64,000 nt of DNA. Source: Billgrantia endophytica (GTDB lineage Bacteria; Pseudomonadota; Gammaproteobacteria; Pseudomonadales; Halomonadaceae). Position numbers and translations under genes: made by a program. The notes beneath the pieces are model-generated. The model saw only the letters and a list, made by a program, of their open reading frames with translations, did not search any database and had not been told where the DNA came from. Location of the stretch: positions 62,001-126,000 of the forward strand of contig NZ_PNRF01000012.1 in NCBI RefSeq assembly GCF_002879615.1. Direction: 5' to 3'. The stretch's first letter is position 1. Each line of letters opens with the position of its first letter. Positions 1 through 64,000 of this stretch are shown here, in pieces.

Positions 1-951
1 TCGCAGGGGGTGCCGCTGAGCGATTTGTTCGAGACCCTGCAGGTCTATCTGGGCTCGACCTACGTCAACGACTTCAACCGTTTCGGCCGCACCTGGCAGG
101 TGATCGCCCAGGCCGACGGCGACTATCGTATGGATGCCGAGAATATTGACCGTCTGCGCACCCGCAACGACTACGGTGAGATGGTGCCGATCGGCAGCAT
201 GATCCGTATCAGCGAGACCTTTGGGCCGGATCCGGTGATCCGCTACAACGGCTACCCGGCCGCCGACCTGATGGGCGAATCCGACCCTCGAGTGCTGTCG
301 TCGAGCCAGGCGCTGGCGTTGGTCGAGGGCCTGGCGCCGGCGGTGCTGCCCGCCGGCATGACCTTCGAATGGAGCGACTTGAGTTACCAGCAGGTCAACC
401 AGGGCGGTGCCGCCCTGGTGGTCTTCCCGCTGGCGATCCTGCTGGTATTCCTGGCGCTGGCGGCACTCTACGAGAGCTGGACCCTGCCGCTGGCGGTGAT
501 CCTGATCGTGCCGATGTGCATGCTCTCGGCGCTGATCGGGGTGAAGCTCACCGGCGGCGACAACAACATCTTCGTCCAGGTCGGCCTGGTGGTGCTGATC
601 GGCCTGGCGTGCAAGAACGCCATCCTGATCGTCGAGTTCGCCCGCGAGCTGGAGATGCAGGGACGCAGCATCGTCGAGGCGGCGCTGGAAGCCTGCCGCC
701 TGCGCCTGCGACCGATCATCATGACCTCGATCACCTTCACCGCGGCGGTGGTACCGCTGATGCTGGCCGGCGGGGCCGGCGCCGAGGTGCGCCAGGCGCT
801 GGGCACCGCGGTGTTCGCCGGCATGCTCGGCGTCACCCTGTTCGGCCTGTTCCTGACCCCGGTATTCTACGTCGCCCTGCGCAAGCTTGTAACGCGTCAC
901 CGGCCGCAGCCCCGGAAGACCCTGTCAGTGGAGGGGCAGTACCATGCGTAA
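1..951 (+). CDS. RND multidrug efflux permease, C-terminal part (5' end outside window)
   Basis: This is the last ~316 codons of an inner-membrane HAE1-family RND pump (AcrB/MexF type), the proton-driven subunit of a tripartite drug exporter. The frame is open from base 1, so the start lies upstream of the window. The visible part holds the end of the second porter domain and about five membrane segments, the first starting near residue 138. It includes the family signature GLACKNAILIVEFARE and ends in the usual LTPVFYVALRK. The sequence is closest in feel to MexF-type pumps, which is inference. The stop overlaps the start of the outer-membrane factor by 8 bases, so the two are translationally coupled. 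The periplasmic adaptor is presumably upstream. Confidence 0.95.
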   Translation, partial: SQGVPLSDLFETLQVYLGSTYVNDFNRFGRTWQVIAQADGDYRMDAENIDRLRTRNDYGEMVPIGSMIRISETFGPDPVIRYNGYPAADLMGESDPRVLSSSQALALVEGLAPAVLPAGMTFEWSDLSYQQVNQGGAALVVFPLAILLVFLALAALYESWTLPLAVILIVPMCMLSALIGVKLTGGDNNIFVQVGLVVLIGLACKNAILIVEFARELEMQGRSIVEAALEACRLRLRPIIMTSITFTAAVVPLMLAGGAGAEVRQALGTAVFAGMLGVTLFGLFLTPVFYVALRKLVTRHRPQPRKTLSVEGQYHA

Positions 952-2344
952 CCTGCTGCTGAGTCCGATTGCGATGCTGCTGCTCGCGGCCTGTGCCATG
1001 GGGCCGGATTACACGGCACCGGAACTGCCCCAGCCCGATGAGCTCGTACGTGCCGAATCCGGGCTCTATACCACCGAGGCGGTAGAGACAGCGTTCTGGC
1101 GCCGCTTCGACGATCCCATGCTGTCGCAACTGGTGGACGAGGCGCTGGATGCCAACCATGACCTGCGTATCGGGCTGGCGCGCTATGACCGAAGCCTCGC
1201 CCTGCTGCGGCAGTCCCGTGGCGACCTGGCGCCGAGGGTCACGCTCGAGGGCGGCGTGGCGAATCAGCGCCTGAGCGCCGACCAGATGCCGGGCGGCTCA
1301 CGCGCCGACCGCGACAGCGATAGCATCGATGCCGGCGTGGCGGCCTTCTGGGAGCTGGATTTCTTCGGCCGCGTTCGGCGCAGCGTCGAGGCCCAGCGCG
1401 CCGAGGCCGAGGCCACGGCCGCCGACCTGAGTGCGCTGCAGGTGGTGGTGGTCGGTGAACTGGTGGATACCTACTTCCGGCTGCGTGGGCTGCAGGAACA
1501 ACTGCGGGTTGCACAGGCCAATGCCGAGAACCAGCGTGAATCACTGGCGCTGGTCGACGCCCGGCTCGACGCGGGGAGAGGCACCCAGTTCGACAGCGTT
1601 CGGGCCCGTGCTCAACTGGAGAGTACCCTGTCGCGCATACCTGCTCTGGAAGGCGAAATCGCCGCGGCAACGCATCGTATCGCCGTGCTGACGGGCAAGT
1701 CGCCTGGCACCATGGTAGCGATGCTGGAGCGCCCGGCACCGCCGCCTGCCTTGCCGACCCGGGTGGCTACCGGTCTGCCCGGTGAACTGTTGCGGCGTCG
1801 TCCCGATATCATTGCCGCCGAAAGGCGGCTGGAGGTGGCCAGTGCGCGGATCGGAGTCGCCACCGCCGACCTCTATCCCCGTTTCACCCTGACCGGATTG
1901 CTCGGCACCCAGGCGGCCAGTACCGGCGACCTGTTCGGCCGCGACAGCGAGACGCGCCTGGTGGCATTGGGTGTCGACTGGTCGTTCCTCGATGCCGGGC
2001 GGGTACGGGCTCGCATGGCGGCCGCCGATGCCGATGCCGACGCCAACCTGGCGCACTACGAGCAGGCGATCCTGCTGGCGCTCGAGGAGACCGAGACCGC
2101 GCTGGCCCGCTATGCCCAGGCGCTGCGTGAGCGCGAGCACCTGGTCGATGCCGCCGTGGCCAGCGCCGATGCGGCGCGCCAGGCCCGGGTACGCTTCGAG
2201 GTCGGTGTCATCGACTTCCTGGAGGTCATCGACGCCGAACGCTCGCGGCTGGAAGCCGAGGACAGCCTGGCGCGCAGTCATACCCGCTCGGCGACGGCGC
2301 TGGTGGGGCTCTACAAGGCCTTGGCCGGCGGGTGGGAGGGGTGA
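944..2344 (+). CDS. RND efflux outer-membrane factor lipoprotein (NodT/OprM family)
   Basis: The 466-residue product is the outer-membrane channel of the tripartite pump whose permease ends just upstream. It starts with a lipoprotein signal with lipobox LAAC (Cys17), followed by the typical MGPDY sequence. Two OEP repeats follow, rich in Ala, Arg and Glu helices (for example ELDFFGRVRRSVEAQRAEA and the later copy with VGVDWSFLDAGRVRARM). The length is normal for the family. It overlaps the permease by 8 bases, which supports one operon ordered adaptor-permease-channel as in mexEF-oprN. That analogy is inference from gene order and sequence style, and the drug range cannot be told from sequence. 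Confidence 0.94.
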   Translation: MRNLLLSPIAMLLLAACAMGPDYTAPELPQPDELVRAESGLYTTEAVETAFWRRFDDPMLSQLVDEALDANHDLRIGLARYDRSLALLRQSRGDLAPRVTLEGGVANQRLSADQMPGGSRADRDSDSIDAGVAAFWELDFFGRVRRSVEAQRAEAEATAADLSALQVVVVGELVDTYFRLRGLQEQLRVAQANAENQRESLALVDARLDAGRGTQFDSVRARAQLESTLSRIPALEGEIAAATHRIAVLTGKSPGTMVAMLERPAPPPALPTRVATGLPGELLRRRPDIIAAERRLEVASARIGVATADLYPRFTLTGLLGTQAASTGDLFGRDSETRLVALGVDWSFLDAGRVRARMAAADADADANLAHYEQAILLALEETETALARYAQALREREHLVDAAVASADAARQARVRFEVGVIDFLEVIDAERSRLEAEDSLARSHTRSATALVGLYKALAGGWEG

Positions 2345-2446
2345 GCCGAGGAAAGGCGCAGTATTCCTGGCCTCGCTCGCGAGGCAGCCAGTTTCGTGAT
2401 TCCCTGCCACAATGGCTCGGAACCCCTGTGAAAGTGAGTTGCCTCG

Positions 2447-3052
2447 ATGCGCCGTCATGAAACAAGGAACCTCGCCTCGTTGCCGCTGCTGCATGCCGTG
2501 GTCATGGCCATGCTGCTCCTCTTCCTGGCCGGCTGCCAGACCCAGCCCCCGGAGCCCCCCGACGAGGACAAGCTGGCCATCGATCGAATGCTGCAACTGA
2601 TCGACGAGCGGCTCGAGGTTGCGCCGATAGTGGCGCAATCGAAATGGAATTCCGGTGCCGCCATAGAAGCCCCGGAACGCGAAGCCCAGATCCTCGACCA
2701 GGTCGCGAAAGAGGCTGGCGAGACCGGAGTCGACGAAGCGTTTGCCCGTGAGTTCTTCGACAGGCAATTTTCCGCCGGCAAGCAGATCCAGCGTCGCCTG
2801 CATCATCAATGGCTGCAGGAAGGGCGGCCGCCGTTTGCTGACCCACCCGATCTTGCCACCGACGTTCGGCCGGTGCTGGATCGCCTGACACCGCAGCTCA
2901 TCGACTCGCTCGCCGACATGCAGCGAATCGCACAAGTCGAGGGTGCGGGGCGTTACCTGAGAGAGCGTGCCATCGTACTGGTTCAGGATGACTTCGATGG
3001 CGAGCCCCGCACCGTGGCTCTGCAGCCTCTGCTCGACCGCATGGAGCCGTAA
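2447..3052 (+). CDS. Gamma-class (secreted AroQ) chorismate mutase, lipoprotein form
   Basis: The 201-residue product has a hydrophobic leader ending in a lipobox LAGC (Cys30), so it should be an exported, lipid-anchored protein. The mature part matches the exported gamma AroQ chorismate mutases (chorismate to prephenate): an Arg-containing helix LIDERLEVAPIVAQSKW, then IEAPEREAQILDQV, then an FF.RQF..GKQIQ helix where the family keeps its Gln and Lys ligands. Length fits the periplasmic gamma class, which is larger than the ~90-residue cytosolic AroQ. No aro or tyr gene lies nearby. A strong hairpin follows the stop. Lipid anchoring is unusual, because described members mostly have cleavable signals. 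The family call is from motif recall without alignment. Confidence 0.8.
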   Translation: MRRHETRNLASLPLLHAVVMAMLLLFLAGCQTQPPEPPDEDKLAIDRMLQLIDERLEVAPIVAQSKWNSGAAIEAPEREAQILDQVAKEAGETGVDEAFAREFFDRQFSAGKQIQRRLHHQWLQEGRPPFADPPDLATDVRPVLDRLTPQLIDSLADMQRIAQVEGAGRYLRERAIVLVQDDFDGEPRTVALQPLLDRMEP

Positions 3053-3056
3053 GCGA

Positions 3057-3082
3057 GGCGGCCCTGTTGATTCAGGGCCGCC
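3057..3082 (+). terminator. Hairpin after the chorismate mutase gene
   Basis: Perfect 10-bp stem GGCGGCCCTG / CAGGGCCGCC with a 6-base loop, four bases after the stop codon. There is no T-run, so it may act as a processing or stabilising hairpin or a weak terminator rather than a classical intrinsic one. Confidence 0.55.
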
Positions 3083-3125
3083 ATGCCATGGGGTGCTCTG
3101 CCTTGACACACCGTGTTCATCCCAG

Positions 3126-3269
3126 TCTCCCCAGCCTGAACTCGCCACCGATCTATGGCTATTGACCCACCCCGACCTGCGTTGGGTGGCGAGCATTCGC
3201 ACTTTCATGGCATTTGTCGCCGGGGCGCTGTTTGCTAGCGACCGGCTGGAGCCTGCAACGCCAGGCTGA
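3126..3269 (+). pseudogene. C-terminal remnant of a LysR-family regulator
   Basis: The frame ending at 3269 reads ...DLWLLTHPDLRWVASIRTFMAF..., which is the usual end of LysR-type regulators (…LWLLTHPDLR..ARVRAF.DFL…). Only about 45 residues remain. No helix-turn-helix or effector domain precedes it, and upstream bases in this frame belong to the chorismate mutase region. It is best read as the tail of a deleted regulator that once sat beside the MDR dehydrogenase gene downstream. Recognition is by motif only. Confidence 0.65.
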
Positions 3270-3386
3270 GCCGCCGGCTCTCGCCGCTGGTGGTAATCGC
3301 CACCCGCAGCCATCGCTTGACCTGCCGCCGGCATGTTGAGCTAGTCTCTTGTCATGTTCAATGTCAGGATCGATAAGGAGTACGGC

Positions 3387-4394
3387 ATGAAGGTCGTGAC
3401 ACTTCGCAGCCCCGGTGGGCTGGACCAGTTGGAACTCGTCGAGCGCGGCGCGCCCGGCGAACCGGGACCGGGCGAGATCCGCGTACGCATTCATGCCAGC
3501 TCGCTCAACTTCCACGACTACGGCGTGGTCTCCGGTAAGATGCCGACCGAAGACGGTCGCATCCCCATGTCCGACGGCGCGGGCGTGGTCGAGGCGGTCG
3601 GCGAAGGTGTCGATGAGTTCGCCGTGGGCGATGCGGTGGTCTCCACCTTCTTCCCCTACTGGCTCGACGGCCCGGCGCGGGTCGGCGACTTCAGGACCAC
3701 CCCCGGTGACGGTGTCGACGGCTACGCCCGCGAACAGGTGATTCGCCCGGCTACCTGGTTCACCCATGCGCCCAAGGGCTACCGCCACGAAGAGGCGGCC
3801 ACCCTGACCACCGCAGGGCTCACCGCCTGGCGCGCGCTGGTGGTGGACGGCAACCTGAAGGCCGGTGATACCGTGCTCACCCTGGGTACCGGCGGCGTCT
3901 CGATCTTTGCCCTGCAGTTCGCCAAGGCGATGGGCGCGCGGGTGATTTCCACTTCCTCCTCCGATGCCAAGATCGAGCGCCTGCAGCAGCTCGGGGCCGA
4001 CCACACCATCAACTACAAGGCCGAGCCGGAGTGGGGCAAGAAGGTGAAGGCACTGACCGACGGGAAGGGCGTCGACCACGTGATCGAGGTCGGTGGGCCG
4101 GGCACCCTGCCGCAATCCATCGATGGCGTACGCATCGGCGGCCATATTTCGCTGATCGGCGTGCTGACCGGCCGTGGTGGCGAGATACCCACCGCCAAGC
4201 TGATGGCCAAGCAGGCGCGCCTGCAGGGGCTGATCGTCGGCAGCCGTATCCACCAGCAGGAGATGGTGTGCGGCCTCGAGGCCAGCGGTATACGCCCGAT
4301 CATCGACAGCACCTTTCCGCTGGAGGAGATCGCCGATGCCTTCCGCCACGAGGAGGCGGGTCGCCACTTCGGCAAGATCTGCCTGTCGTTCTAG
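3387..4394 (+). CDS. Zinc-type MDR alcohol dehydrogenase / quinone oxidoreductase-like protein
   Basis: The 335-residue product is a cytosolic NAD(P)H-dependent medium-chain dehydrogenase/reductase. The N-terminal GroES-like domain contains SSLNFHDYGVVSGKMP and MSDGAGVVEAVGEGV. The Rossmann domain has the MDR cofactor loop TLGTGGVSIFALQFAKAMGA, followed by HTINYKAEPEWGKKVKALTDGKGVDHVIEVGG. Zinc ligands of classical alcohol dehydrogenases are absent, as in quinone-oxidoreductase-like members. I chose the ATG at 3387 because AAGGAG lies 7 bases before it; an upstream in-frame ATG at 3354 has no such site. A LysR tail just upstream suggests its regulator was lost. Substrate unknown. Confidence 0.88.
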   Translation: MKVVTLRSPGGLDQLELVERGAPGEPGPGEIRVRIHASSLNFHDYGVVSGKMPTEDGRIPMSDGAGVVEAVGEGVDEFAVGDAVVSTFFPYWLDGPARVGDFRTTPGDGVDGYAREQVIRPATWFTHAPKGYRHEEAATLTTAGLTAWRALVVDGNLKAGDTVLTLGTGGVSIFALQFAKAMGARVISTSSSDAKIERLQQLGADHTINYKAEPEWGKKVKALTDGKGVDHVIEVGGPGTLPQSIDGVRIGGHISLIGVLTGRGGEIPTAKLMAKQARLQGLIVGSRIHQQEMVCGLEASGIRPIIDSTFPLEEIADAFRHEEAGRHFGKICLSF

Positions 4395-4553
4395 CCCGGT
4401 GAGGCAGGTGCTGCGAACTGTTGCAGCGTTTCCTGGGTGGCCGCGTTCGCCGAAGGCCGGGGCGTAACCGGCGGCGAGCGCGAGCTGGCTCAGCCGCCGC
4501 CGCTGACGCCACATCTCCAACAACTGCCCGGGGGTGTGGGAGGTGGTGTTCAT
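4391..4553 (-). pseudogene. Deletion remnant of an XRE regulator (MmyB-like)
   Basis: Starting at 4553 the frame reads MNTTSHTPGQLLEMWRQRRR, then LSQLALAAGYAPAFGER. The first part is the N-terminus of XRE regulators with a MmyB-like ligand domain, and AAGYAPAFGER is a segment that normally lies ~60 residues further on, so the helix-turn-helix core is missing. One frame over, the sequence continues ATQETLQQFAAPASPG and stops at 4391, which looks like a native C-terminus. Thus start, middle and tail pieces are joined with most of the ~270-residue protein gone. It faces the META lipoprotein gene across a short intergenic region. Confidence 0.7.
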
Positions 4554-4789
4554 AGGCCCAGATTAGCGTCAAGCGATATGCCTGGCTATTACCTCGCAGG
4601 TAATCGTCAGGCCGCGTGCGGTGGGCGAAGCTAATGGTGAAATGGGGCGTCGATATTCTTGGCTGAGGCGACGCCTTGCTCGAAAAATTTCGACTGGCTA
4701 TTCGCCATGACTTCCCCGACAGTACGGCGTATGGGAGCCCGCCTGTGTCAGGGGTGGGGGTCGAATATCGCTTGTCGAGGGAACGAGAA

Positions 4790-5227
4790 ATGAAAAGGCG
4801 TTTCGCCACGCTGTTGGGATCGTTGGCCATCGTCCTGATGGGATGTACCGCCATGGAGCGTTCGATGACCCATGACGAGCCTCTGGAGAACACCTACTGG
4901 AAGCTGACCCGAGCCGGCGATGTCGCGGCCGAGGCGGTGGACAACCAGCGCGAGGCGCATTTCGTGCTGCATGCCGAGGAGAGCCGCGTGGCAGGCTCCA
5001 CCGGGTGCAACCGCCTGGCAGGCAGCTACCAGTTGGAGAACGAATCCCTGAGTTTTGGCCCCTTGGTCACCACACGCATGGCGTGCCTGCAGGGAGGCGA
5101 GACCGAGCAGGCCTTTCTCTCGGCGCTGGAGGCGGCGGCCACCTGGCAGATCGAAGGCCAGGCGCTGACCTTGAGCGATGAGTCAGGCGCAGCCGTGGCG
5201 AATTTCGAGGCGGTGCATCTTTACTGA
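4790..5227 (+). CDS. META-domain (HslJ-like) lipoprotein
   Basis: The 145-residue product has a lipoprotein signal with lipobox LMGC (Cys19) and one META domain. Its conserved pieces are NTYWKLT at the first strand, GSTGCNRLAGSY in the middle and LVTTRMAC near the end, with the TRMAC cysteine and GCN cysteine both kept. HslJ-type proteins sit in the cell envelope and are linked to heat and novobiocin tolerance; the molecular role is not settled. The start is the ATG at 4790 after GAGG at 4777-4780. The longer in-frame ORF from 4676 would place the signal peptide internally. It is a single-gene unit. Confidence 0.88.
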   Translation: MKRRFATLLGSLAIVLMGCTAMERSMTHDEPLENTYWKLTRAGDVAAEAVDNQREAHFVLHAEESRVAGSTGCNRLAGSYQLENESLSFGPLVTTRMACLQGGETEQAFLSALEAAATWQIEGQALTLSDESGAAVANFEAVHLY

Positions 5228-5234
5228 GCGGCGC

Positions 5235-5324
5235 TACCTCGCCGCTAGCGAGCTGCTCGACCGTGATCCCCACCAGGTGCACCGGTTCATCAATGGCCTG
5301 CTGCGGCGACTGGGCGTCGTTCAT
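5235..5324 (-). other. Possible truncated small gene with its own ribosome site
   Basis: An ATG at 5324 follows a good GGGAG site at 7-base spacing and opens a frame reading MNDAQSPQQAIDEPVHLVG, then VEQLASGEV. The protein-like character ends near 5235 where the frame runs into the antisense of the META gene. It overlaps the last codons of the AraC gene in another frame. I do not recognise it; it may be the head of a deleted gene that once followed the regulator. Confidence 0.3.
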
Positions 5325-6318
5325 GGACACTCCCTGTAGCTGAAGTATGTGAGACGCTAGCCGTATCGGGCTCGCGCTGCTGGCGCAGGGCACCGGGGGG
5401 GTAACCGTGGATGCGCTTGAAGGCGCGGCTGAAGGCGGCCGCGCTACCGTAGCCCAGGCGATAGGCGACGCTCTCGATCGGCTGCCGCTCCCGGCCGATC
5501 CACTGGGCCGCCAGGCGCATGCGCAGCTCGGTCACGTAGCGGTGCGGCGTCATGCCCGTTACCGCCAGGAAGCGTTCGGCGAACACCGAGCGCGAGCTGC
5601 CCATCTCGGCGGCGAGCTCCGCCACCGTCCAGTTGCGCCCCGGCTCGCGATGCAGGGCGGCGATGACGCGACCCAGGCGCGGGTCGCGCAGCGCCTCGAT
5701 CCAGCCGGTGGCATCGCCGCAGCCGCACTCCACCCAGCCGCGCACGATGAAGGCTGCCATCACGTCGGCGAGCCGCGCCAGGATAGCGGCGAAGCCTGCC
5801 CGTTCGCTCTTCGCCTCGCGCTCCATCGCCTCGAGCATGGGCAGGATCTCGGGCTGGCGCTCCAGCAGGGTGCCGACGTACATCACCTCGGGCATCAGCG
5901 AGACCAGGGCGTGCATGCTGCCCAGGTCGAACTCCATGCAGCCGCTGAAGGTCAGGGCGCCATCGAGGGTGCAGCCCTGGGGGCAGGCGCGAATCGCGCT
6001 GACCGCCTCGCACAGCGTGGCGCTCTCGAAGGTGGTGATGTCCTGAGCCGGCTGGTCGGGCGCGGAGAGCAGGGCGTGGGGGCCGCCCCGCGGCAACAGC
6101 AGGGCATCGCCCGTCGAGAGGGTATGAACACTGCCACTGGGGCTGCGCAGGTAGACGGGGCCGCGTGCCACGAAGTGGAATTGGGCCCAGCCCTCCACCT
6201 TGCCGAACTCGACTCCCAGCGGAGGCGAGAGCTGAATGCGACGGTAGGCGATACCGCGCAGCCGCATGCCAAGCAGCAGCTCGCTCACCAGGTCGCTGGG
6301 CAGTTCCGGTTTGGGCAT
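5290..6318 (-). CDS. AraC-family regulator with cupin-type sensor domain
   Basis: The ~342-residue product has an N-terminal AraC-type cupin domain (residues ~1-180, with the strand RIQLSPPLGVEFGKVEGWAQ and the barrel sequence GDALLLPRGGPHAL). The C-terminal double helix-turn-helix contains WTVAELAAEMGSSRSVFAERF and SVAYRLGYGSAAAFSRAFKR. It is divergent from the MFS exporter gene at 6468, and such pairs usually mean the regulator controls the exporter, which is inference here. The ATG at 6318 is preferred because GAGGAA precedes it at good spacing; the upstream ATG at 6354 lacks one. The tail after GALRQQ is long and low in structure, and may be altered sequence. Confidence 0.88.
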   Translation of the reverse strand: MPKPELPSDLVSELLLGMRLRGIAYRRIQLSPPLGVEFGKVEGWAQFHFVARGPVYLRSPSGSVHTLSTGDALLLPRGGPHALLSAPDQPAQDITTFESATLCEAVSAIRACPQGCTLDGALTFSGCMEFDLGSMHALVSLMPEVMYVGTLLERQPEILPMLEAMEREAKSERAGFAAILARLADVMAAFIVRGWVECGCGDATGWIEALRDPRLGRVIAALHREPGRNWTVAELAAEMGSSRSVFAERFLAVTGMTPHRYVTELRMRLAAQWIGRERQPIESVAYRLGYGSAAAFSRAFKRIHGYPPGALRQQREPDTASVSHTSATGSVHERRPVAAAGH

Positions 6319-6428
6319 CTCGGTTCCTCGCTGTCCGTCATTTGCTTTTTTCATCCGGTTTCGGACGAATGATCAAGCATTCAAGAGCATTTAATATAGA
6401 ACGTCCGAGGCGACCCCTCTAGTCTTCT

Positions 6429-6443
6429 CGTTCCTGACGAACG
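6429..6443. promoter_or_regulatory. Inverted repeat in the AraC/MFS divergent region
   Basis: CGTTC-N5-GAACG lies 25 bases before the MFS start. The position suits an operator of the divergent AraC regulator, but the arms are short and no core promoter could be fixed with confidence. Confidence 0.3.
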
Positions 6444-6467
6444 TTTCTCTAGGAAAGGAGAACGAGC

Positions 6468-7646
6468 ATGAACGAGTTGGCACAGCGGGCCAGGCCCGCT
6501 TGGGGGGCAGTCGTTTCAATGGCCCTCGGTGTATTCGGGCTGGTAACGGCGGAGTTCCTGCCCGCCAGCCTGCTCACGCCCATGGCGACGGACCTGGGAA
6601 TAACCGAGGGCATGGCGGGCCAGGCGGTAACGGTCACCGCCGCGGTGGCACTGGTGACCAGCCTGCTGATCTCCACCGCCACCCGGCGCATCGACCGGCG
6701 CCATGTCCTGCTGGGTTTCTCGACGCTGCTGGTGGCCTCGAACCTGATGGTGGCTTTCGCTCCCAACCTGACGATTCTGCTGCTCGGGCGTGTGCTGCTG
6801 GGGCTGGCCCTGGGCGGGTTCTGGACCATGTCGATTGCCACCATGATGCGCCTGGTGCCCGAGGAGCTGGTGCCGCGGGGCCTCTCGATCATGTTCAGCG
6901 GGGTTTCCGCGGCGACCATCGCCGCGGCTCCATTAGGCAGTTACTTCGGCGACCTGCTCGGCTGGCGCGATGTGTTCCTCATGGCGGCGCTGCTGGGCCT
7001 GCTGGCGCTTGCGGTGCAGTTCATGACGCTGCCGCGCATGGCGCCGAGCGGCCTGACCCGCCTGCGTACCCTGTTCGACGTGCTGATGAGGCCGCGGGTG
7101 GGCCTGGGCATGCTGGCCGCGGCCCTGGTCTTCACCGGCCACTTCGCCTTCTTCACCTACATTCGGCCGTTCCTCGAGACCGTGACCGGCGTTGGTGTGA
7201 CCGGTGTGGCCATTATCCTGCTGGGCTTCGGCGTGGCCAACTTCGTGGGTAACTACCTGGGTGGCTGGATGGTCGAACGCAGCCTGCGCCTGACCATGAT
7301 CGCGATGCCGCTGCTGATGGGGACGCTCGGGGTGGCGCTGGTGCTGCTGGACAGCACGCCGGTCACCGATGCCGCGCTGGTGGCGATGTGGGGGCTGGCC
7401 TTTGGCGCCATTCCCGTGGCGTGGTCGACCTGGCTCACCCGCACGGTGCCCGACGAGGCTGAAAGCGCCAGCGGCCTGCTGGTAGCCGCCATCAACCTGG
7501 CGATCGCCACCGGGGCGGCGGCCGGCGGTGTCATCTTCGACCTGGGCGGCGCCCTCAACGTCTTCGCCGCCAGCGGCGCGGTGCTGCTGCTGGCCGCGCT
7601 GATGATCCTGATGGGCGTAAGAACCCGGCCACTGGCTACTGCCTGA
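6468..7646 (+). CDS. MFS efflux transporter (DHA1 / NepI-AraJ-like)
   Basis: The 392-residue inner-membrane protein has twelve predicted membrane segments in two bundles. The N-terminal half has the drug:H+ antiporter style FGLVTAEFLPASLLTPMATDL, common to the purine-nucleoside and sugar exporters NepI and AraJ, and the loop ATRRIDRRHVL matching MFS motif A. A cytoplasmic loop near residue 190 separates the halves. The start at 6468 has a strong AGGAAAGGAG site. The divergent AraC regulator at 5290-6318 likely controls it. A clear terminator follows at 7677. The substrate cannot be assigned. Confidence 0.88.
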   Translation: MNELAQRARPAWGAVVSMALGVFGLVTAEFLPASLLTPMATDLGITEGMAGQAVTVTAAVALVTSLLISTATRRIDRRHVLLGFSTLLVASNLMVAFAPNLTILLLGRVLLGLALGGFWTMSIATMMRLVPEELVPRGLSIMFSGVSAATIAAAPLGSYFGDLLGWRDVFLMAALLGLLALAVQFMTLPRMAPSGLTRLRTLFDVLMRPRVGLGMLAAALVFTGHFAFFTYIRPFLETVTGVGVTGVAIILLGFGVANFVGNYLGGWMVERSLRLTMIAMPLLMGTLGVALVLLDSTPVTDAALVAMWGLAFGAIPVAWSTWLTRTVPDEAESASGLLVAAINLAIATGAAAGGVIFDLGGALNVFAASGAVLLLAALMILMGVRTRPLATA

Positions 7647-7676
7647 ACTCTGTCTAAACGTGAAGGCAATCCAAGT

Positions 7677-7704
7677 GCAGCCCGCTTCGGCGGGCTGCGT
7701 TTTT
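7677..7704 (+). terminator. Intrinsic terminator after the MFS gene
   Basis: Perfect 9-bp stem GCAGCCCGC / GCGGGCTGC with a TTCG tetraloop followed by GTTTTT. A textbook rho-independent terminator 30 bases after the MFS stop. Confidence 0.93.
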
Positions 7705-7767
7705 GCCATTGCCCCCATTCGCTGCTAGCGTGGAAGCCTAGAAGAACCAAGGACAGGAGAAAGGGAT

Positions 7768-7971
7768 ATGGATTCAGCCGTCAACGCCATCGTGGGGCAG
7801 GCCTTGGTCATGCAGCAGGCCCAAGCCGCACAGCAGGTGCAGCTCGAGGTCTACAAGGCAGCCCTGGACATGCAGAAGGATCAGGTCGCTGCCCTGATGG
7901 CCTCGGCTTCGGTGGAGCCGCAGTTGGCCAATGATGGGATGGTGGGCACCCAGATCAACACCTACGCCTGA
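7768..7971 (+). CDS. YjfB-like putative motility protein
   Basis: The 67-residue protein is Gln/Ala rich. It matches the small YjfB putative-motility family in its layout: a short N-terminal helix, a long helix QQVQLEVYKAALDMQKDQVAAL, and the C-terminal ending INTYA after a glycine-containing loop. Function in this family is unproven; the link to motility is by gene co-occurrence elsewhere. AGGAGAAAGGGAT precedes the ATG. The gene stands alone here with no flagellar neighbour, and its 3' end overlaps the convergent racemase gene by ten bases. Confidence 0.75.
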   Translation: MDSAVNAIVGQALVMQQAQAAQQVQLEVYKAALDMQKDQVAALMASASVEPQLANDGMVGTQINTYA

Positions 7972-8669
7972 TCTCCCAATGCCCACTTCACCGCCTCCTC
8001 GGCGTGTATCGCGGTGGTGTCATAGAGCGGCACCGCGGTATGGCACTGCTGCACCAGCAGGGCAATTTCGGTACAGCCGAGGATCACCGCCTGGGCACCC
8101 CTGTCGCGTAGCGATGCGATGATTTCCAAGTAGCGCTGACGCGACGTCTCTTGCACCTGACCCAGGCACAGCTCGGTATAGATCACCTCGTGAACGAGGT
8201 CACGCTGAGCCTCGTCGGGTATCAGCACCTCGATATCATACGCTCCGGCGATGCGCCCCTTGTAGAAGTCCTGCTCCATGGTGAAGCGGGTGCCGAGCAG
8301 GCCGACACGGCGAATGCCGTCGCCAGCCAGGCGTTGTGCCGTGGCATCGGCGATGTGCAGCAGCGGGATCGAGACCGCTTCGGCCACCTGCGGGGCGACC
8401 TTGTGCATGGTGTTGGTGCCGATCATCAGGAAATCCGCACCGCCGGCTTCCACGCTGCGGGCGGCTCGGCACAGGATCTCGGCGGTGGCGTCCCAGTCGC
8501 CGACGTGCTGCAGCCGCTCGATCTCGGCGAAATCGACGCTGTACAGGCACAGCTTGGCCGAGTGCAGCCCGCCCAGGGCAGCCTTCACGCCTTCGTTGAG
8601 TGCGCGGTAGTAGCTGACGGTGGATTCCCAGCTCATCCCCCCTAGCAGGCCGATGGTCTTCATGGTCAT
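7962..8669 (-). CDS. Aspartate/glutamate racemase family protein (YgeA-like)
   Basis: The 235-residue cytosolic protein belongs to the PLP-independent two-base amino acid racemases. The N-terminus KTIGLLGGMSWESTVSYYR is typical of the YgeA branch. The first catalytic position, Cys in classical aspartate racemases, is Thr85 in GTNTMHK as in YgeA, and the second is Cys199 in GCTEI. The expected role is racemisation of an amino acid such as aspartate or glutamate; the true substrate is open. AGAGGA precedes the ATG at 8669, and an ATG at 8663 is also possible. The gene is a single unit, convergent with the YjfB-like gene. Confidence 0.9.
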   Translation of the reverse strand: MTMKTIGLLGGMSWESTVSYYRALNEGVKAALGGLHSAKLCLYSVDFAEIERLQHVGDWDATAEILCRAARSVEAGGADFLMIGTNTMHKVAPQVAEAVSIPLLHIADATAQRLAGDGIRRVGLLGTRFTMEQDFYKGRIAGAYDIEVLIPDEAQRDLVHEVIYTELCLGQVQETSRQRYLEIIASLRDRGAQAVILGCTEIALLVQQCHTAVPLYDTTAIHAEEAVKWALGDQA

Positions 8670-8712
8670 GCGATCCTCTTGTTATCGTTGCTCCAACCTG
8701 CCTTGTCGCCGC

Positions 8713-9420
8713 TCAGGTTTCGTATTCGTCGTGGCGGCGATTCCATACATAGGGTGGCGTTTGCGGCCAGCCCGGCGGTGAGTCCTCCCAGCTCTCCTGG
8801 CGACCGTAGGGCGTCAGGTCAAGGTAGGTCCACAGGCTGCCGAGATACTCGACGCCGCGCTTGCCGCTGAAGTAGGTGCGGAAGACCCGTTCACCGTCGC
8901 GCAGAAAGACGCTGATGCCATGCCGCTCGCCGCGATCGGTGTCGGGAGCATGGCAATTGCAGCTCGTCACGCCCATGTCCTGGTTGAAGTCGCTGCCGAG
9001 CGATGAGTACCACGCCGGATGCTGCCAGCCCATGCGTTCCCGATAGCGTTCCAGCTTGGCCAACGGGGCTCGTGAGACCAGCACCAGAGTGGTGTCGCGG
9101 GCGTGCAGATGGGCGGGGTGGGTCATGGCATCGACCACCCAGGAACAGCCGTCGCAGCCCGCTTCCCAGTCGGGGCCAAACATGAAGTGGTAGACGATCA
9201 ACTGGCGGCGCCCCTCGAACAGGTCGAGCAGGGTGACCGACCCCCTGGGCCCCTCGAACATGTAATCGGCCCGCACCTCGACCATCGGCAGGCGGCGGCG
9301 CTCCGCGTTCAGTCGGTCGCGCTCGCGGGTCAACGCTTTCTCCCTGGCAATCTGTCGGGCGAGGGCGGTCTGCCATTCCTCCACAGGTACGATTCTGGGC
9401 AAGGCGGCGGGAGCAGGCAT
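8713..9420 (-). CDS. DUF899 thioredoxin-like family protein
   Basis: The 235-residue protein has the DUF899 layout: an N-terminal helical arm (EEWQTALARQIAREKALTRE), then LPMVEV, then a thioredoxin-like core with YHFMFGP and a CDGC pair (Cys89, Cys92) at the redox position. The C-terminus has WTYLDLTPYGR. The biochemical role is unknown, and the Cys pair is consistent with thiol redox chemistry. AAGGAGG sits before the ATG at 9420; the longer ORF to 9480 lacks a site. It lies 31 bases behind the VOC gene on the same strand, so the two probably share a transcript. A paralogue is at 37551-38282. Confidence 0.87.
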   Translation of the reverse strand: MPAPAALPRIVPVEEWQTALARQIAREKALTRERDRLNAERRRLPMVEVRADYMFEGPRGSVTLLDLFEGRRQLIVYHFMFGPDWEAGCDGCSWVVDAMTHPAHLHARDTTLVLVSRAPLAKLERYRERMGWQHPAWYSSLGSDFNQDMGVTSCNCHAPDTDRGERHGISVFLRDGERVFRTYFSGKRGVEYLGSLWTYLDLTPYGRQESWEDSPPGWPQTPPYVWNRRHDEYET

Positions 9421-9451
9421 TGGCGAATCCTCCTTGGTTGGGTCCAGTGGC

Positions 9452-9847
9452 TCATGCAAGGTTGAGTTGCCACGATACACCGAAGCGGTCGTTGAGCCAG
9501 GCGAAGCGGGCGCTGAAGCCGTAATCGTCTGGAGGCATCAGCACCTCGCCGTCCGTTGTCAGCTGCATGTAGAGGTGTTCGAACTCGTCGTTTCCCTCGC
9601 ACTCGACGAACAGGGACATCGAAGGCGTAAAGGTGAAGTCGTGGCGTACCGGGCTGTCGATACACAGATAGCGATGGCCCGCCAGGCTGAATTCGGCGCT
9701 CCTGATGCTGCCTTCCGCTCCCGCTTCGTCGGGCCCGTAGCGCTCGATCCGGGTGACTTCGGCATCGTCGAACAGCGAGGTGTAATAGCGCATGGCCTGC
9801 TCGGCGACGCCGTTGAACATCAGGTGGGTGGTGACATGATGCGCCAT
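9452..9847 (-). CDS. VOC-superfamily (PhnB-like) protein
   Basis: The 131-residue protein is a single-subunit PhnB-like member of the vicinal oxygen chelate superfamily. It begins with HLMFNGVAEQAMRYYTSLF, has the middle strand SLFVEC, and ends with the usual DRFGVSWQL. Such proteins bind small electrophilic or metal-chelating ligands; activity varies and cannot be predicted. GGAGGA precedes the ATG. It probably forms an operon with the DUF899 gene downstream on the minus strand. Confidence 0.85.
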   Translation of the reverse strand: MAHHVTTHLMFNGVAEQAMRYYTSLFDDAEVTRIERYGPDEAGAEGSIRSAEFSLAGHRYLCIDSPVRHDFTFTPSMSLFVECEGNDEFEHLYMQLTTDGEVLMPPDDYGFSARFAWLNDRFGVSWQLNLA

Positions 9848-10045
9848 CGGTACTCCTCCATTGTCTCATTGGCGCCTCCCTGAGAGTGTGGGTCGCCATC
9901 ATTGGACTGTAAAAGTGCTTCCAGCCTGTGCAGCAGGCTGCTTCAGTGCGCGACCGCGGGGCTCGGCACTCTTTCTTCCCGAGTTTCTGGTTGCACAGGA
10001 TCGGCGGTCCCTTAATGAACGGCGGCCAAAGGGTGCGAAGGTGGT

Positions 10046-10906
10046 TCAATCGTTCTGTATTTTCTCATTGAGATCGCCAAATCTAGCAAGATAATGCCAG
10101 ACTTTCTTGAGATCTTGAGGGTCATGTAATTGCTCGTTCACGGCATGTCCAATCAGAGCAGGGTCAACCTCACCATCAACAGCAATAGTTTGGGCTATTC
10201 TTGCATATTGTGGTCCACGATACGCTTTGTTCCGTTCTATTACGGATACGGCTAGCTTGAATCCATGATGCCAACCAGTTTGGCAGGGCAGCCTTGACGC
10301 CGCACGTTCAATTTCAGTGCCTTTGAAGCAAGGGTCGAGTATCAGCGCCGCAACATCCCTTTCCAGAACGATGGAGCCATGGATGTGGGCCTCAATATAG
10401 CTGTCCAGTTTGTCAAGATTATCGCGATCTGCAAGATCGATCAGATTTTTTACCTTGCGGGCATAACCGAACTCTTTTGGGCGCAGCCAACTCTCCGGGT
10501 AGCAAAATGTTGTTCTGTCTAGAACATTCCCGTTTAACCGAAAGTACGACGACCCGAATCGTGGAGACCCGCCAGATAGCCAGGAACGATGATTCAATGT
10601 CCCGTACTTGGGTCGTTCCGAGGAGGAAGCGCTATCGTAGAAACCCTGAAATACCTGGCTTTCCCACCTCCATCTATCACCGCCCTCGAACGCGGTCAAT
10701 CCACCATTGCTCGTATTGGTTTCAAACTGTGATTTCAGTACGCCATCTGAACCTATTGCATCTAGAATCAACATGCCAGAGCGCGTAAGACGGTCAGGAT
10801 GGAAGTTTATGGTGATATCCAGTTCGCGCACTTCATGGGTATCAAGGCATAAGTGACGAAAATGTTCTATCACCTTGTGCTGCGCGATGCTCAGATCCTT
10901 TTCCAT
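10046..10906 (-). CDS. DUF3626 family protein of unknown function
   Basis: The 286-residue protein matches DUF3626 by its run of motifs: ITINFHPDR near residue 30, SQFETNTSNGGLTAFEGG around 60, then RPKYGTLNHR, GGSPRFGSSYFRL, and TTFCYPESW around 130. The mix of conserved Arg, Tyr and Glu residues suggests an enzyme, but no function is established. Base composition is clearly lower in GC than every neighbour, and codon choice (many AT-ending codons) also differs, which suggests recent horizontal acquisition. No clear Shine-Dalgarno sequence precedes the ATG. No partner gene is coupled to it, and the nearest upstream stretch holds an ArsR remnant and a long palindrome. Confidence 0.8.
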   Translation of the reverse strand: MEKDLSIAQHKVIEHFRHLCLDTHEVRELDITINFHPDRLTRSGMLILDAIGSDGVLKSQFETNTSNGGLTAFEGGDRWRWESQVFQGFYDSASSSERPKYGTLNHRSWLSGGSPRFGSSYFRLNGNVLDRTTFCYPESWLRPKEFGYARKVKNLIDLADRDNLDKLDSYIEAHIHGSIVLERDVAALILDPCFKGTEIERAASRLPCQTGWHHGFKLAVSVIERNKAYRGPQYARIAQTIAVDGEVDPALIGHAVNEQLHDPQDLKKVWHYLARFGDLNEKIQND

Positions 10907-11057
10907 GTCGTTATGCCATTGTCGAGATTTACGATGCGTGCGCCAGGAGAAGCCTGGTCACTTGGCAATCGGCTGCGAGGCATAGAAACTCCCCAGGAAC
11001 CTGGAAGGTCTTGCCACCTCCATCGACAAGGCCTCGGCTTCGGGCCGCTAGAAAGCA

Positions 11058-11099
11058 GCCCAGGCCCTCTGGCGGGTGACGCCGCCAGAGGGCCTGGGC
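11058..11099. repeat. 18-bp perfect inverted repeat
   Basis: Arms GCCCAGGCCCTCTGGCGG (11058-11075) and its exact reverse complement (11082-11099) flank the loop GTGACG. There is no T-run on the plus strand and only a weak one (TGCTTTCT) on the minus strand. It interrupts an ArsR-like reading frame and could be a terminator of the convergent arrangement, or the scar of a palindromic insertion. Confidence 0.75.
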
Positions 11100-11141
11100 G
11101 TGGAAGACCCGGTCCAGGTTCGTTGCGCTATATTCAACCAT
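11100..11141 (-). pseudogene. N-terminal remnant of an ArsR-family regulator
   Basis: From the ATG at 11141 the frame reads MVEYSATNLDRVFHA, which is how many ArsR regulators paired with SRPBCC genes begin (…LD.VFHALADPTRR…). At HA the sequence enters the 18-bp palindrome and resemblance ends. The piece is short, so the call rests on a characteristic but small match. The sequence is AT-rich around the start, as a promoter would be. Confidence 0.45.
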
Positions 11142-11194
11142 ATGATTTAGATAGACTGCCGCCCGTATTTTATCAACCGAACGATTGAATAGTA

Positions 11195-11914
11195 TTAGAA
11201 GCGCGTATCCCCAATCGCGGGCAGGACCACCTCCTTCACGTAGGCACTCGGCGACAGCATCAGCAGGGTGCGTACCAGGTGCACCACGTCGTGCATGGGG
11301 ACGAGTTCGCCGTCGCCGCGCCGGGCCGCGCGTTCGAGAGGCACGGCCAGGTCGTCCTCGGTATTGAGATAGCCGAGCTGCAGGCAGGTAACCGCCAGGC
11401 CCTGGTCGCGAAAGCCCTCGCGCAGTGCCTCGGCAATGCCGCGCAGGGCGAACTTGGTGGCGCCGAAGGCGACCTCCGGCCTGCCATGGCCAGGCAGGCC
11501 GGAGGTCGAACCGGTGAGGATGATGCGCGGGGAGGGGGAGCGCAGAAGCGTGGGAAGCAGCGCCTGGATCAGCAGGATGGCCCCGCTGACGTTCACCGTG
11601 ACGATGCGCTGGATCTCTGCGGGGCTGTCCGCCAGGAAGCGGTAGTCCTGTTCGAAGGCCCGGCTTTCCCACAGCCCCAGGTTGTAGATCAGCACGTCCA
11701 GCCCGTTCTCCGCAACGACCTCGACCACGCCGGCGGTGGCCCGCTCGGGTGACGCCAGGTCGGCGGCAATCCACTCGGTCTCGATGCCCGCGCGCTCGGG
11801 CAGCTTCGCCGGCACGCTGCGCGAAACGCCGATCAGGTGATCGCCGCCGTCACCCAGCCCCTCGATGAATGCCCGGCCCAGTCCCTGGCTCGCTCCCACG
11901 ATCATGATGCGCAT
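11195..11914 (-). CDS. SDR-family protein with Phe in place of the catalytic Tyr
   Basis: The 239-residue protein has a Rossmann fold with the cofactor loop MIVGASQGLGRA at residues 5-15 and the strand DVLIYNLGLW where the family has NNAG. The active-site segment LTGSTSGLPGHGRPEVAF keeps Ser136, but the YxxxK motif reads Phe150-Gly-Ala-Thr-Lys154, so the general acid Tyr is missing. It may therefore bind NAD(P) without normal oxidoreductase activity, or use another acid. The ATG at 11914 follows GAGGAG. A SoxR-type promoter lies directly upstream, pointing to induction by redox-cycling compounds. Confidence 0.85.
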   Translation of the reverse strand: MRIMIVGASQGLGRAFIEGLGDGGDHLIGVSRSVPAKLPERAGIETEWIAADLASPERATAGVVEVVAENGLDVLIYNLGLWESRAFEQDYRFLADSPAEIQRIVTVNVSGAILLIQALLPTLLRSPSPRIILTGSTSGLPGHGRPEVAFGATKFALRGIAEALREGFRDQGLAVTCLQLGYLNTEDDLAVPLERAARRGDGELVPMHDVVHLVRTLLMLSPSAYVKEVVLPAIGDTRF

Positions 11915-11945
11915 GGTCTCTCCTCGCTGCGGTGACGTTGCCAGC

Positions 11946-11976
11946 ACCGTACGACCTCAAGCGCAGCTGAGGTCAA
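11946..11976 (-). promoter_or_regulatory. SoxR/MerR-type promoter of the SDR gene
   Basis: Minus strand: -35 TTGACC (11971-11976), a 19-bp spacer, -10 TACGGT (11946-11951). The spacer region carries the near-palindrome CCTCAGCTGCGCTTGAGG (11955-11972), one base off the symmetric CCTCA(A)…TTGAGG arms of the SoxR box. The long 19-bp spacer is the hallmark of MerR-family activated promoters. No SoxR gene is in the window. Confidence 0.75.
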
Positions 11977-12006
11977 GCCATGGTGCCGGGAAGGTGAACG
12001 GCGCGG

Positions 12007-12990
12007 TCATGGAATAGAGCGCCCCGTCCAGGAGGTAGCGGGAAAAAGCCGCTGCGGTACCCACCACAGGAAGATCGCCATGCCGATCAACTCGACCAGC
12101 GACTGGAACACGATGGCGACCACCGCCAACTCGTAGGAAGCGGGAAGAGAAAGCGCCAAAGGCAGAACGACGAAGGAGTTGCGCGTGCCCAGGCTGAAGG
12201 CCAGCACGCGCCCTTGGGCAGTGGGGAGTTCGAACACTCGGGCCAGCAGGCGAGCCAGCAGTGCGGCGGCGATCAGAAAACCGGTGAAGGCCAGCAGCAG
12301 CCCGCCGAGCACGGGCAGCGAACCGGTAACGACACCGAACTGCGTGGCGGCGATGGAGAGGACCACCAGGGCCAACAGGGGCACCGGTAGCCAGGCCAGT
12401 CGCTCCATGTGCCGTGCTCGGCTGCGGCGGCGCCGTGCCCACTTCTGTGTGAGGAATGCCAGCAGCAAGGGCAGCAGAATCAGCCCCGCAAAGGCCATCA
12501 GCAGCTCGCGCTGTACCACGGCGACCAGCAGGTTCTGGTCGAGGAACAACCATAGATAGAAGGGCAGCAGCATGAGCTGAAGTAGCAGGCTGATCGGTGA
12601 GAAGGCGATGGCATACTGCGCCCTGCCGCCGCCCAGGTGGGAAAAGGTGATGAACCAGTCGGTGCACGGCACCAGCAGTACCAGCAGCACGCCCAGGCGA
12701 ACCGCCGGCTCTGCGGCGAAGAGGCTCGCCAGCCCCCAGGCGACCAGTGGCAGCAGCAGGAAGTTGCCCACCACCGCGGCCGCCATGAACCGCGTATCGC
12801 ACCATGCGCCGTGCAGCTGTGTCAGCGCTACCTGAGTGAAGGTGACATAGAGCAGCGCGCCCAATAGCGGCCACAGCAGCGCTTCCAGCACGCCAACCCG
12901 GCCCGGCAGGGCCGTGCTCAGGGCCAGGCCCATGGCGATGGCCGCCAGATAGACCAGCACCTGATATTTCTCGAGCGCCTGGCGTGTCAA
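12007..12990 (-). CDS. BASS/ACR3-type carrier (putative arsenite or bile-acid-like permease)
   Basis: The 327-residue membrane protein has about ten segments and belongs to the bile acid:sodium symporter superfamily (PF01758-like). It carries LLVPCTDWFITFSHLGGG, the Cys-containing stretch reminiscent of ACR3 arsenite exporters, and the second repeat FSLGTRNSFVVLPLAL. Similar genes are often annotated as arsenic resistance proteins, but the window's arsH lies 33 kb away and no arsR or arsC adjoins, so arsenite is only a possibility. The proposed start is TTG at 12990, with GGGAG seven bases upstream. It overlaps the stop of the preceding truncated frame (TTGA), suggesting coupling. A TTG at 13014 is the alternative. 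Confidence 0.78.
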   Translation of the reverse strand: MTRQALEKYQVLVYLAAIAMGLALSTALPGRVGVLEALLWPLLGALLYVTFTQVALTQLHGAWCDTRFMAAAVVGNFLLLPLVAWGLASLFAAEPAVRLGVLLVLLVPCTDWFITFSHLGGGRAQYAIAFSPISLLLQLMLLPFYLWLFLDQNLLVAVVQRELLMAFAGLILLPLLLAFLTQKWARRRRSRARHMERLAWLPVPLLALVVLSIAATQFGVVTGSLPVLGGLLLAFTGFLIAAALLARLLARVFELPTAQGRVLAFSLGTRNSFVVLPLALSLPASYELAVVAIVFQSLVELIGMAIFLWWVPQRLFPATSWTGRSIP

Positions 12991-13274
12991 AGGCGGGCTC
13001 CCTGGGCTGGCCAACGCTCACTTGCTCGCTCGATACGGACCAGGACGACGGCCTCGGCCGCGAGTAGCCTTTCGATCTCAGCGGTTACCTGCTGTCCGGC
13101 ATAATGCTCGAAGTAGCTATGCCGCTCCTCGGCCGTCAGGGCAGGGGCAAACGCATGAGCATAGAGATCCTCGACCGTATGCCCCGTACGCTCCAGGACG
13201 CTTACCACGTGAGTCGTCAGCGGGGTGCAAAGGCTCTCTGAAAGAGGGTGCGCTCTAACCACCAGGCAGTGCAT
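12987..13274 (-). pseudogene. Truncated NAD(P)H oxidoreductase (flavodoxin-like fold)
   Basis: The frame begins MHCLVVRAHPLSESLCTPLT at 13274 after GAGGAA and runs through DLYAHAFAPALTAEERHSYF to RLLAAEAVVLV. This is the first ~80 residues of a flavodoxin_2-type quinone reductase. Where the family continues with the PTWWFGFPAILKGW substrate/FMN segment, the frame turns into unrelated sequence and stops at 12987. The FMN-binding second half is absent, so the product cannot be an active reductase. Its stop overlaps the TTG start of the carrier gene, so its translation may now serve mainly to couple that gene. Confidence 0.7.
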
Positions 13275-13344
13275 GGGCTTCCTCGCGAGCAAGAGGCTGA
13301 AATACCGAGATTAACAGAATGTTCGTGGTCTGGTTGGTCGTGCC

Positions 13345-13375
13345 TTGACCTCAATTTCACTTGAGGTATTAGGCT
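13345..13375 (+). promoter_or_regulatory. SoxR-type promoter of the MBL-fold gene
   Basis: -35 TTGACC (13345-13350), 19-bp spacer, -10 TAGGCT (13370-13375). The spacer contains CCTCAATTTCACTTGAGG (13349-13366) with perfect CCTCAA/TTGAGG arms. It matches the E. coli soxS SoxR box at 15 of 18 positions, and the placement relative to -35 and -10 is the same. Transcription would start about 27 bases before the MBL gene start. Confidence 0.85.
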
Positions 13376-13408
13376 CCGATCGTGAAGCCACATTAAAGGA
13401 GGGAAACC

Positions 13409-14053
13409 ATGCAGCGCGTTCAACCGGATATCTGGGAAACCGAAGTTGAGAGCCCCTTTCCCGGGCTGACCGTTCACGCCTACCTGCTGACCCGGGACGA
13501 GGGCAATGTCCTTTTCTACAACACCGGCCATCAGCATGAGATCGACAGGATGGCGGAGCTGGGCGGCGTGGCCTACCAGTACCTGAGCCACCGGGACGAA
13601 CTGGGGGAAACGCTCGAGACGATCCACCAGCGATTCGAGGCCAGGCTGGGTGGCCATCGTGCCGAGCTGGTCGACTTTGCCCGTTACCGCACGCCCGAGG
13701 TCCTGTTCGAACGGCGCGAGATGCACCTGGGCAACGTCGAGGTGATCCCCACGCCAGGGCATAGCCCTGGAAGCACCTGCTTCCTGGTGCATTCGCCCCA
13801 CGGCAAGCGCTACCTGTTTACCGGGGACACCCTCTACCGTGGCGAACGGGGCGATTGGCACGCCGGCTTCATTCCCGGCCACAATGACGAAAGAGACCGG
13901 CAAACGCTGGCCCAGAGCCTCAGGCTCCTGCGCGAACTCGAACCGGACGTGGTGTTCGGCAGTGCCTTCCTCGGTGACATGGGCTTCCAGGAAATGGCGC
14001 CGGGCGACTGGCCGGGTCATGTGGATGGTGCCCTGGAGCGCCTGCTGGGCTGA
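13409..14053 (+). CDS. MBL-fold metallohydrolase with reduced metal site
   Basis: The 214-residue protein has the metallo-beta-lactamase fold order: YQYLSHRDELGE at the first metal motif, IPTPGHSPGSTCFLV with the second His, and LFTGDTLYRGERGD with the bridging Asp. The classical HxHxDH reads only SHRDE, so part of the dinuclear site is missing, as in several MBL subfamilies with one metal or none. Substrate unknown. AAAGGAGG precedes the ATG. The upstream SoxR-type promoter places it with redox-stress responses and links it to the SDR gene at 11195, which has a similar operator. Confidence 0.85.
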   Translation: MQRVQPDIWETEVESPFPGLTVHAYLLTRDEGNVLFYNTGHQHEIDRMAELGGVAYQYLSHRDELGETLETIHQRFEARLGGHRAELVDFARYRTPEVLFERREMHLGNVEVIPTPGHSPGSTCFLVHSPHGKRYLFTGDTLYRGERGDWHAGFIPGHNDERDRQTLAQSLRLLRELEPDVVFGSAFLGDMGFQEMAPGDWPGHVDGALERLLG

Positions 14054-14062
14054 GGGGCGCCG

Positions 14063-14806
14063 CTACACCGCCGGTGAAGTCAGGGTCAGCACCCGGGCGG
14101 TCAGCGTGGCCGTGTCCAGCATCAGCATGGCTTCCTGTTCGCCATCCAGGCTGGCGACACGCTTGCCGCGATCGATCCAGGCCGCCGAGCGGCCCCCGCC
14201 GGATTCGCCGTCGCAAGGCCCCACGCAGTTGACCATCAGGATCGTCATGGCGTGTTCGCGGGCGAAGGTGGCGTAGTAGGCATGGGCCTCGTCCATACCC
14301 GGCGCGAACTTGGCCACGCTGGCCAGGTAGACATCCGCCCCCAGGCATGCCGCCGTGGCGACATGGTCGGGCTGCAGCGACTCGTAGCAGATCGCCAGGG
14401 CCAGACGGTGTTCGCGGGTTTCGATCAGCAGCGGTCGCTCGCCGGCCGAGAAGTAGGGCAGTTCGTCGTCGTGCAGCCGCTGTTTGGCATAGGCCTGGCG
14501 CCCCGAATGGGGCTGAAACACCACCAGGCCGATCTGGGGTTTCGCTGAAGTGACCAGCGGCAGCCCTACGCCTATCACGATCTCATGGGTATTGCTCAGG
14601 CGCTGGAACACGTCCAGGCGTGGATCTTCCGGGTGGGTGGCCAGGCCCTTGGCCAGCGTGGGCTCGTAGCCGGTCAGCGAGAGCTCGGGAAAGAAAATCA
14701 GCTCGGTGTCGTGCGATGCCGCCAGCTCGACGAACCCGGCGTGGCGTGCCACGTTCCCTTCGATATCGCCCGTTGTCGAGGCGTACTGCACGGCACACAG
14801 CTTCAT
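14063..14806 (-). CDS. Carbon-nitrogen hydrolase (nitrilase superfamily)
   Basis: The 247-residue cytosolic amidase-type enzyme keeps the complete nitrilase triad: Glu41 in FFPELSLTGYEP, Lys108 in YAKQRL, and Cys140 in LAICYESLQ. Length and motif spacing fit single-domain amidases; the substrate is unknown. The ATG at 14806 follows GGGAG. The gene is convergent with the MBL gene. Fragments of a close paralogue, rearranged and joined to a DHFR-like fragment, are found on the same strand at 28757-29048, so this gene has or had a duplicate. Confidence 0.9.
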   Translation of the reverse strand: MKLCAVQYASTTGDIEGNVARHAGFVELAASHDTELIFFPELSLTGYEPTLAKGLATHPEDPRLDVFQRLSNTHEIVIGVGLPLVTSAKPQIGLVVFQPHSGRQAYAKQRLHDDELPYFSAGERPLLIETREHRLALAICYESLQPDHVATAACLGADVYLASVAKFAPGMDEAHAYYATFAREHAMTILMVNCVGPCDGESGGGRSAAWIDRGKRVASLDGEQEAMLMLDTATLTARVLTLTSPAV

Positions 14807-14937
14807 CGGCTCGCTCCCTGTTGGCCGGCTCTCAGCCAAGCGTACTCCATTTTGCCGTTGGGTAAACGACGCTTTGCGAAACGCCCAGCGAGCAGGGTTC
14901 GACCAGGCGCCCAGGAAATTGCGCAATCAGGAACGGC

Positions 14938-15234
14938 TCAGTATTGCCGCAATCTGGTGAGCTCACTCTCGGCAACGTCGACCCGCACGGTGCCTTTCTG
15001 CACCAGAAGATCGGCGATGATGGCCACTTCGTCGCCCTGAACACCTGCCATCAGGGCGATGTTCTTGGCGTGCAGCGCCATGTGCCCCTTCCGGATGCCG
15101 GTGGTGGCCAACGCCATCGTCCCTCTCTATCAGGCGCTGGCGGCACTGGACGACTGTGCGGCATTGATCGCCAGAGCGACCCGCCTCGGCCGATCGCCCG
15201 CGGCGACAATGCGGTGGAGCCCCACCGGCATCAT
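14938..15234 (-). pseudogene. Unidentified gene interrupted by tandem stop codons
   Basis: An ATG at 15234 overlaps the tctA stop (ATGA) and opens a frame MMPVGLHRIVAAGDRPRR... that meets TGA TAG at 15127-15132. The same frame then resumes from an ATG at 15117 with a GAGGGA site, reads GHMALHAKNIALMAGV, then QGDEVAIIADLL, and ends at 14938. Both halves look protein-like and share one frame, so this seems to be a ~95-residue coding region broken by two adjacent stops, or two tiny coupled genes. I do not recognise the family. Its position suggests it was the last gene of the transporter operon. Confidence 0.45.
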
Positions 15235-16739
15235 CCGTTTGTCTTGCGGCTTCGCAGGGCGACCAGCTGTCTGCCCATGAGCAGCAGGGTCAACGCCAGC
15301 GCAATCGCAAGCACGGTGGCACTGATGGGGCGTTCGATGAAGCGGCCGAGATCACCCCCGGAGAGCAGCATGGCGCGCCGTAACTGCTCCTCCATCATGG
15401 GGCCGAGAATGAAACCCACCAGGAGTGGCGCCGGCTGGAACCCGGCGAGCTTGAAGGCGTAGCCGACGATGCCGAAGGCAAGCACGAACAGGATGTCCAG
15501 CGGCGAATGGTTCACGGTGTAGACGCCAACGCAGATGAAGCAGACGATCGCGACGTGCAGGATCTCGCGCCTGATGCCCAGCATGGCGACCCAGATCCTG
15601 ATCAGCGGGACGTTGAGTACCAGCAACAACACGTTGCCCACCCAGAAACTCATGATCAGCCCCCAGAAGAGTTCCGAATTCTCGTTCATCAGGGCGGAGC
15701 CGGGGGAAATCCCGTGGATCATCAGCGCCCCCAGTATCAAGGCCATGGTCGCGCTGCCGGGGATGCCCAATACCAGGGTCGGAATGAAAGCCGTCTGGGC
15801 GGCGGCATTGTTGGCCGACTCGGGTGCCATGATGCCTTCGATGGCACCGCTGCCGAATTTTTCCGGTCGCCGGGAGACGAGTTTTTCCAGCGCGTAGCTG
15901 AGGTAGGCGGCGACGGTCTGGCCGGTACCGGGAAGCGCGCCGACCAGGCTGCCCAGAATCGATCCGCGCAGCACCGGCGCCGGCGATCGCCGCATCTCGC
16001 TCCTGTGGGGCAGCATCTCCCGGAGGCTTACCCTGGCAACGCCCGCCTTGGGATCGGCAGGATGCCTCAGGACGAAAAAAACCTCGGCGATGCCGAACAA
16101 CCCCATGGCCAGCACGATCAGGTCGATGCCATCGAACAGCTCGTACATGCCGAAGGTGTAGCGCAGCGTGCCCGAATTCACGTCGGTACCCACCGTTCCC
16201 AGCAACAGCCCGAGCGCCACCATCATGAGGCCCTTGATGGCGGAGCCGCTGGCAATGACGGCCGCGCAGATCAGCCCCAGCAGCATGACCGAGAAATACT
16301 CCCAGGGGCCGAAGTCGAGCGCGAACCTGGCCAGCAGGGGAGAGAAGAGGATCATCGCCAGTATGCCGACGGTGGAGCCGAGGAACGAGGCCATGGCCGT
16401 CATGAACAGCGCCATGCTGGCCCGCCCCTGCTGGCTCAGGGGATAGCCGTCCAGGCAGGTCACGGCCGAGGATGTGGTACCGGGAAGATTGAGCAGGATG
16501 GAGGTGATGGAGCCGCCGTACTCCGCGCCGTAATAGACGCCCGCCAGCATGATGATGGCCGCGGCGGGTTCGAGATAGAAGGTGATCGGCAGCAGCATGG
16601 AGATGGCGGCGAGAGGTCCGATGCCGGGCAGGACGCCGATGAAGGTGCCTGCCATGACGCCCAGGAAGCAATAGAGCACATTGCTCAAGGCAAGGGCGGT
16701 GCCGGCGCCCAGCGCGAGGCTGGCCAACAGGTTATCCAT
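15231..16739 (-). CDS. tctA: Tripartite tricarboxylate transporter large permease TctA (system 1)
   Basis: The 502-residue inner-membrane protein is the large permease of a TTT solute uptake system. It has the usual N-terminal hairpin GVMAGTFIGVLPGIGPLAAISMLLP, the GVYYGAEYGGSITSILLNLPGT signature and the repeated LPGTGQTVAAYLSYALEK in the second half. About twelve membrane segments are predicted. The ATG at 16739 lies inside the end of tctB, an 8-base overlap; the longer ORF upstream is antisense-like sequence. The permease couples ion flow to import of a carboxylate delivered by the Bug-type binding protein encoded two genes upstream. Confidence 0.95.
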   Translation of the reverse strand: MDNLLASLALGAGTALALSNVLYCFLGVMAGTFIGVLPGIGPLAAISMLLPITFYLEPAAAIIMLAGVYYGAEYGGSITSILLNLPGTTSSAVTCLDGYPLSQQGRASMALFMTAMASFLGSTVGILAMILFSPLLARFALDFGPWEYFSVMLLGLICAAVIASGSAIKGLMMVALGLLLGTVGTDVNSGTLRYTFGMYELFDGIDLIVLAMGLFGIAEVFFVLRHPADPKAGVARVSLREMLPHRSEMRRSPAPVLRGSILGSLVGALPGTGQTVAAYLSYALEKLVSRRPEKFGSGAIEGIMAPESANNAAAQTAFIPTLVLGIPGSATMALILGALMIHGISPGSALMNENSELFWGLIMSFWVGNVLLLVLNVPLIRIWVAMLGIRREILHVAIVCFICVGVYTVNHSPLDILFVLAFGIVGYAFKLAGFQPAPLLVGFILGPMMEEQLRRAMLLSGGDLGRFIERPISATVLAIALALTLLLMGRQLVALRSRKTNG

Positions 16740-17190
16740 AGGTGCCTCTGAAGATGGGGAGCGGCAAACGCAGGAGGATGACGAAAAGCAGGTACATGAG
16801 CAGGCACAGCGACGCGGCCAGGGCGAGAATGTGCCGGACCTTGAGCTTTCCCGTGCCAATGCCGGAGAGCGAGGCAAGGAGGAAAGTGGCGGGCAGCAAC
16901 CCCCAGGAGCCGATAATGGCCGCAAAGCCCGCCATGCCGGCGGCGATGGCCCCCATGCCTCGCCATACAGACCCGGTGCCTGCCTCCCTGCCCTTGGCGG
17001 CGGAGCAAAGGCATACGACCGACAGCACGATCAATGCCAGCCCGCAAACGAAGGGGAAGGCGCCCGCGCCCCAGTGCCGCATGGAGCCAAGTCCGTATCG
17101 ATAACCGCCAAAGGAGAAGATCGTCCCCGCAAGCAGCAGCAGCGCGGCGACGGCCTTCTCCGCGTGGTAGCGACGTGTCGGGCGGCTCAT
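16732..17190 (-). CDS. tctB: Tripartite tricarboxylate transporter small permease TctB (system 1)
   Basis: The 152-residue product has four hydrophobic segments (AVAALLLLAGTIFSFGGY, FPFVCGLALIVLSVVCL, GFAAIIGSWGLLPATFLLAS and LCLLMYLLFVILLRL), the layout of TctB. It includes the usual GAGAFPF after the first loop. The ATG at 17190 overlaps the tctC stop (ATGA), and its own 3' end overlaps tctA. The compact C-B-A order indicates a coupled operon. Confidence 0.9.
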   Translation of the reverse strand: MSRPTRRYHAEKAVAALLLLAGTIFSFGGYRYGLGSMRHWGAGAFPFVCGLALIVLSVVCLCSAAKGREAGTGSVWRGMGAIAAGMAGFAAIIGSWGLLPATFLLASLSGIGTGKLKVRHILALAASLCLLMYLLFVILLRLPLPIFRGTYG

Positions 17191-18161
17191 TGTACCGATA
17201 TGCCGGCGGCGCCGATGATCTCCGACCATTTTTCGACCTGCTCGGCAATCTGCTCGGCGAACTCCCGGGGCGTGCTGACCACGGGCACGAAGCCGAGACC
17301 GGCGATGCGGGAAGACGTTTCCGCCGAATTCATGAATTCGACGAGTGCATCGTGAATGATGCCGACGATCTCCTCGGGCGTGTCCGAGGGAGCCAGTAGC
17401 CCCTGGAGATGATCGACTTCATAGCCTTCCAGGCCGATCTCGTCGAATGTGGGCACCTCGGGCAACTGTTCCGAGCGCTGCAGCGTGGTGATGGCGAGAG
17501 GCGTCAAGAGGCCGTCGTCGATCTGGCTCTGCACGCCGGGCAGGGAGGAGAAGCCGCTTGGCACGTCGCCTGCCACCATGCCGGCAACGGCGGGCCCGGC
17601 GCCATTGTAGGGCACGTGCTCGAGGGAAATGTCCGCGTAATGCGCGAGCAGTTCTCCCGCCAGATGCTGGGCCGTGCCGATGCCGGGCGAGCCGTAGTAC
17701 GGCATCTCGCCGGACGCCATCCGCTCGAGCATCTCCTGCGCCGACTCGACCCCTATCCCGGCGTTGGCGACCCAGATGCTGGGCGCGCTGGCCACGTAGG
17801 AAATGGGCGCGAAGCTCTCGACGGGATCGTACGAGACGGACCCGTAAAGACTCGGATTGATGACCAGGCTGCTGCTGACGAGCACCAGCGTATAGCCGTC
17901 GGGGCGCGCATTGGCCACGGCCGTCATGCCGATGTTGCCGCCCGCTCCCGGGCGGTTCGCGACGACGACGCGCTGACCGAGCTCGTTGCTCAGGCCCTCG
18001 GCGACGATGCGCGCCAGCGCATCGGTGGAGCCGCCCGGCGCGAAGGGCACGACGATGGTGACGGGCCGCTGCGGATAATGCTGTGCGTGCGCGGCGGAAG
18101 CCGTCAGACCACCGACGACCAATGACATGGTCGATGCTACTATCCAGTGCTTGAACTTCAT
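17187..18161 (-). CDS. tctC: TTT-family (Bug) periplasmic binding protein TctC (system 1)
   Basis: The 324-residue exported protein has a signal peptide ending ASAAHA-Q, then YPQRPVTIVVPFAPGGSTDALARI, the hallmark of Bug receptors. It continues with VVVANRPGAGGNIGMTAVANA and a C-terminal TPREFAEQIAEQVEKWSEII. It captures a small carboxylate in the periplasm for TctAB. The GAAAT-GGGG region upstream gives a fair ribosome site. The gene lies only 66 bases after the tctA of system 2 on the same strand, so both systems may be on one transcript. Ligand is unknown; Bug proteins bind diverse carboxylates. Confidence 0.94.
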   Translation of the reverse strand: MKFKHWIVASTMSLVVGGLTASAAHAQHYPQRPVTIVVPFAPGGSTDALARIVAEGLSNELGQRVVVANRPGAGGNIGMTAVANARPDGYTLVLVSSSLVINPSLYGSVSYDPVESFAPISYVASAPSIWVANAGIGVESAQEMLERMASGEMPYYGSPGIGTAQHLAGELLAHYADISLEHVPYNGAGPAVAGMVAGDVPSGFSSLPGVQSQIDDGLLTPLAITTLQRSEQLPEVPTFDEIGLEGYEVDHLQGLLAPSDTPEEIVGIIHDALVEFMNSAETSSRIAGLGFVPVVSTPREFAEQIAEQVEKWSEIIGAAGISVQ

Positions 18162-18227
18162 CGATTTCCCCTTATTGTTTTTGCCGGGTTGGGTCGTGAT
18201 GGCGAGGGCGATGCCCGCCTCGGTGGA

Positions 18228-19736
18228 CTACGAAGCCTCTTCGACGACTCGCGGTCGACGCCTGGCCTTCAGCAGTCCGTGTAAAAAGCAGCCCAGCATG
18301 CCGAGAATGATCAGCAGCGATACCGGACGGGTGAAGAAGGCGGTGTACCAGCCGTTGCCGAAGATCTGCATGGTGCGGATGAGCTCCGAGTCGGCCACCG
18401 GGGCCAGGATCACCCCCATGACCACCGCCGCGGTGGAGTAGCCATGGCGTTTCATGAAGAAGCCCAGCACGCCGAAGGCCAGCATGGTCCACACATCGAA
18501 CATCGCATTGCGCAACGCATAGGTGCCGAAGATCGAGAGCATCAGCAGCACCGGGATCAGCATCCGGGTCGGAATGGCCAGGGCGCTGGTCATGGCGCGC
18601 CCGGTGATCACCGCGAAGATGACCATCAGCGCCTGCGACAGGATCGCCGCGCAGATCAGGCCGTAGACCAGCACCGGCTGCTGGCTGACGATCTGCGGGC
18701 CGGGCTGCAGGCCCTGCATGGTCAGGGCGCCAAGGATCACCGCCGTGGCCACACTGCCGGGCACGCCCAGCACCAGGGAGACGGTCAAGGCGCCGCCGGA
18801 ACAGGCGTTGTTGGCGGTTTCCGAGGCCACGATGCCTTCCAGCGATCCCTTCCCATACGCTTCCGGCTGCTTGGAGAGGCGGCGGGCCAGCGAATAGGAG
18901 GTGAAGGAGGCCAGGGTGCCGCCGGCAGCGGGAATCAGACCGACGAGAATGCCAAGCCCGGTGGAGCGCAGGATATTGAAGGGCCGCCTCGGGGCCTCGC
19001 CGAACCCCCTGACGATGGCCCGCACGTCGCCAGGCACGTGCTTGCGCATCTCGACGACCCGGTCGCGGCTCGCCAGCTCGATCAGCTCCGAGACGACGAA
19101 CATGCCGATCAGCACCGGCACCACCTGGACGCCCTCCACCAGGTACATGGTGCCGAAGGTGGCCCGCCACTCGCCGGTGGGCACCATGCCGACGGTGCCG
19201 ACCAGCAGCCCGAACATGCCGGAAGCCAGCACCTTGATCAGCGAGCCTCCACCCAGCGCGCCCAGGATCATCACCCCGCACAGCGCCACCAGGAAGATCT
19301 CCGTCGGGCCGAAGCCAAGCGCCACGGAGGCGATCGCGCCGATGCCCAGCAGCATCATGAAGTAGGAGAGCGTGCCGCCGATGGCCGATGCGGCGATGGC
19401 CGCCCCCAGGGCCTGGGAGGAGCGTCCCTGCCGGGTGAGGGCGTAACCGTCCCTGGCGGTGGCGGCGTTTTCCGGCGCGCCGGGGGTATTGAGCATGATG
19501 GCGGTGATGGCGCCCCCGTAGGTCACCGCGACGTAGACCGAGGTCAGGAACACCAGGCCCGAGAGCGGGCTCATGGTGAAGGTCAGCGGCAACAGCACCG
19601 CGACCGCCATCCCCGAGGAGAGCCCCGGTGTGGCGCCGACCAGGATGCCCAGCGCACTGCCGAGTACGGCGAACAGGATCGTGTCGCCACCCAGGGCGGC
19701 CTCGAGTCCGCTCATCACGTGATTGAGCAACTCCAT
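18228..19736 (-). CDS. tctA: Tripartite tricarboxylate transporter large permease TctA (system 2)
   Basis: The 502-residue large permease shares length and layout with the system 1 TctA but is clearly diverged in sequence. It carries LGSALGILVGATPGLSSGMAVAVLLP at the first repeat, SVYVAVTYGGAITAIMLNTPG and LIPAAGGTLASFTSYSLARR at the second. It ends with a charged tail RRRPRVVEEAS. It is separated from tctB by nine bases. With its TctB and TctC it forms a complete second uptake system directly upstream of system 1. Confidence 0.94.
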   Translation of the reverse strand: MELLNHVMSGLEAALGGDTILFAVLGSALGILVGATPGLSSGMAVAVLLPLTFTMSPLSGLVFLTSVYVAVTYGGAITAIMLNTPGAPENAATARDGYALTRQGRSSQALGAAIAASAIGGTLSYFMMLLGIGAIASVALGFGPTEIFLVALCGVMILGALGGGSLIKVLASGMFGLLVGTVGMVPTGEWRATFGTMYLVEGVQVVPVLIGMFVVSELIELASRDRVVEMRKHVPGDVRAIVRGFGEAPRRPFNILRSTGLGILVGLIPAAGGTLASFTSYSLARRLSKQPEAYGKGSLEGIVASETANNACSGGALTVSLVLGVPGSVATAVILGALTMQGLQPGPQIVSQQPVLVYGLICAAILSQALMVIFAVITGRAMTSALAIPTRMLIPVLLMLSIFGTYALRNAMFDVWTMLAFGVLGFFMKRHGYSTAAVVMGVILAPVADSELIRTMQIFGNGWYTAFFTRPVSLLIILGMLGCFLHGLLKARRRPRVVEEAS

Positions 19737-19745
19737 ACGCTTCCC

Positions 19746-20201
19746 TCAGTTGACCAGAACGCCCAACAGGCCCATGGGAACGCGGGCATGCAGCAGCGTC
19801 GAAAACAGCAAGTAGAGTGCAACGGCGCTACCCAACGGCAACGCCGCCAGGGAGATCGGCCGCCGCTCGCCAAGCGCCCATTGCAGCGCCAGCACCGCCA
19901 GCCATACGAAGACGAAGCCTCCCAGTTGGCTCCACGCCAGCAACAGCAGCACGGGCAGTGCGACGACCAGCGCGCGACGCCGGGCGATGTGGCGCGACGT
20001 CTTCTCGGGCTGCTGTCGTGAGTCCCGATGACGCAGGAATTGCACCAGGTTCCCCGCCATGAGCGTGAGCAGCGCCAGACTCAGGGCCAGGGGAAACAGG
20101 CGCGCCTCGAACGACAACCCGTAGGCTTGCCACCAGTACGCCAGCGTGAACGACAGCATCGTCACGGGCACGACCAACCCACCGACGGATAAGTTCTTCA
20201 C
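19746..20201 (-). CDS. tctB: Tripartite tricarboxylate transporter small permease TctB (system 2)
   Basis: The ~151-residue product has four hydrophobic stretches (VVPVTMLSFTLAYWW, LFPLALSLALLTLMAG, ALVVALPVLLLLAWSQLGGF and AVALYLLFSTLLHA) in TctB order. No ATG is well placed before the first segment. I propose the GTG at 20201 (VKNLSVGG), with GGGTGG six bases upstream; GTG at 20207 is also possible. The longer ORF to 20477 overlaps the end of tctC and reads as shadow sequence. Confidence 0.8.
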   Translation of the reverse strand: MKNLSVGGLVVPVTMLSFTLAYWWQAYGLSFEARLFPLALSLALLTLMAGNLVQFLRHRDSRQQPEKTSRHIARRRALVVALPVLLLLAWSQLGGFVFVWLAVLALQWALGERRPISLAALPLGSAVALYLLFSTLLHARVPMGLLGVLVN

Positions 20202-20259
20202 GTAAGCCACCCAGGGAAATTCATCGACACCGCGCCGGCCAAATGTCCAGCGCCTCGCA

Positions 20260-21249
20260 TCATTCGCCGGTCGCCTCGAGCAGGGCCGCTTCGGTCGCCC
20301 GGAAGGATTCGGCATACTCCTCGCCCGGCGCGCGCAGCGAGAGATCGTCCAGGCCGGAGGCTTCGACGGACTGCAGGTAGGCATCCGATTCCATCGCCGC
20401 CAGTATCGCCTGCTGCAGGCGTTCATAGCGCTCGGGATACTCCTGTTGGAATGCGCTCTGCACGGCATAGACGCCATAGCGGGCCAGGAAATCCGGGGCG
20501 GGCACCTCGACGTCGTAGGGCGCCAAGGCCTCGACCAGGGTCTCGGCCTCGGGCCAGCGCGGGCTCTCCTGCGGTGCCGCCACCATCAGCGCGCGCGACT
20601 CCCCACGAATGTTCAGGCGCGAGAAGTCGTCACCCAACGTCGCGCTCACGTGGCCGCCCAGCATGGCGTTGGCCGCCTCGCTGCCGCCGCTGTAGCCCAC
20701 GATGCGCACGTCGATGTCCAGCGCCTTGGCCATCCACTTGGCGAACAGCTCCTGAGCGTTGCCCTGAGCGGTGGCAATGGTCAGCTCGCCGGGATTCTCC
20801 CGAGCCGTGTCGACGAACTCGGCGAAGCTCTGAAAGGGACTGTCGTTGGCGACCATCAGAATGCGCGGGTCCACCACGTCGACGGCGATCACCTCGAAGT
20901 CGGAGCGGCTGAAGGGGGCGTTGCCGATCACGTCGGCCATGGTCAGGTCGGGTTCATTGATCGCCAGCATCACCGGCGCGTCCGTGGGCTCGCGCAGCAT
21001 GACCGTGGCGGCGACCTGGCCGCCCCCGCCGGGCAGGTTCTGCACCGTGACCGGCACGCCGAGTTGCTCCTCGAGCGGCCCGGCAAGAACGCGGGCCTGA
21101 CGGTCGGAGCCGCCGCCGGCGGCAAATGCCACGATGATGTTGAGCGGGCCGTCCGGCCAGTTCTCCTGCGCCCCGGCCGACAGGGGCAGGGCCGCCAGCA
21201 GTACCGCCGATACGCCAAATAGCTTCGCAACAGAGATCTTGTTCTTCAT
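20260..21249 (-). CDS. tctC: TTT-family (Bug) periplasmic binding protein TctC (system 2)
   Basis: The 329-residue exported receptor has a signal peptide ending LSAGAQ-E, followed by NWPDGPLNIIVAFAAGGGSDRQAR, the Bug ligand loop in a variant form with GGGSDRQ in place of GGSTD. It then has NLPGGGGQVAATVM and GYSGGSEAANAMLGG. It heads the six-gene minus-strand transporter array. The ATG at 21249 follows GGCGGAA; the upstream extension to 21321 is not supported. An operator repeat 94 bases upstream, shared with the adjacent gntR gene, indicates control by that regulator. Confidence 0.92.
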   Translation of the reverse strand: MKNKISVAKLFGVSAVLLAALPLSAGAQENWPDGPLNIIVAFAAGGGSDRQARVLAGPLEEQLGVPVTVQNLPGGGGQVAATVMLREPTDAPVMLAINEPDLTMADVIGNAPFSRSDFEVIAVDVVDPRILMVANDSPFQSFAEFVDTARENPGELTIATAQGNAQELFAKWMAKALDIDVRIVGYSGGSEAANAMLGGHVSATLGDDFSRLNIRGESRALMVAAPQESPRWPEAETLVEALAPYDVEVPAPDFLARYGVYAVQSAFQQEYPERYERLQQAILAAMESDAYLQSVEASGLDDLSLRAPGEEYAESFRATEAALLEATGE

Positions 21250-21342
21250 CGGTTTCCGCCTCGAGTTGTGATTATTATGCTTCGACGATGGGCCGCTCAG
21301 CCTCCGATATCGTCGATTCACTCATTCAGAATGCAATTAGCA

Positions 21343-21358
21343 TAGTCAACTAGTCAAC
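21343..21358. promoter_or_regulatory. Putative GntR operator before the transporter operon
   Basis: Contains TAGTCAACTAGTCAA followed by C, a double GTCAAC direct repeat with 8-base period. The same 15-mer recurs exactly at 22137-22151 upstream of gntR, and a related palindrome is at 22217-22230. It lies between the gntR stop and tctC. Confidence 0.75.
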
Positions 21359-21366
21359 ATGTTTTT

Positions 21367-22101
21367 CTATTTCCCTTCCACCTGATGCACCTGGTAGGGG
21401 ATGCGGAACTGCTCCTTGTAGACCGATTCGCCATAGATCAGCGGGCGACTGGCGGCGTTACTCAGCACGTAATCGCGGATCAGCAGGGGCGAGCCCCGGG
21501 TGATCTCCAGCAGTTCGGCGATCTCGGGCGTGGCGGAGCCGACGCGAATGTTGCCATGGATGTGCACCACCGGATCCTGCAGCACTTCAGCAAGGATGCG
21601 GTGGATCGACATGGTATTGAGCTCGCGCACGCTCAAGCGGTCGCCGATGGTCTTGGACATGTAGCGTCGCTCGAGACTGAGCGGCGCATCGTTGACCAGC
21701 CTCAGTCGCTCGAGCAGGTAGGTGTCCTCGGCCGCCAGGCCCAACGCCTCACATGCGCTCCGGCACGACTCGGCGCGAAAGCCGATGAGCCGATAGGAGA
21801 CCCGCTCCCCGCTGCTGGCCATCTGTTCGTCGAAGGAGCGGATGCGCGTGGTTTCCAGCGGAATGTTGAGATCGGCCTGCCTGACGAAGCTGCCGCTGCC
21901 GGGGCGCCGTTGGACCAGCCCCTCGTAGACCAGCTTCTGCAGCGCCCGTGCCACGGTGGCCCGCGTGGTACCGAACTGCTCGGTCAACTCCTTCTCCGAG
22001 GGCAGCCGGTCCCCCGGCGCGTACTGTCCGGATTCGATGCTCTGCCGGACGAAGTCTCCAATCTGTGCGTAAATCGGCGTGAAATCTGCTTTTTTTGGCA
22101 T
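21367..22101 (-). CDS. GntR-family regulator with UTRA effector domain (HutC subfamily)
   Basis: The ~244-residue regulator has an N-terminal winged helix (PIYAQIGDFVRQSIESGQY, then GDRLPSEKELTEQFGTTRAT and VYEGLVQRRPGSGSFV). The UTRA ligand domain follows (residues ~90-235, with ERRYMSK in the core and the usual PLLIRDYV and YGESVYKEQFRIPY at the end). It lies between the transporter array and the catabolic operon. Operator repeats flank it, so autoregulation plus control of both operons is likely; the inducer is presumably the transported compound or an intermediate. The ATG at 22101 is preferred; an in-frame TTG at 22143 would lie inside an operator. Confidence 0.92.
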   Translation of the reverse strand: MPKKADFTPIYAQIGDFVRQSIESGQYAPGDRLPSEKELTEQFGTTRATVARALQKLVYEGLVQRRPGSGSFVRQADLNIPLETTRIRSFDEQMASSGERVSYRLIGFRAESCRSACEALGLAAEDTYLLERLRLVNDAPLSLERRYMSKTIGDRLSVRELNTMSIHRILAEVLQDPVVHIHGNIRVGSATPEIAELLEITRGSPLLIRDYVLSNAASRPLIYGESVYKEQFRIPYQVHQVEGK

Positions 22102-22136
22102 TGGTATCGATATTTCCAAAGGTAGCTTGAAATGAA

Positions 22137-22151
22137 TAGTCAACTAGTCAA
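22137..22151. promoter_or_regulatory. Putative GntR operator before gntR
   Basis: TAGTCAACTAGTCAA, identical to the copy at 21343-21357. It lies 36 bases before the proposed gntR start, suited to autorepression. Confidence 0.75.
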
Positions 22152-22216
22152 GAATGCTTCTGGCGTATGAGATATTTGCCGACAGGCCACGCTGCCTGTC
22201 AAGTCAGGTGAAATAA

Positions 22217-22230
22217 GTTGACTCATCAAC
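22217..22230. promoter_or_regulatory. Putative GntR operator before the catabolic operon
   Basis: GTTGACTCATCAAC, a palindrome with GTTGA/TCAAC arms, 39 bases before the MmgE/PrpD start. It uses the same GTCAAC/GTTGA half-site as the two repeats upstream of tctC and gntR. Confidence 0.6.
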
Positions 22231-22268
22231 CTGTGAAATGACAGCTCCAATAACGAGATGGCAAACAG

Positions 22269-23672
22269 ATGACCGATACCAATACCGACGCGGTCGAGGC
22301 TCCCGGGCGCTTTATCGCCGAACGCTTCGCTCGCCTGCAGTGGGAAGATTTGCCCGACACCGTACGCCGCACCACCCGCTTGTTCCTGCTCGACACCCTG
22401 GGCGTGATAGCGGGGGCGGCCAGGGCACCCGGCATGCATGAACTACTCGCCACGCTGGAAGACTTCGAGCCTCCAGGGCAAGCCACCGTGCTGCTCAGCG
22501 ACACGCCACGCAGCCCGACCGTGGCCGCCCTGGCCAACGGCGCCGCGGCCCATGCGCTGGATTTCGACGATCAGCACGATCCGGCCCGGGTGCACGCCTT
22601 CTGCGTGGTGCTGCCGGCGGCATTGGCCGCGGCGGACGCCCGCGGGGAGCTGGACGGCAAGCGCTTTGTCACCGCCCTGGCCTGTGGCGTCGAGCTGTTC
22701 TGCCGCCTGGGTCTGACCTGCCACAACAGCCTGGGCAAGGGCTGGCACCCCACCACCGCGCTGGGCTCGCTGGCCGCCGCCCTGACCGCCGGCATGATCT
22801 TCGATCTCGATGGCGAGCGCATGACCCACGCACTCGGCCTGGCCTACACCCAGATGAGCGGCACCACCCAGTTCATCGCCGATGGCGCCCTGGCCAAGCG
22901 CATGGGGCCGGGCTTCGCCGCGCGCAATGGCGTGCTGGCGGCGCAACTGGCCCGCGCCGGCATCACCGGTCCGCATCGTTACCTGGAGGGCAAGGCCGGG
23001 CTGTTCAATCTCCACGAGCGCGGCGAGGTGACGCCGGAGATTCTCACCGAGGGGATCGGTAGCCACTGGCACATTCTCGACCTGTCGATGAAGCCCTATC
23101 CCTGCTGCCGCTGCGTGCACTCCACCATTCAACTGGGACTGGCGCTGCACCGGGAGGGGCTGCGCCCGGAGCAGGTCGCCGGCGCACGCATTCTGCTCGG
23201 CGAGGTCAACGCCGGCATCGTCGGCGCCGATTTCGACATCGGCCACGCCAACCCGGTGGTGCACGCCCAGTTCAACGCCGCCTACGGCCTGGCCACGGCG
23301 CTCGCCGACGGCCGCGTCGACATCGCCTCCTACACCCCGTCACGCATCCGCGACGAACGCAGCCGGCTGGCCGGGCGCTTCCATACCGAAATCTCCGCGG
23401 AGATTCCGGCCACGGCCATCGCTCCCGCCCGCATCGAGCTCGATCTCGCCGACGGTACCAGCCTGGTGCGCGAGACGCTGACCATGAAGGGCGCTCCGGA
23501 CGATCCGATGTCCGAAGAGGAGGTACTGGACAAGTTCTTCGCTTGCATGAAGTGGGGCTTCGACACACCGCGCGAGGTGGCTCAGCCGCTGGCCGAGCGC
23601 CTGCTCGGTATCGAGGCGCTGCCCGACATTCGCCCCTTGATCGCGGAATTCTCCCGCATGGGACGCGCTTGA
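22269..23672 (+). CDS. MmgE/PrpD family protein (2-methylcitrate dehydratase-like)
   Basis: The 467-residue cytosolic protein has the MmgE/PrpD fold. Visible family pieces are FLLDTLGVIAGAARAPG, the conserved ANGAAAHALDFDD near residue 95 with its Asp-Asp pair, GWHPTTALGSLAAALTAG, QFIADGALAKRMGPGFAARNG and KPYPCCRCVHSTIQLGLAL. Known members dehydrate or isomerise hydroxy-carboxylates, but the family is functionally diverse. It is the first gene of a four-gene operon behind a GntR operator, 11 bases from the HyuA-like gene. A role in converting a small carboxylate from the transporter system is inference. Confidence 0.93.
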   Translation: MTDTNTDAVEAPGRFIAERFARLQWEDLPDTVRRTTRLFLLDTLGVIAGAARAPGMHELLATLEDFEPPGQATVLLSDTPRSPTVAALANGAAAHALDFDDQHDPARVHAFCVVLPAALAAADARGELDGKRFVTALACGVELFCRLGLTCHNSLGKGWHPTTALGSLAAALTAGMIFDLDGERMTHALGLAYTQMSGTTQFIADGALAKRMGPGFAARNGVLAAQLARAGITGPHRYLEGKAGLFNLHERGEVTPEILTEGIGSHWHILDLSMKPYPCCRCVHSTIQLGLALHREGLRPEQVAGARILLGEVNAGIVGADFDIGHANPVVHAQFNAAYGLATALADGRVDIASYTPSRIRDERSRLAGRFHTEISAEIPATAIAPARIELDLADGTSLVRETLTMKGAPDDPMSEEEVLDKFFACMKWGFDTPREVAQPLAERLLGIEALPDIRPLIAEFSRMGRA

Positions 23673-23683
23673 CTGGAAACGGG

Positions 23684-25795
23684 ATGAACACCATGACACA
23701 ACCAACCTACCGCCTCGGCGTCGATATCGGCGGCACCTTCACCGATATCGTGATGATCGGCGAAACGGGAGAAGTCTTCTCCAAGAAGCTGCTCTCGACC
23801 CCCAGGGACTACTCCGAGGCGATCGAGAACGGCTGCCGCGAGCTGATGGCCGAGATCGGCGTGAGTGCCGCGCAGATCCGCGAGTTCGTGCATGCCACCA
23901 CGGTGGCGACCAACACCATCATCGAGCGCAAGGGCGCCCGGGTGGCGCTGGTGACCACCGAGGGCTTCCGCGACGTGCTGGAGATCGCCCGCTTCCGCAC
24001 GCCCAAGCTCTACGACATCGACTACCGCAAGCCCGACCCGCTGGTGCCCCGCGACCGGCGCTTCGAAGTCGGCGAGCGCATCGGCGCCGACGGTGCGGTG
24101 GTGACGCCGCTGGACGAGGGCGGGTTCGAAGCCCTGGCTCAAGCCATCGAGGCCTCCCAGGCCGAATCGGTGGCGATCACCTTGATCAACGCCCACGTCA
24201 ACGCCGAACACGAGCAGCGCATCGCCCGCTTCCTGCGCCAGCGCCTGCCCGAACTCGTGGTCACCGCCTCGTCGGACCTGGTGCCGCAGATCGGCGAATA
24301 CGAGCGCACCTCGACCACGGTGGTCAACGCCTATCTGCGCCCCATCGTCACCCGCTACGTGGAGTCGCTGCAGCGCCGCCTGGAGGCCATCGGCATTGGC
24401 GCGCCGCTGATGATCATGCAATCCTCCGGCGGTATCGCGCCGGGCCACCTGGTCAAGGATCAGCCGATCACCATCATCGAGAGCGGTCCCGCCGCCGGCG
24501 TGCTGGGCGGCGCCCGCCTGGCCAGCCATCTCGGCCTGGGCGACCTGCTGGTGTTCGACATGGGCGGCACCACCGCCAAGGCGACGCTGGCCGACAACGG
24601 CACCTACAGCGTCTCGCCGGAGACCGAAGTGGGCGGCGAGCCGGTGCTGGGCACGCGCATGATTCGCGGTGCCGGCTATCCGGTGCAGGTACCCACCATC
24701 GACATCGCCGAGGTCGGCGCCGGCGGCGGCAGCCTGGCCTCCGTCGACAGCGCCGGCGGCATTCGCGTCGGACCGCGCAGCGCCGGTTCCGAGCCGGGTC
24801 CGGTGGCCTATGGCCGCGGCGGTACCCAGCCCACCGTCACCGACGCCAACCTGATGCTCGGCTATCTCAATCCCCAGGCGCTGGTGGGCGGCGACCTGGA
24901 ACTGGACCACGAGGGCACCCGGCGCGCCTTCGAGCGGCTGGCCAGCGAACTTTCGGTGGCGGAGACCGAGGCCGCCTACGGCGTGCACCTGATCGCCAAC
25001 GCCACCATGCTGCGCGCCCTGCGCGGGGTGAGCTCGGAGAAGGGCCGCGATCCCTCGCAGTTCACGCTGATGGCGATCGGCGGCAATGGCCCGGTGCACG
25101 CCTGCTCACTGGCCGAGAGCGCCGCGGTGGAGCGTATCGTGATCCCGCCGGTGGCCGGTCTCTACTCGGCGCTGGGCATGCTGTTCGCCGATGTCGAGCA
25201 CCAATTGTTGCACGCCTTCTACCGTCGCCGCGACGAGACCGGCGCCGCTGAGCTGCAAGCCGCCATCGACGAACTGCTGTCGCGGGGCGCGGCCCTGCTC
25301 TCCCGTCAGGGCTTCGCCGCCGACAAGCAGGAACTCAGGATCGAGATCGACATCAAGTACGCCGGCCAGACCTCGCCGCTCACCGTGCCGCTGGCCAGCG
25401 CGTGCATCGACGCGGCCGCCCTGGCCAAGCTGGACGACGACTTCCACGCCCTGCACGCCGAGACCTTCGGCTACGCATCGCCGAACGAGCCGCTGCAATT
25501 CGTCGCCGTCAAGGCGGTATGTCATGGGATTCCCGAGCATCCGCGCATGCCGGAGCGCTGCCGGCGCGGCAACGAGCGCAGCCTGGGGGCGAGCGTGCGC
25601 CGCGCCTACTTCGGCGACGCCGGCTGGCACGACACCCCGGTGATCACCCGCACCGAGCTGGCCGAAGGCCCGCGCCAGGGGCCGCTGATCGTCGAGGAGT
25701 ACGACACCACCTGCGTTATCCGGCCCGGCTGGGTGGCCTCGCTGGATAGCTGGAACTGCTTGCATGCGACCCGTCGCCAGGAGGCCGCGCAATGA
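23684..25795 (+). CDS. Hydantoinase/oxoprolinase subunit A (HyuA-like)
   Basis: The 703-residue protein is the ATP-dependent A subunit of the hydantoinase B/oxoprolinase group. The N-terminus LGVDIGGTFTDIVMI and the later LLVFDMGGTTAKATLA are the two phosphate loops of its ASKHA fold. In between are ATTVATNTIIERKGARVALV and the IMQSSGGI stretch typical of HyuA. Enzymes of this group open five-membered lactam or hydantoin rings, or carboxylate ketones, with ATP. The ATG at 23684 comes first after the PrpD gene; ATG 23693 is an alternative. The 3' end overlaps hyuB by four bases (ATGA). Confidence 0.94.
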   Translation: MNTMTQPTYRLGVDIGGTFTDIVMIGETGEVFSKKLLSTPRDYSEAIENGCRELMAEIGVSAAQIREFVHATTVATNTIIERKGARVALVTTEGFRDVLEIARFRTPKLYDIDYRKPDPLVPRDRRFEVGERIGADGAVVTPLDEGGFEALAQAIEASQAESVAITLINAHVNAEHEQRIARFLRQRLPELVVTASSDLVPQIGEYERTSTTVVNAYLRPIVTRYVESLQRRLEAIGIGAPLMIMQSSGGIAPGHLVKDQPITIIESGPAAGVLGGARLASHLGLGDLLVFDMGGTTAKATLADNGTYSVSPETEVGGEPVLGTRMIRGAGYPVQVPTIDIAEVGAGGGSLASVDSAGGIRVGPRSAGSEPGPVAYGRGGTQPTVTDANLMLGYLNPQALVGGDLELDHEGTRRAFERLASELSVAETEAAYGVHLIANATMLRALRGVSSEKGRDPSQFTLMAIGGNGPVHACSLAESAAVERIVIPPVAGLYSALGMLFADVEHQLLHAFYRRRDETGAAELQAAIDELLSRGAALLSRQGFAADKQELRIEIDIKYAGQTSPLTVPLASACIDAAALAKLDDDFHALHAETFGYASPNEPLQFVAVKAVCHGIPEHPRMPERCRRGNERSLGASVRRAYFGDAGWHDTPVITRTELAEGPRQGPLIVEEYDTTCVIRPGWVASLDSWNCLHATRRQEAAQ

Positions 25796-27462
25796 GCCCG
25801 ATCAATCCGATTCGCCGCGAACTGCTCAAGAACGCCCTGATCACCATCGCCGACAACGCCCTGGTGATGGTCACGCGCACCGCGCGCACCGCCAACGTCA
25901 AGAACTCCATGGACTTCTCCGCGGCGATCTGCGACGGCGAGGGCAACCTGGCCGCCCAGGGGCTGGCGGTACCCGTTCACCTCGGTGTGGTGATGCCCGC
26001 CTTGCAAGGCTGTCTCGACCACTTCGGCGACGACATCCAGGAGGGCGACGTGCTCGCCTCCAACGACCCCTACTCCGGCTGCTCGCACCTCAACGACATC
26101 TTCACCTTCAAGCCGGTCTACGTGGATGGCGTGCGGGTGGCTTTCGTCTCCCTGGTGCTGCACCACACCGACCTGGGCGGCCGGGTGCCGGGGGGCAATG
26201 CCGCCGACAGCCAGGAGATCTTCGAGGAGGGGCTGCGCATCCCGCCGGTGAAGATGCGCGAGGCGGGCCGCGACAGCCAGGCGGTGCTGCGCATGATCGA
26301 GTTCAACTCGCGGGTGCCCGACCGCGTGCTGGGCGACCTGCGCGCCCAGCTCGCCGCCCTCGACGAGGCGGCGCGGGAAGTGGAGCGCATCGCCCGTGAG
26401 TTCGCCCCGACCGCCTTCGACGCCTATCTCAAGGACCTGGTCGACTATGCCGAGCAGTTGACCCGCGACTCCATCGCCGAGCTGCCCGACGGCGAGGTGG
26501 AGTTCGACGAGTACAACGACGACGACGGCGTCGGCAACGGCCCCATTCACCTGCATCTCAAGCTGATCAAGCGCGGCGACGAGATCGTCGCCGACTACAC
26601 CGGCACCCAGCAGGACACCGGCGGCGCGGTGCACTGCAACTGGGAGTTCACCGTCTCCTGCACCTACGCCGCGCTGCGTACCGTGCTTGCCGCCGAGATC
26701 CCCAACAACGCCGGGCTCTACCGGCCGATCAAGGTGATCGGCCCCAAGGGCACCTTCGTCAGCGTGCAGTACCCCGCCGCCGTCGGCTCGCGGGGGCAGA
26801 TCGGCTTCCGCCTGCGCTCCATCGTGCTCGGCGCCCTGGCCAAGCTGGTGCCGAATCGCATGCCGGCCTGCGCCGGGGGCTCTGAGTTCGCCATCGTCGC
26901 CTCCGGCAAGCACGACGGCGGGCGCCCCTTCCTGCACCTGGAGTTCCACAACAACACCGGCCTCGGTGGCGGCCCGGACCGCGACGGCCAGGACGCCGGC
27001 CCCTACTGCATCGGCAACCTCGCCAACGTGCCGGTGGAACTGATCGAGGGCGAGAACCCGATTCGCGTCGAGCGCTACGAGTTCCTGCCCGACACCGGCG
27101 GCGCGGGACGGTACCGGGGAGCGCTGGGCCTGGTGCGCGAGTACCGTTTTCTCACCGACGACGTGCGGGTGCAGGTGCGTTCCGACCGCTACACCTCCAA
27201 GCCCTGGGGGCTGTTCGGCGGCGGCCCCGGCGCCGGCGGCCGGTTGACCGCCAACCCTGGCACCGAGCGGGAGGAGGCGTTACCCTCCAAGTTCATCCGC
27301 CACTTCCAGCGCGGAGACGTGCTGCGCGCCGAGATGGCGGCGGCGGGGGGCTACGGCGCGCCGGCCGAGCGCGACCGGGCCGCCATCGCCCGCGATCTTG
27401 CCGAGGGCAAGCTGACCCTGGCCCACGCCCGCGAGGTCTACGGATATGAGTCAAGCGAATAG
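25792..27462 (+). CDS. Hydantoinase/oxoprolinase subunit B (HyuB-like)
   Basis: The 556-residue B subunit pairs with the HyuA-like protein. Family hallmarks are MVTRTARTANVKNSMDFSAA near residue 27, the metal-site-like HLGVVMPA and DVLASNDPYSGCSHLNDIF at ~85-105, LHHTDLGGRVPGG, and the C-terminal GGPGAGG. It overlaps HyuA at the start and the next gene by 17 bases, so the set is tightly coupled. With HyuA it should form an ATP-dependent ring-opening or carboxylating enzyme; which substrate is not visible from sequence. Confidence 0.94.
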   Translation: MSPINPIRRELLKNALITIADNALVMVTRTARTANVKNSMDFSAAICDGEGNLAAQGLAVPVHLGVVMPALQGCLDHFGDDIQEGDVLASNDPYSGCSHLNDIFTFKPVYVDGVRVAFVSLVLHHTDLGGRVPGGNAADSQEIFEEGLRIPPVKMREAGRDSQAVLRMIEFNSRVPDRVLGDLRAQLAALDEAAREVERIAREFAPTAFDAYLKDLVDYAEQLTRDSIAELPDGEVEFDEYNDDDGVGNGPIHLHLKLIKRGDEIVADYTGTQQDTGGAVHCNWEFTVSCTYAALRTVLAAEIPNNAGLYRPIKVIGPKGTFVSVQYPAAVGSRGQIGFRLRSIVLGALAKLVPNRMPACAGGSEFAIVASGKHDGGRPFLHLEFHNNTGLGGGPDRDGQDAGPYCIGNLANVPVELIEGENPIRVERYEFLPDTGGAGRYRGALGLVREYRFLTDDVRVQVRSDRYTSKPWGLFGGGPGAGGRLTANPGTEREEALPSKFIRHFQRGDVLRAEMAAAGGYGAPAERDRAAIARDLAEGKLTLAHAREVYGYESSE

Positions 27463-28615
27463 GGCGGCGAGCCCCGATGCCGCGCCAATGCTAGGACCCA
27501 ACGCCAGCTTGATCGGTGAGCGCGATGCTCGCTCGCGTCTGGCGACCCCGGCGCTGCTGATCGACATCGAGACGCTGGACGCCAACCTGGCCAAGATGCA
27601 GGCGCTCTGCGACCGGGCCGGCGTGGCGCTGCGCCCGCATGCCAAGGCGCACAAGTGCCCGGAGATCGCCCGGCGGCAGCTCGCCGCCGGCGCGACGGGC
27701 ATCTGCGTGGCCACCCCCGGCGAGGCGGAGTGCTTCGCCGAGGCGGGCATCGACGACATCCTGCTCACCTCCACCTTCGCCACCGACAGCGCCTGCCGGC
27801 GGGTGGTGGCGGTGATGGCCCAAACGCGGCTGGTCTGCGTGGTCGACCACCCCTCCATCGTCGCCACGCTGGGCGCTCTGGCGACTCGGGCCGGCATCGA
27901 GGCCGAAGTGCTGATCGACGTGGACCTCTTCCGCCACCGCGCCGGCGTCGCCTCGCCCCGGGACGCCGCCGAGCTGGCACGGGTCATCGAGGCCACCGAG
28001 GGAGTGCGCCTGGCGGGCATTCAGGGCTACGCCGGGCATCTCTCCCACTGCCGCGAGGTGGGCGAACGGCGACGCGGCGCCGAGCAGGCCCGGGCGATGT
28101 TGAGCGGGATGCGCGACGCCATCGAGGATGCCAGCGGACGCAAGGCGGACTGGATCACCGGCGGCAGCACCGGTGCGCTGCTGCAGGAGATGGAAGGCGT
28201 CTACACGGAATTCCAGTGCGGCAGCTACGCGCTGATGGACACCGAGTACGCTGCTGTCGACCCCGACGGCAGCGGCCAGCCGCTGTTTCCGCCCAGCCTG
28301 TTCCTCGCCGCCGCCGTGACCAGCGCCAACCACCCCGGGCTCGCCACCACCGACGGCGGCGAGAAGCGCCTGGCCAGCAAGTACGGCGTACCGCCCAGGG
28401 TCATGCGTGGCGCGCCGCCAGGCACGGAGTACCGCGCCACCAGCGACGAGCACGGCCAGTTGCTGCTGCCGGAAGGAGAGTGGGTGGAACTGGGCGCCTT
28501 GGTCGAGGTGGAAGTGCCGCACTGTGACCCGACGGTCAATCTTTTCGACCACATCCATGTGGTGCGCGGCGAAACGCTGGAGGCGATCTGGCCCATTGAG
28601 GCGAGGGGGTGTTGA
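27446..28615 (+). CDS. D-threonine aldolase / D-serine dehydratase-like PLP enzyme (DSD1 family)
   Basis: The 389-residue protein has the fold-type III PLP barrel of alanine racemase followed by a C-terminal metal-binding domain. Lys67 in ALRPHAKAHKCPEIA is the expected Schiff-base lysine. ITGGSTGALLQEM holds the phosphate loop, and the C-terminal VPHCDPTVNLFDHIHVV supplies the His/Cys metal ligands. Relatives cleave D-3-hydroxy amino acids or dehydrate D-serine-like substrates. As the last gene of the PrpD-HyuA-HyuB operon it suggests a hydroxy-amino-acid step. It overlaps hyuB by 17 bases. Confidence 0.92.
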   Translation: MSQANRAASPDAAPMLGPNASLIGERDARSRLATPALLIDIETLDANLAKMQALCDRAGVALRPHAKAHKCPEIARRQLAAGATGICVATPGEAECFAEAGIDDILLTSTFATDSACRRVVAVMAQTRLVCVVDHPSIVATLGALATRAGIEAEVLIDVDLFRHRAGVASPRDAAELARVIEATEGVRLAGIQGYAGHLSHCREVGERRRGAEQARAMLSGMRDAIEDASGRKADWITGGSTGALLQEMEGVYTEFQCGSYALMDTEYAAVDPDGSGQPLFPPSLFLAAAVTSANHPGLATTDGGEKRLASKYGVPPRVMRGAPPGTEYRATSDEHGQLLLPEGEWVELGALVEVEVPHCDPTVNLFDHIHVVRGETLEAIWPIEARGC

Positions 28616-28621
28616 TCGTGA

Positions 28622-28756
28622 GCGTACTTCACCCTCGATCTGGACGATGTCCGTAGCTATGCCGTTCCGGTTGCAACCCGATTGGCTGGAAGGGTTGCCC
28701 ATGATTCCGACACAGGAGTCGCGGCCGCCATGGTTCTCTCTATCCCACCGTAACCG
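28622..28756 (+). other. Intergenic stretch with an unrecognised short open frame
   Basis: After the DSD1 gene, one frame reads YFTLDLDDVRSYAVPVATR, then HDSDTGVAAAMVLSIPP before a stop. It follows an in-frame TGA and has no start or ribosome site, so if it is coding it is only the tail of something lost. I see no promoter, repeat or RNA signature here. Confidence 0.2.
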
Positions 28757-29048
28757 ATAGCGCGGCGACCCAGCCGCCGTAGCGGAAACCACCGGTCGGG
28801 TCTTCCTGCGGCCCGCCGGAACCGCCGTCGCAAGGCCCCACGCAGTTGGGCGCAGCCGCTGCTTGGCATAGGTCTGGCGCCCCGAATGGGGCTGAAACAC
28901 CACCATGCCGATCTGCGGTTTCGTCGAAGTGACCAGAGGCAGCCCCACGCCGATCGTGATCCCATGGGTGTCGCTCATCGGCGCGGCGTGCCACGTTCCC
29001 TTCGATATCACCCGTTGTCGAGGCGTACTGCACGGCACACAGCTTCAT
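28757..29048 (-). pseudogene. Mosaic remnant: nitrilase pieces joined to a DHFR-like piece
   Basis: From an ATG at 29048 with GGGAG upstream, the frame reads the first 21 residues of the nitrilase at 14063 (MKLCAVQYASTTGDIEGNVA...). A second frame then carries residues ~71-111 of that protein (THGITIGVGLPLV... to YAKQRL). Next comes residue stretch ~193-204 (NCVGPCDGGSGG). It is fused in frame to residues ~20-37 of the DHFR-family protein encoded at 30570 (GGPQEDPTGGFRYGGWVA). Three junctions are therefore present, each within a few bases of short shared sequence. The piece near 28760-28815 matches the DHFR-like gene almost base for base. Confidence 0.85.
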
Positions 29049-29082
29049 CGGCCCGCTCCCTATCGCCTGGCTTTCCGGTAAG

Positions 29083-30003
29083 CTAAGCCATTTTTCGAAA
29101 CCACCACAATGGCCTGCCGTCGATGGCCGCAAGCCCGAGGCCGATCAGCCCCATGCCGGCCAGGTGGCGCCACTCCAGCCGCTCACCCAGCACGAAGATA
29201 CCCAGCAAGATGGCGCTGGCCGGGATCAGGAACGTGACCAGCAACAGGTTGGTCGCCCCAGCGCTTGCCAGCAGGCGGAAATAGATCAGGTAGGCCAGCG
29301 TGGTGGAGAACAGCGCCAGACCGAACACTGCCGTCCAGGTGTCCAGCCCCGGCCAGGGCTGCTGCCAGAAGCGCTCCACCAACAGCGCCAGGGGCAGGAG
29401 CACTAGCGCCGATGCCGTGACCTGCCCGCAGGCCGCAACCAGAGGCGAGCAACCCAGGGCACCAAAGCGCCGCCCGAACACTCCGGCAAAGGCATAGGAG
29501 AGCGCGCCGGCCAGCACCGCAAGCTGCGCCCATGAATGGCTGGTGGCACCTTCGTGAACCTCGGCGCCCAGCATGTACACCACGCCGGCAAAACCGATTG
29601 CTACGCCCGCAAGGCGTGCCGGGGTGAGAGATTCGTCGCGTGTCAGGAAATGCGCCACGACGATGGTGAAGAAGGGCGTGGTGGCGTTGAGAATCGACGC
29701 CAGGCCGCTGGCGATATGCCCCTGACCCCAGGCGATCAGGCTGAAAGGAATCATGTTGTTGAGCAGGCCCATGCCGAAGAAGGCCATCCACAGCCGCGGG
29801 TCGCGCGGCATGCGCTGGCCCAGTAGCAGAATCAGCGCATGCAGCGCCAGCGCCGCCAGCCCCACGCGCAGGGCCACGATGGTGAGCGGCCCCAGCTCCG
29901 CGACCGCCACCCCGACGAAAAAGAAGGAGCCGCCCCACAGCACCGACAAGGCCAGCAACAACACCCACTCCGTGAGCCCCATGGTTCGATCGATCGTCTT
30001 CAT
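29083..30003 (-). CDS. EamA/DMT-family transporter
   Basis: The 306-residue inner-membrane protein has ten predicted segments in two EamA repeats. The first begins VLLLALSVLWGGSFFFVGVAV and the second LAVLAGALSYAFAGVFGRRF. Ends of both repeats show the typical GVAIGFAGVVYMLGAE and MGLIGLGLAAIDGR. Such proteins export metabolites or amino acids; the substrate is unknown. GGAG lies eight bases before the ATG. The gene stands alone between the mosaic remnant and the gamma-glutamylcyclotransferase-like gene. Confidence 0.92.
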   Translation of the reverse strand: MKTIDRTMGLTEWVLLLALSVLWGGSFFFVGVAVAELGPLTIVALRVGLAALALHALILLLGQRMPRDPRLWMAFFGMGLLNNMIPFSLIAWGQGHIASGLASILNATTPFFTIVVAHFLTRDESLTPARLAGVAIGFAGVVYMLGAEVHEGATSHSWAQLAVLAGALSYAFAGVFGRRFGALGCSPLVAACGQVTASALVLLPLALLVERFWQQPWPGLDTWTAVFGLALFSTTLAYLIYFRLLASAGATNLLLVTFLIPASAILLGIFVLGERLEWRHLAGMGLIGLGLAAIDGRPLWWFRKMA

Positions 30004-30186
30004 CGCTGTACTCCGGTTGGTAACGAAACCAACCTAGGGCAGCAAGGCGACGAGGGAACTCCGCTTCTTGCGCTGGAAGTTGTAAATGGCCGAGCGCTGG
30101 CGCAGCAGGGTTGCCGATCAGGCGTGGCGCCTAAGGCTCACCAAGCGTTAGAATTTCCCGTGTACGATGCACCAAGGGGGGCGCCA

Positions 30187-30573
30187 ATGTTCACACCTGC
30201 GGATTCCATCTCTCGCACGCCGCTGGTGGCCGTCTATGGCACGCTGAAGCGTGGGCAGCGCAACCACTACTGGTTGAAGAGTGCCGATTTCCTTGGCAGC
30301 GACCGGCTGACCAGCGCGACCCTCTACGATCTTGGTCCCTTTCCCGGTGCCAAGCCCGAGCCATCGCGCGGTGTCGAAGTGGAGGTGTTTCGCGTCGATG
30401 CCAACCTGCTTACCGAACTGGACAGGCTCGAGGACTTCCGCCCGCGCCAACCCCATGCCGGGCTCTACCATCGGGCCATTCACGCCACCAGCTTCGGTCC
30501 GGCCTGGCTCTATCTCTACAATCCCGAAGTGGCCGGCTGCGTGTCAATTCGGCAGGGTGGATGGCGACATTAA
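30187..30573 (+). CDS. Gamma-glutamylcyclotransferase-like (GGCT/AIG2) protein
   Basis: The 128-residue cytosolic protein has the GGCT fold signature VAVYGTLKRGQRNHYWL at its first strand and helix, and the catalytic-type Glu in LDRLEDF at the expected distance. Members act on gamma-glutamyl amines or peptides; the small AIG2-like branch is not well characterised. An AGGGGGG site precedes the ATG at 30187. The longer ORF upstream runs antisense to the EamA gene. It is convergent with the DHFR-family gene, with a 4-base overlap. Confidence 0.85.
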   Translation: MFTPADSISRTPLVAVYGTLKRGQRNHYWLKSADFLGSDRLTSATLYDLGPFPGAKPEPSRGVEVEVFRVDANLLTELDRLEDFRPRQPHAGLYHRAIHATSFGPAWLYLYNPEVAGCVSIRQGGWRH

Positions 30574-31238
30574 CCTTCTCGCTGCATCTTCTCGCGCCTT
30601 GCCACTTCCGCCTCAGTGGGCGGGTCCATGGCGAAGTCGCCGGTTTTCACCTCGCCGTCGCACTCATACTTGGCGATCACGATACCGTTGGGTGATACCC
30701 GATTGGCGACGAGCTTGAAAGCAGACGCCCTCGCGCTGTCGTCGAACAGCCTCTTGCCGTTTCCCAGTACCACGGGGAAGGTAAACGTATGAATTTCATC
30801 GACGAGGCCGCTGGCAAGCAGCGTGTGGACCAGCTCGGTGCTGCCTTGAGTGATTAACGCCGGCCCATCTTCCTGCTTCAGCCTGGCAACATCGGCCGCG
30901 GCGTCGTTGAGGGCCACCGAGTCCTTCCAGGTCAGCTCCAGGCCTTTTTGGGTCGCCACGTACTTGGTAATCGAGTTGAAGGTTCTGGCGATGGCGTCAT
31001 CCGGGCCATCCTCGGCATAGGGCCAGTGGGCGGCGAAGATCTCGTACGTCCTGCGCCCGAGCAGTAGATCGAAGGGCCGCTCGAACAGCTTGTCGATCGC
31101 TTCCCCGAACACCTCGTCCACCAACGGTGCGACCCAGCCGCCGTAGCGGAAACCATCGGTCGGGTCTTCCTGCGGCCCGCCGGGCGCCTGCATGACACCG
31201 TCGAGTGACACCATGGCGGCAACGATCACTTTCCGCAT
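30570..31238 (-). CDS. Dihydrofolate reductase family protein (RibD C-terminal domain type)
   Basis: The 222-residue protein has the RibD-C/YyaP-like dihydrofolate-reductase fold: VIVAAMVSLDGVMQAPGG at the N-terminus, DLLLGRRTYEIFAAHWPY in the cofactor region, ITQGSTELVHTLLASGLVDE and FPVVLGNGKRLF near the end. It probably reduces a pterin-, flavin- or lactone-type substrate with NAD(P)H. GGAGGA precedes the ATG. A ~54-base stretch around 31130-31185 is nearly identical to the end of the mosaic remnant at 28757, so a second copy existed. Confidence 0.9.
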   Translation of the reverse strand: MRKVIVAAMVSLDGVMQAPGGPQEDPTDGFRYGGWVAPLVDEVFGEAIDKLFERPFDLLLGRRTYEIFAAHWPYAEDGPDDAIARTFNSITKYVATQKGLELTWKDSVALNDAAADVARLKQEDGPALITQGSTELVHTLLASGLVDEIHTFTFPVVLGNGKRLFDDSARASAFKLVANRVSPNGIVIAKYECDGEVKTGDFAMDPPTEAEVARREKMQREG

Positions 31239-31408
31239 GAACTCATCCTCCGGGTTTGCTCTCGTACCCGGTATTCGAGCGGGATGCGGAGAAATCGACG
31301 GGGCGGCAAAGCGACGACCTCGTCAACAGGGCCTGTCTCTGATTAGATGCCATTCTGGTGTCATTCGTCCCTGACGATATCCATCCCATCGATACCCGGA
31401 GCCTGCTC

Positions 31409-32149
31409 ATGTCTCGCGCCATCGAAATCCCCGCTGCCGACGGCATCATCGACGCCCATGTCTTCACGCCCGGGAGCGCCGAAGGCCCACTGCCGGCCGT
31501 GGTGCTGTTCACCGATATCGGCGGCCTGCGCCCCTGCTATCACGAGAAGGCCCAGCAGATCGCGGACAACGGCTATGCCGTGTTGATGCCCAACGTCTAC
31601 TACCGCGATGCGAGCGGCCCCGTCGTGCCGGCGGGCAAGTCCTTCCGCGACCCGGACGTGCGTCAGACGCTGTTCGAGTATGCCGGCCACCTGACGCCCG
31701 AAGCGCAATCCCGCGACTTTGCCGCCCTGTTGGACTGCATCGACAGCGAGGCCGAGTTCGCGGACGGCAAGATAGGTGTGGTCGGCTACTGCATGACCGG
31801 CGCCTTTGCGCTGCGCATGGCGGCCGAACACCCCGACTGCGTCGTCGCCGCGGCTGGTTTCCACTCAGCCAACTTGGCAAAGGCCGACGATCCGGGCAGT
31901 GCCGTGCACCTGGTCGGCACCATCGAGGGGCGCGTCTATCTCGGTCACGCCGACAAGGACGAGCTGCTGTCCCCTGAGCAGATCGCCCGCATGGACGAAG
32001 CGCTGGCCGCAGCCGGCGTGCACTTCACCACCGAACTCTACAAGGGTGCAGCCCACGGCTTCACGGCCAAGGACGCCCCATCGTACGATGCAACCGCCGA
32101 TGCCCTGCATCACAAGCGGCTGGCCATGCTCCTGGAAGAGACGTTGTGA
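31409..32149 (+). CDS. Dienelactone hydrolase family protein
   Basis: The 246-residue alpha/beta hydrolase keeps the dienelactone hydrolase triad: nucleophile Cys in VVGYCMTGAFALR, Asp in LGHADKDELL and His in GAAHGFTAKD. The nucleophile elbow reads GYCMTG where many members have GYCMGG. It would hydrolyse a lactone or ester, but no aromatic-ring cleavage genes are nearby. The ATG at 31409 (MSRAIEIP) has GGAG seven bases before it; the ORF from 31358 has no such site. It is a single-gene unit. Confidence 0.9.
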   Translation: MSRAIEIPAADGIIDAHVFTPGSAEGPLPAVVLFTDIGGLRPCYHEKAQQIADNGYAVLMPNVYYRDASGPVVPAGKSFRDPDVRQTLFEYAGHLTPEAQSRDFAALLDCIDSEAEFADGKIGVVGYCMTGAFALRMAAEHPDCVVAAAGFHSANLAKADDPGSAVHLVGTIEGRVYLGHADKDELLSPEQIARMDEALAAAGVHFTTELYKGAAHGFTAKDAPSYDATADALHHKRLAMLLEETL

Positions 32150-32365
32150 CGGGGCCTTTTATTCCCGCTATGGCATGGTCGCGGCGAAAGACCGTGGCCT
32201 TGCGCTCGGCGGGCGCCGAGCTCTCGGGGCATTGCCAGGTGCCATCGGCCGGGTCGCACGCTGCAGTATTGAATAGCGGGCCGGTGTGTGCAATCTGGTG
32301 AAATCACTCGTTTGGCGACACACCGCCGCTGTTCCAGGGCGGTGTGCTGCTGGGTGGCTCTATCG
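32150..32365. other. Intergenic region without a supported gene
   Basis: About 215 bases between the dienelactone hydrolase stop and the RidA stop. One plus-strand frame reads FYSRYGMVAAKDRGLALGG with weak protein character but no start. I see no hairpin or promoter that I would defend. Confidence 0.35.
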
Positions 32366-32767
32366 TTACGAAGCCGGTTGTGGAAGTCGGGCGATGACCT
32401 TGATTTCGAAGTCGAAGCCCGCCAGCCAGTTGACGCCGACGGCGGTCCAGTTGGGGTAGGGCGGTTCGCCGATCGCCTTCGTTCGAACCCTGTCGATCGC
32501 TTCCCACTGGGCTTCGGGGTCGGTGTGGAAGGTGGTCACGTCGACGATGTCGTCGAAGGTGCAGCCGGCGGCTTCGAGAACGGCTGCCACGTTGTCGAAG
32601 GCGAGCTGGACCTGGTTTTCGAAATCCGGCTCGGGAGAGCCATCCTCGCGGCTGCCGACCTGACCCGAGACGAACAGGAAGTCGCCCGAGCGGATCGCCG
32701 CCGAATAGCGGTTGATCTCGTAGAGTGCCTGCCGTCCGGCAGGGAAGACTGCATCGCGTTTGGCCAT
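32366..32767 (-). CDS. RidA-family protein
   Basis: The 133-residue protein has the RidA/YjgF fold: YSAAIRSGDFLFVSGQVGSR at strand 2, ENQVQLAFDNVAAVLEAAGC as the long helix, and VVDVTTFHTD. The end, PPYPNWTAVGVNWLAGFDFEIKV, lacks the Arg that in archetypal RidA binds the substrate carboxylate, so it probably belongs to another Rid subgroup and may not deaminate imines. GGAG precedes the ATG. It is divergent from a TetR gene, with three palindromes between them, and is the likely target of that regulator. Confidence 0.9.
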   Translation of the reverse strand: MAKRDAVFPAGRQALYEINRYSAAIRSGDFLFVSGQVGSREDGSPEPDFENQVQLAFDNVAAVLEAAGCTFDDIVDVTTFHTDPEAQWEAIDRVRTKAIGEPPYPNWTAVGVNWLAGFDFEIKVIARLPQPAS

Positions 32768-32841
32768 GGTGCCACTCCGGTTATTGGTCCGGTTACTGGT
32801 TTAGCCAAGCCGGGTTCATCCTTTACCCGGTCAGCATTGAT

Positions 32842-32908
32842 ATACGGGCCGTATGTGTTTTATGCTGACACATACGTGCTGTATGTCAATACACATACGA
32901 TGCGTATG
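32842..32908. promoter_or_regulatory. Triple palindromic operator between RidA and TetR genes
   Basis: Three related palindromes: ATACGGGCCGTAT (32842-32854), ACATACGTGCTGTATGT (32870-32886) and CATACGATGCGTATG (32894-32908). All share the ATACG/CGTAT or ATAC/GTAT arms. Spacing between centres is about 30 and 23 bp. They fill the region where both divergent promoters must lie, as expected for TetR autoregulation. Confidence 0.8.
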
Positions 32909-32943
32909 CGAATTTTTCTGCAAGAAAGATTTGAGGAGAGGGC

Positions 32944-33546
32944 GTGGCGACGAAACGTGCGCAGATGATGGAGGAAACCCGGGCCAAGCTCATTCGAGCG
33001 GCGCGGCAGGCCTTTGCGACCAAGGGCTATGCGGCAGCTTCGATGGACGATATCACTGCAGAAGCCGGCCTCACGCGAGGGGCGCTCTATCACAACTTCG
33101 GTGGCAAGAAGGGGCTGCTGCAGGCGGTGGTCGATCAGATCGACCAGGAGATGGTGACGCGAATGCTTGCCGCTCAGGCCCGTGCGGCAAGCCGGTGGGA
33201 TGGTTTGCTCGAGGAGGGCGTGGCCTACATCGAAATGGCACTGGAACCGGAAGTCCAGCGCATCATGCTGCTGGATGGGCCGGCGGTGCTCGGCGATCCA
33301 TCGCAATGGCCCAATCAGAATGCGTGCCTGCAACGTACGGCACAGACCATTCAGGCCCTAATCGATGAGGGCACGGTCAAGCCGCTGGATGCGGAAGCCG
33401 CAGCCAGACTGATCAATGGCGCGGCGCTCAATGCCGCCCTATGGATCGCGGCCGCCGACGAGCCCCGCGCCGTACTTGCGAAGGCTGTCGAGGCGTTCCG
33501 TCAGCTCGCGACGGGCTTGCTGAAACCGAAGGGTGACGCCGGATAG
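32944..33546 (+). CDS. TetR-family transcriptional regulator
   Basis: The 200-residue regulator has the TetR helix-turn-helix in residues ~12-58 (LIRAARQAFATKGYAAASM, then DDITAEAGLTRGALYHNFGG) and a C-terminal ligand domain with GVAYIEMALEPEVQRIMLLDG, a style seen in TetR_C subfamilies. The start is GTG at 32944 after GAGGAGAGG. The three palindromes upstream are its likely operators, controlling itself and the divergent RidA-type gene. The ligand is unknown. Confidence 0.93.
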   Translation: MATKRAQMMEETRAKLIRAARQAFATKGYAAASMDDITAEAGLTRGALYHNFGGKKGLLQAVVDQIDQEMVTRMLAAQARAASRWDGLLEEGVAYIEMALEPEVQRIMLLDGPAVLGDPSQWPNQNACLQRTAQTIQALIDEGTVKPLDAEAAARLINGAALNAALWIAAADEPRAVLAKAVEAFRQLATGLLKPKGDAG

Positions 33547-33612
33547 AAAGGCGTATAGCCCTGCTAGTCGCTATTGGCACCGACGGTTTCATGCCTGTAT
33601 TGGTACGTTCGC

Positions 33613-33963
33613 TCACTCATGCTGCAAGACGTTGATGAGTTTCCCGAAGGGATCGCGAACGTAGAACCGCCGCACGCCCCAAGGCTCGCTGACGGGCCCG
33701 TACTCGATGGGCACGCTTGCTTTCTCGAAGCGGGCCAGTGCCGCTTCGATATCATCGACTTCGATGGATAGGTCGGGTACGGGAGTGCCGGAGCCGCCTT
33801 CGGTGCCGAAGCTTACCTGCACCGTCATCGTCTCGTCCGAGCCGTAGGTGCGGAACCAGCCGTGATCCATGAGCAGGTCGAGACCCAGGATTTCCCCGTA
33901 GAAAACCGCTGCCTTGTCGAGTTCCTCTGTCGCCGTGTTGGACATGATGCGTTTGACTTTCAT
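33613..33963 (-). CDS. VOC-superfamily (glyoxalase/bleomycin-resistance-like) protein
   Basis: The 116-residue single-domain VOC protein has KAAVFYGEILGLDLLMDHGW at the first beta-alpha unit, VPDLSIEVDDIEAALARF in the middle and VRRFYVRDPFGKLINVLQH at the end, where DPFGK..NVLQH carries the usual metal-side Glu position replaced by Gln/His. Activity cannot be assigned. It stands between the TetR gene (convergent) and a short PhzF fragment. Confidence 0.88.
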   Translation of the reverse strand: MKVKRIMSNTATEELDKAAVFYGEILGLDLLMDHGWFRTYGSDETMTVQVSFGTEGGSGTPVPDLSIEVDDIEAALARFEKASVPIEYGPVSEPWGVRRFYVRDPFGKLINVLQHE

Positions 33964-34115
33964 GTAGCGCCTCGGGATGCCTTGTCGTGTGTTTTGTCAG
34001 TGCTGCGCATGCCGGTTGAGAAATGCTTAAACATAGCCGCTTCGCTATCGTCCTGCCTGTTCTATCCTTTCCTTCGGCCTTCACTGTTCAGGCACCTTCC
34101 ACACCCGAGGAGCTT

Positions 34116-34215
34116 TCCAAGCGGCATCCTCTATCGCCTTGCGTCTTTTACCGATGACCCCAGCGGCGGCAATCCCGCCGGGGCATGGTTGGGCGAGACG
34201 CTGCCCGAGCCAGCA
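34116..34215 (+). pseudogene. N-terminal remnant of a PhzF-family isomerase
   Basis: One plus-strand frame reads YRLASFTDDPSGGNPAGAWL, then GETLPEPAE. This is the N-terminus of PhzF/epimerase-like proteins (…FTDDPFGGNPAGV…). The following bases are the end of the methyltransferase gene on the other strand, so the remaining ~250 residues are gone. No ATG or ribosome site precedes it. The call is by motif and is clear despite the small size. Confidence 0.7.
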
Positions 34216-34238
34216 GAGCCTTGTTGTCGGCGATCGGC

Positions 34239-35330
34239 TCAAGGCCTGAGCACCCAGTAGTCGTTCTGGATGTCGTGCGGCAACCGGTGGACCTCGATGT
34301 TGCCGAAGCCGGCCTTGGCGAAGTACTCCCGCGCTTTTTCCTGGCCCCACATCGTTCCCAGCCCCTCGCCGCCCTGGGCGAGTGAGACGCTCATGCAGTG
34401 CATGATCGACAGGGTGTAGAGCAGCGTGCCCATGGGGTGGTCGCGGTCGCCGTGGTGGTGGCTGGACGAGTGGATGTCCTGGGCCAGATAGACGCCTTCC
34501 CCACGCAGGGTGCGGCGGATACCCTTGAGCAGGTTCAGCGGGTGGGCCTGGTCGTGGATGGCATCGAAGGTGGTGACCAGATCGTGGCGCTGTGCCGGGG
34601 CCGTGCGGTCGAAGTCGCTGAGGTCGCGCTGCTCGAAGCGCAGGTTGGTCAGGCCCCGACGAGCGGCGCGCTCCGTTGCCCAGCCGATGGCCTCCCTGGA
34701 GAGGTCGTAGCCGGTAAACCGGCTGGCGGGGAAGCGTTCGGCAAGCTTCATCAGCGCCAGGCCGCGTCCGCAGCCCAGGTCGAGCACGTCGATGCCCTGT
34801 GCCAGCCTTGCCGGCAGTTCCGGTGCCAGGGGCAGGATGGCATCCAACAGCACGGGCAGCACCGTCTGGCCGCTGTCCTCGGCCATGACCTCGTGGAAAC
34901 GGGCATAGCACGTGTACGGTACGCCGCCGCCGTGGCGGAAGCATTCCAGCACGTCGTCCTCCACCCGGCCCATCAACGGCAGGTACTGGGAGAACACGGC
35001 AAGATTGGCCTCGCCGCCATCGGTCAGCAGTGCGGCGTGCTCGGGTGGGAGGCGGTAGGTCATGGCCTGCGGGTCGTGCTCGACCAGGGCGGCGACCGTC
35101 GCGCCACCCAGCCACTCACGCACGTAGCGTTCGTCGAGCCTGGCCTTGGCGGCAAGTTCGCTGCTCGTCACTGGTTCGCCGTCGGCCAGGTGGCCGAGCA
35201 GGCCACAGCGGTGAGCCAATGAAATCAGCTGCAGCAAGGCACCCTCGTTGAGGGCACGTACGAAGCGGGCCTCGAAGTCAGCGGCGCGGAAGGCGTCGAA
35301 GGCGGTGGAAGGTTGGGTTTGGGCAGTCAT
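34239..35330 (-). CDS. SAM-dependent methyltransferase with N-terminal winged helix
   Basis: The 363-residue protein has a winged-helix dimerisation domain (residues ~20-110, with LISLAHRCGLLGHL and VTSSELAAKARLDERYVREW), then a class I methyltransferase domain with motif I IDVLDLGCGRGLALMKLA near 195 and FTGYDLSREAIGWA after it. The His-rich DIHSSSHHHGDRDH is characteristic of a group annotated as rRNA- or small-molecule methyltransferase-like proteins; the true acceptor is unknown. The ATG at 35330 follows GAGGAG. It is divergent from the GlxA-type AraC regulator. Confidence 0.9.
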   Translation of the reverse strand: MTAQTQPSTAFDAFRAADFEARFVRALNEGALLQLISLAHRCGLLGHLADGEPVTSSELAAKARLDERYVREWLGGATVAALVEHDPQAMTYRLPPEHAALLTDGGEANLAVFSQYLPLMGRVEDDVLECFRHGGGVPYTCYARFHEVMAEDSGQTVLPVLLDAILPLAPELPARLAQGIDVLDLGCGRGLALMKLAERFPASRFTGYDLSREAIGWATERAARRGLTNLRFEQRDLSDFDRTAPAQRHDLVTTFDAIHDQAHPLNLLKGIRRTLRGEGVYLAQDIHSSSHHHGDRDHPMGTLLYTLSIMHCMSVSLAQGGEGLGTMWGQEKAREYFAKAGFGNIEVHRLPHDIQNDYWVLRP

Positions 35331-35434
35331 GGCGGTTCTCCTCAGGTTTTGTTGTGTGCATTGGAACGCCCATTCTGGCGCTCCCGGCTGGGCTACACTG
35401 AAGTCCCTACGGACAAAAACCGGCGGTTTCCGCC

Positions 35435-36451
35435 ATGTCGATACACAAGCCCTCCATCGCCTTGCTGGCCATCCCGGAAGTGGCGGCTTCCACCCTGTAC
35501 GGGGTCTACGATGTCTTTGCCGCGGCGGGGCGTGACTGGCCCGCCCTGATCGAAGGCAAGGCCGGCGAGTCGTTGTTCGCACCGCAGGTGGTCGCTCGCA
35601 GCGGCACGTGTGAATTGACCATCGCCAACGGTGTGCGCATCGTTCCCGACGCCGGCTTGGATTGGGTGCCCGACGTGGTGTGCATTCCCGAGATCATGCT
35701 GCCGCCCGAGGCGGTGCTCGAAGGTCGCTATGGCGAGGAAGTCGAGTGGCTCAAGCGCTGCCATGCCGAAGGCGCCATCCTGGCGACCGCCTGCTCGGGC
35801 GCGCTGTTGCTGGCCGAGTCGGGTCTGCTGCGGGGCGAGGATGCCACCACGCACTGGGCCTACTGCGATGTGCTGGGTCGCTATCCGGGTGTTCGGGTTC
35901 ATCCACATCGAGCCCTGGTGATCGGCGGCACCGGGAGTCGCCTGGTCATGGCGGGGGGCGGTACCTCCTGGAGCGATCTGGCGCTGTACCTCGTCGCGCG
36001 CCTGGCGAGTGTCGACGAGGCGATGCATCTCGCCAAGCTGTTCCTGATCGACTGGCATGCCGCCGGCCAACTCCCTTTCGCCATGCTTGCGCGCACCCGC
36101 CAGGCCGAGGACGCCGTCATTGCCCGCTGCCAGACGTGGATCGCCGAGCATTACGACGAGCCGTCGCCCGTGGCCGCCTTGATCGAGGTTTCCGGACTCA
36201 GCGAGCGCAGCTTCCACCGTCGCTTCAGGAAGGCCACCGGCCTGACGCCCATGGAATACGTGCATACCCTACGCCTGGAGGAGGCCAAGCAGATGCTGGA
36301 GACCGAGGCGGTGCCCGTGAATGCCATTGCCGAGGCGGTGGGCTATGAGGATGGCGCCTTCTTCGGCCGGCTATTTCGGCGTAAGGTTGGCCTGACGCCG
36401 GCCCAGTATCGTCGCCGCTTCGGGGGGCTGCGAAGCGCCCTGACGGGTTGA
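35435..36451 (+). CDS. GlxA-family AraC regulator (DJ-1/PfpI domain plus HTH)
   Basis: The 338-residue protein has an N-terminal DJ-1/PfpI-like sensor domain (residues ~8-195; ALLAIPEVAASTLYGVYDVF, then ILATACSGALLLAESGLL with the nucleophile-elbow Cys) and a C-terminal AraC DNA-binding domain (VAALIEVSGLSERSFHRRF, then NAIAEAVGYEDGAFFGRLFRR). It is divergent from the methyltransferase gene, which it may regulate, and the nearest downstream gene on the other strand is a small membrane ORF. Ligand unknown. Confidence 0.92.
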   Translation: MSIHKPSIALLAIPEVAASTLYGVYDVFAAAGRDWPALIEGKAGESLFAPQVVARSGTCELTIANGVRIVPDAGLDWVPDVVCIPEIMLPPEAVLEGRYGEEVEWLKRCHAEGAILATACSGALLLAESGLLRGEDATTHWAYCDVLGRYPGVRVHPHRALVIGGTGSRLVMAGGGTSWSDLALYLVARLASVDEAMHLAKLFLIDWHAAGQLPFAMLARTRQAEDAVIARCQTWIAEHYDEPSPVAALIEVSGLSERSFHRRFRKATGLTPMEYVHTLRLEEAKQMLETEAVPVNAIAEAVGYEDGAFFGRLFRRKVGLTPAQYRRRFGGLRSALTG

Positions 36452-36486
36452 GAAGTTTTATGACCAAAGCAGTGCCACGGTATCGA

Positions 36487-36639
36487 TTACAGGCGTCGGC
36501 GTAGTATCACGGTAGCGAGCAGGTGAGTAGCACCGCCGACGGCAGCGATCAGGGTGAAGGCGCCGGGTGCAACCTTCCAGAAAAAGCCGAGCATCGCCTC
36601 GAGGCCTTCGGGGCTGGCCGAGAAGTCGTTCATGCGCAT
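36487..36639 (-). CDS. Small hydrophobic protein, unknown
   Basis: A 50-codon frame starts at ATG 36639 with AGGAG eight bases upstream. It reads a short polar start (MRMNDFSASPEG) and then about 30 mostly hydrophobic residues (MLGFFWKVAPGAFTLIAAV, GGATHLLATVILRRR) with a basic tail. One long or two short membrane segments are possible. I recognise no family. The ribosome site is shared in opposite sense with the decayed AraC gene beginning at 36655. Confidence 0.5.
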   Translation of the reverse strand: MRMNDFSASPEGLEAMLGFFWKVAPGAFTLIAAVGGATHLLATVILRRRL

Positions 36640-36654
36640 TGGGAGGTCTCCTGA

Positions 36655-37089
36655 GTGAAAGAAGGGTTCCACTCTAGCCAGACAGATAGTGGCGGAATTG
36701 TAGGTTTTCGACCTGCTAGTCGCTCTGGTGCCGGCCTGACGCTTAGTCGGTTCAACCCTTGCGCTGCACTGCGTCCCTACGTGCAGTGTTTCTGGCAGGC
36801 CAAGGGGCAAGCCAGTAGCGAAGCGGCGGGTGTGGAGTTGCTGCATCCGGATGGTGCCGCCGGCCTGCTGTTCAACTTCGGTGGCATGCTCGAGCGCGAC
36901 GGCGAGTGAGTGGGGGCCGTCGCCCATAGCCGCGAGCTGATCAAGCTGGGCGGGAGCGCCACTTCCTTGACCGATACTGCCTTTACCGCCGGCTATTTCG
37001 ACCAGTCGCACTTCATCCACGACTTCAAGTCCGTCACCGGCTTCACCCCGGGTGGCTATCTCGACCATGTGCAGCGGCGCTATGGCTAG
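36655..37089 (+). pseudogene. AraC-family regulator with central deletion and in-frame stop
   Basis: From GTG 36655 (GGGAGG upstream) the frame reads the N-terminal sensor typical of one AraC group: LSRFNPCAALRPYVQCFWQA, then LHPDGAAGLLFNFGG. It meets TGA at 36907. The same frame continues and ends with SLTDTAFTAGYFDQSHFIHD, then SVTGFTPGGYLDH, the last helix of the AraC DNA-binding domain. About 150 residues, including the first helix-turn-helix, are missing between the two. Both an internal deletion and the stop make it non-functional. Confidence 0.85.
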
Positions 37090-37118
37090 CCGCGGCTGAT
37101 CCGAACCGACGGCAATAA

Positions 37119-37255
37119 TTACGGGGCTCTGGCGGGTGTGTGTAGTGCAACACCGGCCATGACCAGCGCAATGCCGAGCATATCCTGGCGTGTCGGGATT
37201 TGGGCGAGCATGATCGCGGCGATGAGAGTAGCAGTCGCCGGCAGGACCGTCAGGG
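37119..37255 (-). pseudogene. C-terminal remnant of an EamA/RhtA-type exporter
   Basis: The minus frame ending at 37119 reads LTLTVLPATATLIAAIMLAQ, then DMLGIALVMAGVALHTPA, the last two membrane segments and the closing GIALVMAGVALH of EamA/RhtA-type transporters. The sequence preceding it in this frame is the antisense of an Lrp fragment. Eight of ten membrane segments are lost. Confidence 0.75.
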
Positions 37256-37554
37256 TCAATGCTCGGGCGCTTGGCTTGTCGCTCACCGCGTGGCTGCGCA
37301 TCCGGCCGATACCGGGCCAACTGCAAAGGGTCGCCGAGCTACTGAAAGGGCTGCCGGAAATTACCGAGTGTGACCGTATCACGGGCGATGATTGCTTCAT
37401 CGCCCGAGCGCATCTGGCATCGGTCGAGCATCTGGAGCGATTGATCGACGAAATCATTCCCTATGCGATGACCAATACCGCCATCGTCCAGTCCTCCCCG
37501 GTCGAGCATCGCTTACCGCCGTGGAGCGGCTCCGAGGTGGGCGGCACTCGCTAA
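37256..37554 (+). pseudogene. C-terminal remnant of an Lrp/AsnC-family regulator
   Basis: The plus frame reads ALGLSLTAWLRIRPIPGQLQ, ITECDRITGDDCFIARAHL and TNTAIVQSSPVEHRLPPW, the ligand-sensing RAM domain of Lrp/AsnC regulators with its usual …IVQSSPV ending. The N-terminal helix-turn-helix is absent. Directly before it lies the EamA tail in the opposite direction, so a single deletion probably removed the 5' halves of a divergent Lrp/EamA pair together with the promoter region. Confidence 0.8.
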
Positions 37555-38282
37555 GTTGCCGATTCGTACTCGTCGTGGCGTTTCACCCAGTCCATCAGGT
37601 TGCGGTGAGGCCCATTTTCATTGCGGCCGCGGGGCGTCATGTCGAGCAGCATGTAGGTACTGTCGACGAGTTCGTCGCCGCGCCCGTAGGTCGAGTAGGT
37701 GTGGAAAATTTCGCCATCGGCGTTTCGGTAGAACACGCTGAGGCCGGACAGGTCCTCGATCGAGACGTTGCCCGTGGTGTAATTGTAGGTGACGTCTCCC
37801 TGGGCGATCTCCTCGGGGGTGAACGAGACCTGGTGGTCGTAGTTGAAGTCGCTGCCGTGCGAGGAGACCCACTTCACCTGCCATCCCATGCGCTGGCGGT
37901 AGGCGTCGATTTCGGTGAGCGGAGCCCGCGAGACCCGAACCAGACTGACGTCGTGATGTTCGAGGTGCACCCGCGTGCCTTCGATGTGGTCAGCCGTGAA
38001 GGAGCAGCCGATGCACCCCGCCCCCCAGCCGGGGCCGAACATGAAGTGGTGGACGATGAGCTGGCTACGTCCATCGAACAGCTCGCCGAGCGTCTTGTGG
38101 CCTGCGGTCGTATCGAAAACGTATTCCTTTTCGACCTTCACACACGGCAGGGCGCGTCGCTTGGCGTTCAGGTCGTCGCGCAGACGGGTTAGTTCCTTCT
38201 CCCTTGCCAGTAGCTCCTTGCGGGCGGCGAGCCATTCGTCACGGGAGACGACGGGTTGGGATATTTCATCGTGCGCTAACAT
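37551..38282 (-). CDS. DUF899 thioredoxin-like family protein
   Basis: The 243-residue protein is a paralogue of the DUF899 protein at 8713-9420, sharing the N-terminal arm DEWLAARKELLAREKELTR, the IVHHFMFGPGWGAGCIGC core (Cys90, Cys93) and LLDMTPRGRNENG near the end. Function is unknown; a thiol-redox role is possible from the CxxC pair. GGAG lies eight bases before the ATG. Its 3' end overlaps the Lrp remnant by four bases. The MarR-GNAT gene is divergent across a strong operator. Confidence 0.88.
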   Translation of the reverse strand: MLAHDEISQPVVSRDEWLAARKELLAREKELTRLRDDLNAKRRALPCVKVEKEYVFDTTAGHKTLGELFDGRSQLIVHHFMFGPGWGAGCIGCSFTADHIEGTRVHLEHHDVSLVRVSRAPLTEIDAYRQRMGWQVKWVSSHGSDFNYDHQVSFTPEEIAQGDVTYNYTTGNVSIEDLSGLSVFYRNADGEIFHTYSTYGRGDELVDSTYMLLDMTPRGRNENGPHRNLMDWVKRHDEYESAT

Positions 38283-38371
38283 GAGGACTTCTCCTGCTGC
38301 TGACGTTACACGAGTTAGTCGTTCTGAAGGGGCCGGATTCGACAGGTGTGCAAGTGCCGCGCACAGCGCCG

Positions 38372-38417
38372 TTGACTTATTTGCCTAAAGCAACTATTTA
38401 TTTGCTTTAGGCAAATA
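38372..38417 (+). promoter_or_regulatory. Promoter with long MarR-type inverted repeat
   Basis: -35 TTGACT (38372-38377), 17-bp spacer, -10 TATTTA (38395-38400). A 16-bp perfect inverted repeat, TATTTGCCTAAAGCAA (38378-38393) and its complement (38402-38417), covers the spacer and the region past -10. Each arm itself resembles a TTTGC-N4-GCAA half-palindrome, so two regulator dimers could bind. It drives the MarR-GNAT gene that begins at 38432 and points to autorepression. Confidence 0.85.
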
Positions 38418-38431
38418 TAAAGGCTTTTCCC

Positions 38432-39355
38432 ATGAGAACAGATCGGCTTCTTGAAGAGCGCGCCGGGATCGTACGTAGCTTCAACCGCTTCTACACGTGG
38501 CAGATCGGCGTGCTTCATGAGCACCTCCTGGAGAGCCAGTTCTCGCTGACGGAGGTCCGCATCCTCTATGAGCTGGCGCATAGGCCAATGCTTACCAGCT
38601 CGGATATCTGCCGGGAGCTGGGCCTCAACGCGGGCTATGTGAGCCGGGTGCTGAAAGGTTTCGAAAAGAAGGGGCTCGTTACCAAGACCCCCTCGCCCTC
38701 TGACCGGCGGGCTGCACGATTGCAGCTGACGGATCAGGGGCGGGCGACTTTCATGCCGCTGAATGAGGCATCACAGAGCGAAGTCGTTGCCATGCTGAAG
38801 CGGTTATCGGAGCCTGAGCAGCATCAGTTGGTCGAAGCGATGGGCCAGATCAAGGGCCTGCTCGGCGAAGTGGATTCGGGTTACCTGCTGCGCGACCCGC
38901 AGCCGGGCGACATGGGCTGGATCGTCCATCGGCAGGCCGTTCTGTATGCACAGGAGTACGGATGGAACACGGAATACGAGGCGCTGATTGCAGAAATCGT
39001 CGCCAGGTACCTGCGTGATTTCGACTCGCGTTGGGAGCGGTGTTGGATCGCCGAGAAGCATGGAAGCGTCGTTGGGTCCGTGTTCGTCGTTCGGGAAGAC
39101 GAAGCGACCGCAAAGCTGCGGCTGCTCTACGTCGACCCCTGCGCCCGCGGCCTTGGGGTAGGCAGCCGCCTCGTGGATGAATGCCTCAGGTTCGCCCGCC
39201 AGGTCGGCTACCGCAAGATGGTTCTGTGGACCAACAGCGTATTGACCGATGCGCGCCGGATCTATGAAAGAGCGGGTTTCGAACTGGTGGAGGAGGAGCC
39301 GCATCACAGCTTTGGGAAGGACTTGATAGGTCAGGTTTGGAGCCGTGAGCTGTAG
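38432..39355 (+). CDS. MarR regulator fused to a GNAT acetyltransferase
   Basis: The 307-residue protein has an N-terminal MarR winged helix (residues ~10-140: LTEVRILYELAHRPMLTSSD, ELGLNAGYVSRVLKGFEKKG, then SPSDRRAARLQLTDQGR) and a C-terminal GNAT domain (residues ~150-305: KLRLLYVDPCARGLGVGSRL with the acetyl-CoA loop RGLGVGSRL, then YERAGFELVEEE). Such fusions are a known architecture, in which ligand or acetyl-CoA state may feed into DNA binding. The strong inverted repeat over its own promoter suggests autorepression. Target genes may include the divergent DUF899 gene. Confidence 0.93.
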   Translation: MRTDRLLEERAGIVRSFNRFYTWQIGVLHEHLLESQFSLTEVRILYELAHRPMLTSSDICRELGLNAGYVSRVLKGFEKKGLVTKTPSPSDRRAARLQLTDQGRATFMPLNEASQSEVVAMLKRLSEPEQHQLVEAMGQIKGLLGEVDSGYLLRDPQPGDMGWIVHRQAVLYAQEYGWNTEYEALIAEIVARYLRDFDSRWERCWIAEKHGSVVGSVFVVREDEATAKLRLLYVDPCARGLGVGSRLVDECLRFARQVGYRKMVLWTNSVLTDARRIYERAGFELVEEEPHHSFGKDLIGQVWSREL

Positions 39356-39366
39356 GGTCCACGCCT

Positions 39367-42300
39367 TCATCGCGAAGCATGATTCTGCCCTGGCAAGGGC
39401 CTAATGCCGAACAGCAGGGCGTAGAGCACCGGCACCGCGACCAGGGTGAGTAGCGTGGCGAAGGCGAGCCCGCCCATGATCGTCGTCGCCATGCTGGCGA
39501 AGAAGGCATCGCCGAGCAGGGGCAGCATGCCGAGAATGGTAGTGCCGGCAGCCAATACCACCGGCCTGAGGCGGCTGACGCTGGCTTCCACCACGGCCGG
39601 GCCGCCCGGCTTGCCCTCGCGAATCTGTGCGTCGATCTCGTCGAGCAGCACGATGCCGTTCTTCATCAGCATGCCGGAGAGGCTGAGCAGCCCAAGCAGA
39701 GCCGTGAAGGTGAACGGCATGCCGCTGGCCAGCAACCCGATTACCACGCCGCAGATCGACATGGGTACCACCAGCCACAGGATCAGCGGCTGGCGCCATT
39801 TACCGAACAGCAACACGCTGATCACCAGCATGGCAAGAAAGCCCAACGGCAGCTGAGCGCGCAGCGAAGCCCGCGAGCGGCCGGAGGCCTCGTGCTCGCC
39901 ACCCCACTCCAGGCGGTAACCGAGGGGAAGGGGGATCGCTTCGATGGGCTCGCGAATGCGCGAGAGGCCCTCGCTGGCGGTTACGCCACTCACCATACTG
40001 GCTTGAACCGTCAAGGTGCGCATCCGATCGCGGCGGCGGATGACGCTCTCCTCGCTGGTGGTTTCGAAACGCTCGATGACTTGCCGTAGCGGGATGGGCA
40101 CGCTGCCATTGGCACTTTCCAACTGCCTCTCGTGCAGGCGCGTCACGTCCAGACGCTCATGCTCGGGTGGCCGCAGCACGATGGGAAGCCGGCGATCGTT
40201 TTCGCGATAGGTGGCGGCCTGGATGCCGGTGGTGGCGAATTGGAGCGCGCGCATGGCCGCGTCGCGCTGAACTCCCGCCATGCGAGCGCGCTCCTCGTCG
40301 AATACCGGCTTCAGGATCAGTTCGCGCTGGCGCCAGTCGTCGACGATGTCGGTCAACAAGTCGTCGCGCTCCATGATCGCCTTGGCCTGGTTGCCGAGGT
40401 GGCGAAGCATGACCGGGTCGGGACCCGAGAAGCGAGCCTCGATGCCGACGACATTGGGGCCGAACATGAGGCGCTCGATCCTGGTCTGCGCACCGGGATG
40501 ATGCGCGTCGAGCCGCTGCCGCAGCCGTGCTGCCAGCGGTTCTATCTGGTCGCGCTCGGCTGTACGGATCATGAACAGGCCGTAGCTGGAACTGGGCCGC
40601 TCCGGTGTGTAGGTGAGCACGAAGCGACTGGCGCCGCGCCCCACGAACTGCGTTACCGACAGCACTTCCGGCTGCGTGCGAAGAAAAGCATCGAGATCCT
40701 GCATGTGACGGTCCGTCGCGCGAATGTCGGTGCCTTGGGGCAGTTGGTAGTGCAGGAAGAAGATGGGCGTATTCGAGGCGGGGAAGAAGGCCTGCTTGAC
40801 GAAACCGAAGGCGAAGATGCAGCCGGCGGTGAACAGGATGAGGCTCAGCAGCGTAAGCAGGCGCCAGCGCAACACGCCCTCGAGCAGCCGGCGATAGCCT
40901 CGATAGAGCCTGCCCGTGTAGGGCGTCGTGGCTTCGTGCACCGTTCTCAGCAGATAGTGTCCCAGCAGGGGCGTGACGGTGATGGCGAGTATCCAGCTCA
41001 GCAGCAGCGAAACGGCGATCACCGCGAACAGGGAGAAGAGCAGGTCGCCAGTGGTGTCGGGCGAGAGGCCAATGCCGGCAAAGGCCATGATGCCGATGAC
41101 CGTGGCGCCGAGCAGCGGTATCTGGGTGCGTCTGGCAGCGGTGCTGGCGGCATCGCGGGCATTGGCTCCGCGCTGCATGCCGATCAGCAGGCCTTCGGTC
41201 ACCACGATGGCATTGTCGACCAGCATGCCCATGGCGATGATCAGCGCACCCAGCGAGATGCGCTCCATCTCGAGGCCGAGCACGCGCATGAACAGCAGTG
41301 TGCCGAGCACCGTCAGCAGCAGGGTGGCACCCACCACCAGGCCGGCGCGCCAGCCCATGGACAGACACAGCACGCCGATGACGATCGCCACGGCCAGCGC
41401 CAGGCTGACGAGAAAGCTGCCGATGGCCTCGTCGACCACCCGGTGCTGCTCGTAGATCGGATGGAGCTCGACGCCTAGCGGTATTCGTTCCTGCAGTTCG
41501 TGCAGCCGGGCGTCCACCGCCTGGCCCACCTCGACGATGTTGACGTCGGCCACCCCGGCGACGGCAAGCGTGAAGGCGGGCTCTCCGTTGAAGCGAATCA
41601 AATGGTCGGGCAGCTCCGTTGCGCTACGCCGGATCGTGGCGATATCGTCCAGGCGGATCTGTTCGGTGGTGCCGGGGCGACCGATGCGCAGCTCCACCAG
41701 GTGAGTTGGGCTCGCCAACTGTTGGGAGAAGGCGATGCGCAGGCGGCGCTCATCCAGGGTGATGGCACCGCTCTCGGCGATGTCGCTGGCGGCGCGCAGG
41801 GTCTCGATCACCTGCTCCAGCGGTACGCCGAGGCTGGCCAGGCGCTCGCTGTCGAGCTCCACGTACAAGGCCTCGCTGCGCTCGCCGGCGGTGGTGACCT
41901 TGGCGACGCCGTTCACCCTCAGCAGCTCCCGACGCAGGAACCTCGACAGATCGCGGATTTCCGCATCGCTCAGTTCCGGCGCCATGATTGCGTAGTAGAT
42001 GCCGTAGACGTCGCCGAAGTCGTCGTTGACCAGGGAAGGGCCGGCTCCCGGCGGCAGGCTGGCCTGGGCGTCGCCGATCTTGCGGCGCAGTTCGTCCCAG
42101 AGCTGCGGCATGTTGCGGCTGGGATAGGCGCGCTTGATCTCGACCTCGACCTCGGAGATGCCGGGGCGCGACCGCGAGCGAACGTAGTCGACGGCCGGCA
42201 GTTGCTGGATGGCCGATTCGAGCCTCTCGGTGACCTCCTGTTCGACCTGCTCGGCATTCGCCCCGGGGTATGGCGTGGTGATGATGGCGGTCTTGAGGGT

Positions 42301-42420
42301 GAACGAAGGATCTTCCAGCCGGCCCAGGGTCAGCATCGCCCACAGGCCGCCCAACAGGCAGGCCAGAATGATCAGCCAGGTCTGGACGGGGCGGTCGATG
42401 GCGGTGCGGGCGATATCCAT
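39367..42420 (-). CDS. RND-family efflux permease
   Basis: The 1017-residue inner-membrane pump has the full RND layout: TM1 at residues ~12-32, first porter domain, TM2-6 with IVIGVLCLSMGWRAGLVVGA and IIAMGMLVDNAIVVTEGLLI (the charged proton-relay segment), TM7 near 530, second porter domain, and TM8-12 ending LTLVAVPVLYALLFG. It resembles AcrB/TriC-like RND pumps but is not the same subfamily as the pump at 1-951. It lies nine bases behind its adaptor gene. No outer-membrane factor is encoded here, so it must share one, possibly TolC-like. Confidence 0.95.
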   Translation of the reverse strand: MDIARTAIDRPVQTWLIILACLLGGLWAMLTLGRLEDPSFTLKTAIITTPYPGANAEQVEQEVTERLESAIQQLPAVDYVRSRSRPGISEVEVEIKRAYPSRNMPQLWDELRRKIGDAQASLPPGAGPSLVNDDFGDVYGIYYAIMAPELSDAEIRDLSRFLRRELLRVNGVAKVTTAGERSEALYVELDSERLASLGVPLEQVIETLRAASDIAESGAITLDERRLRIAFSQQLASPTHLVELRIGRPGTTEQIRLDDIATIRRSATELPDHLIRFNGEPAFTLAVAGVADVNIVEVGQAVDARLHELQERIPLGVELHPIYEQHRVVDEAIGSFLVSLALAVAIVIGVLCLSMGWRAGLVVGATLLLTVLGTLLFMRVLGLEMERISLGALIIAMGMLVDNAIVVTEGLLIGMQRGANARDAASTAARRTQIPLLGATVIGIMAFAGIGLSPDTTGDLLFSLFAVIAVSLLLSWILAITVTPLLGHYLLRTVHEATTPYTGRLYRGYRRLLEGVLRWRLLTLLSLILFTAGCIFAFGFVKQAFFPASNTPIFFLHYQLPQGTDIRATDRHMQDLDAFLRTQPEVLSVTQFVGRGASRFVLTYTPERPSSSYGLFMIRTAERDQIEPLAARLRQRLDAHHPGAQTRIERLMFGPNVVGIEARFSGPDPVMLRHLGNQAKAIMERDDLLTDIVDDWRQRELILKPVFDEERARMAGVQRDAAMRALQFATTGIQAATYRENDRRLPIVLRPPEHERLDVTRLHERQLESANGSVPIPLRQVIERFETTSEESVIRRRDRMRTLTVQASMVSGVTASEGLSRIREPIEAIPLPLGYRLEWGGEHEASGRSRASLRAQLPLGFLAMLVISVLLFGKWRQPLILWLVVPMSICGVVIGLLASGMPFTFTALLGLLSLSGMLMKNGIVLLDEIDAQIREGKPGGPAVVEASVSRLRPVVLAAGTTILGMLPLLGDAFFASMATTIMGGLAFATLLTLVAVPVLYALLFGIRPLPGQNHASR

Positions 42421-42429
42421 GAGCGTGTC

Positions 42430-43521
42430 CTAGTCGAGATGCGCCTGGGGTCTCACCCGCATGCCGTCGCGCAGCAGGTGGGTGCCGGAAGTCACGATCG
42501 GCTCGCCTTCCGTCAGGCCTTCCAGCACCGTCACGCGGTCGGGTAGTGCAGCGCCGAGGGTAACGGGGCGTGGCGTTACCGTTTGCGAATCGGGATCGAA
42601 CCGCCAGACGCGCATCTGGCCGTCGTTGCCGGGGTCCAGTGCCGAAAGCGGTACCGTGACGCCGGTTGGCGCGGGGGAGAACCGGGAGACGACGATGCTT
42701 GCGGTCATGCCGGGCAACAGTTCGAGCGCGCTTGGACGAGGCAGGGTCACGCTGACCGGATAGCTTTGGCCCACCGGGTCGGGCTGAGGGCGATGCTCCC
42801 GATAGCGGACCGGAAAGCGCCGCTCGGGAGCGGCCTCGAAGATGGCCTCCATGCGGTACGCCTCGGGGTGTTCGAGGATGGCGCTGAGCCGCTCGGGCAC
42901 ATGAAAGCGCAGGCGTAACTCGCTCATGTCCTGCACGCGCAATACCGGCGCGTTCGCGGCCACGGTGGCGAAAGGCTCAGCCAGCCTGCGGGTCACCAGG
43001 GCGTCGAAGGGGGCCTCGATGCGGGTGTAGGCAAGCTGTCGGCGGGCCTGTTCGAGCGCGACGGCCTGGGTGCGGAACTCAGCCTCCGCCTGCTCGAAAT
43101 TGGCCGTCGAAGCGGCGTTCTGGGCATGCAAACGGCGTAGGCGCTCGTATTCCCGCCGGGCCTGCTCGTGGCGCGTCTCCACTTGGCGCAGCGCCAGCTC
43201 GAAGTCGGTCGTATCAAGCGTCGCCAGCGTTTTGCCGCGTGTCACGAGGGTGCCCTCGTGCGGGCTATGGTCGGTGAGCTGGCCGCCGACCTGGAAGGCC
43301 AGATCGACGGTGCTGGCGGCTTCCACGCGGGCGACGAAGCGGTGACTCGACGCCGGGGATGGCATGGCCGTTTCCACCCGCACGGGGCGTATCACGTTGT
43401 CGTGGTTGGTGCTGGCGCCGTTCTCGGTGCAGGCGGTGAGCAGCAGCGCCATTGTCAGGGACAGCAGAATGCGCGGCAGCCTGGGCGGTGTGAGTGCGAG
43501 TTGGAACGCTATCGGGAACAT
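42430..43521 (-). CDS. RND efflux periplasmic adaptor lipoprotein (HlyD/AcrA family)
   Basis: The ~363-residue membrane-fusion protein has a lipoprotein-type leader with LLTAC (Cys31 from the first ATG). Then come the barrel-sandwich VDLAFQVGGQLTDHSPHEGT, a coiled-coil hairpin (RQVETRHEQARREYERLRRL) and the beta-barrel LRLRFHVPERLSAIL. It links the RND permease to an outer-membrane channel. The ATG at 43521 lies only four bases from a TetR-type operator, leaving little room for a ribosome site, so initiation may be near-leaderless or from a later codon. It is divergent from the TetR gene. Confidence 0.92.
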   Translation of the reverse strand: MFPIAFQLALTPPRLPRILLSLTMALLLTACTENGASTNHDNVIRPVRVETAMPSPASSHRFVARVEAASTVDLAFQVGGQLTDHSPHEGTLVTRGKTLATLDTTDFELALRQVETRHEQARREYERLRRLHAQNAASTANFEQAEAEFRTQAVALEQARRQLAYTRIEAPFDALVTRRLAEPFATVAANAPVLRVQDMSELRLRFHVPERLSAILEHPEAYRMEAIFEAAPERRFPVRYREHRPQPDPVGQSYPVSVTLPRPSALELLPGMTASIVVSRFSPAPTGVTVPLSALDPGNDGQMRVWRFDPDSQTVTPRPVTLGAALPDRVTVLEGLTEGEPIVTSGTHLLRDGMRVRPQAHLD

Positions 43522-43525
43522 GTTG

Positions 43526-43576
43526 TTAACGCCGTTAATATAGCAGGCTTGAATGTATTGTTAACGCTGTTAATAT
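43526..43576. promoter_or_regulatory. Paired TetR operators and overlapping divergent promoters
   Basis: TTAACGCCGTTAA (43526-43538) and TTAACGCTGTTAA (43561-43573) are 35 bp apart. The minus promoter for the adaptor has -35 TTAACA (43559-43564) and -10 TATATT (43537-43542); the plus promoter for tetR has -35 TTGAAT (43549-43554) and -10 TAATAT (43571-43576). Each operator overlaps one promoter element of both genes, so one repressor can shut both directions. Confidence 0.8.
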
Positions 43577-44312
43577 GTCAAGCGACAAAGGACGTGAAGC
43601 GAGATCGCGAGTGACGGAAAACGACAGTGCACCGAAGCGCCGGCGGCGGAAGAAAGAGAGGCTGACCGTACGGCAGATCGCTGAGGCAGCGCTGACCCTG
43701 GTGAACCGGGAAGGTCTGGATGGGCTGACGATGAGAGCCTTGGCCGATGCCATGGACGTGCAGGCACCGGTGATCTACCGTCACGTGGCCGACAAGCGGC
43801 AATTGCTCGATGAGATGGCCGATGCCATCGTGGCCGCCGTTCCGCTGGGCGGGCTCGATGACGAAGATGCCTATGTCAATCTGGCCGAGTTCGTGCGGCG
43901 CCTGCGGCGTACCTTGCTGATGTATCGCGACGGTGCGCGTATCGTCGGTGGCAGCTACTCCGCCAAGCACAGCACCTTGCGCGGTGCCGAAACGCTGATG
44001 GCGCTGCTGGTGAAAGCCGGTCTCGATCGCGACCGGGCACTCTGGGCGATGACGACAGTGCTCTCGTTCATTCTCGGCGAAACGCTGGAGCAGCAGGGGC
44101 TGCCCGATGAACCCGGTGAGGCCACGGCGGCCATTACCGCTTCCCTTGGCGAGGTGCTGTCGAGTCCCGATTTTCGCCATCTCGATACGGAGCTGATGGC
44201 ACGCCGCTTCTTCGATTTCGATGGTCGCTTCGAATTCGGGCTTGCCATGATCCTGGCGGGAGTGCGTGAGCAGGTTGCCGGCACTGATCGGGAGAAAATC
44301 GGTCTCGCTTGA
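43575..44312 (+). CDS. TetR-family repressor with TetR_C-type ligand domain
   Basis: The protein (245 residues from the first ATG) has a basic N-terminus (KRRRRKKERL), the TetR helix-turn-helix VRQIAEAALTLVNREGLDGL, then MRALADAMDVQAPVIYRHV, and a TetR_C-type ligand domain with LMYRDGARIVGG and TTVLSFILGETLEQQG. It is divergent from and probably represses the RND adaptor/permease operon. The ATG at 43575 falls inside the likely -10 element, so the in-frame GTG at 43611 may be the true start; I keep the longer form as an outer limit. Confidence 0.9.
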   Translation: MSSDKGREARSRVTENDSAPKRRRRKKERLTVRQIAEAALTLVNREGLDGLTMRALADAMDVQAPVIYRHVADKRQLLDEMADAIVAAVPLGGLDDEDAYVNLAEFVRRLRRTLLMYRDGARIVGGSYSAKHSTLRGAETLMALLVKAGLDRDRALWAMTTVLSFILGETLEQQGLPDEPGEATAAITASLGEVLSSPDFRHLDTELMARRFFDFDGRFEFGLAMILAGVREQVAGTDREKIGLA

Positions 44313-44338
44313 CACCTCGATCATCGAGGTATTAAGTT
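44309..44338 (+). promoter_or_regulatory. PadR promoter and operator 1
   Basis: -35 TTGACA (44309-44314) and a candidate -10 TATTAA (44330-44335) or TAAGTT (44333-44338) bracket the palindrome ACCTCGATCATCGAGGT (44314-44330). The repressor site lies in the spacer, as expected for autorepression of the padR gene that begins at 44345. Confidence 0.8.
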
Positions 44339-44344
44339 GCAGCC

Positions 44345-44755
44345 ATGAACAAGGCCAAGACCGAGGCGGCAACCGGCCGCCGGATCCCCGATTACAGCGA
44401 CCCTTCCTACTGGCGCGGCACGATCAAGATGTCGCTGTCGAAGTTCTTCGTGCTCAGCGTGCTGCACCGCAAGCCGATGCACGGCTACGAGGTGGTGCAG
44501 GCGGTGGAGAAGAGCACCAAGGGCTGCTGCAGCCCTTCGGAGGGTACGGTCTACCCGATGCTCAACGAGTTCGAGGCGGGCGGCTACCTGAGCTCGACCG
44601 CGGAGGTGGTGCAGGGGCGCTCGCGCAAGGTCTACGCGCTGACGGAGAAGGGGCGGGATGCCTTTCAGGTGGCGGTGGACGCCTGGCTGGAAGCTACGGA
44701 CTGCATCCTCGAGAGCCGCCGCATGGCTGGTGGGGCGGCGAAACGGAGGGAGTGA
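44345..44755 (+). CDS. PadR-family transcriptional regulator
   Basis: The 136-residue protein has the PadR winged helix: KFFVLSVLHRKPMHGYEVVQ, then SEGTVYPMLNEFEAGGYLSS with the wing GRSRKVYALTEKGRDAFQV. A short C-terminal helix provides dimerisation (DAWLEATDCILESRR). Two copies of the same palindrome, one in its own promoter and one before the next gene, make it the probable repressor of itself and the MFS-ArsH pair. An ATG with no strong Shine-Dalgarno sequence starts the frame. Confidence 0.93.
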   Translation: MNKAKTEAATGRRIPDYSDPSYWRGTIKMSLSKFFVLSVLHRKPMHGYEVVQAVEKSTKGCCSPSEGTVYPMLNEFEAGGYLSSTAEVVQGRSRKVYALTEKGRDAFQVAVDAWLEATDCILESRRMAGGAAKRRE

Positions 44756-44789
44756 AAGGTGAGAGCCAGGCGTTTCTTCAGGTCTAGAT

Positions 44790-44806
44790 ACCTCGATGGT
44801 CGAGGT
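44790..44806 (+). promoter_or_regulatory. PadR operator 2, overlapping the MFS ribosome site
   Basis: ACCTCGATGGTCGAGGT has 7-bp arms matching operator 1 (44314-44330) at 15 of 17 positions. Its right arm GAGGT lies six bases before the MFS ATG and doubles as the Shine-Dalgarno sequence, so the regulator could block transcription close to the start codon. Confidence 0.8.
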
Positions 44807-44811
44807 AGGCG

Positions 44812-45975
44812 ATGAGCTCACGTACTGGTGTGGTCGTCGCCCTGGGCGTTTCCCAGACACTTGCCTGGGGCTCGACCTACTATCTTCCGGCAATCCTCGC
44901 CGTGCCCATGGCGCGCAATCTCGGCCTATCCACTAGTACGGTATTCGCGGCGTTCTCCTCGGCGCTGGTGGTATCGGCCGTGCTGGGGCCGGCGGTGGGG
45001 CGACGCATCGACCGCTTCGGCGGGCGCGATGTGCTGGCGGCCTCGAGCCTGGTGTTTGCCCTGGGCCTGGTACTGTTGGGGCTGGCGAATGGGCCCGTGT
45101 TGCTGTGGGCGGGGTGGCTGGTGATCGGCGTCGGCATGGGCATGGGGCTGTACGAATCGGCCTTCTCGACCCTGGCGGGGCTCTACGGCCGCGAGGCGCG
45201 TGGCCCCATCACCGGCATTACCCTGCTGGCGGGCTTTGCCAGCACGGTGTGCTGGCCGATCACCGGCTGGCTCAACGCCGAATTCGGCTGGCAGAACGCC
45301 TGCTTCACCTGGGCGGCGGTGCATCTGCTACTGGGCCTGCCGCTCAACCGCCTGCTGATTCCCCTCGGCATCCAGTCGCCCGCTCCTCCCGCCGAGACGG
45401 CAGCGGTCGAGGCGAAGACGACCTGGCTGCCCATGGCGCTGCTGGCTTTCGTCTTCGCCGTCACCTGGTTCGTGAGCACGGGCATGGCGGCGCACCTGCC
45501 ATGGCTGCTGCAAATCGCAGGCTTGTCGCCTGCTGCGGCCATCGCCGCCGCGGCGCTGGTGGGGCCGGCCCAGGTGGCGGCGCGCCTGCTCGAGTTCTCG
45601 CTGCTGCGGCGCTTCCACCCATTGCTCTCGGCCAAGCTGGCGGTCGTCGCCCATCCCATCGGGGCGCTCGGCGTGATGACGCTGGGGGCGCCCTTGGCCA
45701 CGCTGTTCGTGCTGCTGCACGGTGCCGGCAACGGCATTCTCACCATTGCCAAGGGTACGCTGCCGCTGGCGATCTTCGGCCCGCACGGCTATGGCCTGCG
45801 CCAGGGTGTGCTGATGGTGCCGGCACGCTTCGGCCAGGCGCTGGCGCCGCTCACCTTTGCCCTGCTGATCGAGCGCTTCGGCACCCAGGCACTGCTGTTC
45901 TCCTCCGCCCTGGGGCTCGCGGCCCTGGTGGCGCTGCTCGTTCTGCAAACCCACGCCATGAAGGAGGCGACATGA
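44812..45975 (+). CDS. MFS transporter coupled to arsH
   Basis: The 387-residue membrane protein has twelve segments, with the first loop carrying MFS motif A as [12 protein letters not shown] and the fifth segment [19 protein letters not shown]. The second half starts after a loop near residue 200 ([20 protein letters not shown]). It overlaps arsH by four bases (ATGA) and has a PadR operator at its start. In this context it may export an organoarsenical or another toxic compound, but that is inference: it is neither ArsB, ACR3 nor the ArsP permease type. Confidence 0.88.
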
Positions 45976-46718
45976 GGCTCCGTACGCTCAACGACCCCGA
46001 CCACTTGCCGGCGCTCGACGAGCGCTTCGCTCTCCGGCGGCCCGGCCGGGGTCTGCCGGATCCATTCGGCCATCCGCCGCGCATCCTGCTGCTCTACGGC
46101 TCGCTGCGCGAACGCGCCTATTCGCGCCTGGCGGTGGAGGAAGCCGCGCGGCTGCTGCGTCATTTCGGTGCCGAGACGCGGATCTTCGACCCTTCCGACC
46201 TGCCGCTGCCGGACCAGGTGGTGGGCGACGACCATACCGCCGTGCGCGAGCTTCGCGAGCTGGCTATCTGGTCCGAAGGGCAGGTATGGTGCAGCCCCGA
46301 ACGCCACGGCCAGATCACCGGTGTGATGAAGACACAGATCGACCATCTGCCGCTGAGCATGGGGGCGGTGCGGCCCACCCAGGGGCGCACCCTGGCGGTG
46401 ATGCAGGTCAGTGGCGGCTCGCAGTCGTTCAATGCGGTGAACACCCTGCGCCTGCTGGGGCGCTGGATGCGTATGGTCACCATCCCCAACCAGTCCAGCG
46501 TGCCCAAGGCGTACCAGGAGTTCGACGAAGCCGGCCGCATGCTTCCCTCGCCGCTCTACGACCGCATCGTCGACGTGATGGAGGAGCTGGTGCGCTTCAC
46601 CCTGCTGCTGCGGCCCCACAGTGAGACGCTGGTGGACCGCTACTCGGAGCGCCGCGAAGCAGCCGGCGCCAAGGCCGACCCGGTAACGGACAAGGCGGCG
46701 GTGAGCCAAACTTCATGA
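45972..46718 (+). CDS. arsH: ArsH NADPH-dependent FMN reductase / organoarsenical oxidase
   Basis: The 248-residue flavodoxin-fold protein shows the ArsH hallmarks: [20 protein letters not shown] at the FMN loop, [40 protein letters not shown] and [18 protein letters not shown], then [16 protein letters not shown]. ArsH enzymes oxidise trivalent organoarsenicals or reduce quinones and metals with NADPH. It is translationally coupled to the MFS gene. No arsR, arsB, arsC or arsM is present; the control gene here is padR, an unusual pairing. Confidence 0.95.
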
Positions 46719-46728
46719 GCTTCCCTTC

Positions 46729-47175
46729 TTAATACTCGATGGCCAGCCGCAGCCTGTCCTTGTGCTGGATGCCGTTCTCGTAGATCGGCGTATCGTAGTG
46801 GGTGAGGAAGTGGTCCCGCTCCACGGCGACGACCCGGAACCCCGCCCGTTGATAGAAGGCGAGCTGGTAACCGAAGGTGCCGGTGCCCAGTTCCAGGCGT
46901 CGTGCGCCCGGCTTTCCGGCCATCTTTATGGCATGCTCCAGCAGTTTCGCACCAATGCCATTCCCTTGATGCGCTGGGGCGACGGCTATGTTCATCAGCT
47001 CATATACGCCATCCCCCATGGGCTGGATGACATAAGCCCCGACCGTTTCATTGCCGATTGTCGTGACGTAGCAGCTCGAGTTCTCGAGATAGCGACGGAT
47101 TTCGTCTACGGATGGATCTGCTTCCAGCAGAAGCTCGAGAGGGGCATCTGGGCTGGGTACGGGTTTGATCAGCAT
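46729..47175 (-). CDS. GNAT-family N-acetyltransferase
   Basis: The 148-residue protein has the GNAT core: YELMNIAVAPAHQGNGIGAK with the acetyl-CoA loop QGNGIG, then GARRLELGTGTFGYQLAFYQ and RAGFRVVAVERDHF. The C-terminal motif TPIYENGIQHKDRLRLAIEY is common in this subgroup of uncharacterised acetyltransferases. It converges with arsH and stands alone on its strand. Substrate unknown. Confidence 0.9.
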   Translation of the reverse strand: MLIKPVPSPDAPLELLLEADPSVDEIRRYLENSSCYVTTIGNETVGAYVIQPMGDGVYELMNIAVAPAHQGNGIGAKLLEHAIKMAGKPGARRLELGTGTFGYQLAFYQRAGFRVVAVERDHFLTHYDTPIYENGIQHKDRLRLAIEY

Positions 47176-47298
47176 GTCGATATTCCTGCGATTTATCGGG
47201 TAGCGGCCGTGCCCGTGTGACGCGCCGACTGACAGAGGCTACAGGGACGAGGCCGGAGCGCCAAGCGCCCCGGTGTCGCCATCTCCCAGAAGGCGCCA

Positions 47299-48018
47299 TC
47301 ACGCCGGCTGCGGCACACCTGGCGTGGCCATTTCGGCATGCAGTTGCTCGACCAGCCGGTCGATACGCTCCAGGGCACTTTTCGTCGAGGCCGCCAGCGC
47401 TTCGCCGCCTTCCTCCTGGTGCTCGATGGCGATGTCGTGGAAACCGCCGATGCCGATGAACTGCAGGGCGGTGCGTGCGCTCGGCTCCAGGTGATTGAAG
47501 GGGGCCAGGGGGCCCTGTCGGTCGAAGCCGAATCCACCCCGCGATGAGAGCAGCACTGCGTGACGGGGACGGTCGGCCAGCAGCGGCACGTAGTGTTCCA
47601 GCGGAACGTAGGGATGGGCACCCTGCTGCATGTCGAAATCGACCGTGCGGCCGATGCGGACGATGTTGTCGATCCAGGCCTTGAACGCGGCCGGCGGGCC
47701 GAAGTTGTACAGGGGAGCGCCGAGTACCAGGATGTCGGCCCGTACGACCTCGTCGACCAGGGCATCGCTCTCGGCAAGCACGGCTTTCATTGCCTCCGTC
47801 TTTTGCTCAGCCGGCGTGAATTCCGCCTCGATCCACTCGACGCTGGTCAGTGGAGGCGGGTTGGCGCCGATATCCCGATAGACGATCTCGGCGTTCGGCT
47901 CCAAGGCACGCCAGCGGGAAACGAAGTGATGGGTCAGCCGGCGGGTATGCGAGCCGTGGTCGTGGCTGCCGGCACGGCCGGGGCGTGGGCTGGCATCGAG
48001 GTGGAGTAAGCGCGTCAT
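47299..48018 (-). CDS. azoR: FMN-dependent NADH-azoreductase
   Basis: The 239-residue flavodoxin-fold enzyme begins RLLHLDASPRPGRAGSHDHG, where azoreductases bind FMN phosphate, and contains the strong motif LGAPLYNFGPPAAFKAWIDN for the isoalloxazine ring. SSRGGFGF follows at the next loop. AzoR reduces azo compounds and quinones using NADH. The ATG at 48018 follows AGGAG; the longer ORF is not supported. It is divergent from a LysR regulator that probably controls it. Confidence 0.9.
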   Translation of the reverse strand: MTRLLHLDASPRPGRAGSHDHGSHTRRLTHHFVSRWRALEPNAEIVYRDIGANPPPLTSVEWIEAEFTPAEQKTEAMKAVLAESDALVDEVVRADILVLGAPLYNFGPPAAFKAWIDNIVRIGRTVDFDMQQGAHPYVPLEHYVPLLADRPRHAVLLSSRGGFGFDRQGPLAPFNHLEPSARTALQFIGIGGFHDIAIEHQEEGGEALAASTKSALERIDRLVEQLHAEMATPGVPQPA

Positions 48019-48157
48019 GGGATTTCTCCTTCGCTGGGTGTAGGATCTCTTGGGTGAGTTGTTTTCAGCCTTGCTTGCGGCTCGTTTCATCAAGCCAGAA
48101 GCCTCGTAAGGCGACAAACGACGATTCTTTTTCGATAGCGGAAAATAAAACTCAGCC

Positions 48158-49078
48158 ATGATGCCGCGACGACTCCCCTCGCTCTCCGCCCTTCGCGCCT
48201 TCGAGGCGGCGGCGCGACACCGCAGTGCCAAGCGGGCGGCCGAGGAGCTTTCGGTCACGCCGACGGCGATCAGCCATCAGATTCGCCAGCTCGAGGAGAG
48301 CCTGGGGGTGGCACTGTTCGTGCGTCGGCCACGGCAACTGGTGCTGACGGCTCAGGGCCAGGTGCTGCTCACCGTGCTGAGCGACTCCTTCGATGCCATC
48401 GCCGAAACGGTGACCAAGCTGCGCCGTCCGCCGGCGCGGCAGGCGGTAACGCTCTCGACCACGCCGGCAGTGGCCGCGCGCTGGCTGCTGCCCTGGGTGT
48501 GCCTGCTGCGCGATGCCCATCCGCAGATCGACCTGAGCATTCAGGTCTCTCACGAGGCGGTCGTCCTGGATGGCATCGTTGCCGACATGGCGATTCGCTA
48601 TGGCGAGGGCCCCTGGCCAGGGCTGGTCGCGGAGAAGCTGTTCGACAATGTCTTCGTACCCGTCTGCAGTCCCGTGCTGAAGTTGCGTGAACCGGCCGAA
48701 CTGGTGCGCCATACGCTGCTCCACTTCTCTTCGCCCGCACCGTTGGACTGGGTGGCCTGGCAGCGCCAGGTCCAAGTGCCGGGGCTCGACATCAGCGCCG
48801 GGCTGATGTTCTCCGACGAGACCCATGGCATTGCCGCTGCCCTGGACGGCCAGGGCATAGCCCTGATGAGCCGGTACCTGATCGAGGAGGAGCTGCGCCA
48901 GGGGCGCCTGGTACAGCCATTCGGCCCTGAGGTAAAGGCCGCTCCCTTCCAGCTCGTCTACCCGCCCGAGCGGCGTGAGGAGCCGGCTATTGCCGCCGTG
49001 CGCGAGTGGATCGTCGGATTGCTGGACTCCCAAGCCAGAGAGAGCGGCTGCCGTGCGATAGTCGAGCGCCAGTCATGA
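48158..49078 (+). CDS. LysR-family regulator (GcvA-like)
   Basis: The 306-residue regulator has the LysR helix-turn-helix at residues 6-65 (LSALRAFEAAARHRSAKRAA, EELSVTPTAISHQIRQLEES) and the GcvA-type effector domain (SVTPTAISHQIRQLE is typical, as is MAIRYGEGPWPGL). The end reads FQLVYPPERREEPAIAAVRE. It is divergent from azoR. Its last bases overlap the convergent sigma-factor gene by six. Confidence 0.93.
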   Translation: MMPRRLPSLSALRAFEAAARHRSAKRAAEELSVTPTAISHQIRQLEESLGVALFVRRPRQLVLTAQGQVLLTVLSDSFDAIAETVTKLRRPPARQAVTLSTTPAVAARWLLPWVCLLRDAHPQIDLSIQVSHEAVVLDGIVADMAIRYGEGPWPGLVAEKLFDNVFVPVCSPVLKLREPAELVRHTLLHFSSPAPLDWVAWQRQVQVPGLDISAGLMFSDETHGIAAALDGQGIALMSRYLIEEELRQGRLVQPFGPEVKAAPFQLVYPPERREEPAIAAVREWIVGLLDSQARESGCRAIVERQS

Positions 49079-49960
49079 CGTCAGCCGTGTCAGCTTGTCG
49101 GGATTGCGCACGATGAAGATGTCGGCGGCATGTCCCGCGCGGTCGTAGCCAAAGGTCACCGTGGCGACGACATGCTCCTCTCGGTACATCACGAAGCCGG
49201 GGCCACCGTTGATATCCGCCTCGCGCCACTCATAGTCGGCCCAGTAGCCGCGTAGCCGGTTCGCCAGGAAGGCAAGCACTTTCCCCAGGCCATGCAGCGG
49301 CTCGAGCAGGGCGGGTACCTTGCCGCCGCCGTCGGTGCTGAGGCGCACCTCGGCCGATAGCAGGGCGGCGAGCCTTGCCGTGGCGCCTTCGGCAACGGCG
49401 AGTTGGAACGCCTCCAGCAGCGCCTGCTGGCGTTCCCGCGGTGGAGCATGACGCTCCTCGGCTGCCTGCAGGTTGGCGCGTGCCCGGGAGACCAGCTTGC
49501 GGCAGGCCGGCTCCTTGAGTTCGAGCATGGCGGCGATCTCGGCGTGGGGCGTGTCGAAGATCTCATGCAGCAGGTAGGCTGCCCGCTCCTTGGGCGAGAG
49601 GCGCTCGAGCAGCAGCAGGAAGGCGGTGGAGAGCGAGTCGGCCAGCTGCATGCTGCGTTCCGCATCGGATACGGCAGCGGTCTGAATGGGCTCGGGCAGC
49701 CAGGCGCCGACATACTCGACCCTGGCCCGGTGGGCGTTGCCCAGCAGATCGAGGCAGCGCCGCGTGCAGGTCGTGGTCAGCCAGGCGTGGGGCGTATCGA
49801 TAGCCTCACGATCCGCTGCCTGCCACTTGAGAAAGGTGTCCTGCACCGCATCCTCGGCGTCGGCACGTGAGCCGAGGATGCGATAGGCCAGCCCCAGCAG
49901 CATGGGGCGGGCCTCTTCAAAGCGATGCAGGTCGAAGTGAAGCAAGTCGCTAGGTGACAT
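49073..49960 (-). CDS. ECF41-type RNA polymerase sigma factor (SigJ-like)
   Basis: The 295-residue sigma factor has sigma region 2 (AYRILGSRADAEDAVQDTFL) and region 4 (LSPKERAAYLLHEIFDTPHA, EIAAMLELKEPACRKLVSRA), then a C-terminal SnoaL-like domain. It carries the ECF41 markers WLPEPI between regions 2 and 4 and DGGGK in the C-terminal domain. In ECF41 that extension both inhibits and activates the sigma factor, and no anti-sigma is needed. The start overlaps the stop of the ABM gene by one base (TGATG), so that gene is the likely partner in place of the usual carboxymuconolactone-decarboxylase-like protein. Confidence 0.93.
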   Translation of the reverse strand: MSPSDLLHFDLHRFEEARPMLLGLAYRILGSRADAEDAVQDTFLKWQAADREAIDTPHAWLTTTCTRRCLDLLGNAHRARVEYVGAWLPEPIQTAAVSDAERSMQLADSLSTAFLLLLERLSPKERAAYLLHEIFDTPHAEIAAMLELKEPACRKLVSRARANLQAAEERHAPPRERQQALLEAFQLAVAEGATARLAALLSAEVRLSTDGGGKVPALLEPLHGLGKVLAFLANRLRGYWADYEWREADINGGPGFVMYREEHVVATVTFGYDRAGHAADIFIVRNPDKLTRLTS

Positions 49961-50292
49961 CAGGCTGTCTCGGAAACCGGAGCCGCCTTGTCCTTGGCCC
50001 AGGCCACGGTGGCGGCGTGAATCTCGGGCGGATGAGCAAGCAGGGGCGTTACCGCGACGACATAAGCATCGTATGCCGGTCCCTGCATGAAGGCCTGCGC
50101 ATCCGCACCGTCGGCGTAGCGCTGGAAGACGCGGATCGTGTTGGGATCGCCATCATCGTAGCAGTAGAAGTAGGCGTCGTGGACCTGGCGCTCCTGGATG
50201 CTCGGCATCAGGTGAGTCTCCCACGCGCGCCGTACCTCTTCGCGCTTGCCGGGAAGTGCCTTGTGCTTGATGAAAAGCGTGCTCTGACTCAT
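49960..50292 (-). CDS. Antibiotic-biosynthesis-monooxygenase (ABM) domain protein
   Basis: The 110-residue protein has one ABM fold unit: TLFIKHKALPGKREEVRRAW at the first strand, AYFYCYDDGDPNTIRVFQRY in the middle and a C-terminal helix. Such small dimeric proteins act as cofactor-free monooxygenases or haem/quinol-binding proteins. It is encoded immediately before and coupled to the ECF41 sigma factor, suggesting the two work in one stress response. The ATG at 50292 follows AGGAG at seven bases. Confidence 0.8.
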   Translation of the reverse strand: MSQSTLFIKHKALPGKREEVRRAWETHLMPSIQERQVHDAYFYCYDDGDPNTIRVFQRYADGADAQAFMQGPAYDAYVVAVTPLLAHPPEIHAATVAWAKDKAAPVSETA

Positions 50293-50369
50293 GTGTGGCT
50301 CCTGAATCGCTGGGGTGAGATCGATAGATGGCCGAATGGCCGTCACTGTCATGACGATTCAGGTGGGCG

Positions 50370-51080
50370 CTATGTGACATCGCCCGCAATCGACGATACC
50401 TGGTTGACCGAGACGATGGTGCCGCTCCAGATCATCTCGAAGTGGGCCGTCTGCACCATGGACGTCACCGGCCTTGGGGACATCAGGCCCCAGCAGGTGG
50501 CCCTGGAGGCGCGCACCGAATGGTAACGCAGCCCCAGCGTGCCATTTTCCTTGAGCGAAAGCCCAAACTGGCGGGAAGCGCTGTAGTCGTCCGGTGCGTA
50601 GATGGCGTGCGTGTTGGGGAGCGTCAGTCCATCCACCATCCCGGCCTCGTCGAACTCGCAGGCCAGGCCGCGAAACACGAAGCGCTCGTAGCTCAAGTCG
50701 GGCACATTGCGCCAGTAACTCTCCTGGTGATGCTGGACCTCGGCCAGGGCGGTTTCCATGGTGTCGCCCAAGTACAGGACGCCGAAGCTGCCATCACTGA
50801 AACGCGAGCCATCGGGGTTCACATGGGTGAACGGCGCCACTGCATAGGAACATCCGGGGATACCGAAGGGGATGCTTTCGGGTGGGATCAGGTCGAGGCG
50901 TCCGGCTTGGTTCTGCAGGCGAGGGTTGGTCAGTGCCTGCAGCTCATAAAGCGCCTGGAACTCGTCGGCATTGGCCACATCGTCGAAGACGCTGATGGGA
51001 GGAAATTTGGAGTTAACCAGTCGATAGGCGCGTCGTTGCCTGCCAGGCAGTTGGGGAAGTGCCTCCAGGCGCCTTACCAT
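50370..51080 (-). CDS. RES-domain toxin (NAD+-degrading type)
   Basis: The 236-residue protein has the RES domain: RRAYRLVNSKFPPISVF at the N-terminus with the conserved Arg, SFGVLYLGDTMETALAEVQH with the Tyr and Glu of the active site, and SRQFGLSLKENGTLGLRYHS near the end. RES toxins deplete cellular NAD+ and are restrained by an Xre/MbcA-type antitoxin. Here the antitoxin gene lies directly upstream with a 7-base overlap. The toxin is longer than the ~150-residue minimal RES domain. Confidence 0.88.
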   Translation of the reverse strand: MVRRLEALPQLPGRQRRAYRLVNSKFPPISVFDDVANADEFQALYELQALTNPRLQNQAGRLDLIPPESIPFGIPGCSYAVAPFTHVNPDGSRFSDGSFGVLYLGDTMETALAEVQHHQESYWRNVPDLSYERFVFRGLACEFDEAGMVDGLTLPNTHAIYAPDDYSASRQFGLSLKENGTLGLRYHSVRASRATCWGLMSPRPVTSMVQTAHFEMIWSGTIVSVNQVSSIAGDVT

Positions 51081-51487
51081 CCAGCGCCTCGCAGGGTGTC
51101 GATCCGCTTGAACGTCTCGTAGAGAGAGATGAAGTCCCCCTGTGCCATGACTTCCAGCGGCGTGCGGCCATGGAAGAAGACGTTGTGGTTGGCCATCGAC
51201 ATGAAACCGTAGAGGTTTTCCGGATTGTCGAAGACCACCCGCAGCGCCGAGTGAATGTTCAGTACCAAGCTGATGCGCGTGAGCTGATCGGCATCGAGGC
51301 TGACCTCCCAGGCCGGGTCGCGTCGCTTCGCCCGCGCATAAGTGCTGCGGGAGACACGCAGTATCGCCGCGCCCTGCTCACCGCTCGCTCCCCACTTCTC
51401 GAGGATTGCGACTGCGGCCTTCAGCCCCGTGGCGGCGGTGGACTTGCTGTGGTTAGCCGCTTCGATGGCGTTCATATCGATGCTCAT
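51074..51487 (-). CDS. Xre/MbcA/ParS-type antitoxin of the RES pair
   Basis: The 137-residue protein has an N-terminal helix-turn-helix part (KAAVAILEKWGASGEQGAAI, LRVSRSTYARAKRRD) and the C-terminal toxin-binding domain of DUF2384 (MbcA/ParS/Xre) type: LVLNIHSALRVVFDNPENLY, then GRTPLEVMAQGDFISL. The GRTPLE..AQG..  sequence is diagnostic. It overlaps the toxin start by seven bases. Upstream there is a perfect TATAAT -10 on the minus strand and imperfect inverted repeats, as expected for autoregulation. Confidence 0.92.
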   Translation of the reverse strand: MSIDMNAIEAANHSKSTAATGLKAAVAILEKWGASGEQGAAILRVSRSTYARAKRRDPAWEVSLDADQLTRISLVLNIHSALRVVFDNPENLYGFMSMANHNVFFHGRTPLEVMAQGDFISLYETFKRIDTLRGAGW

Positions 51488-51495
51488 GATGTGTC

Positions 51496-51534
51496 TGTGG
51501 ACGTAATTATAGCATTAAAGTGTCTACAGATGAA
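51496..51534 (-). promoter_or_regulatory. Promoter/operator of the RES-Xre pair
   Basis: On the minus strand CTATAATTACG supplies a perfect TATAAT, flanked by the imperfect inverted repeat TCTGTAGAC…GTCCACAGA that covers the promoter. It fits binding by the Xre-type antitoxin. No good -35 was found. Confidence 0.55.
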
Positions 51535-51550
51535 GCGACCGACATCACGA

Positions 51551-51627
51551 AGCGAGCGTGGCGCCGCCCGGCGGCCAAGGTCCGGGCCTTCATCGACCGG
51601 CTTGCCGAGCGGCCTCCTTTTCGTAGT
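51551..51627 (+). pseudogene. C-terminal scrap of a LysR-family regulator
   Basis: A plus frame reads RAWRRPAAKVRAFIDRLAER and stops near 51627, resembling the last helix of LysR proteins (…PAKVRAFIDFL…). Only about 25 residues remain and it overlaps the 3' end of the convergent VOC gene. The match is short, so confidence is limited. Confidence 0.4.
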
Positions 51628-52033
51628 TGATCATCCAGGCGACGCCGAATCGGTCCGTCAGCATGCCGAAGCGGTGCGCCCAGAAGGTCTCTTCGAGGGG
51701 CATCTCCACGCTGCCGTTGTCGGCCAGCGCATGGAAGAGCCGTTCGGCCTCCTGCACCGAGTCGACGCCGACCGCAATGCTCGCGCCCTTGATGCCTTCG
51801 TAGGGCGCCGGGCAGAAGGGGGCATTATCCGAGGCCATCAACAGCTGATCGCCGATGCGCAGTCGGGCGTGCATGACCAGGTTACGGGCCGACTCGGGTA
51901 TCTCCATGCCTTCGCTATCGGGCATTTCGGCGTAGGTGGACATGGCCTCGAGCTTGGCGTCGAAGCAGCGCTGGTAGAACTCGAAGGCATCGCGGCAGTT
52001 GCCGTCGAAGATCAGGTAGGTGGAAAGCTGCAT
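51590..52033 (-). CDS. VOC-superfamily (PhnB-like) protein
   Basis: The 147-residue PhnB-like protein begins STYLIFDGNCRDAFEFYQRC, has the central RLRIGDQLLMASDN and ends TFWAHRFGMLTDRFGVAWMI. In layout it matches the protein at 9452-9847 and other 3-demethylubiquinone-methyltransferase-like VOC proteins, whose activity is undefined. GGAG precedes the ATG. It is followed on its strand by the toxin-antitoxin pair and preceded by the WYL regulator. Confidence 0.88.
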   Translation of the reverse strand: MQLSTYLIFDGNCRDAFEFYQRCFDAKLEAMSTYAEMPDSEGMEIPESARNLVMHARLRIGDQLLMASDNAPFCPAPYEGIKGASIAVGVDSVQEAERLFHALADNGSVEMPLEETFWAHRFGMLTDRFGVAWMINYEKEAARQAGR

Positions 52034-52110
52034 GGTGGGTCTCCAGGGGATCGTTGTCGGTTCTACTTCCCTTCATCGATTCACCCTAGTCGATTTCGAC
52101 GCTCCCTCGA

Positions 52111-53064
52111 TCATTTTCTCTCTGCCAGGCGGTGGAGGCGGGCGGCCTGCTGGGCGAGGGCGTCGCAAAGCTCCGGTGGGTCGAGGATCTCGAAGTCGAA
52201 CGGCTGGTGGGCCAACTGGCGGGCGAACCAGGTCAAGCTGTCGGTGCGGGCGTGCAGCATCACGGCGTTTCCGTCGGGCGTGAACACGCCGATATTGCGG
52301 CCCAGTTCTTCAACGGCATGGGTAAGGTCGGTGTGCAGGCGCACGCTGACGGCGATGGCGCGGGGCAGGCTGGCGATGCTGTGTGCCAGGTGCTCGGCCG
52401 GGTTGAAGTCTGCCGGTCGTTCGAAGCTGGCCTCGAGCGGTGTGGCCTCAATGATGCGGTCGAGCCGGAAGCTGCGCAGGTCGCGGCGCAGATGGCACCA
52501 GCCGCTGACGTACCAGCGCCCACCGCGAAAGACCAGGCCGTAGGGGTTGAGCATCCTACGGGTGGCTTGATTGCGGTCGTCCCGGTAGTCGAGCCGGACC
52601 CGCTGGCGTGCCTGGGTGGCGGTGGCGAACAAGACCAGCAGGCGCTCGTCTCCCGGCGCCCTTGCCGAAGGCAGTTCCAGCCGGGCGCTCTCGCCCAGCG
52701 CCTGCGCCTGTTTTTTCAACCTGGCGGGCATGACCCGCTCCAGCTTGGCGCGTGCGGTTTCCAGCGCCGGCGCGGTCTCGGCGATGCCTAGCCCTTGTGC
52801 GGCGAGCAGCCCCAACGAGACGGCCAGCGCCTCATCGCTGTTGAACATCAACGGCGGCAGTTTGAAGCCCGGCATCAGGCGGTAGCCGCCATGCCGCCCC
52901 CGCTCGGTGGTAACGGGAATACCGAGCTCTTCCAAGGCCTGGATGTAGCGTCGTAGCGTTCGACGATCGACATCCAGCCGCTCGGCCAGCTCCCGGCCGC
53001 TCATATGGCGGTGGGTCTGCAGCAGTTCGAGGAGTGTCAGCACGCGAACGGTAGGATTGGCCAC
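52111..53064 (-). CDS. YafY-type regulator with WYL ligand domain
   Basis: The 317-residue protein has an N-terminal DeoR-like winged helix (RVLTLLELLQTHRHMSGREL, AERLDVDRRTLRRYIQALEE) and a C-terminal WYL domain (residues ~140-215, with QRVRLDYRDDRNQ, GLVFRGGRWYVSGWCH and FRLDRI). WYL domains sense nucleic acid or small ligands. It is divergent from the GST gene across a clear palindrome and probably controls it. Confidence 0.93.
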   Translation of the reverse strand: MANPTVRVLTLLELLQTHRHMSGRELAERLDVDRRTLRRYIQALEELGIPVTTERGRHGGYRLMPGFKLPPLMFNSDEALAVSLGLLAAQGLGIAETAPALETARAKLERVMPARLKKQAQALGESARLELPSARAPGDERLLVLFATATQARQRVRLDYRDDRNQATRRMLNPYGLVFRGGRWYVSGWCHLRRDLRSFRLDRIIEATPLEASFERPADFNPAEHLAHSIASLPRAIAVSVRLHTDLTHAVEELGRNIGVFTPDGNAVMLHARTDSLTWFARQLAHQPFDFEILDPPELCDALAQQAARLHRLAERK

Positions 53065-53080
53065 GCTGAATTTCCCGTCA

Positions 53081-53107
53081 TAAATAGGGCATGATCTGTC
53101 CTATTTA
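53081..53107. promoter_or_regulatory. Operator-like inverted repeat between yafY-type and GST genes
   Basis: Perfect 8-bp arms TAAATAGG (53081-53088) and CCTATTTA (53100-53107) with an 11-bp spacer, 17 bases before the WYL regulator start. Full-turn spacing (19 bp centre to centre) suits a dimeric regulator. Confidence 0.75.
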
Positions 53108-53174
53108 GCCATTACCTTGCTGTCATGGCCAGGACGTAACCGCCTGGTCGCATCCAACAGCAAGGAGATATCCG

Positions 53175-53882
53175 ATGGAACCTGTACTTTTCTATGGCGT
53201 ACCGCAAGGCTGTTCGTTCGGCTCTATCGTGGCGCTCGAGTGGCAGGGCCAGCCCTACCGGCTGTGCCGCATCGAGATGATGGAGCAGCCCTGGGCCCCG
53301 CTCTATGCCAAGGTCAATCCGCTTTTCAAGACTCCTGCGTTGCTACTCGAAGATGGAGAGCCTCTTACCGAGAGCCTGGCGATCCTGCAGCACCTGGCGG
53401 CACGCGACCTCAGCAGGCGGCTGGGCTTCGAACAGGGCAGCCGGGCACATGATCGCTTGAACCAGATGCTGGCCTACCTCACCACGGACTTCTTCGCGGC
53501 CTTCGGGCCACTCTGGACGCTTTATGACACCCAAGGAATGAGCGGCGTGGAGCAGGAATTGCTGCGCCGGTTGGGTCGTGAGCAGGTCGCGGAGGGCTGC
53601 GCCTACCTCAACGGATTGCTGGTCGCGCGGGAGTGGCTGCTGGGCGATGCGCGCAGCATGGCGGATGCCTACTTCGTCGGCATCGCCCGCTGGGCTGAAT
53701 ATCACCGGCTTTTCGACCTGAAGCAGGAATATCCGAACCTGGCGCGGCACCTGGCGAAGCTCAGGGACGATCCCGCCGTGCGGTTTGCCGAGGCCATCGA
53801 ACGCGGCGAGCAACCGGCGGGGCAGGGGCACTTCAGGGGGCATGTCAGCCTGCGGGAATTGGAGCCTCGTTTGGCCGCCTAG
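53175..53882 (+). CDS. Glutathione S-transferase family protein
   Basis: The 235-residue protein has the GST thioredoxin-like N-terminal domain (LFYGVPQGCSFGSIVALEWQ with Ser/Cys at the active position, then FKTPALLLEDGEPLTESLAI) and the helical C-terminal domain with AREWLLGDARSMADAYFVGI, the usual N-capping Asp. It conjugates or reduces electrophiles with glutathione. It is divergent from the WYL regulator, sharing an operator-like palindrome. AAGGAG precedes the ATG. Confidence 0.92.
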   Translation: MEPVLFYGVPQGCSFGSIVALEWQGQPYRLCRIEMMEQPWAPLYAKVNPLFKTPALLLEDGEPLTESLAILQHLAARDLSRRLGFEQGSRAHDRLNQMLAYLTTDFFAAFGPLWTLYDTQGMSGVEQELLRRLGREQVAEGCAYLNGLLVAREWLLGDARSMADAYFVGIARWAEYHRLFDLKQEYPNLARHLAKLRDDPAVRFAEAIERGEQPAGQGHFRGHVSLRELEPRLAA

Positions 53883-53968
53883 GAACGGTCTATACTGCGG
53901 CTTTACAGGGTTGCCGGGTGCGTTGTATCAGGCCGTGCCCGGTGATCCTGAAGAAGAATGGCGTCTCT

Positions 53969-53994
53969 CCGGTAAGTAAGGGCTTACCGGGGCG
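53969..53994 (+). repeat. REP-like element, copy 1
   Basis: CCGGTAAG-TAAGGG-CTTACCGG followed by GGCG, a palindromic element. A second copy differing at three positions is at 55664-55689 and shares flanking GAATG.GCGTC-like bases. It lies between convergent genes, as REP elements often do. Confidence 0.6.
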
Positions 53995-54001
53995 CTGTCC
54001 T

Positions 54002-54364
54002 TTACTCGGTATCCAACGACGCGTCATGACGCTCGCGGCTGTCGGCAGGCGCCTGGTCGCGCTCGTGCATACCGTAGTCGCGCATCACGGTGGCCACGCG
54101 CAGGCGATAGTCGTCGAAGACCACTTCGCGGCCCTGGGCCTGGGCGCTGCGGTGGCGCTCGAGCCGGCGCCACTGGGCCACGGCTTCCTCATCGCGCCAG
54201 AAGGAGAGCGAGAGCACCTTGCCCGGCTGGGTGAGGCTCTCGAAGCGCTCGATGGAGATAAAACCATCGATCTCGTCGAGCAACGGACGCAGGCTGGCGG
54301 CGATATCGAGGTACTGCTCGCGTCGGCCGGACTTGGGGATGACTTCGAAGATGACGGCGATCAT
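54002..54364 (-). CDS. ABM-domain protein
   Basis: The 120-residue protein has a single antibiotic-biosynthesis-monooxygenase unit: MIAVIFEVIPKSGRREQYLD at the start, FISIERFESLTQPGKVLSLS in the middle and FWRDEEAVAQWRRLERHRSA carrying the usual Trp and His. Members are small cofactor-free oxygenases or binding proteins. It is divergent from the ArsR regulator at 54490, and the two probably form a regulatory pair. It is distinct from the ABM protein beside the sigma factor. Confidence 0.87.
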   Translation of the reverse strand: MIAVIFEVIPKSGRREQYLDIAASLRPLLDEIDGFISIERFESLTQPGKVLSLSFWRDEEAVAQWRRLERHRSAQAQGREVVFDDYRLRVATVMRDYGMHERDQAPADSRERHDASLDTE

Positions 54365-54489
54365 GGGACACTCCGTTTTGACTTATTGGTGTTGAAGCGA
54401 TGAGCCCGCTCCGTCTTGTTCAATGTCGCTTCATTGTGTCTCCTTGGCCTATGCTTGTCAGACATAAACAGTTAGGTGGAGAGCTAACG

Positions 54490-55209
54490 ATGGTTGAGCC
54501 GGATCTGCCACGTCTTGCCCGCACCATTGGCGATCCGACGCGAATGGGCATGCTGGCATTGCTGATGGAGGGGCGGGCGTTGACCGCCAAGGAGCTTGCC
54601 TACGGCTGTGGCGTGCAGCCGGGCACGGCGACGGAGCATCTCAAGCGGCTTCAGCGCGATGGACTGATCGAGTCGACGGCACAAGGGCGGCACAAGTATT
54701 ACCGGCTGGCGACAGCCGAGGTGGCGCATGCCGTCGAGGCGTTGATGGTGGTGGCCACACCGATGAAGGTAGTGTCGCCGTGCAGGCGACCGGCAGGTGC
54801 CCTGGGGGCTGCGCGGTTCTGCTACGACCACCTGGCAGGTGAGCTGGGCACGCGGATGACGGCCGTATTCCTCGAGAGGGGGTTCCTGGTGGCAGATGGC
54901 GAAGCCATGGACGTGACGGCTCGGGGCGAGGCCTGGTTCACCGACTTCGGCATCGATGTCGCTTCCCTACGCAGGCGTCGTCGGCGTTTTGCCTATCCTT
55001 GCCTCGACTGGAGCGAACGGCGCGATCACCTCGGTGGTGCGCTGGGAGCCGCCATGGCCGGGCGCATGCTGGAACTCGGCTGGATCGGCCGGCAGAAGCA
55101 CTCGCGGGTGGTGAGTATCAGCGAGCTGGGGCATCGGGCACTGGCGAGTGAGTTCGGGTTCGTGATCGGCTTGCCGGAGAACGATCAAGCGGTCGCGATC
55201 TCGTCGTAA
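54490..55209 (+). CDS. ArsR-family regulator with C-terminal extension
   Basis: The 239-residue protein has an N-terminal ArsR winged helix (LARTIGDPTRMGMLALLMEG, ELAYGCGVQPGTATEHLKRL, GRHKYYRLATAEVAHAVEAL). An ~130-residue extension follows with [20 protein letters not shown] and CLDWSERRDHLGGALGAAMA, containing Cys residues that could sense metal or thiol state. This two-part form is a recognised ArsR group lacking the CadC/SmtB metal motif. The ATG at 54490 follows GGAG; upstream ATGs lack a site. It is divergent from the ABM gene. Confidence 0.9.
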   Translation: MVEPDLPRLARTIGDPTRMGMLALLMEGRALTAKELAYGCGVQPGTATEHLKRLQRDGLIESTAQGRHKYYRLATAEVAHAVEALMVVATPMKVVSPCRRPAGALGAARFCYDHLAGELGTRMTAVFLERGFLVADGEAMDVTARGEAWFTDFGIDVASLRRRRRRFAYPCLDWSERRDHLGGALGAAMAGRMLELGWIGRQKHSRVVSISELGHRALASEFGFVIGLPENDQAVAISS

Positions 55210-55604
55210 CCCCGGTTGAGGAACTGCACGAAGCAGAAGCCATGACCGAAGGGGTCGGCCATCAACGCGAGCTTGCCCCAGCGATCGGTGACGGTGGGCT
55301 GCTCCTGGGTGGCGCCGGCTGCGATGGCCCGTTCCACTGCGGCGTCGATATTCTCCACCACCACGTCCAGGTGCACCGGGGTCCAGTGGCGCGTGTAGTG
55401 GCGCTGCGCTCCGGGCATGGGCTCCCCCGGGGCGTAAGCCGGCGATCCGGTGGCCTTGGCCAACAGGTAGATCGGCGCCGGGCCACCGATCAGCTCGACG
55501 CCGTCATCGCCGAACCGGCGTCCGATGTTGAGCCCAAATGCCTGCACGTAGAAGTCGATGCCACGCTCCAGATCGTCCACGTCCAGGTTGACGAGAAAAT
55601 CCAT
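55185..55604 (-). CDS. VOC-superfamily (glyoxalase-like) protein
   Basis: The 139-residue protein has the VOC halves DFLVNLDVDDLERGIDFYVQ and TPVHLDVVVENIDAAVERAI, with MADPFGHGFCFVQF at the end giving the DPFGHGF metal-side motif. Function is open; related proteins bind electrophilic or antibiotic ligands. The ATG at 55604 follows GGAGG at five bases; the ORF to 55760 is not supported. The 3' end overlaps the ArsR gene by 25 bases, in convergent direction. Confidence 0.88.
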   Translation of the reverse strand: MDFLVNLDVDDLERGIDFYVQAFGLNIGRRFGDDGVELIGGPAPIYLLAKATGSPAYAPGEPMPGAQRHYTRHWTPVHLDVVVENIDAAVERAIAAGATQEQPTVTDRWGKLALMADPFGHGFCFVQFLNRGYDEIATA

Positions 55605-55663
55605 GCCGCCTCCTGCCAATGAGCCAGGCCGATTTCGGTCAGTAATGAATGCGTCGGCGCTAC

Positions 55664-55689
55664 CCGGTGAGTCAGTGCTTACCGGGGCG
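55664..55689 (+). repeat. REP-like element, copy 2
   Basis: CCGGTGAGTCAGTGCTTACC followed by GGGGCG, related to 53969-53994. It lies between the VOC gene start and the SDR gene end. Confidence 0.6.
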
Positions 55690-55774
55690 ACACCTCTTGT
55701 CTGGAGGGTAGCAGGGCGCTGGGAGGATTGCCGCGCAGAAGCGGTGCCGTCAGGTGGCACCGCTTCCTGACAAC

Positions 55775-56545
55775 TCAGGTGCGATTGATGGAGACGCCGC
55801 CGTCGGCCAGCATTGCGATGCCAGTAACGAAGCTTGAATCGTCGGAGGCCAGGTAGAGCGCCGCCCGGGCGATCTCTTCCGGCGTGGCCATGCGCTTGAG
55901 GGCGTGCAGGTTCTCGACGAACGCCAGGACTTCCGGTCCGGCATCGGGGGCGTTGGTGATGCTGGCTGGCGTATCGGTGCCGCCGGGCAGCAGGGCATTG
56001 GCGCGGATGCCGTTGCCACCCAACTCTGCGGCCAGCGTTTTCACCAGGCCGATGATGCCCGATTTGCTCGCGGCATAAGCCGCCATGCCCGGCATGCCGA
56101 CGGTATGACCGACGAAGCTCGAGGTGAACAGCAGGCTGCCGCCACCTTTCTGTAGCAGCGCCGGGATCTGGTACTTGGCACCCAGGAAGGTGGCGGTCAG
56201 GTTGGTATTCACGACATCGTGCCAGTCACTCGGTGCCATCTCCTGCAATGGCTTCATTGGCCCGACAATGCCGGCATTGTTGAAGGCGATGTCGAGTCCG
56301 CCGAAGCGCTCCTGGGCAGTGGCGACCAGGCGCTGGGCCATGCGCTCGTCGCACACGTCCCCGGCGACGGCGACGGCAGTGCCGCCGTCACGTGCGATGG
56401 CTTCGACCAGAGCATCGAGTTCATCCCGACGGCGGGCGTTTACGATCACGTTGGCGCCTTCGCTGGCGAATAGGCGAGCGGCGGCATGGCCGATGCCTGA
56501 GCTGGCCCCGGTGACGATGGCGGTCTTTCCGGCAAGTCGATTCAT
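55775..56545 (-). CDS. SDR-family oxidoreductase
   Basis: The 256-residue classical short-chain dehydrogenase has the cofactor loop TGASSGIG at residues 12-19, GDVCDERM, FNNAGIVGPM, and the active-site series SSFVGHTVGMPGMAAYAASK with Ser, Tyr and Lys in place. The C-terminus TGIAMLADGGVSI closes the fold. It should reduce a ketone or oxidise an alcohol with NAD(P). It is a single-gene unit, in contrast to the SDR at 11195 which lacks the Tyr. The ATG at 56545 fits the family start. Confidence 0.93.
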   Translation of the reverse strand: MNRLAGKTAIVTGASSGIGHAAARLFASEGANVIVNARRRDELDALVEAIARDGGTAVAVAGDVCDERMAQRLVATAQERFGGLDIAFNNAGIVGPMKPLQEMAPSDWHDVVNTNLTATFLGAKYQIPALLQKGGGSLLFTSSFVGHTVGMPGMAAYAASKSGIIGLVKTLAAELGGNGIRANALLPGGTDTPASITNAPDAGPEVLAFVENLHALKRMATPEEIARAALYLASDDSSFVTGIAMLADGGVSINRT

Positions 56546-56795
56546 GGCAGTATTCTCCATGGGTAGGTGAGAGACCGTTTGCGATCCCATGCTCACCCTG
56601 CCGGCGTTCGGGTAAGGCCTCACTCCGCTTCTTGCCGTCAAAAAATCTGGCCTCTTGATGATGCTATGCTGCGGATATTGCGAAATGCCGCGACGAGGCG
56701 GGTCCACTTTGAAAGCAAGAGATGGAGTGCGACAGGTGGGACCAGGGCTCATCCTGAACCAACGGAGAACGCCGAATCGGCAGCGGGAGCCCACC

Positions 56796-57907
56796 ATGAT
56801 CGAGAAGCCACATGATTCACGTGCCACGTTTGATACCGATGATGCGAAATGGGCGGCGGTGCTGAATCGCGACGCCACGGCTGATGGCGCATTCGTCTAT
56901 GCGGTTCGCTCTACCGGTATCTACTGCCGTCCCACCTGTGCGTCGCGACGCCCTCGGCGTGAGAATGCCGAGTTCCATACGGATGCGGAGGAGGCCGAGC
57001 GGGCAGGCTTTCGAGCGTGTCAACGTTGCCGCCCTCAGGGCGAACCTCTTGTCCAGCGACACGCCGAGGCCGTTGCCCGCGCCTGTCATTTGATCGAGTC
57101 ATCCGAGGAGCTTCCTTCACTTGATGACCTGGCATGTGCTGCGGGGTTGAGCCGCTTTCATTTCCACCGTGTATTCAAGTCGACCACTGGCCTGACGCCC
57201 AAGGCCTATGCCTCGGCACGACGAGCCGAGCGGGTGCGTAATGAACTGTTGAGCAGCGAGACGGTGACGGAGGCTTTCTTTGAAGCGGGTTTCAATTCCA
57301 GCGGGCGCTTCTATGCCAGTTCCAATCGCATGCTCGGCATGACACCGAAGCGTTACCGTTCGGGAGGGAAGGACATGGAGATTCACTTCGCCCTGGGGGA
57401 GTGTTCACTGGGCACGATCCTGGTGGCCGCCAGCGAAAAGGGCATTTGCGCCATTTCCCTGGGGAGCGATCCGGAGCAGCTATTGCAGGAGTTCCAGGAC
57501 CGTTTTGCCAACGCCAATCTGATTCCGGGGGGTAAGGATTTCGACGCCTGGGTGGCTCAGGTGGTGGGCTTCGTCGAGGCGCCTTGCGTCGGGCTGGCGC
57601 TGCCGCTGGACATTCGCGGCACCGCCTTTCAGCAGCGGGTCTGGCAGGCGCTGACCGAGATTCCCATGGGCACCACGATCAGTTATGCGGAGCTGGCGAA
57701 GCGGATCGGCTCTCCCAAGGCGGTGCGCGCCGTAGCCAGGGGCTGGCCATTCCCTGCCACCGGGTAGTGCGCAACGACGGGGCACTCTCGGGGTACCGTT
57801 GGGGCGTGGAGCGCAAGCGCGCCTTGCTCGAGCGTGAACGTCAGCGGGAAGCCGGCAAAGATGGTTCGGGAAATTCTCCCTCCAGCGCGTCGGTAATGCC
57901 TGCCTGA
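56796..57907 (+). pseudogene. ada: Ada repair/regulatory protein with a frameshift before the active site
   Basis: The main frame (56796-57767) has the Ada N-terminal domain with zinc cysteines YCRPTC and ACQRC, the AraC-type helix-turn-helix (SLDDLACAAGLSRFHFHRVF) and most of the O6-methylguanine methyltransferase domain to PKAVRAVAR. It then reads GWPFPATG and stops. The expected next residues, [20 protein letters not shown] with the acceptor Cys in PCHRV, appear one frame over and run to 57907. The codons for about six residues are missing at the junction, consistent with a ~16-base deletion. The methylphosphotriester sensor could still be made; the O6-alkyl repair activity is lost unless frameshifting or sequencing error is involved. 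Confidence 0.88.
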
Positions 57908-58392
57908 GGCGTACGTTCCAGGTAGGTGGAGAGTACCACGTAGCTGCGTGTGGCCTTGACGCTGGGCAGGGCATAGAGCCGGGCGAGCAGCCCTTCCAGG
58001 GCGCGGCTGCTGGCGCAGCGCACCTTGAGCAGCATGCAGGTGTCGCCGGCCACGGAGTGGATCTCCTCGACTTCGGGCAGCGCCGAGAGCGCCAGCAGTT
58101 CCTGGGTCTTGCCCCAACCGGTGGAATCGACGTGGACGAAGGCGAGGAAGGGCTTGCCGGTGGCAGGGCCATCCAATACCGCCACGGTGCCGCGGATGCG
58201 TCCCGTAGCTCGTAGCCGTTTGACCCGTTCGTGCACGGCCGGCGCCGAGAGACCGGCGCGATTACCCAGCTCGGCGTAGCTGAGCCCGGCATCCACGGCC
58301 AGTTCGCCTAATATTTTTCGGTCGAAGGCGTCCAGGGGGCGTGCCTCCTGGCCCTTGTCCCGAACGGTTTCTGTTTTTTCAGGGTTCGGCAT
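57841..58392 (-). CDS. Lrp/AsnC-family regulator
   Basis: The 183-residue regulator has a helix-turn-helix ([40 protein letters not shown]) and the RAM sensing domain ([37 protein letters not shown]). It is divergent from the MFS gene at 58460, which it probably regulates, an arrangement common for amino-acid exporters. The ATG at 58392 follows GGAGC; an ATG at 58428 is not supported. The 3' end overlaps the tail of the broken ada gene. Confidence 0.92.
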
Positions 58393-58459
58393 TTTTACGA
58401 TTGCTCCGAATGGTATTCCTTTCTTCAATGTTAGTGTCGAACTGCATTTGGAGCGAGTC

Positions 58460-59629
58460 GTGATAACGCGTCATCTTCTTCTGTTGACCGCTGCCATTGC
58501 CGTCATTGGCGCCAACTCGCTGGCGCTGAGCCCCATTGCTGCTACGGTGGCGGCGTCCTTTCCGGGTCGCAGCGCCGCCGATGTGGTGACGGCAGCGGCC
58601 TTGTATGGCCTGGCCACGGCGGGCAGTGCCTTGCTGCTGGCTTCGCTGGCCGATCGTATCGGGGCCGAGCACGCGCTGATGCGGGCGCTGTTGGTGCTGT
58701 CGGTGTCGCTGGGCTTGGCCGCACTCTCACCCGTCCTCTGGGTGTTGTTCATCGCCCAGGCGTTTGCCGGCCTGGCGGCAGGCGTGGCATTGCCGGCGAT
58801 CTATACCCTGACCGCTCAGGTGGCGGCGAAAGGGCGCGAGAGCCAGACGCTGAGCTTCGTGCTGACGGGGTGGACGCTGAGCCTGGTGGTTGGGGTCGGT
58901 CTTGCGGCGTTGCTGGCCGACCTGCTGCACTGGCGTGCCGTCTTCTCGGTACTGGCGCTGGCTGCCGTGGTATTGGCATTGGGAATATCGCGCTGCCGCG
59001 ACTGGGGAACGAGAGCGGGCGGTGCGACGATGAGCTCCTCCCTCACGGCCTTGCGAATCCCTGGCATTCGTTCGGTGCTGCTGAACGTCGCTGCCTACAT
59101 GACGGCGTTCTATGGCCTTTACACCTATCTCGGCCCGCACCTGGGCGAGGCTCTGCAATTGCCCGCTTCCTTCGCGGGGCTGGCCATCGCCGTCTATGGC
59201 CTGGGTTTCGGGGCCGCCGCACCGCTGGGCCGGTTGGTCGACCGGCATGGTGCGAGCGCCGTGGCCTGTGTGACCTTTGCCGGCCTGATGCTCGTCTATC
59301 TGGGGTTGATGGGTGCCGCGATGCTTCCGCTGGTACTGTTGGCGCTCTGTCTTGTCTGGGGGGTGGCCAATCATCTCGGCCTGAACCTGCTCATGCGGCA
59401 GCTTGCCGAAATCGATCCGGCGCAGCGGGGTGCCATCATGGGGCTGTATAGCGCCATCACCTATCTGTGCGTCTTTGCCGGGGCGCTGCTCTACCGGCCG
59501 ATCTTCACGCACTTCGGCTTTGCCGCGTGTGCCTGGGCCTCGGCGATGCTGGTGCTGCCGGCCCTGGGCTGGGCGTTGGGGCAGTGGCGCAGGAAACAGG
59601 CTGCGCTACGCTGCCATTCGGAGACATGA
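58460..59629 (+). CDS. MFS transporter
   Basis: The 389-residue membrane protein has twelve segments. It begins with LLLLTAAIAVIGANSLALSP, has MFS motif A as ASLADRIGAEHALMR after segment 2, and motif C-like sequence GWTLSLVVGVGLAALLADLL near segment 5. The second half starts at VLLNVAAYMTAFYGLYTYLG. The start is GTG at 58460, with GGAG seven bases before; the longer ORF overlaps the divergent Lrp gene. It may export an amino acid or drug under that regulator. Substrate unknown. Confidence 0.9.
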   Translation: MITRHLLLLTAAIAVIGANSLALSPIAATVAASFPGRSAADVVTAAALYGLATAGSALLLASLADRIGAEHALMRALLVLSVSLGLAALSPVLWVLFIAQAFAGLAAGVALPAIYTLTAQVAAKGRESQTLSFVLTGWTLSLVVGVGLAALLADLLHWRAVFSVLALAAVVLALGISRCRDWGTRAGGATMSSSLTALRIPGIRSVLLNVAAYMTAFYGLYTYLGPHLGEALQLPASFAGLAIAVYGLGFGAAAPLGRLVDRHGASAVACVTFAGLMLVYLGLMGAAMLPLVLLALCLVWGVANHLGLNLLMRQLAEIDPAQRGAIMGLYSAITYLCVFAGALLYRPIFTHFGFAACAWASAMLVLPALGWALGQWRRKQAALRCHSET

Positions 59630-59655
59630 TGACTTCGGAAAGGAGGTGTTTCAGC

Positions 59656-60060
59656 ATGATTGCCTACACGATGGTGGGTACCAAGAATCTCGAAAAAGCG
59701 CTGGCGTTCTATGACCCCCTTTTTACTGAAATGGGCTGGGATGTCTGCTGGAAAGATGATTCCTGCGTTTCCTATGGAAAGGAAGGTGATCTTGATTTTC
59801 CCAGGTTCTTTGTCGGTTATCCCTTCGATGGCCAGGCAGCCAGTGTAGGCAATGGCACCATGACAGCGTTCCAGTTCGCGGCCCCTGAGCAGGTCGACAA
59901 GCTGTATGAGATAGCCATCAGCAATGGAGGTGGTGACGAAGGCGCACCAGGTTATCGGCCTCAATATGCCGAAGGTTTTTATGCCGCCTATGTTCGCGAT
60001 GGCGATGGCAATAAATTGGCGTTTGTCGTCTATCCCGATGAGGCAGAGGAAGAGAAATAA
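59656..60060 (+). CDS. VOC-superfamily (glyoxalase-like) protein
   Basis: The 134-residue VOC protein begins IAYTMVGTKNLEKALAFYDP, has AFQFAAPEQVDKLYEIAISN in the middle and FYAAYVRDGDGNKLAFVVYP at the end with the RDGDGN-K-F pattern of glyoxalase-like proteins. It is AGGAGG-led at 59656, 26 bases after the MFS stop, so it may be the second gene of that unit. Base composition is somewhat lower in GC than neighbours. Its end overlaps the convergent XRE gene. Confidence 0.88.
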   Translation: MIAYTMVGTKNLEKALAFYDPLFTEMGWDVCWKDDSCVSYGKEGDLDFPRFFVGYPFDGQAASVGNGTMTAFQFAAPEQVDKLYEIAISNGGGDEGAPGYRPQYAEGFYAAYVRDGDGNKLAFVVYPDEAEEEK

Positions 60061-60833
60061 ACCACCATCCTGAGATGCCGGTGTTCATCCACCAACAGCG
60101 TGGCGTGTTCGTACTCCCTCGGGTTGGATTCGGCGTCGAGAATCGTGCCGATGCCGTAGCGGTAGGCTTCATGATTGGGTTGCTCCCACCAGCGGCGAAA
60201 GTCCGGCGACAGCTTGGCGAGCGCGTCGATCAGCTCCTGCATGGCCGGGTCCTCGGGCGCGGCCGCCAGGTCGCAGCGGAACTGGGCCAGCAGGCGGGGG
60301 GCGTCCCGGCGCCAGTCTGGCAGTCGCCTGCGTAGCGCAGGGTCGGCGAACAGCAGGCGCATCATGTTGCGCTCGCCGGGCTCCCTGTCACTGAAGCCGA
60401 ACAGGTTATCGGCCACGGCATTCCAGGCGATCACATCCCAGCGCAGGTTCATCACGTAGGCGGGCCTCGCCATGTCGTCCATCAGCGTCTGGACCAGTGG
60501 AGGAATCGTCTGCCATTGGTAGGCCTCCACCGGCGGCGGACGGCGGTGGGCGAGCAGGAACAGGTGGCAGCACTCGGCGTCGTCGAGCTTGAGGGCCTTG
60601 GAAACGCTGAGCAGGAAGCTCTCCGAGACGTTGATGTCGCGCCCCTGTTCGAACCAGGTGTACCAGGTCAGCCCCACGCCAGCGAGGGTGGCCACTTCCT
60701 CGCGGCGAAGCCCCGGCGTGCGCCGGCGGCCGGTGCTGGGCAGGCCGACGTCGGCCGGCGTCAGCTTGTTGCGATGATGGATCAGGAAGTCGGTGAGTTC
60801 GCTGCGGGTCCTGTCGAGGCTGCGTCCGGCCAT
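60030..60833 (-). CDS. XRE regulator with MmyB-like ligand domain
   Basis: The 267-residue protein has an N-terminal XRE helix-turn-helix (GRRRTPGLRREEVATLAGVG, LTWYTWFEQGRDINVSESFL) and a MmyB-like PAS-type ligand domain (RPAYVMNLRWDVIAWNAVAD, LLAQFRCDLAAAPEDPAMQE, WWEQP). This is an intact gene of the same family as the deletion remnant at 4391-4553. It is divergent from the DHA2 MFS exporter at 60958 and likely regulates it. Confidence 0.93.
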   Translation of the reverse strand: MAGRSLDRTRSELTDFLIHHRNKLTPADVGLPSTGRRRTPGLRREEVATLAGVGLTWYTWFEQGRDINVSESFLLSVSKALKLDDAECCHLFLLAHRRPPPVEAYQWQTIPPLVQTLMDDMARPAYVMNLRWDVIAWNAVADNLFGFSDREPGERNMMRLLFADPALRRRLPDWRRDAPRLLAQFRCDLAAAPEDPAMQELIDALAKLSPDFRRWWEQPNHEAYRYGIGTILDAESNPREYEHATLLVDEHRHLRMVVYFSSSASSG

Positions 60834-60850
60834 GGCGTTCTCTATTGAGC

Positions 60851-60879
60851 AGTGACTAATGGGCAGTTACTAGTAGTAA
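60851..60879. promoter_or_regulatory. Candidate operator in the XRE/MFS intergenic region
   Basis: TTACTAGTAGTAA (60867-60879) is a palindrome with 5-bp arms, preceded by a related AGTGACTA (60851-60858). It lies between the two divergent starts, where XRE autoregulation would act. Confidence 0.45.
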
Positions 60880-60957
60880 TAGGATAACTGGCTATATTGT
60901 AACCCTATCAGTATGGGCCAAGACTATCATGCCAACCCTATGGAAAGGAGGTATGGC

Positions 60958-62544
60958 ATGGTTTCCCTCAATGAAGCGTCAGGCTCGCGGCTCACCCGAC
61001 AGCGGGCGGGCATCAAGGAGTGGGCCGGCCTGGTGGTGTTGGCATTGCCCACGGCACTGCTCGGTCTTGATGTCACCATCCTCTACCTGGCGCTGCCCGC
61101 CCTGGCAGCGGATCTGCAGCCGAGCAGTACCCAGGCGCTGTGGATCATGGATGCCTACGGCTTCATGATCGCGGGCTTTCTGATCACCATGGGCACGCTG
61201 GGCGACCGCATCGGCCGCCGTCGGCTGCTGATGATCGGCGCCGTAGCCTTCGGCGCCACTTCGGTGATCGCCGCCTATTCCACCAGCCCCGCCATGCTGA
61301 TTGCCGCACGTGCGCTGCTTGGCGTGGCCGGTGCGACGCTGATGCCGTCGACCCTGGCGCTGATCAGCAACATGTTCGGCGATGTACGCCAGCGCGCCCT
61401 GGCCATCGGCGTGTGGGCCACCATGTTCGCGTTGGGCATGGCGCTGGGGCCGGTGGTGGGCGGCGTGTTGCTGGAGCGCTTCTGGTGGGGTTCGGCCTTC
61501 CTGGTAGCGGTTCCCGTGGTGGCCCTACTGCTGATCGCAGCTCCGCTGTTGCTGCCCGAATATCGCACGCCTCGCAGTGAACCGCTGGATTTCACCAGCG
61601 TGCTGCTCTCGCTGGCGGCCGTACTGCCGGCGGTCTACGGCGTGAAAGAGATCGCCAAGGCGGGGCTCGAGCCCGTTCCGGTGCTGGCGCTTGTGCTGGG
61701 AGGGTTGCTGGCGCTTGCCTTCGTGCGTCGTCAGCGGCGCCTGGCTGATCCATTGCTCGACATGCGGCTGTTCGGTAGCCGCACCTTCAGTGCCGCTCTG
61801 ATCGTGTTGCTCGTCGGTCTGGTCGGTGTTTCCGGCGTCATGCTGTTGGTCACCCAGTATCTGCAGCTGGTGGCGGGGCTCACGCCGCTGGCGGCCGGGC
61901 TATGGATGGGGCCGCCGGCGCTGATGATGGTGCTGGCGGGTATCGTGGCGCCGTTGCTCGCCCGGCGCATCCGTCCCGGCTATGTGGTGGGGGCTGCCCT
62001 GGCGCTCTCCACGCTGGGCTACTGGCTGCTGGCCACCGTCGAAGTGAATGCCAGTGGAGTGGGCATGGCGATAGCCGGGTTCTCGCTGGTCTATCTCGGC
62101 CTGGGCACCATCGCCGCGTTGGGCACGGATTTGGTGGTGGGCGCGGCGCCGGCAGAGAAGGCCGGTTCCGCCTCGGCCATGTCGGAGATGGTGCAGGAGC
62201 TGGGGGTTGCACTAGGCGTGGCCCTGCTGGGCAGTCTGGCCACACTCGTCTACCGTTCGCGCATTGACGGAAGCGTCTCCGATGACCTCTCCCCTGATAT
62301 CGCCGTTGCCGTGGAGGAAAGCCTCTGGGCGACGGTTTCCGCGGTGAACCGCCTGCCCGAGGGAATGCTCGAGGAAGCTCAACTGGCGTTTACAGCGGGG
62401 CTCAACGTCACCGCCACGGTCGGCGGGATCGGCATCCTCGGCCTGGCTATCGTCTCGGCGGTATTTCTGAGGCACGTGGGAACGATTGGCGACGATACGC
62501 AGGGTGACGAGGCACGCGACTCGGAGTTCTGCCCCTCACCGTAG
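60958..62544 (+). CDS. MFS drug exporter, DHA2 family (14-TM)
   Basis: The 528-residue inner-membrane protein is of the DHA2 drug:H+ antiporter family. Segment 1 reads PTALLGLDVTILYLALPALA, the family's D1-like LDxTIxxxALP motif; motif A is GTLGDRIGRRRLL; motif C is ATMFALGMALGPVVGGVLLE. Fourteen segments fit the length. SmvA/QacA-like exporters act on quaternary ammonium and other cationic drugs, but specificity is not visible here. The ATG at 60958 has AGGAGG at seven bases; the ATG at 60913 is unlikely. The divergent XRE gene is the likely regulator. Confidence 0.94.
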   Translation: MVSLNEASGSRLTRQRAGIKEWAGLVVLALPTALLGLDVTILYLALPALAADLQPSSTQALWIMDAYGFMIAGFLITMGTLGDRIGRRRLLMIGAVAFGATSVIAAYSTSPAMLIAARALLGVAGATLMPSTLALISNMFGDVRQRALAIGVWATMFALGMALGPVVGGVLLERFWWGSAFLVAVPVVALLLIAAPLLLPEYRTPRSEPLDFTSVLLSLAAVLPAVYGVKEIAKAGLEPVPVLALVLGGLLALAFVRRQRRLADPLLDMRLFGSRTFSAALIVLLVGLVGVSGVMLLVTQYLQLVAGLTPLAAGLWMGPPALMMVLAGIVAPLLARRIRPGYVVGAALALSTLGYWLLATVEVNASGVGMAIAGFSLVYLGLGTIAALGTDLVVGAAPAEKAGSASAMSEMVQELGVALGVALLGSLATLVYRSRIDGSVSDDLSPDIAVAVEESLWATVSAVNRLPEGMLEEAQLAFTAGLNVTATVGGIGILGLAIVSAVFLRHVGTIGDDTQGDEARDSEFCPSP

Positions 62545-62551
62545 GCGATCG

Positions 62552-63376
62552 TCAATGGTGCCGTGATTGGATGAATGCCAGCGCGACCTGAACCAGTCTG
62601 CGGGGGTGGGTCAGATGCGGAGCGTGGCCCGCGCCCTCCAAGGTGACGAGATCGGCGTCGGGAATCAGGCGGTGCAATACTTCCATGGTCGGTGGATACC
62701 ATGGCAGACCCCGTGAGCCCGTGGTCAGGCATACGGGGACCTTCAACGTTGCGAATCGCTCCGGCACGATGTCCAGCCGTGTGGGGTCCTTGGCCTGATC
62801 CAGCCATGTGTCGGCATGGGCGACGAAGCTTTCGCGCATCTCGGGCGTCAGCACCTCGTCCCACAGTGCGTCGCCGAAGCCGATATGATCGGCGAAGTAG
62901 CGTGCTGCATCGTGATCCCTGCCAGCCTCGAGCCATTGCATGGCCGTGGTCATGTGCCGTTGAATGATGGGCAGCAGCCTGCTGCCCTGTGGATGGTGCT
63001 TGAGCAAGCCGAACAAGGGAGGCTCGTGGGCAAGCACCGAATGCACACGGTGAGGGGATTGGGCGGCGGCCAGCAGGGCGATAGTGGCGCCGTAGGAATG
63101 TCCCATCAGGTGTGCCGGTGAGTCGCTGGCGACTTGGTCCAGCAACTGGCACAAGTCGTTCACATCTTCCTCGTATACACCCTGCCCCGGTGGGCACTCG
63201 CTGTTCCCGTGACCCCGTCGATCATAGCGGATGACGCGTAGTTCACGGACGAGTCCGGGAACCACCCGAGCCCAGGCAGCGTGAGTGTCCCAGGAGCCAT
63301 GGACCAGGACAAGAGGTGCCCCGGCGCCGGTTTCCGTGATGGCGATGCGTAGCCGGTCGATGATCAGGTATCGCAT
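62552..63376 (-). CDS. Alpha/beta-fold hydrolase
   Basis: The 274-residue protein has the alpha/beta hydrolase oxyanion region LVLVHGSWDTHAAWARVVPG, the strand RVIRYDRRGHGNS, the nucleophile elbow MGHSYGAT with catalytic Ser, and His in LEGAGHAPHLTHP near the end. Substrate class (ester, epoxide, haloalkane) is not evident. GGAG precedes the ATG at 63376 at nine bases. It converges with the DHA2 MFS gene. Confidence 0.92.
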   Translation of the reverse strand: MRYLIIDRLRIAITETGAGAPLVLVHGSWDTHAAWARVVPGLVRELRVIRYDRRGHGNSECPPGQGVYEEDVNDLCQLLDQVASDSPAHLMGHSYGATIALLAAAQSPHRVHSVLAHEPPLFGLLKHHPQGSRLLPIIQRHMTTAMQWLEAGRDHDAARYFADHIGFGDALWDEVLTPEMRESFVAHADTWLDQAKDPTRLDIVPERFATLKVPVCLTTGSRGLPWYPPTMEVLHRLIPDADLVTLEGAGHAPHLTHPRRLVQVALAFIQSRHH

Positions 63377-63434
63377 GCGTGAGTCTCCATCGGGTCCCGT
63401 TTGGTATTGATGCCACGTCCATGCTACGCAATAT

Positions 63435-63463
63435 TGTCAATGCTTATCATAAGCGTTCATATG
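63435..63463 (+). promoter_or_regulatory. Promoter with palindromic spacer before the PchR-like gene
   Basis: -35 TTGTCA (63435-63440), 17-bp spacer, -10 TCATAT (63458-63463). The spacer holds GCTTATCATAAGC (63442-63454), a perfect 6-1-6 palindrome within AATGCTTATCATAAGCGTT. The 7-1-7 symmetry and alternating A/T recall a Fur site, but the core departs from GATAAT. Confidence 0.5.
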
Positions 63464-63515
63464 CCGGGCGGAGCCATTCGTATGCCAGGTGTCGCTCATC
63501 GGGAAGGAGGACCAT

Positions 63516-64000
63516 ATGGTGGCCCAATTGCAGCATGCCAGCCCCTGTCGCTCGGAGTATCTGGCGCTGGATGACGGCCTCGCCGTCAACTGGCTGCGTT
63601 ACCATCCCACGCGGGAGCTGGTCGAAGAGAGCCGCGACCCTCATGGTCGGCCGATGTTGGTACTGACCTTCGGGTTACAAGGCGAGTCGTGCTTTGTGGA
63701 ACGCCAGGGGGAGCGAGTAGCATTCAGGGCCGGGTACACCACGATCACGGCGTTCGCCACCAGTCATGGCGAGCGGCGTTATCCGGAAGGGCAGGTGGTC
63801 GCTCAATTGCGCTTGCTGATCGGCGAGGAGCGGCTGCGTCAGTACGCCGGGGAGGCGCAGGTGGCGGCGTTGATGGGGAGTGGGACGCTCAGGCGCCTGG
63901 CATTCATGTCCACCTTCGGCAGCAGCCAAGCCCATGTACGGGCACTTGCCGGATACTTCAGGCATGATCGGCACAAGCTGAACATGCAGATCCATGCATT
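63516..64000 (+). CDS. AraC-family regulator (PchR-like), 3' end outside window
   Basis: The frame opens at ATG 63516 after AAGGAGG and runs to the window edge without a stop (161 codons). It reads RPMLVLTFGLQGESCFVERQ, then TTITAFATSHGERRYPEGQV and VAQLRLLIGEERLRQYAGEA, the N-terminal sensor domain of PchR-like AraC activators of siderophore genes (…GERR.P.GQ.V.QLRL.IGE..L..Y…). The helix-turn-helix lies beyond the window. A palindrome-bearing promoter precedes it. PchR-type function (iron siderophore uptake) is inference from family style. Confidence 0.85.
   Translation, partial: MVAQLQHASPCRSEYLALDDGLAVNWLRYHPTRELVEESRDPHGRPMLVLTFGLQGESCFVERQGERVAFRAGYTTITAFATSHGERRYPEGQVVAQLRLLIGEERLRQYAGEAQVAALMGSGTLRRLAFMSTFGSSQAHVRALAGYFRHDRHKLNMQIHA

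Follow-up and report, generated by a model that had tools for sequence, protein, structure and literature searches.

A chimeric nitrilase-DHFR scrap in Billgrantia endophytica as the probable relic of a tandem joint between two arrangements of one locus

Introduction

Joins made by homology-facilitated illegitimate recombination (HFIR) often use a few shared bases. In short-patch double illegitimate recombination, reportedly treated by Harms and colleagues in 2016, the patch is said to be flanked on both sides by continuing recipient sequence. For the T6SS clusters of Vibrio cholerae, HFIR was proposed as the mechanism of successive insertions in which a new module inserts beside an old gene and part of the old locus is shifted downstream (PMC5361080). 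Transformation merodiploids of Streptococcus pneumoniae carry a chromosomal region in two direct tandem copies, described as repeat-based and ~100-900 kb in size (PMC3784515), and bacterial tandem duplication via 9-bp microhomology borders is likewise reported (PMC11111574; see also PMC3240628 and PMC8116780).

Here we describe a short chimeric scrap of nitrilase and DHFR/RibD_C-like (hereafter DHFR) sequence in a stretch of 64,000 nucleotides of the Billgrantia endophytica genome (contig NZ_PNRF01000012.1, positions 62,001 to 126,000; hereafter the window). The scrap is probably the relic of a head-to-tail (merodiploid) joint of two haplotypes of one locus that subsequently decayed. Like the pneumococcal merodiploids, the event would have placed a chromosomal region in two direct tandem copies, but it concerned few genes and an 8-bp joint. 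The left copy (copy 1) is reminiscent of HFIR, since its left side is colinear with the locus and its right end would be an illegitimate join at the 8 bp CCCGCCGG, although the nitrilase copy has here decayed further. Similar to the V. cholerae clusters, a new module lies beside an old gene and part of the old locus is shifted downstream; the displaced piece is a broken nitrilase, whereas whole immunity genes are kept in that system. A short foreign or self patch joined illegitimately would also fit short-patch double illegitimate recombination, but the host gene does not continue past the patch, and no nitrilase match was found left of 28812 in the window comparison.

Composition of the scrap

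The scrap consists of about 340 bases of dead sequence (28759-29100) in four non-random pieces of a single orientation. Read 5' to 3' on the minus strand, these are the EamA 3' end together with the 5' flank and opening 24 codons of the nitrilase, a middle and a late part of the nitrilase, and the DHFR piece (Table 1). In the window, 28979-29094 matches 14737-14853 (88%, E 5e-37), 28852-28984 matches 14473-14603 (88%, E 5e-43), 28812-28848 matches 14195-14231 (35/37, E 6e-11) and 28765-28819 matches 31129-31183 (54/55, E 8e-22). Searched against the 4.98-Mb draft genome (50 contigs), these four matches were, besides the query itself, the only ones at E 0.001, with E-values of 6e-35 for the nitrilase 5' end and flank, 3e-41 for the nitrilase middle, 4e-9 for the late nitrilase part and 3e-20 for DHFR. 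Judged by these alignments the four segments are real, as their similarity to the intact nitrilase (14063) and DHFR (30570) genes lies far beyond chance. The three nitrilase segments and one DHFR-family segment proposed by a sequence-only reading of the window are thereby confirmed. The nitrilase remnant does not end at 29048, as that reading had supposed, and runs on through the 5' flank into EamA. An assembly artefact is scarcely credible: although the draft assembly comprises 50 contigs, the pieces are 88-98% identical to their only genome matches, which mis-joined existing reads would not give, and the nitrilase 5' piece (scrap A) continues into EamA as it does in four other species.

Table 1. 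Positions in the window of the scrap, the two copies of the locus and the island.
Feature	Position	Strand	Basis or remark
Intact nitrilase-family gene, copy 1	14063..14926	-	Pfam PF00795; conserved ATG at 14806
Truncated HMG-CoA reductase, C-terminal 58 codons + stop, copy 1	14938..15114	-	tblastn E 2e-26
Imperfect 19-20 bp direct repeat, left copy, island edge	15112..15131	+	sequence comparison
Catabolic island, 13.6 kb: tctA, two tctC-like, GntR, MmgE/PrpD, hyuA, hyuB, BhcC-like aldolase	15132..28735	.	aldolase absent from 89 other genus genomes
Imperfect 19-20 bp direct repeat, right copy, island edge	28726..28744	+	sequence comparison
DHFR/RibD_C-like scrap, codons ~19-37	28759..28819	-	near-identical core 28765-28819
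CCCGCCGG (plus-strand reading), 8-bp microhomology at DHFR|nitrilase joint	28812..28819	-	in both parents
Nitrilase scrap C, late gene part	28812..28849	-	alignment to intact nitrilases
Nitrilase scrap B, gene middle	28852..28977	-	alignment to intact nitrilases
Nitrilase scrap A: first 24 codons, 5' flank, EamA 3' end	28978..29100	-	contiguous with relatives
EamA-family transporter gene, copy 2	29083..30003	-	Pfam PF00892; 92.5-93.9% to four Billgrantia species
Gamma-glutamylcyclotransferase-like gene, copy 2	30187..30573	+	Pfam PF06094
Intact DHFR/RibD_C-like gene, copy 2	30570..31238	-	Pfam PF01872

The native ATG of the nitrilase remnant is retained at 29049-29047, and the reading frame from it stays open for 102 codons; a different frame, overlapping this stretch in part, runs for 515 codons without a stop. 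A 130-aa frame over the scrap had no Pfam match at E 0.001. With long chance frames common here and the scrap lacking a family match, the idea of a new chimeric gene was set aside. The remnant is a nitrilase-family pseudogene that has lost most of its domain through deletions of 137 and 240 bp.

The DHFR similarity extends to 28759 in comparison with several relatives and to 28746 with B. kenyensis. The piece is 54/55 identical to the genome's own gene and 53/55 to several other genomes and, since only 55-61 bases of a highly conserved stretch remain, its source is untraceable by similarity. Further left, the ~140 bases between the aldolase gene and the DHFR piece (28616-28757) had no match among those listed from 60 other genomes of the genus, 30 of which gave weak short matches, all of them elsewhere in the query. 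A 43-aa plus-strand frame in this stretch had no match at E 0.01 in 89 other genus genomes and no Pfam match at E 1.

Junctions within the scrap

The joint between the DHFR piece and the late nitrilase piece (scrap C) falls at CCCGCCGG, which is found in both parents, as had been claimed from the sequence; microhomology of at least 8 bp occurs at 0.02% of all possible DHFR/nitrilase join positions. Measured against the B. kenyensis nitrilase as parent, the junction between scraps B and A is a 137-bp deletion and that between C and B a 240-bp deletion with 2 extra bases, both with 0 bp of microhomology in the best alignment. Repeats of 6-9 bp, which had been expected at the junctions, are thus supported at the DHFR|nitrilase joint (8 bp) and not, in that alignment, at the other two. 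GCAGTT, earlier named as the second junction, ends scrap C and is present in the parent of C and, for the own gene, in the parent of B; it is not a clean junction, because its end in the own B parent is separated by 9 bases from the start of the B match and because B. kenyensis reads GCAGCT in its place. What stands of that earlier account is the chimeric nature of the scrap, which combines parts of a further nitrilase copy and a further DHFR-like copy, joined to each other at short homology, and carries internal deletions.

A short insertion could be imagined to have produced the same joint, if 55-61 bases of the DHFR gene 2.3 kb away had been copied at microhomology, by template switching or as a short patch, during repair of a damaged nitrilase copy and without any duplication of the locus. 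The shortness of the patch, its 54/55 identity to the genome's own DHFR and the 8-bp microhomology on one side agree with this. We nevertheless consider it unlikely, as the nitrilase does not resume left of the patch, where the stretch 28616-28757 and the island come next, as the second nitrilase copy and the truncated reductase would be left unexplained, and as it gives no reason why the boundary gene of the locus, of all genes, should have supplied the patch, and in the very orientation that a tandem joint requires.

The locus in relatives

In B. desiderata, B. kenyensis, B. aerodenitrificans and B. ethanolica, four of the Billgrantia/Halomonas relatives compared, an intact nitrilase gene of 247 codons directly follows EamA, and scrap A with the EamA end (28978-29100) matches these four species contiguously at 95-96%. 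The scrap, continuous into EamA as in these species, is therefore what is left of the EamA-linked nitrilase, still in its customary position. On this ground we rejected an origin from dispersed paralogues lying 15 kb apart, as had first been suggested. The 15-kb spacing itself is due to the island; relatives have the two genes ~0.1-6.6 kb apart. The wider locus is variable. Besides the nitrilase it may hold or lack EamA, a set made up of an HMG-CoA reductase, a permease-like gene (no NCBIfam match) and a MocR-like regulator (reductase and MocR names are those of the G031 genes), and the cyclotransferase; DHFR and a dienelactone-hydrolase-family gene then follow. Some loci look damaged: in genome G005 the nitrilase match is split over two frames (L053, about 8828-9555), and in G036 EamA is present without its middle (L045, about 9127-9760). 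In Halomonas sp. KAO, a second EamA 3' end lies ~2 kb from the full gene (L083, 9927-10967 and 12877-13025).

Gene order was surveyed in 90 genomes of the genus, 26 of which, the own genome included, had any match at E 1e-12. All 14 other genomes that carry both within 20 kb on one contig have DHFR upstream of, and on the same strand as, the nitrilase; in the remaining 11 the two are on separate contigs or ~1 Mb apart (four genomes) or one part only is present (seven). An ancestor with an intact nitrilase followed by DHFR, as the sequence-only reading had envisaged, was thus not found in this set. Given the DHFR-first order of the relatives, a fusion running from nitrilase to DHFR is what a head-to-tail joint would leave.

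Two arrangements in cis

The reductase remnant, located upstream of the intact nitrilase, is identical to the G031 protein at 52/59 positions, stop included; a full-length relative matches TIGR00532. The left flank of the locus is colinear with relatives. G029 and G031, neither of which has EamA between nitrilase and reductase, each align to 14781-15115 without a break, with 7 and 2 gap bases, respectively. Ten other loci entered the same comparison. In the six EamA-bearing loci tested the alignment breaks at 14853 and in four of them (B. kenyensis, B. aerodenitrificans, G051 and G036) resumes beyond EamA, and in G057, G053, G041 and G043, which have neither EamA nor reductase, it stops at 14861-14870. 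Copy 1 is therefore colinear with an EamA-less haplotype while the right copy (copy 2) bears EamA, and two haplotypes of one locus are recognisable in cis, at 14.06-15.11 kb and 28.8-31.2 kb; the DHFR of copy 1 would be represented by the 55-61 base piece only.

Copy 2 is not uniformly close to its relatives. Its DHFR is 82.9-85.0% identical to all four species, lower than the EamA, and the hydrolase gene beyond it 85.3-86.1% to those three species in which it has a match, the drop in identity falling near 30.1 kb, just past EamA. The own intact nitrilase is 90.2-91.0% identical to the four species. Among the four themselves, nitrilase and EamA are 92.6-96.4% identical, even in B. kenyensis pairs with DHFR at 84.7-85.5%, so that conservation, or a general exchange of these genes, may account for the high EamA values.

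The origin of the scrap nitrilase was addressed on 229 coding columns from 15 sequences (limited to positions at which the relic has a base and more than 8 rows are filled). On these columns the scrap is 90.8% identical to the own intact nitrilase and 89.5-91.7% to the four-species group; of the 12 positions that set a unanimous four apart from the own copy, it sides with the four at 9 and with the own copy at 3, a weak preference. The tree built from them does not separate transfer from self-duplication. Being about equally near to both, the scrap speaks against a firm claim of between-strain transfer. An old tandem self-duplication within the own lineage, followed by complementary gene loss and involving no such transfer, would yield a geometry identical to that of a joint between haplotypes, and the best nitrilase tree joins scrap and own copy, if weakly (support 47). 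It appears unlikely to us all the same, because the loss of EamA from copy 1 would have had to leave it colinear with the arrangement that G029 and G031 share, in which EamA is missing, and because the EamA of copy 2 is closer to the four species than the neighbouring genes (83-86%).

The catabolic island

The island, bordered by the truncated reductase and the DHFR piece, occupies the middle of copy 1. It includes tripartite tricarboxylate transport genes; its hyuA and hyuB are nearest to caprolactamase models, yet below the cut-offs, as is the BhcC-like aldolase for its own model. In genome searches, which used the aldolase gene alone, this gene was absent from 89 other genomes of the genus at E 1e-60 and from a sample of 273 others of the class at E 1e-80. 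No integrase or transposase was found among the nine island frames scanned. The direct repeat at the island edges is suggestive only: its 9-base core, CTCTCTATC, occurs just twice in the window, at these edges, but an equal or higher score is reached by 143 of 19868 random pairs, and the repeat was spotted after the fact.

It is conceivable, though not likely, that DNA of a related strain carrying nitrilase, reductase fragment, island and DHFR entered once, by a homologous crossover on the left and an 8-bp join to the resident nitrilase on the right, the island then having arrived without a mobile element of its own.

A probable tandem joint of divergent alleles

We regard microhomology-mediated tandem joining of divergent alleles, followed by deletions, as the most likely course of events. 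Copy 1, on the left, would have consisted of nitrilase, HMG-CoA reductase and further genes up to DHFR, and copy 2, on the right, of nitrilase, EamA, cyclotransferase and DHFR. The N-terminal end of the DHFR of copy 1, to which the DHFR piece would belong, may have been joined at CCCGCCGG to the C-terminal part of the copy 2 nitrilase, in tandem, the partners being either the resident locus and DNA that came in from a related strain or two sister copies. Afterwards 137 bp and about 240 bp would have been lost from the copy 2 nitrilase, and the part of copy 1 from reductase codon ~362 to DHFR codon ~37 would have been replaced by the island.

A tandem of copy 1 and copy 2 explains the odd gene order, the second nitrilase and the fact that the extra piece is DHFR. 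The DHFR piece lies directly left of the nitrilase scrap on the same strand, whereas the nitrilase is left of DHFR in relatives, and the resulting nitrilase-to-DHFR order was unseen in the relatives examined; nor did any of these genomes turn out to have the joint intact. An event of this kind is known, and the scrap, so read, is a fresh example of a decayed tandem joint and of ordinary gene decay.

Once the gene order of the relatives is known, a short chimeric scrap can thus be decoded as a likely past tandem-duplication joint. In B. endophytica, a single chromosome is documented to hold two arrangements of one locus, one of which contains a foreign-looking island. This hints at how such an island might become established in the absence of transposase and integrase.
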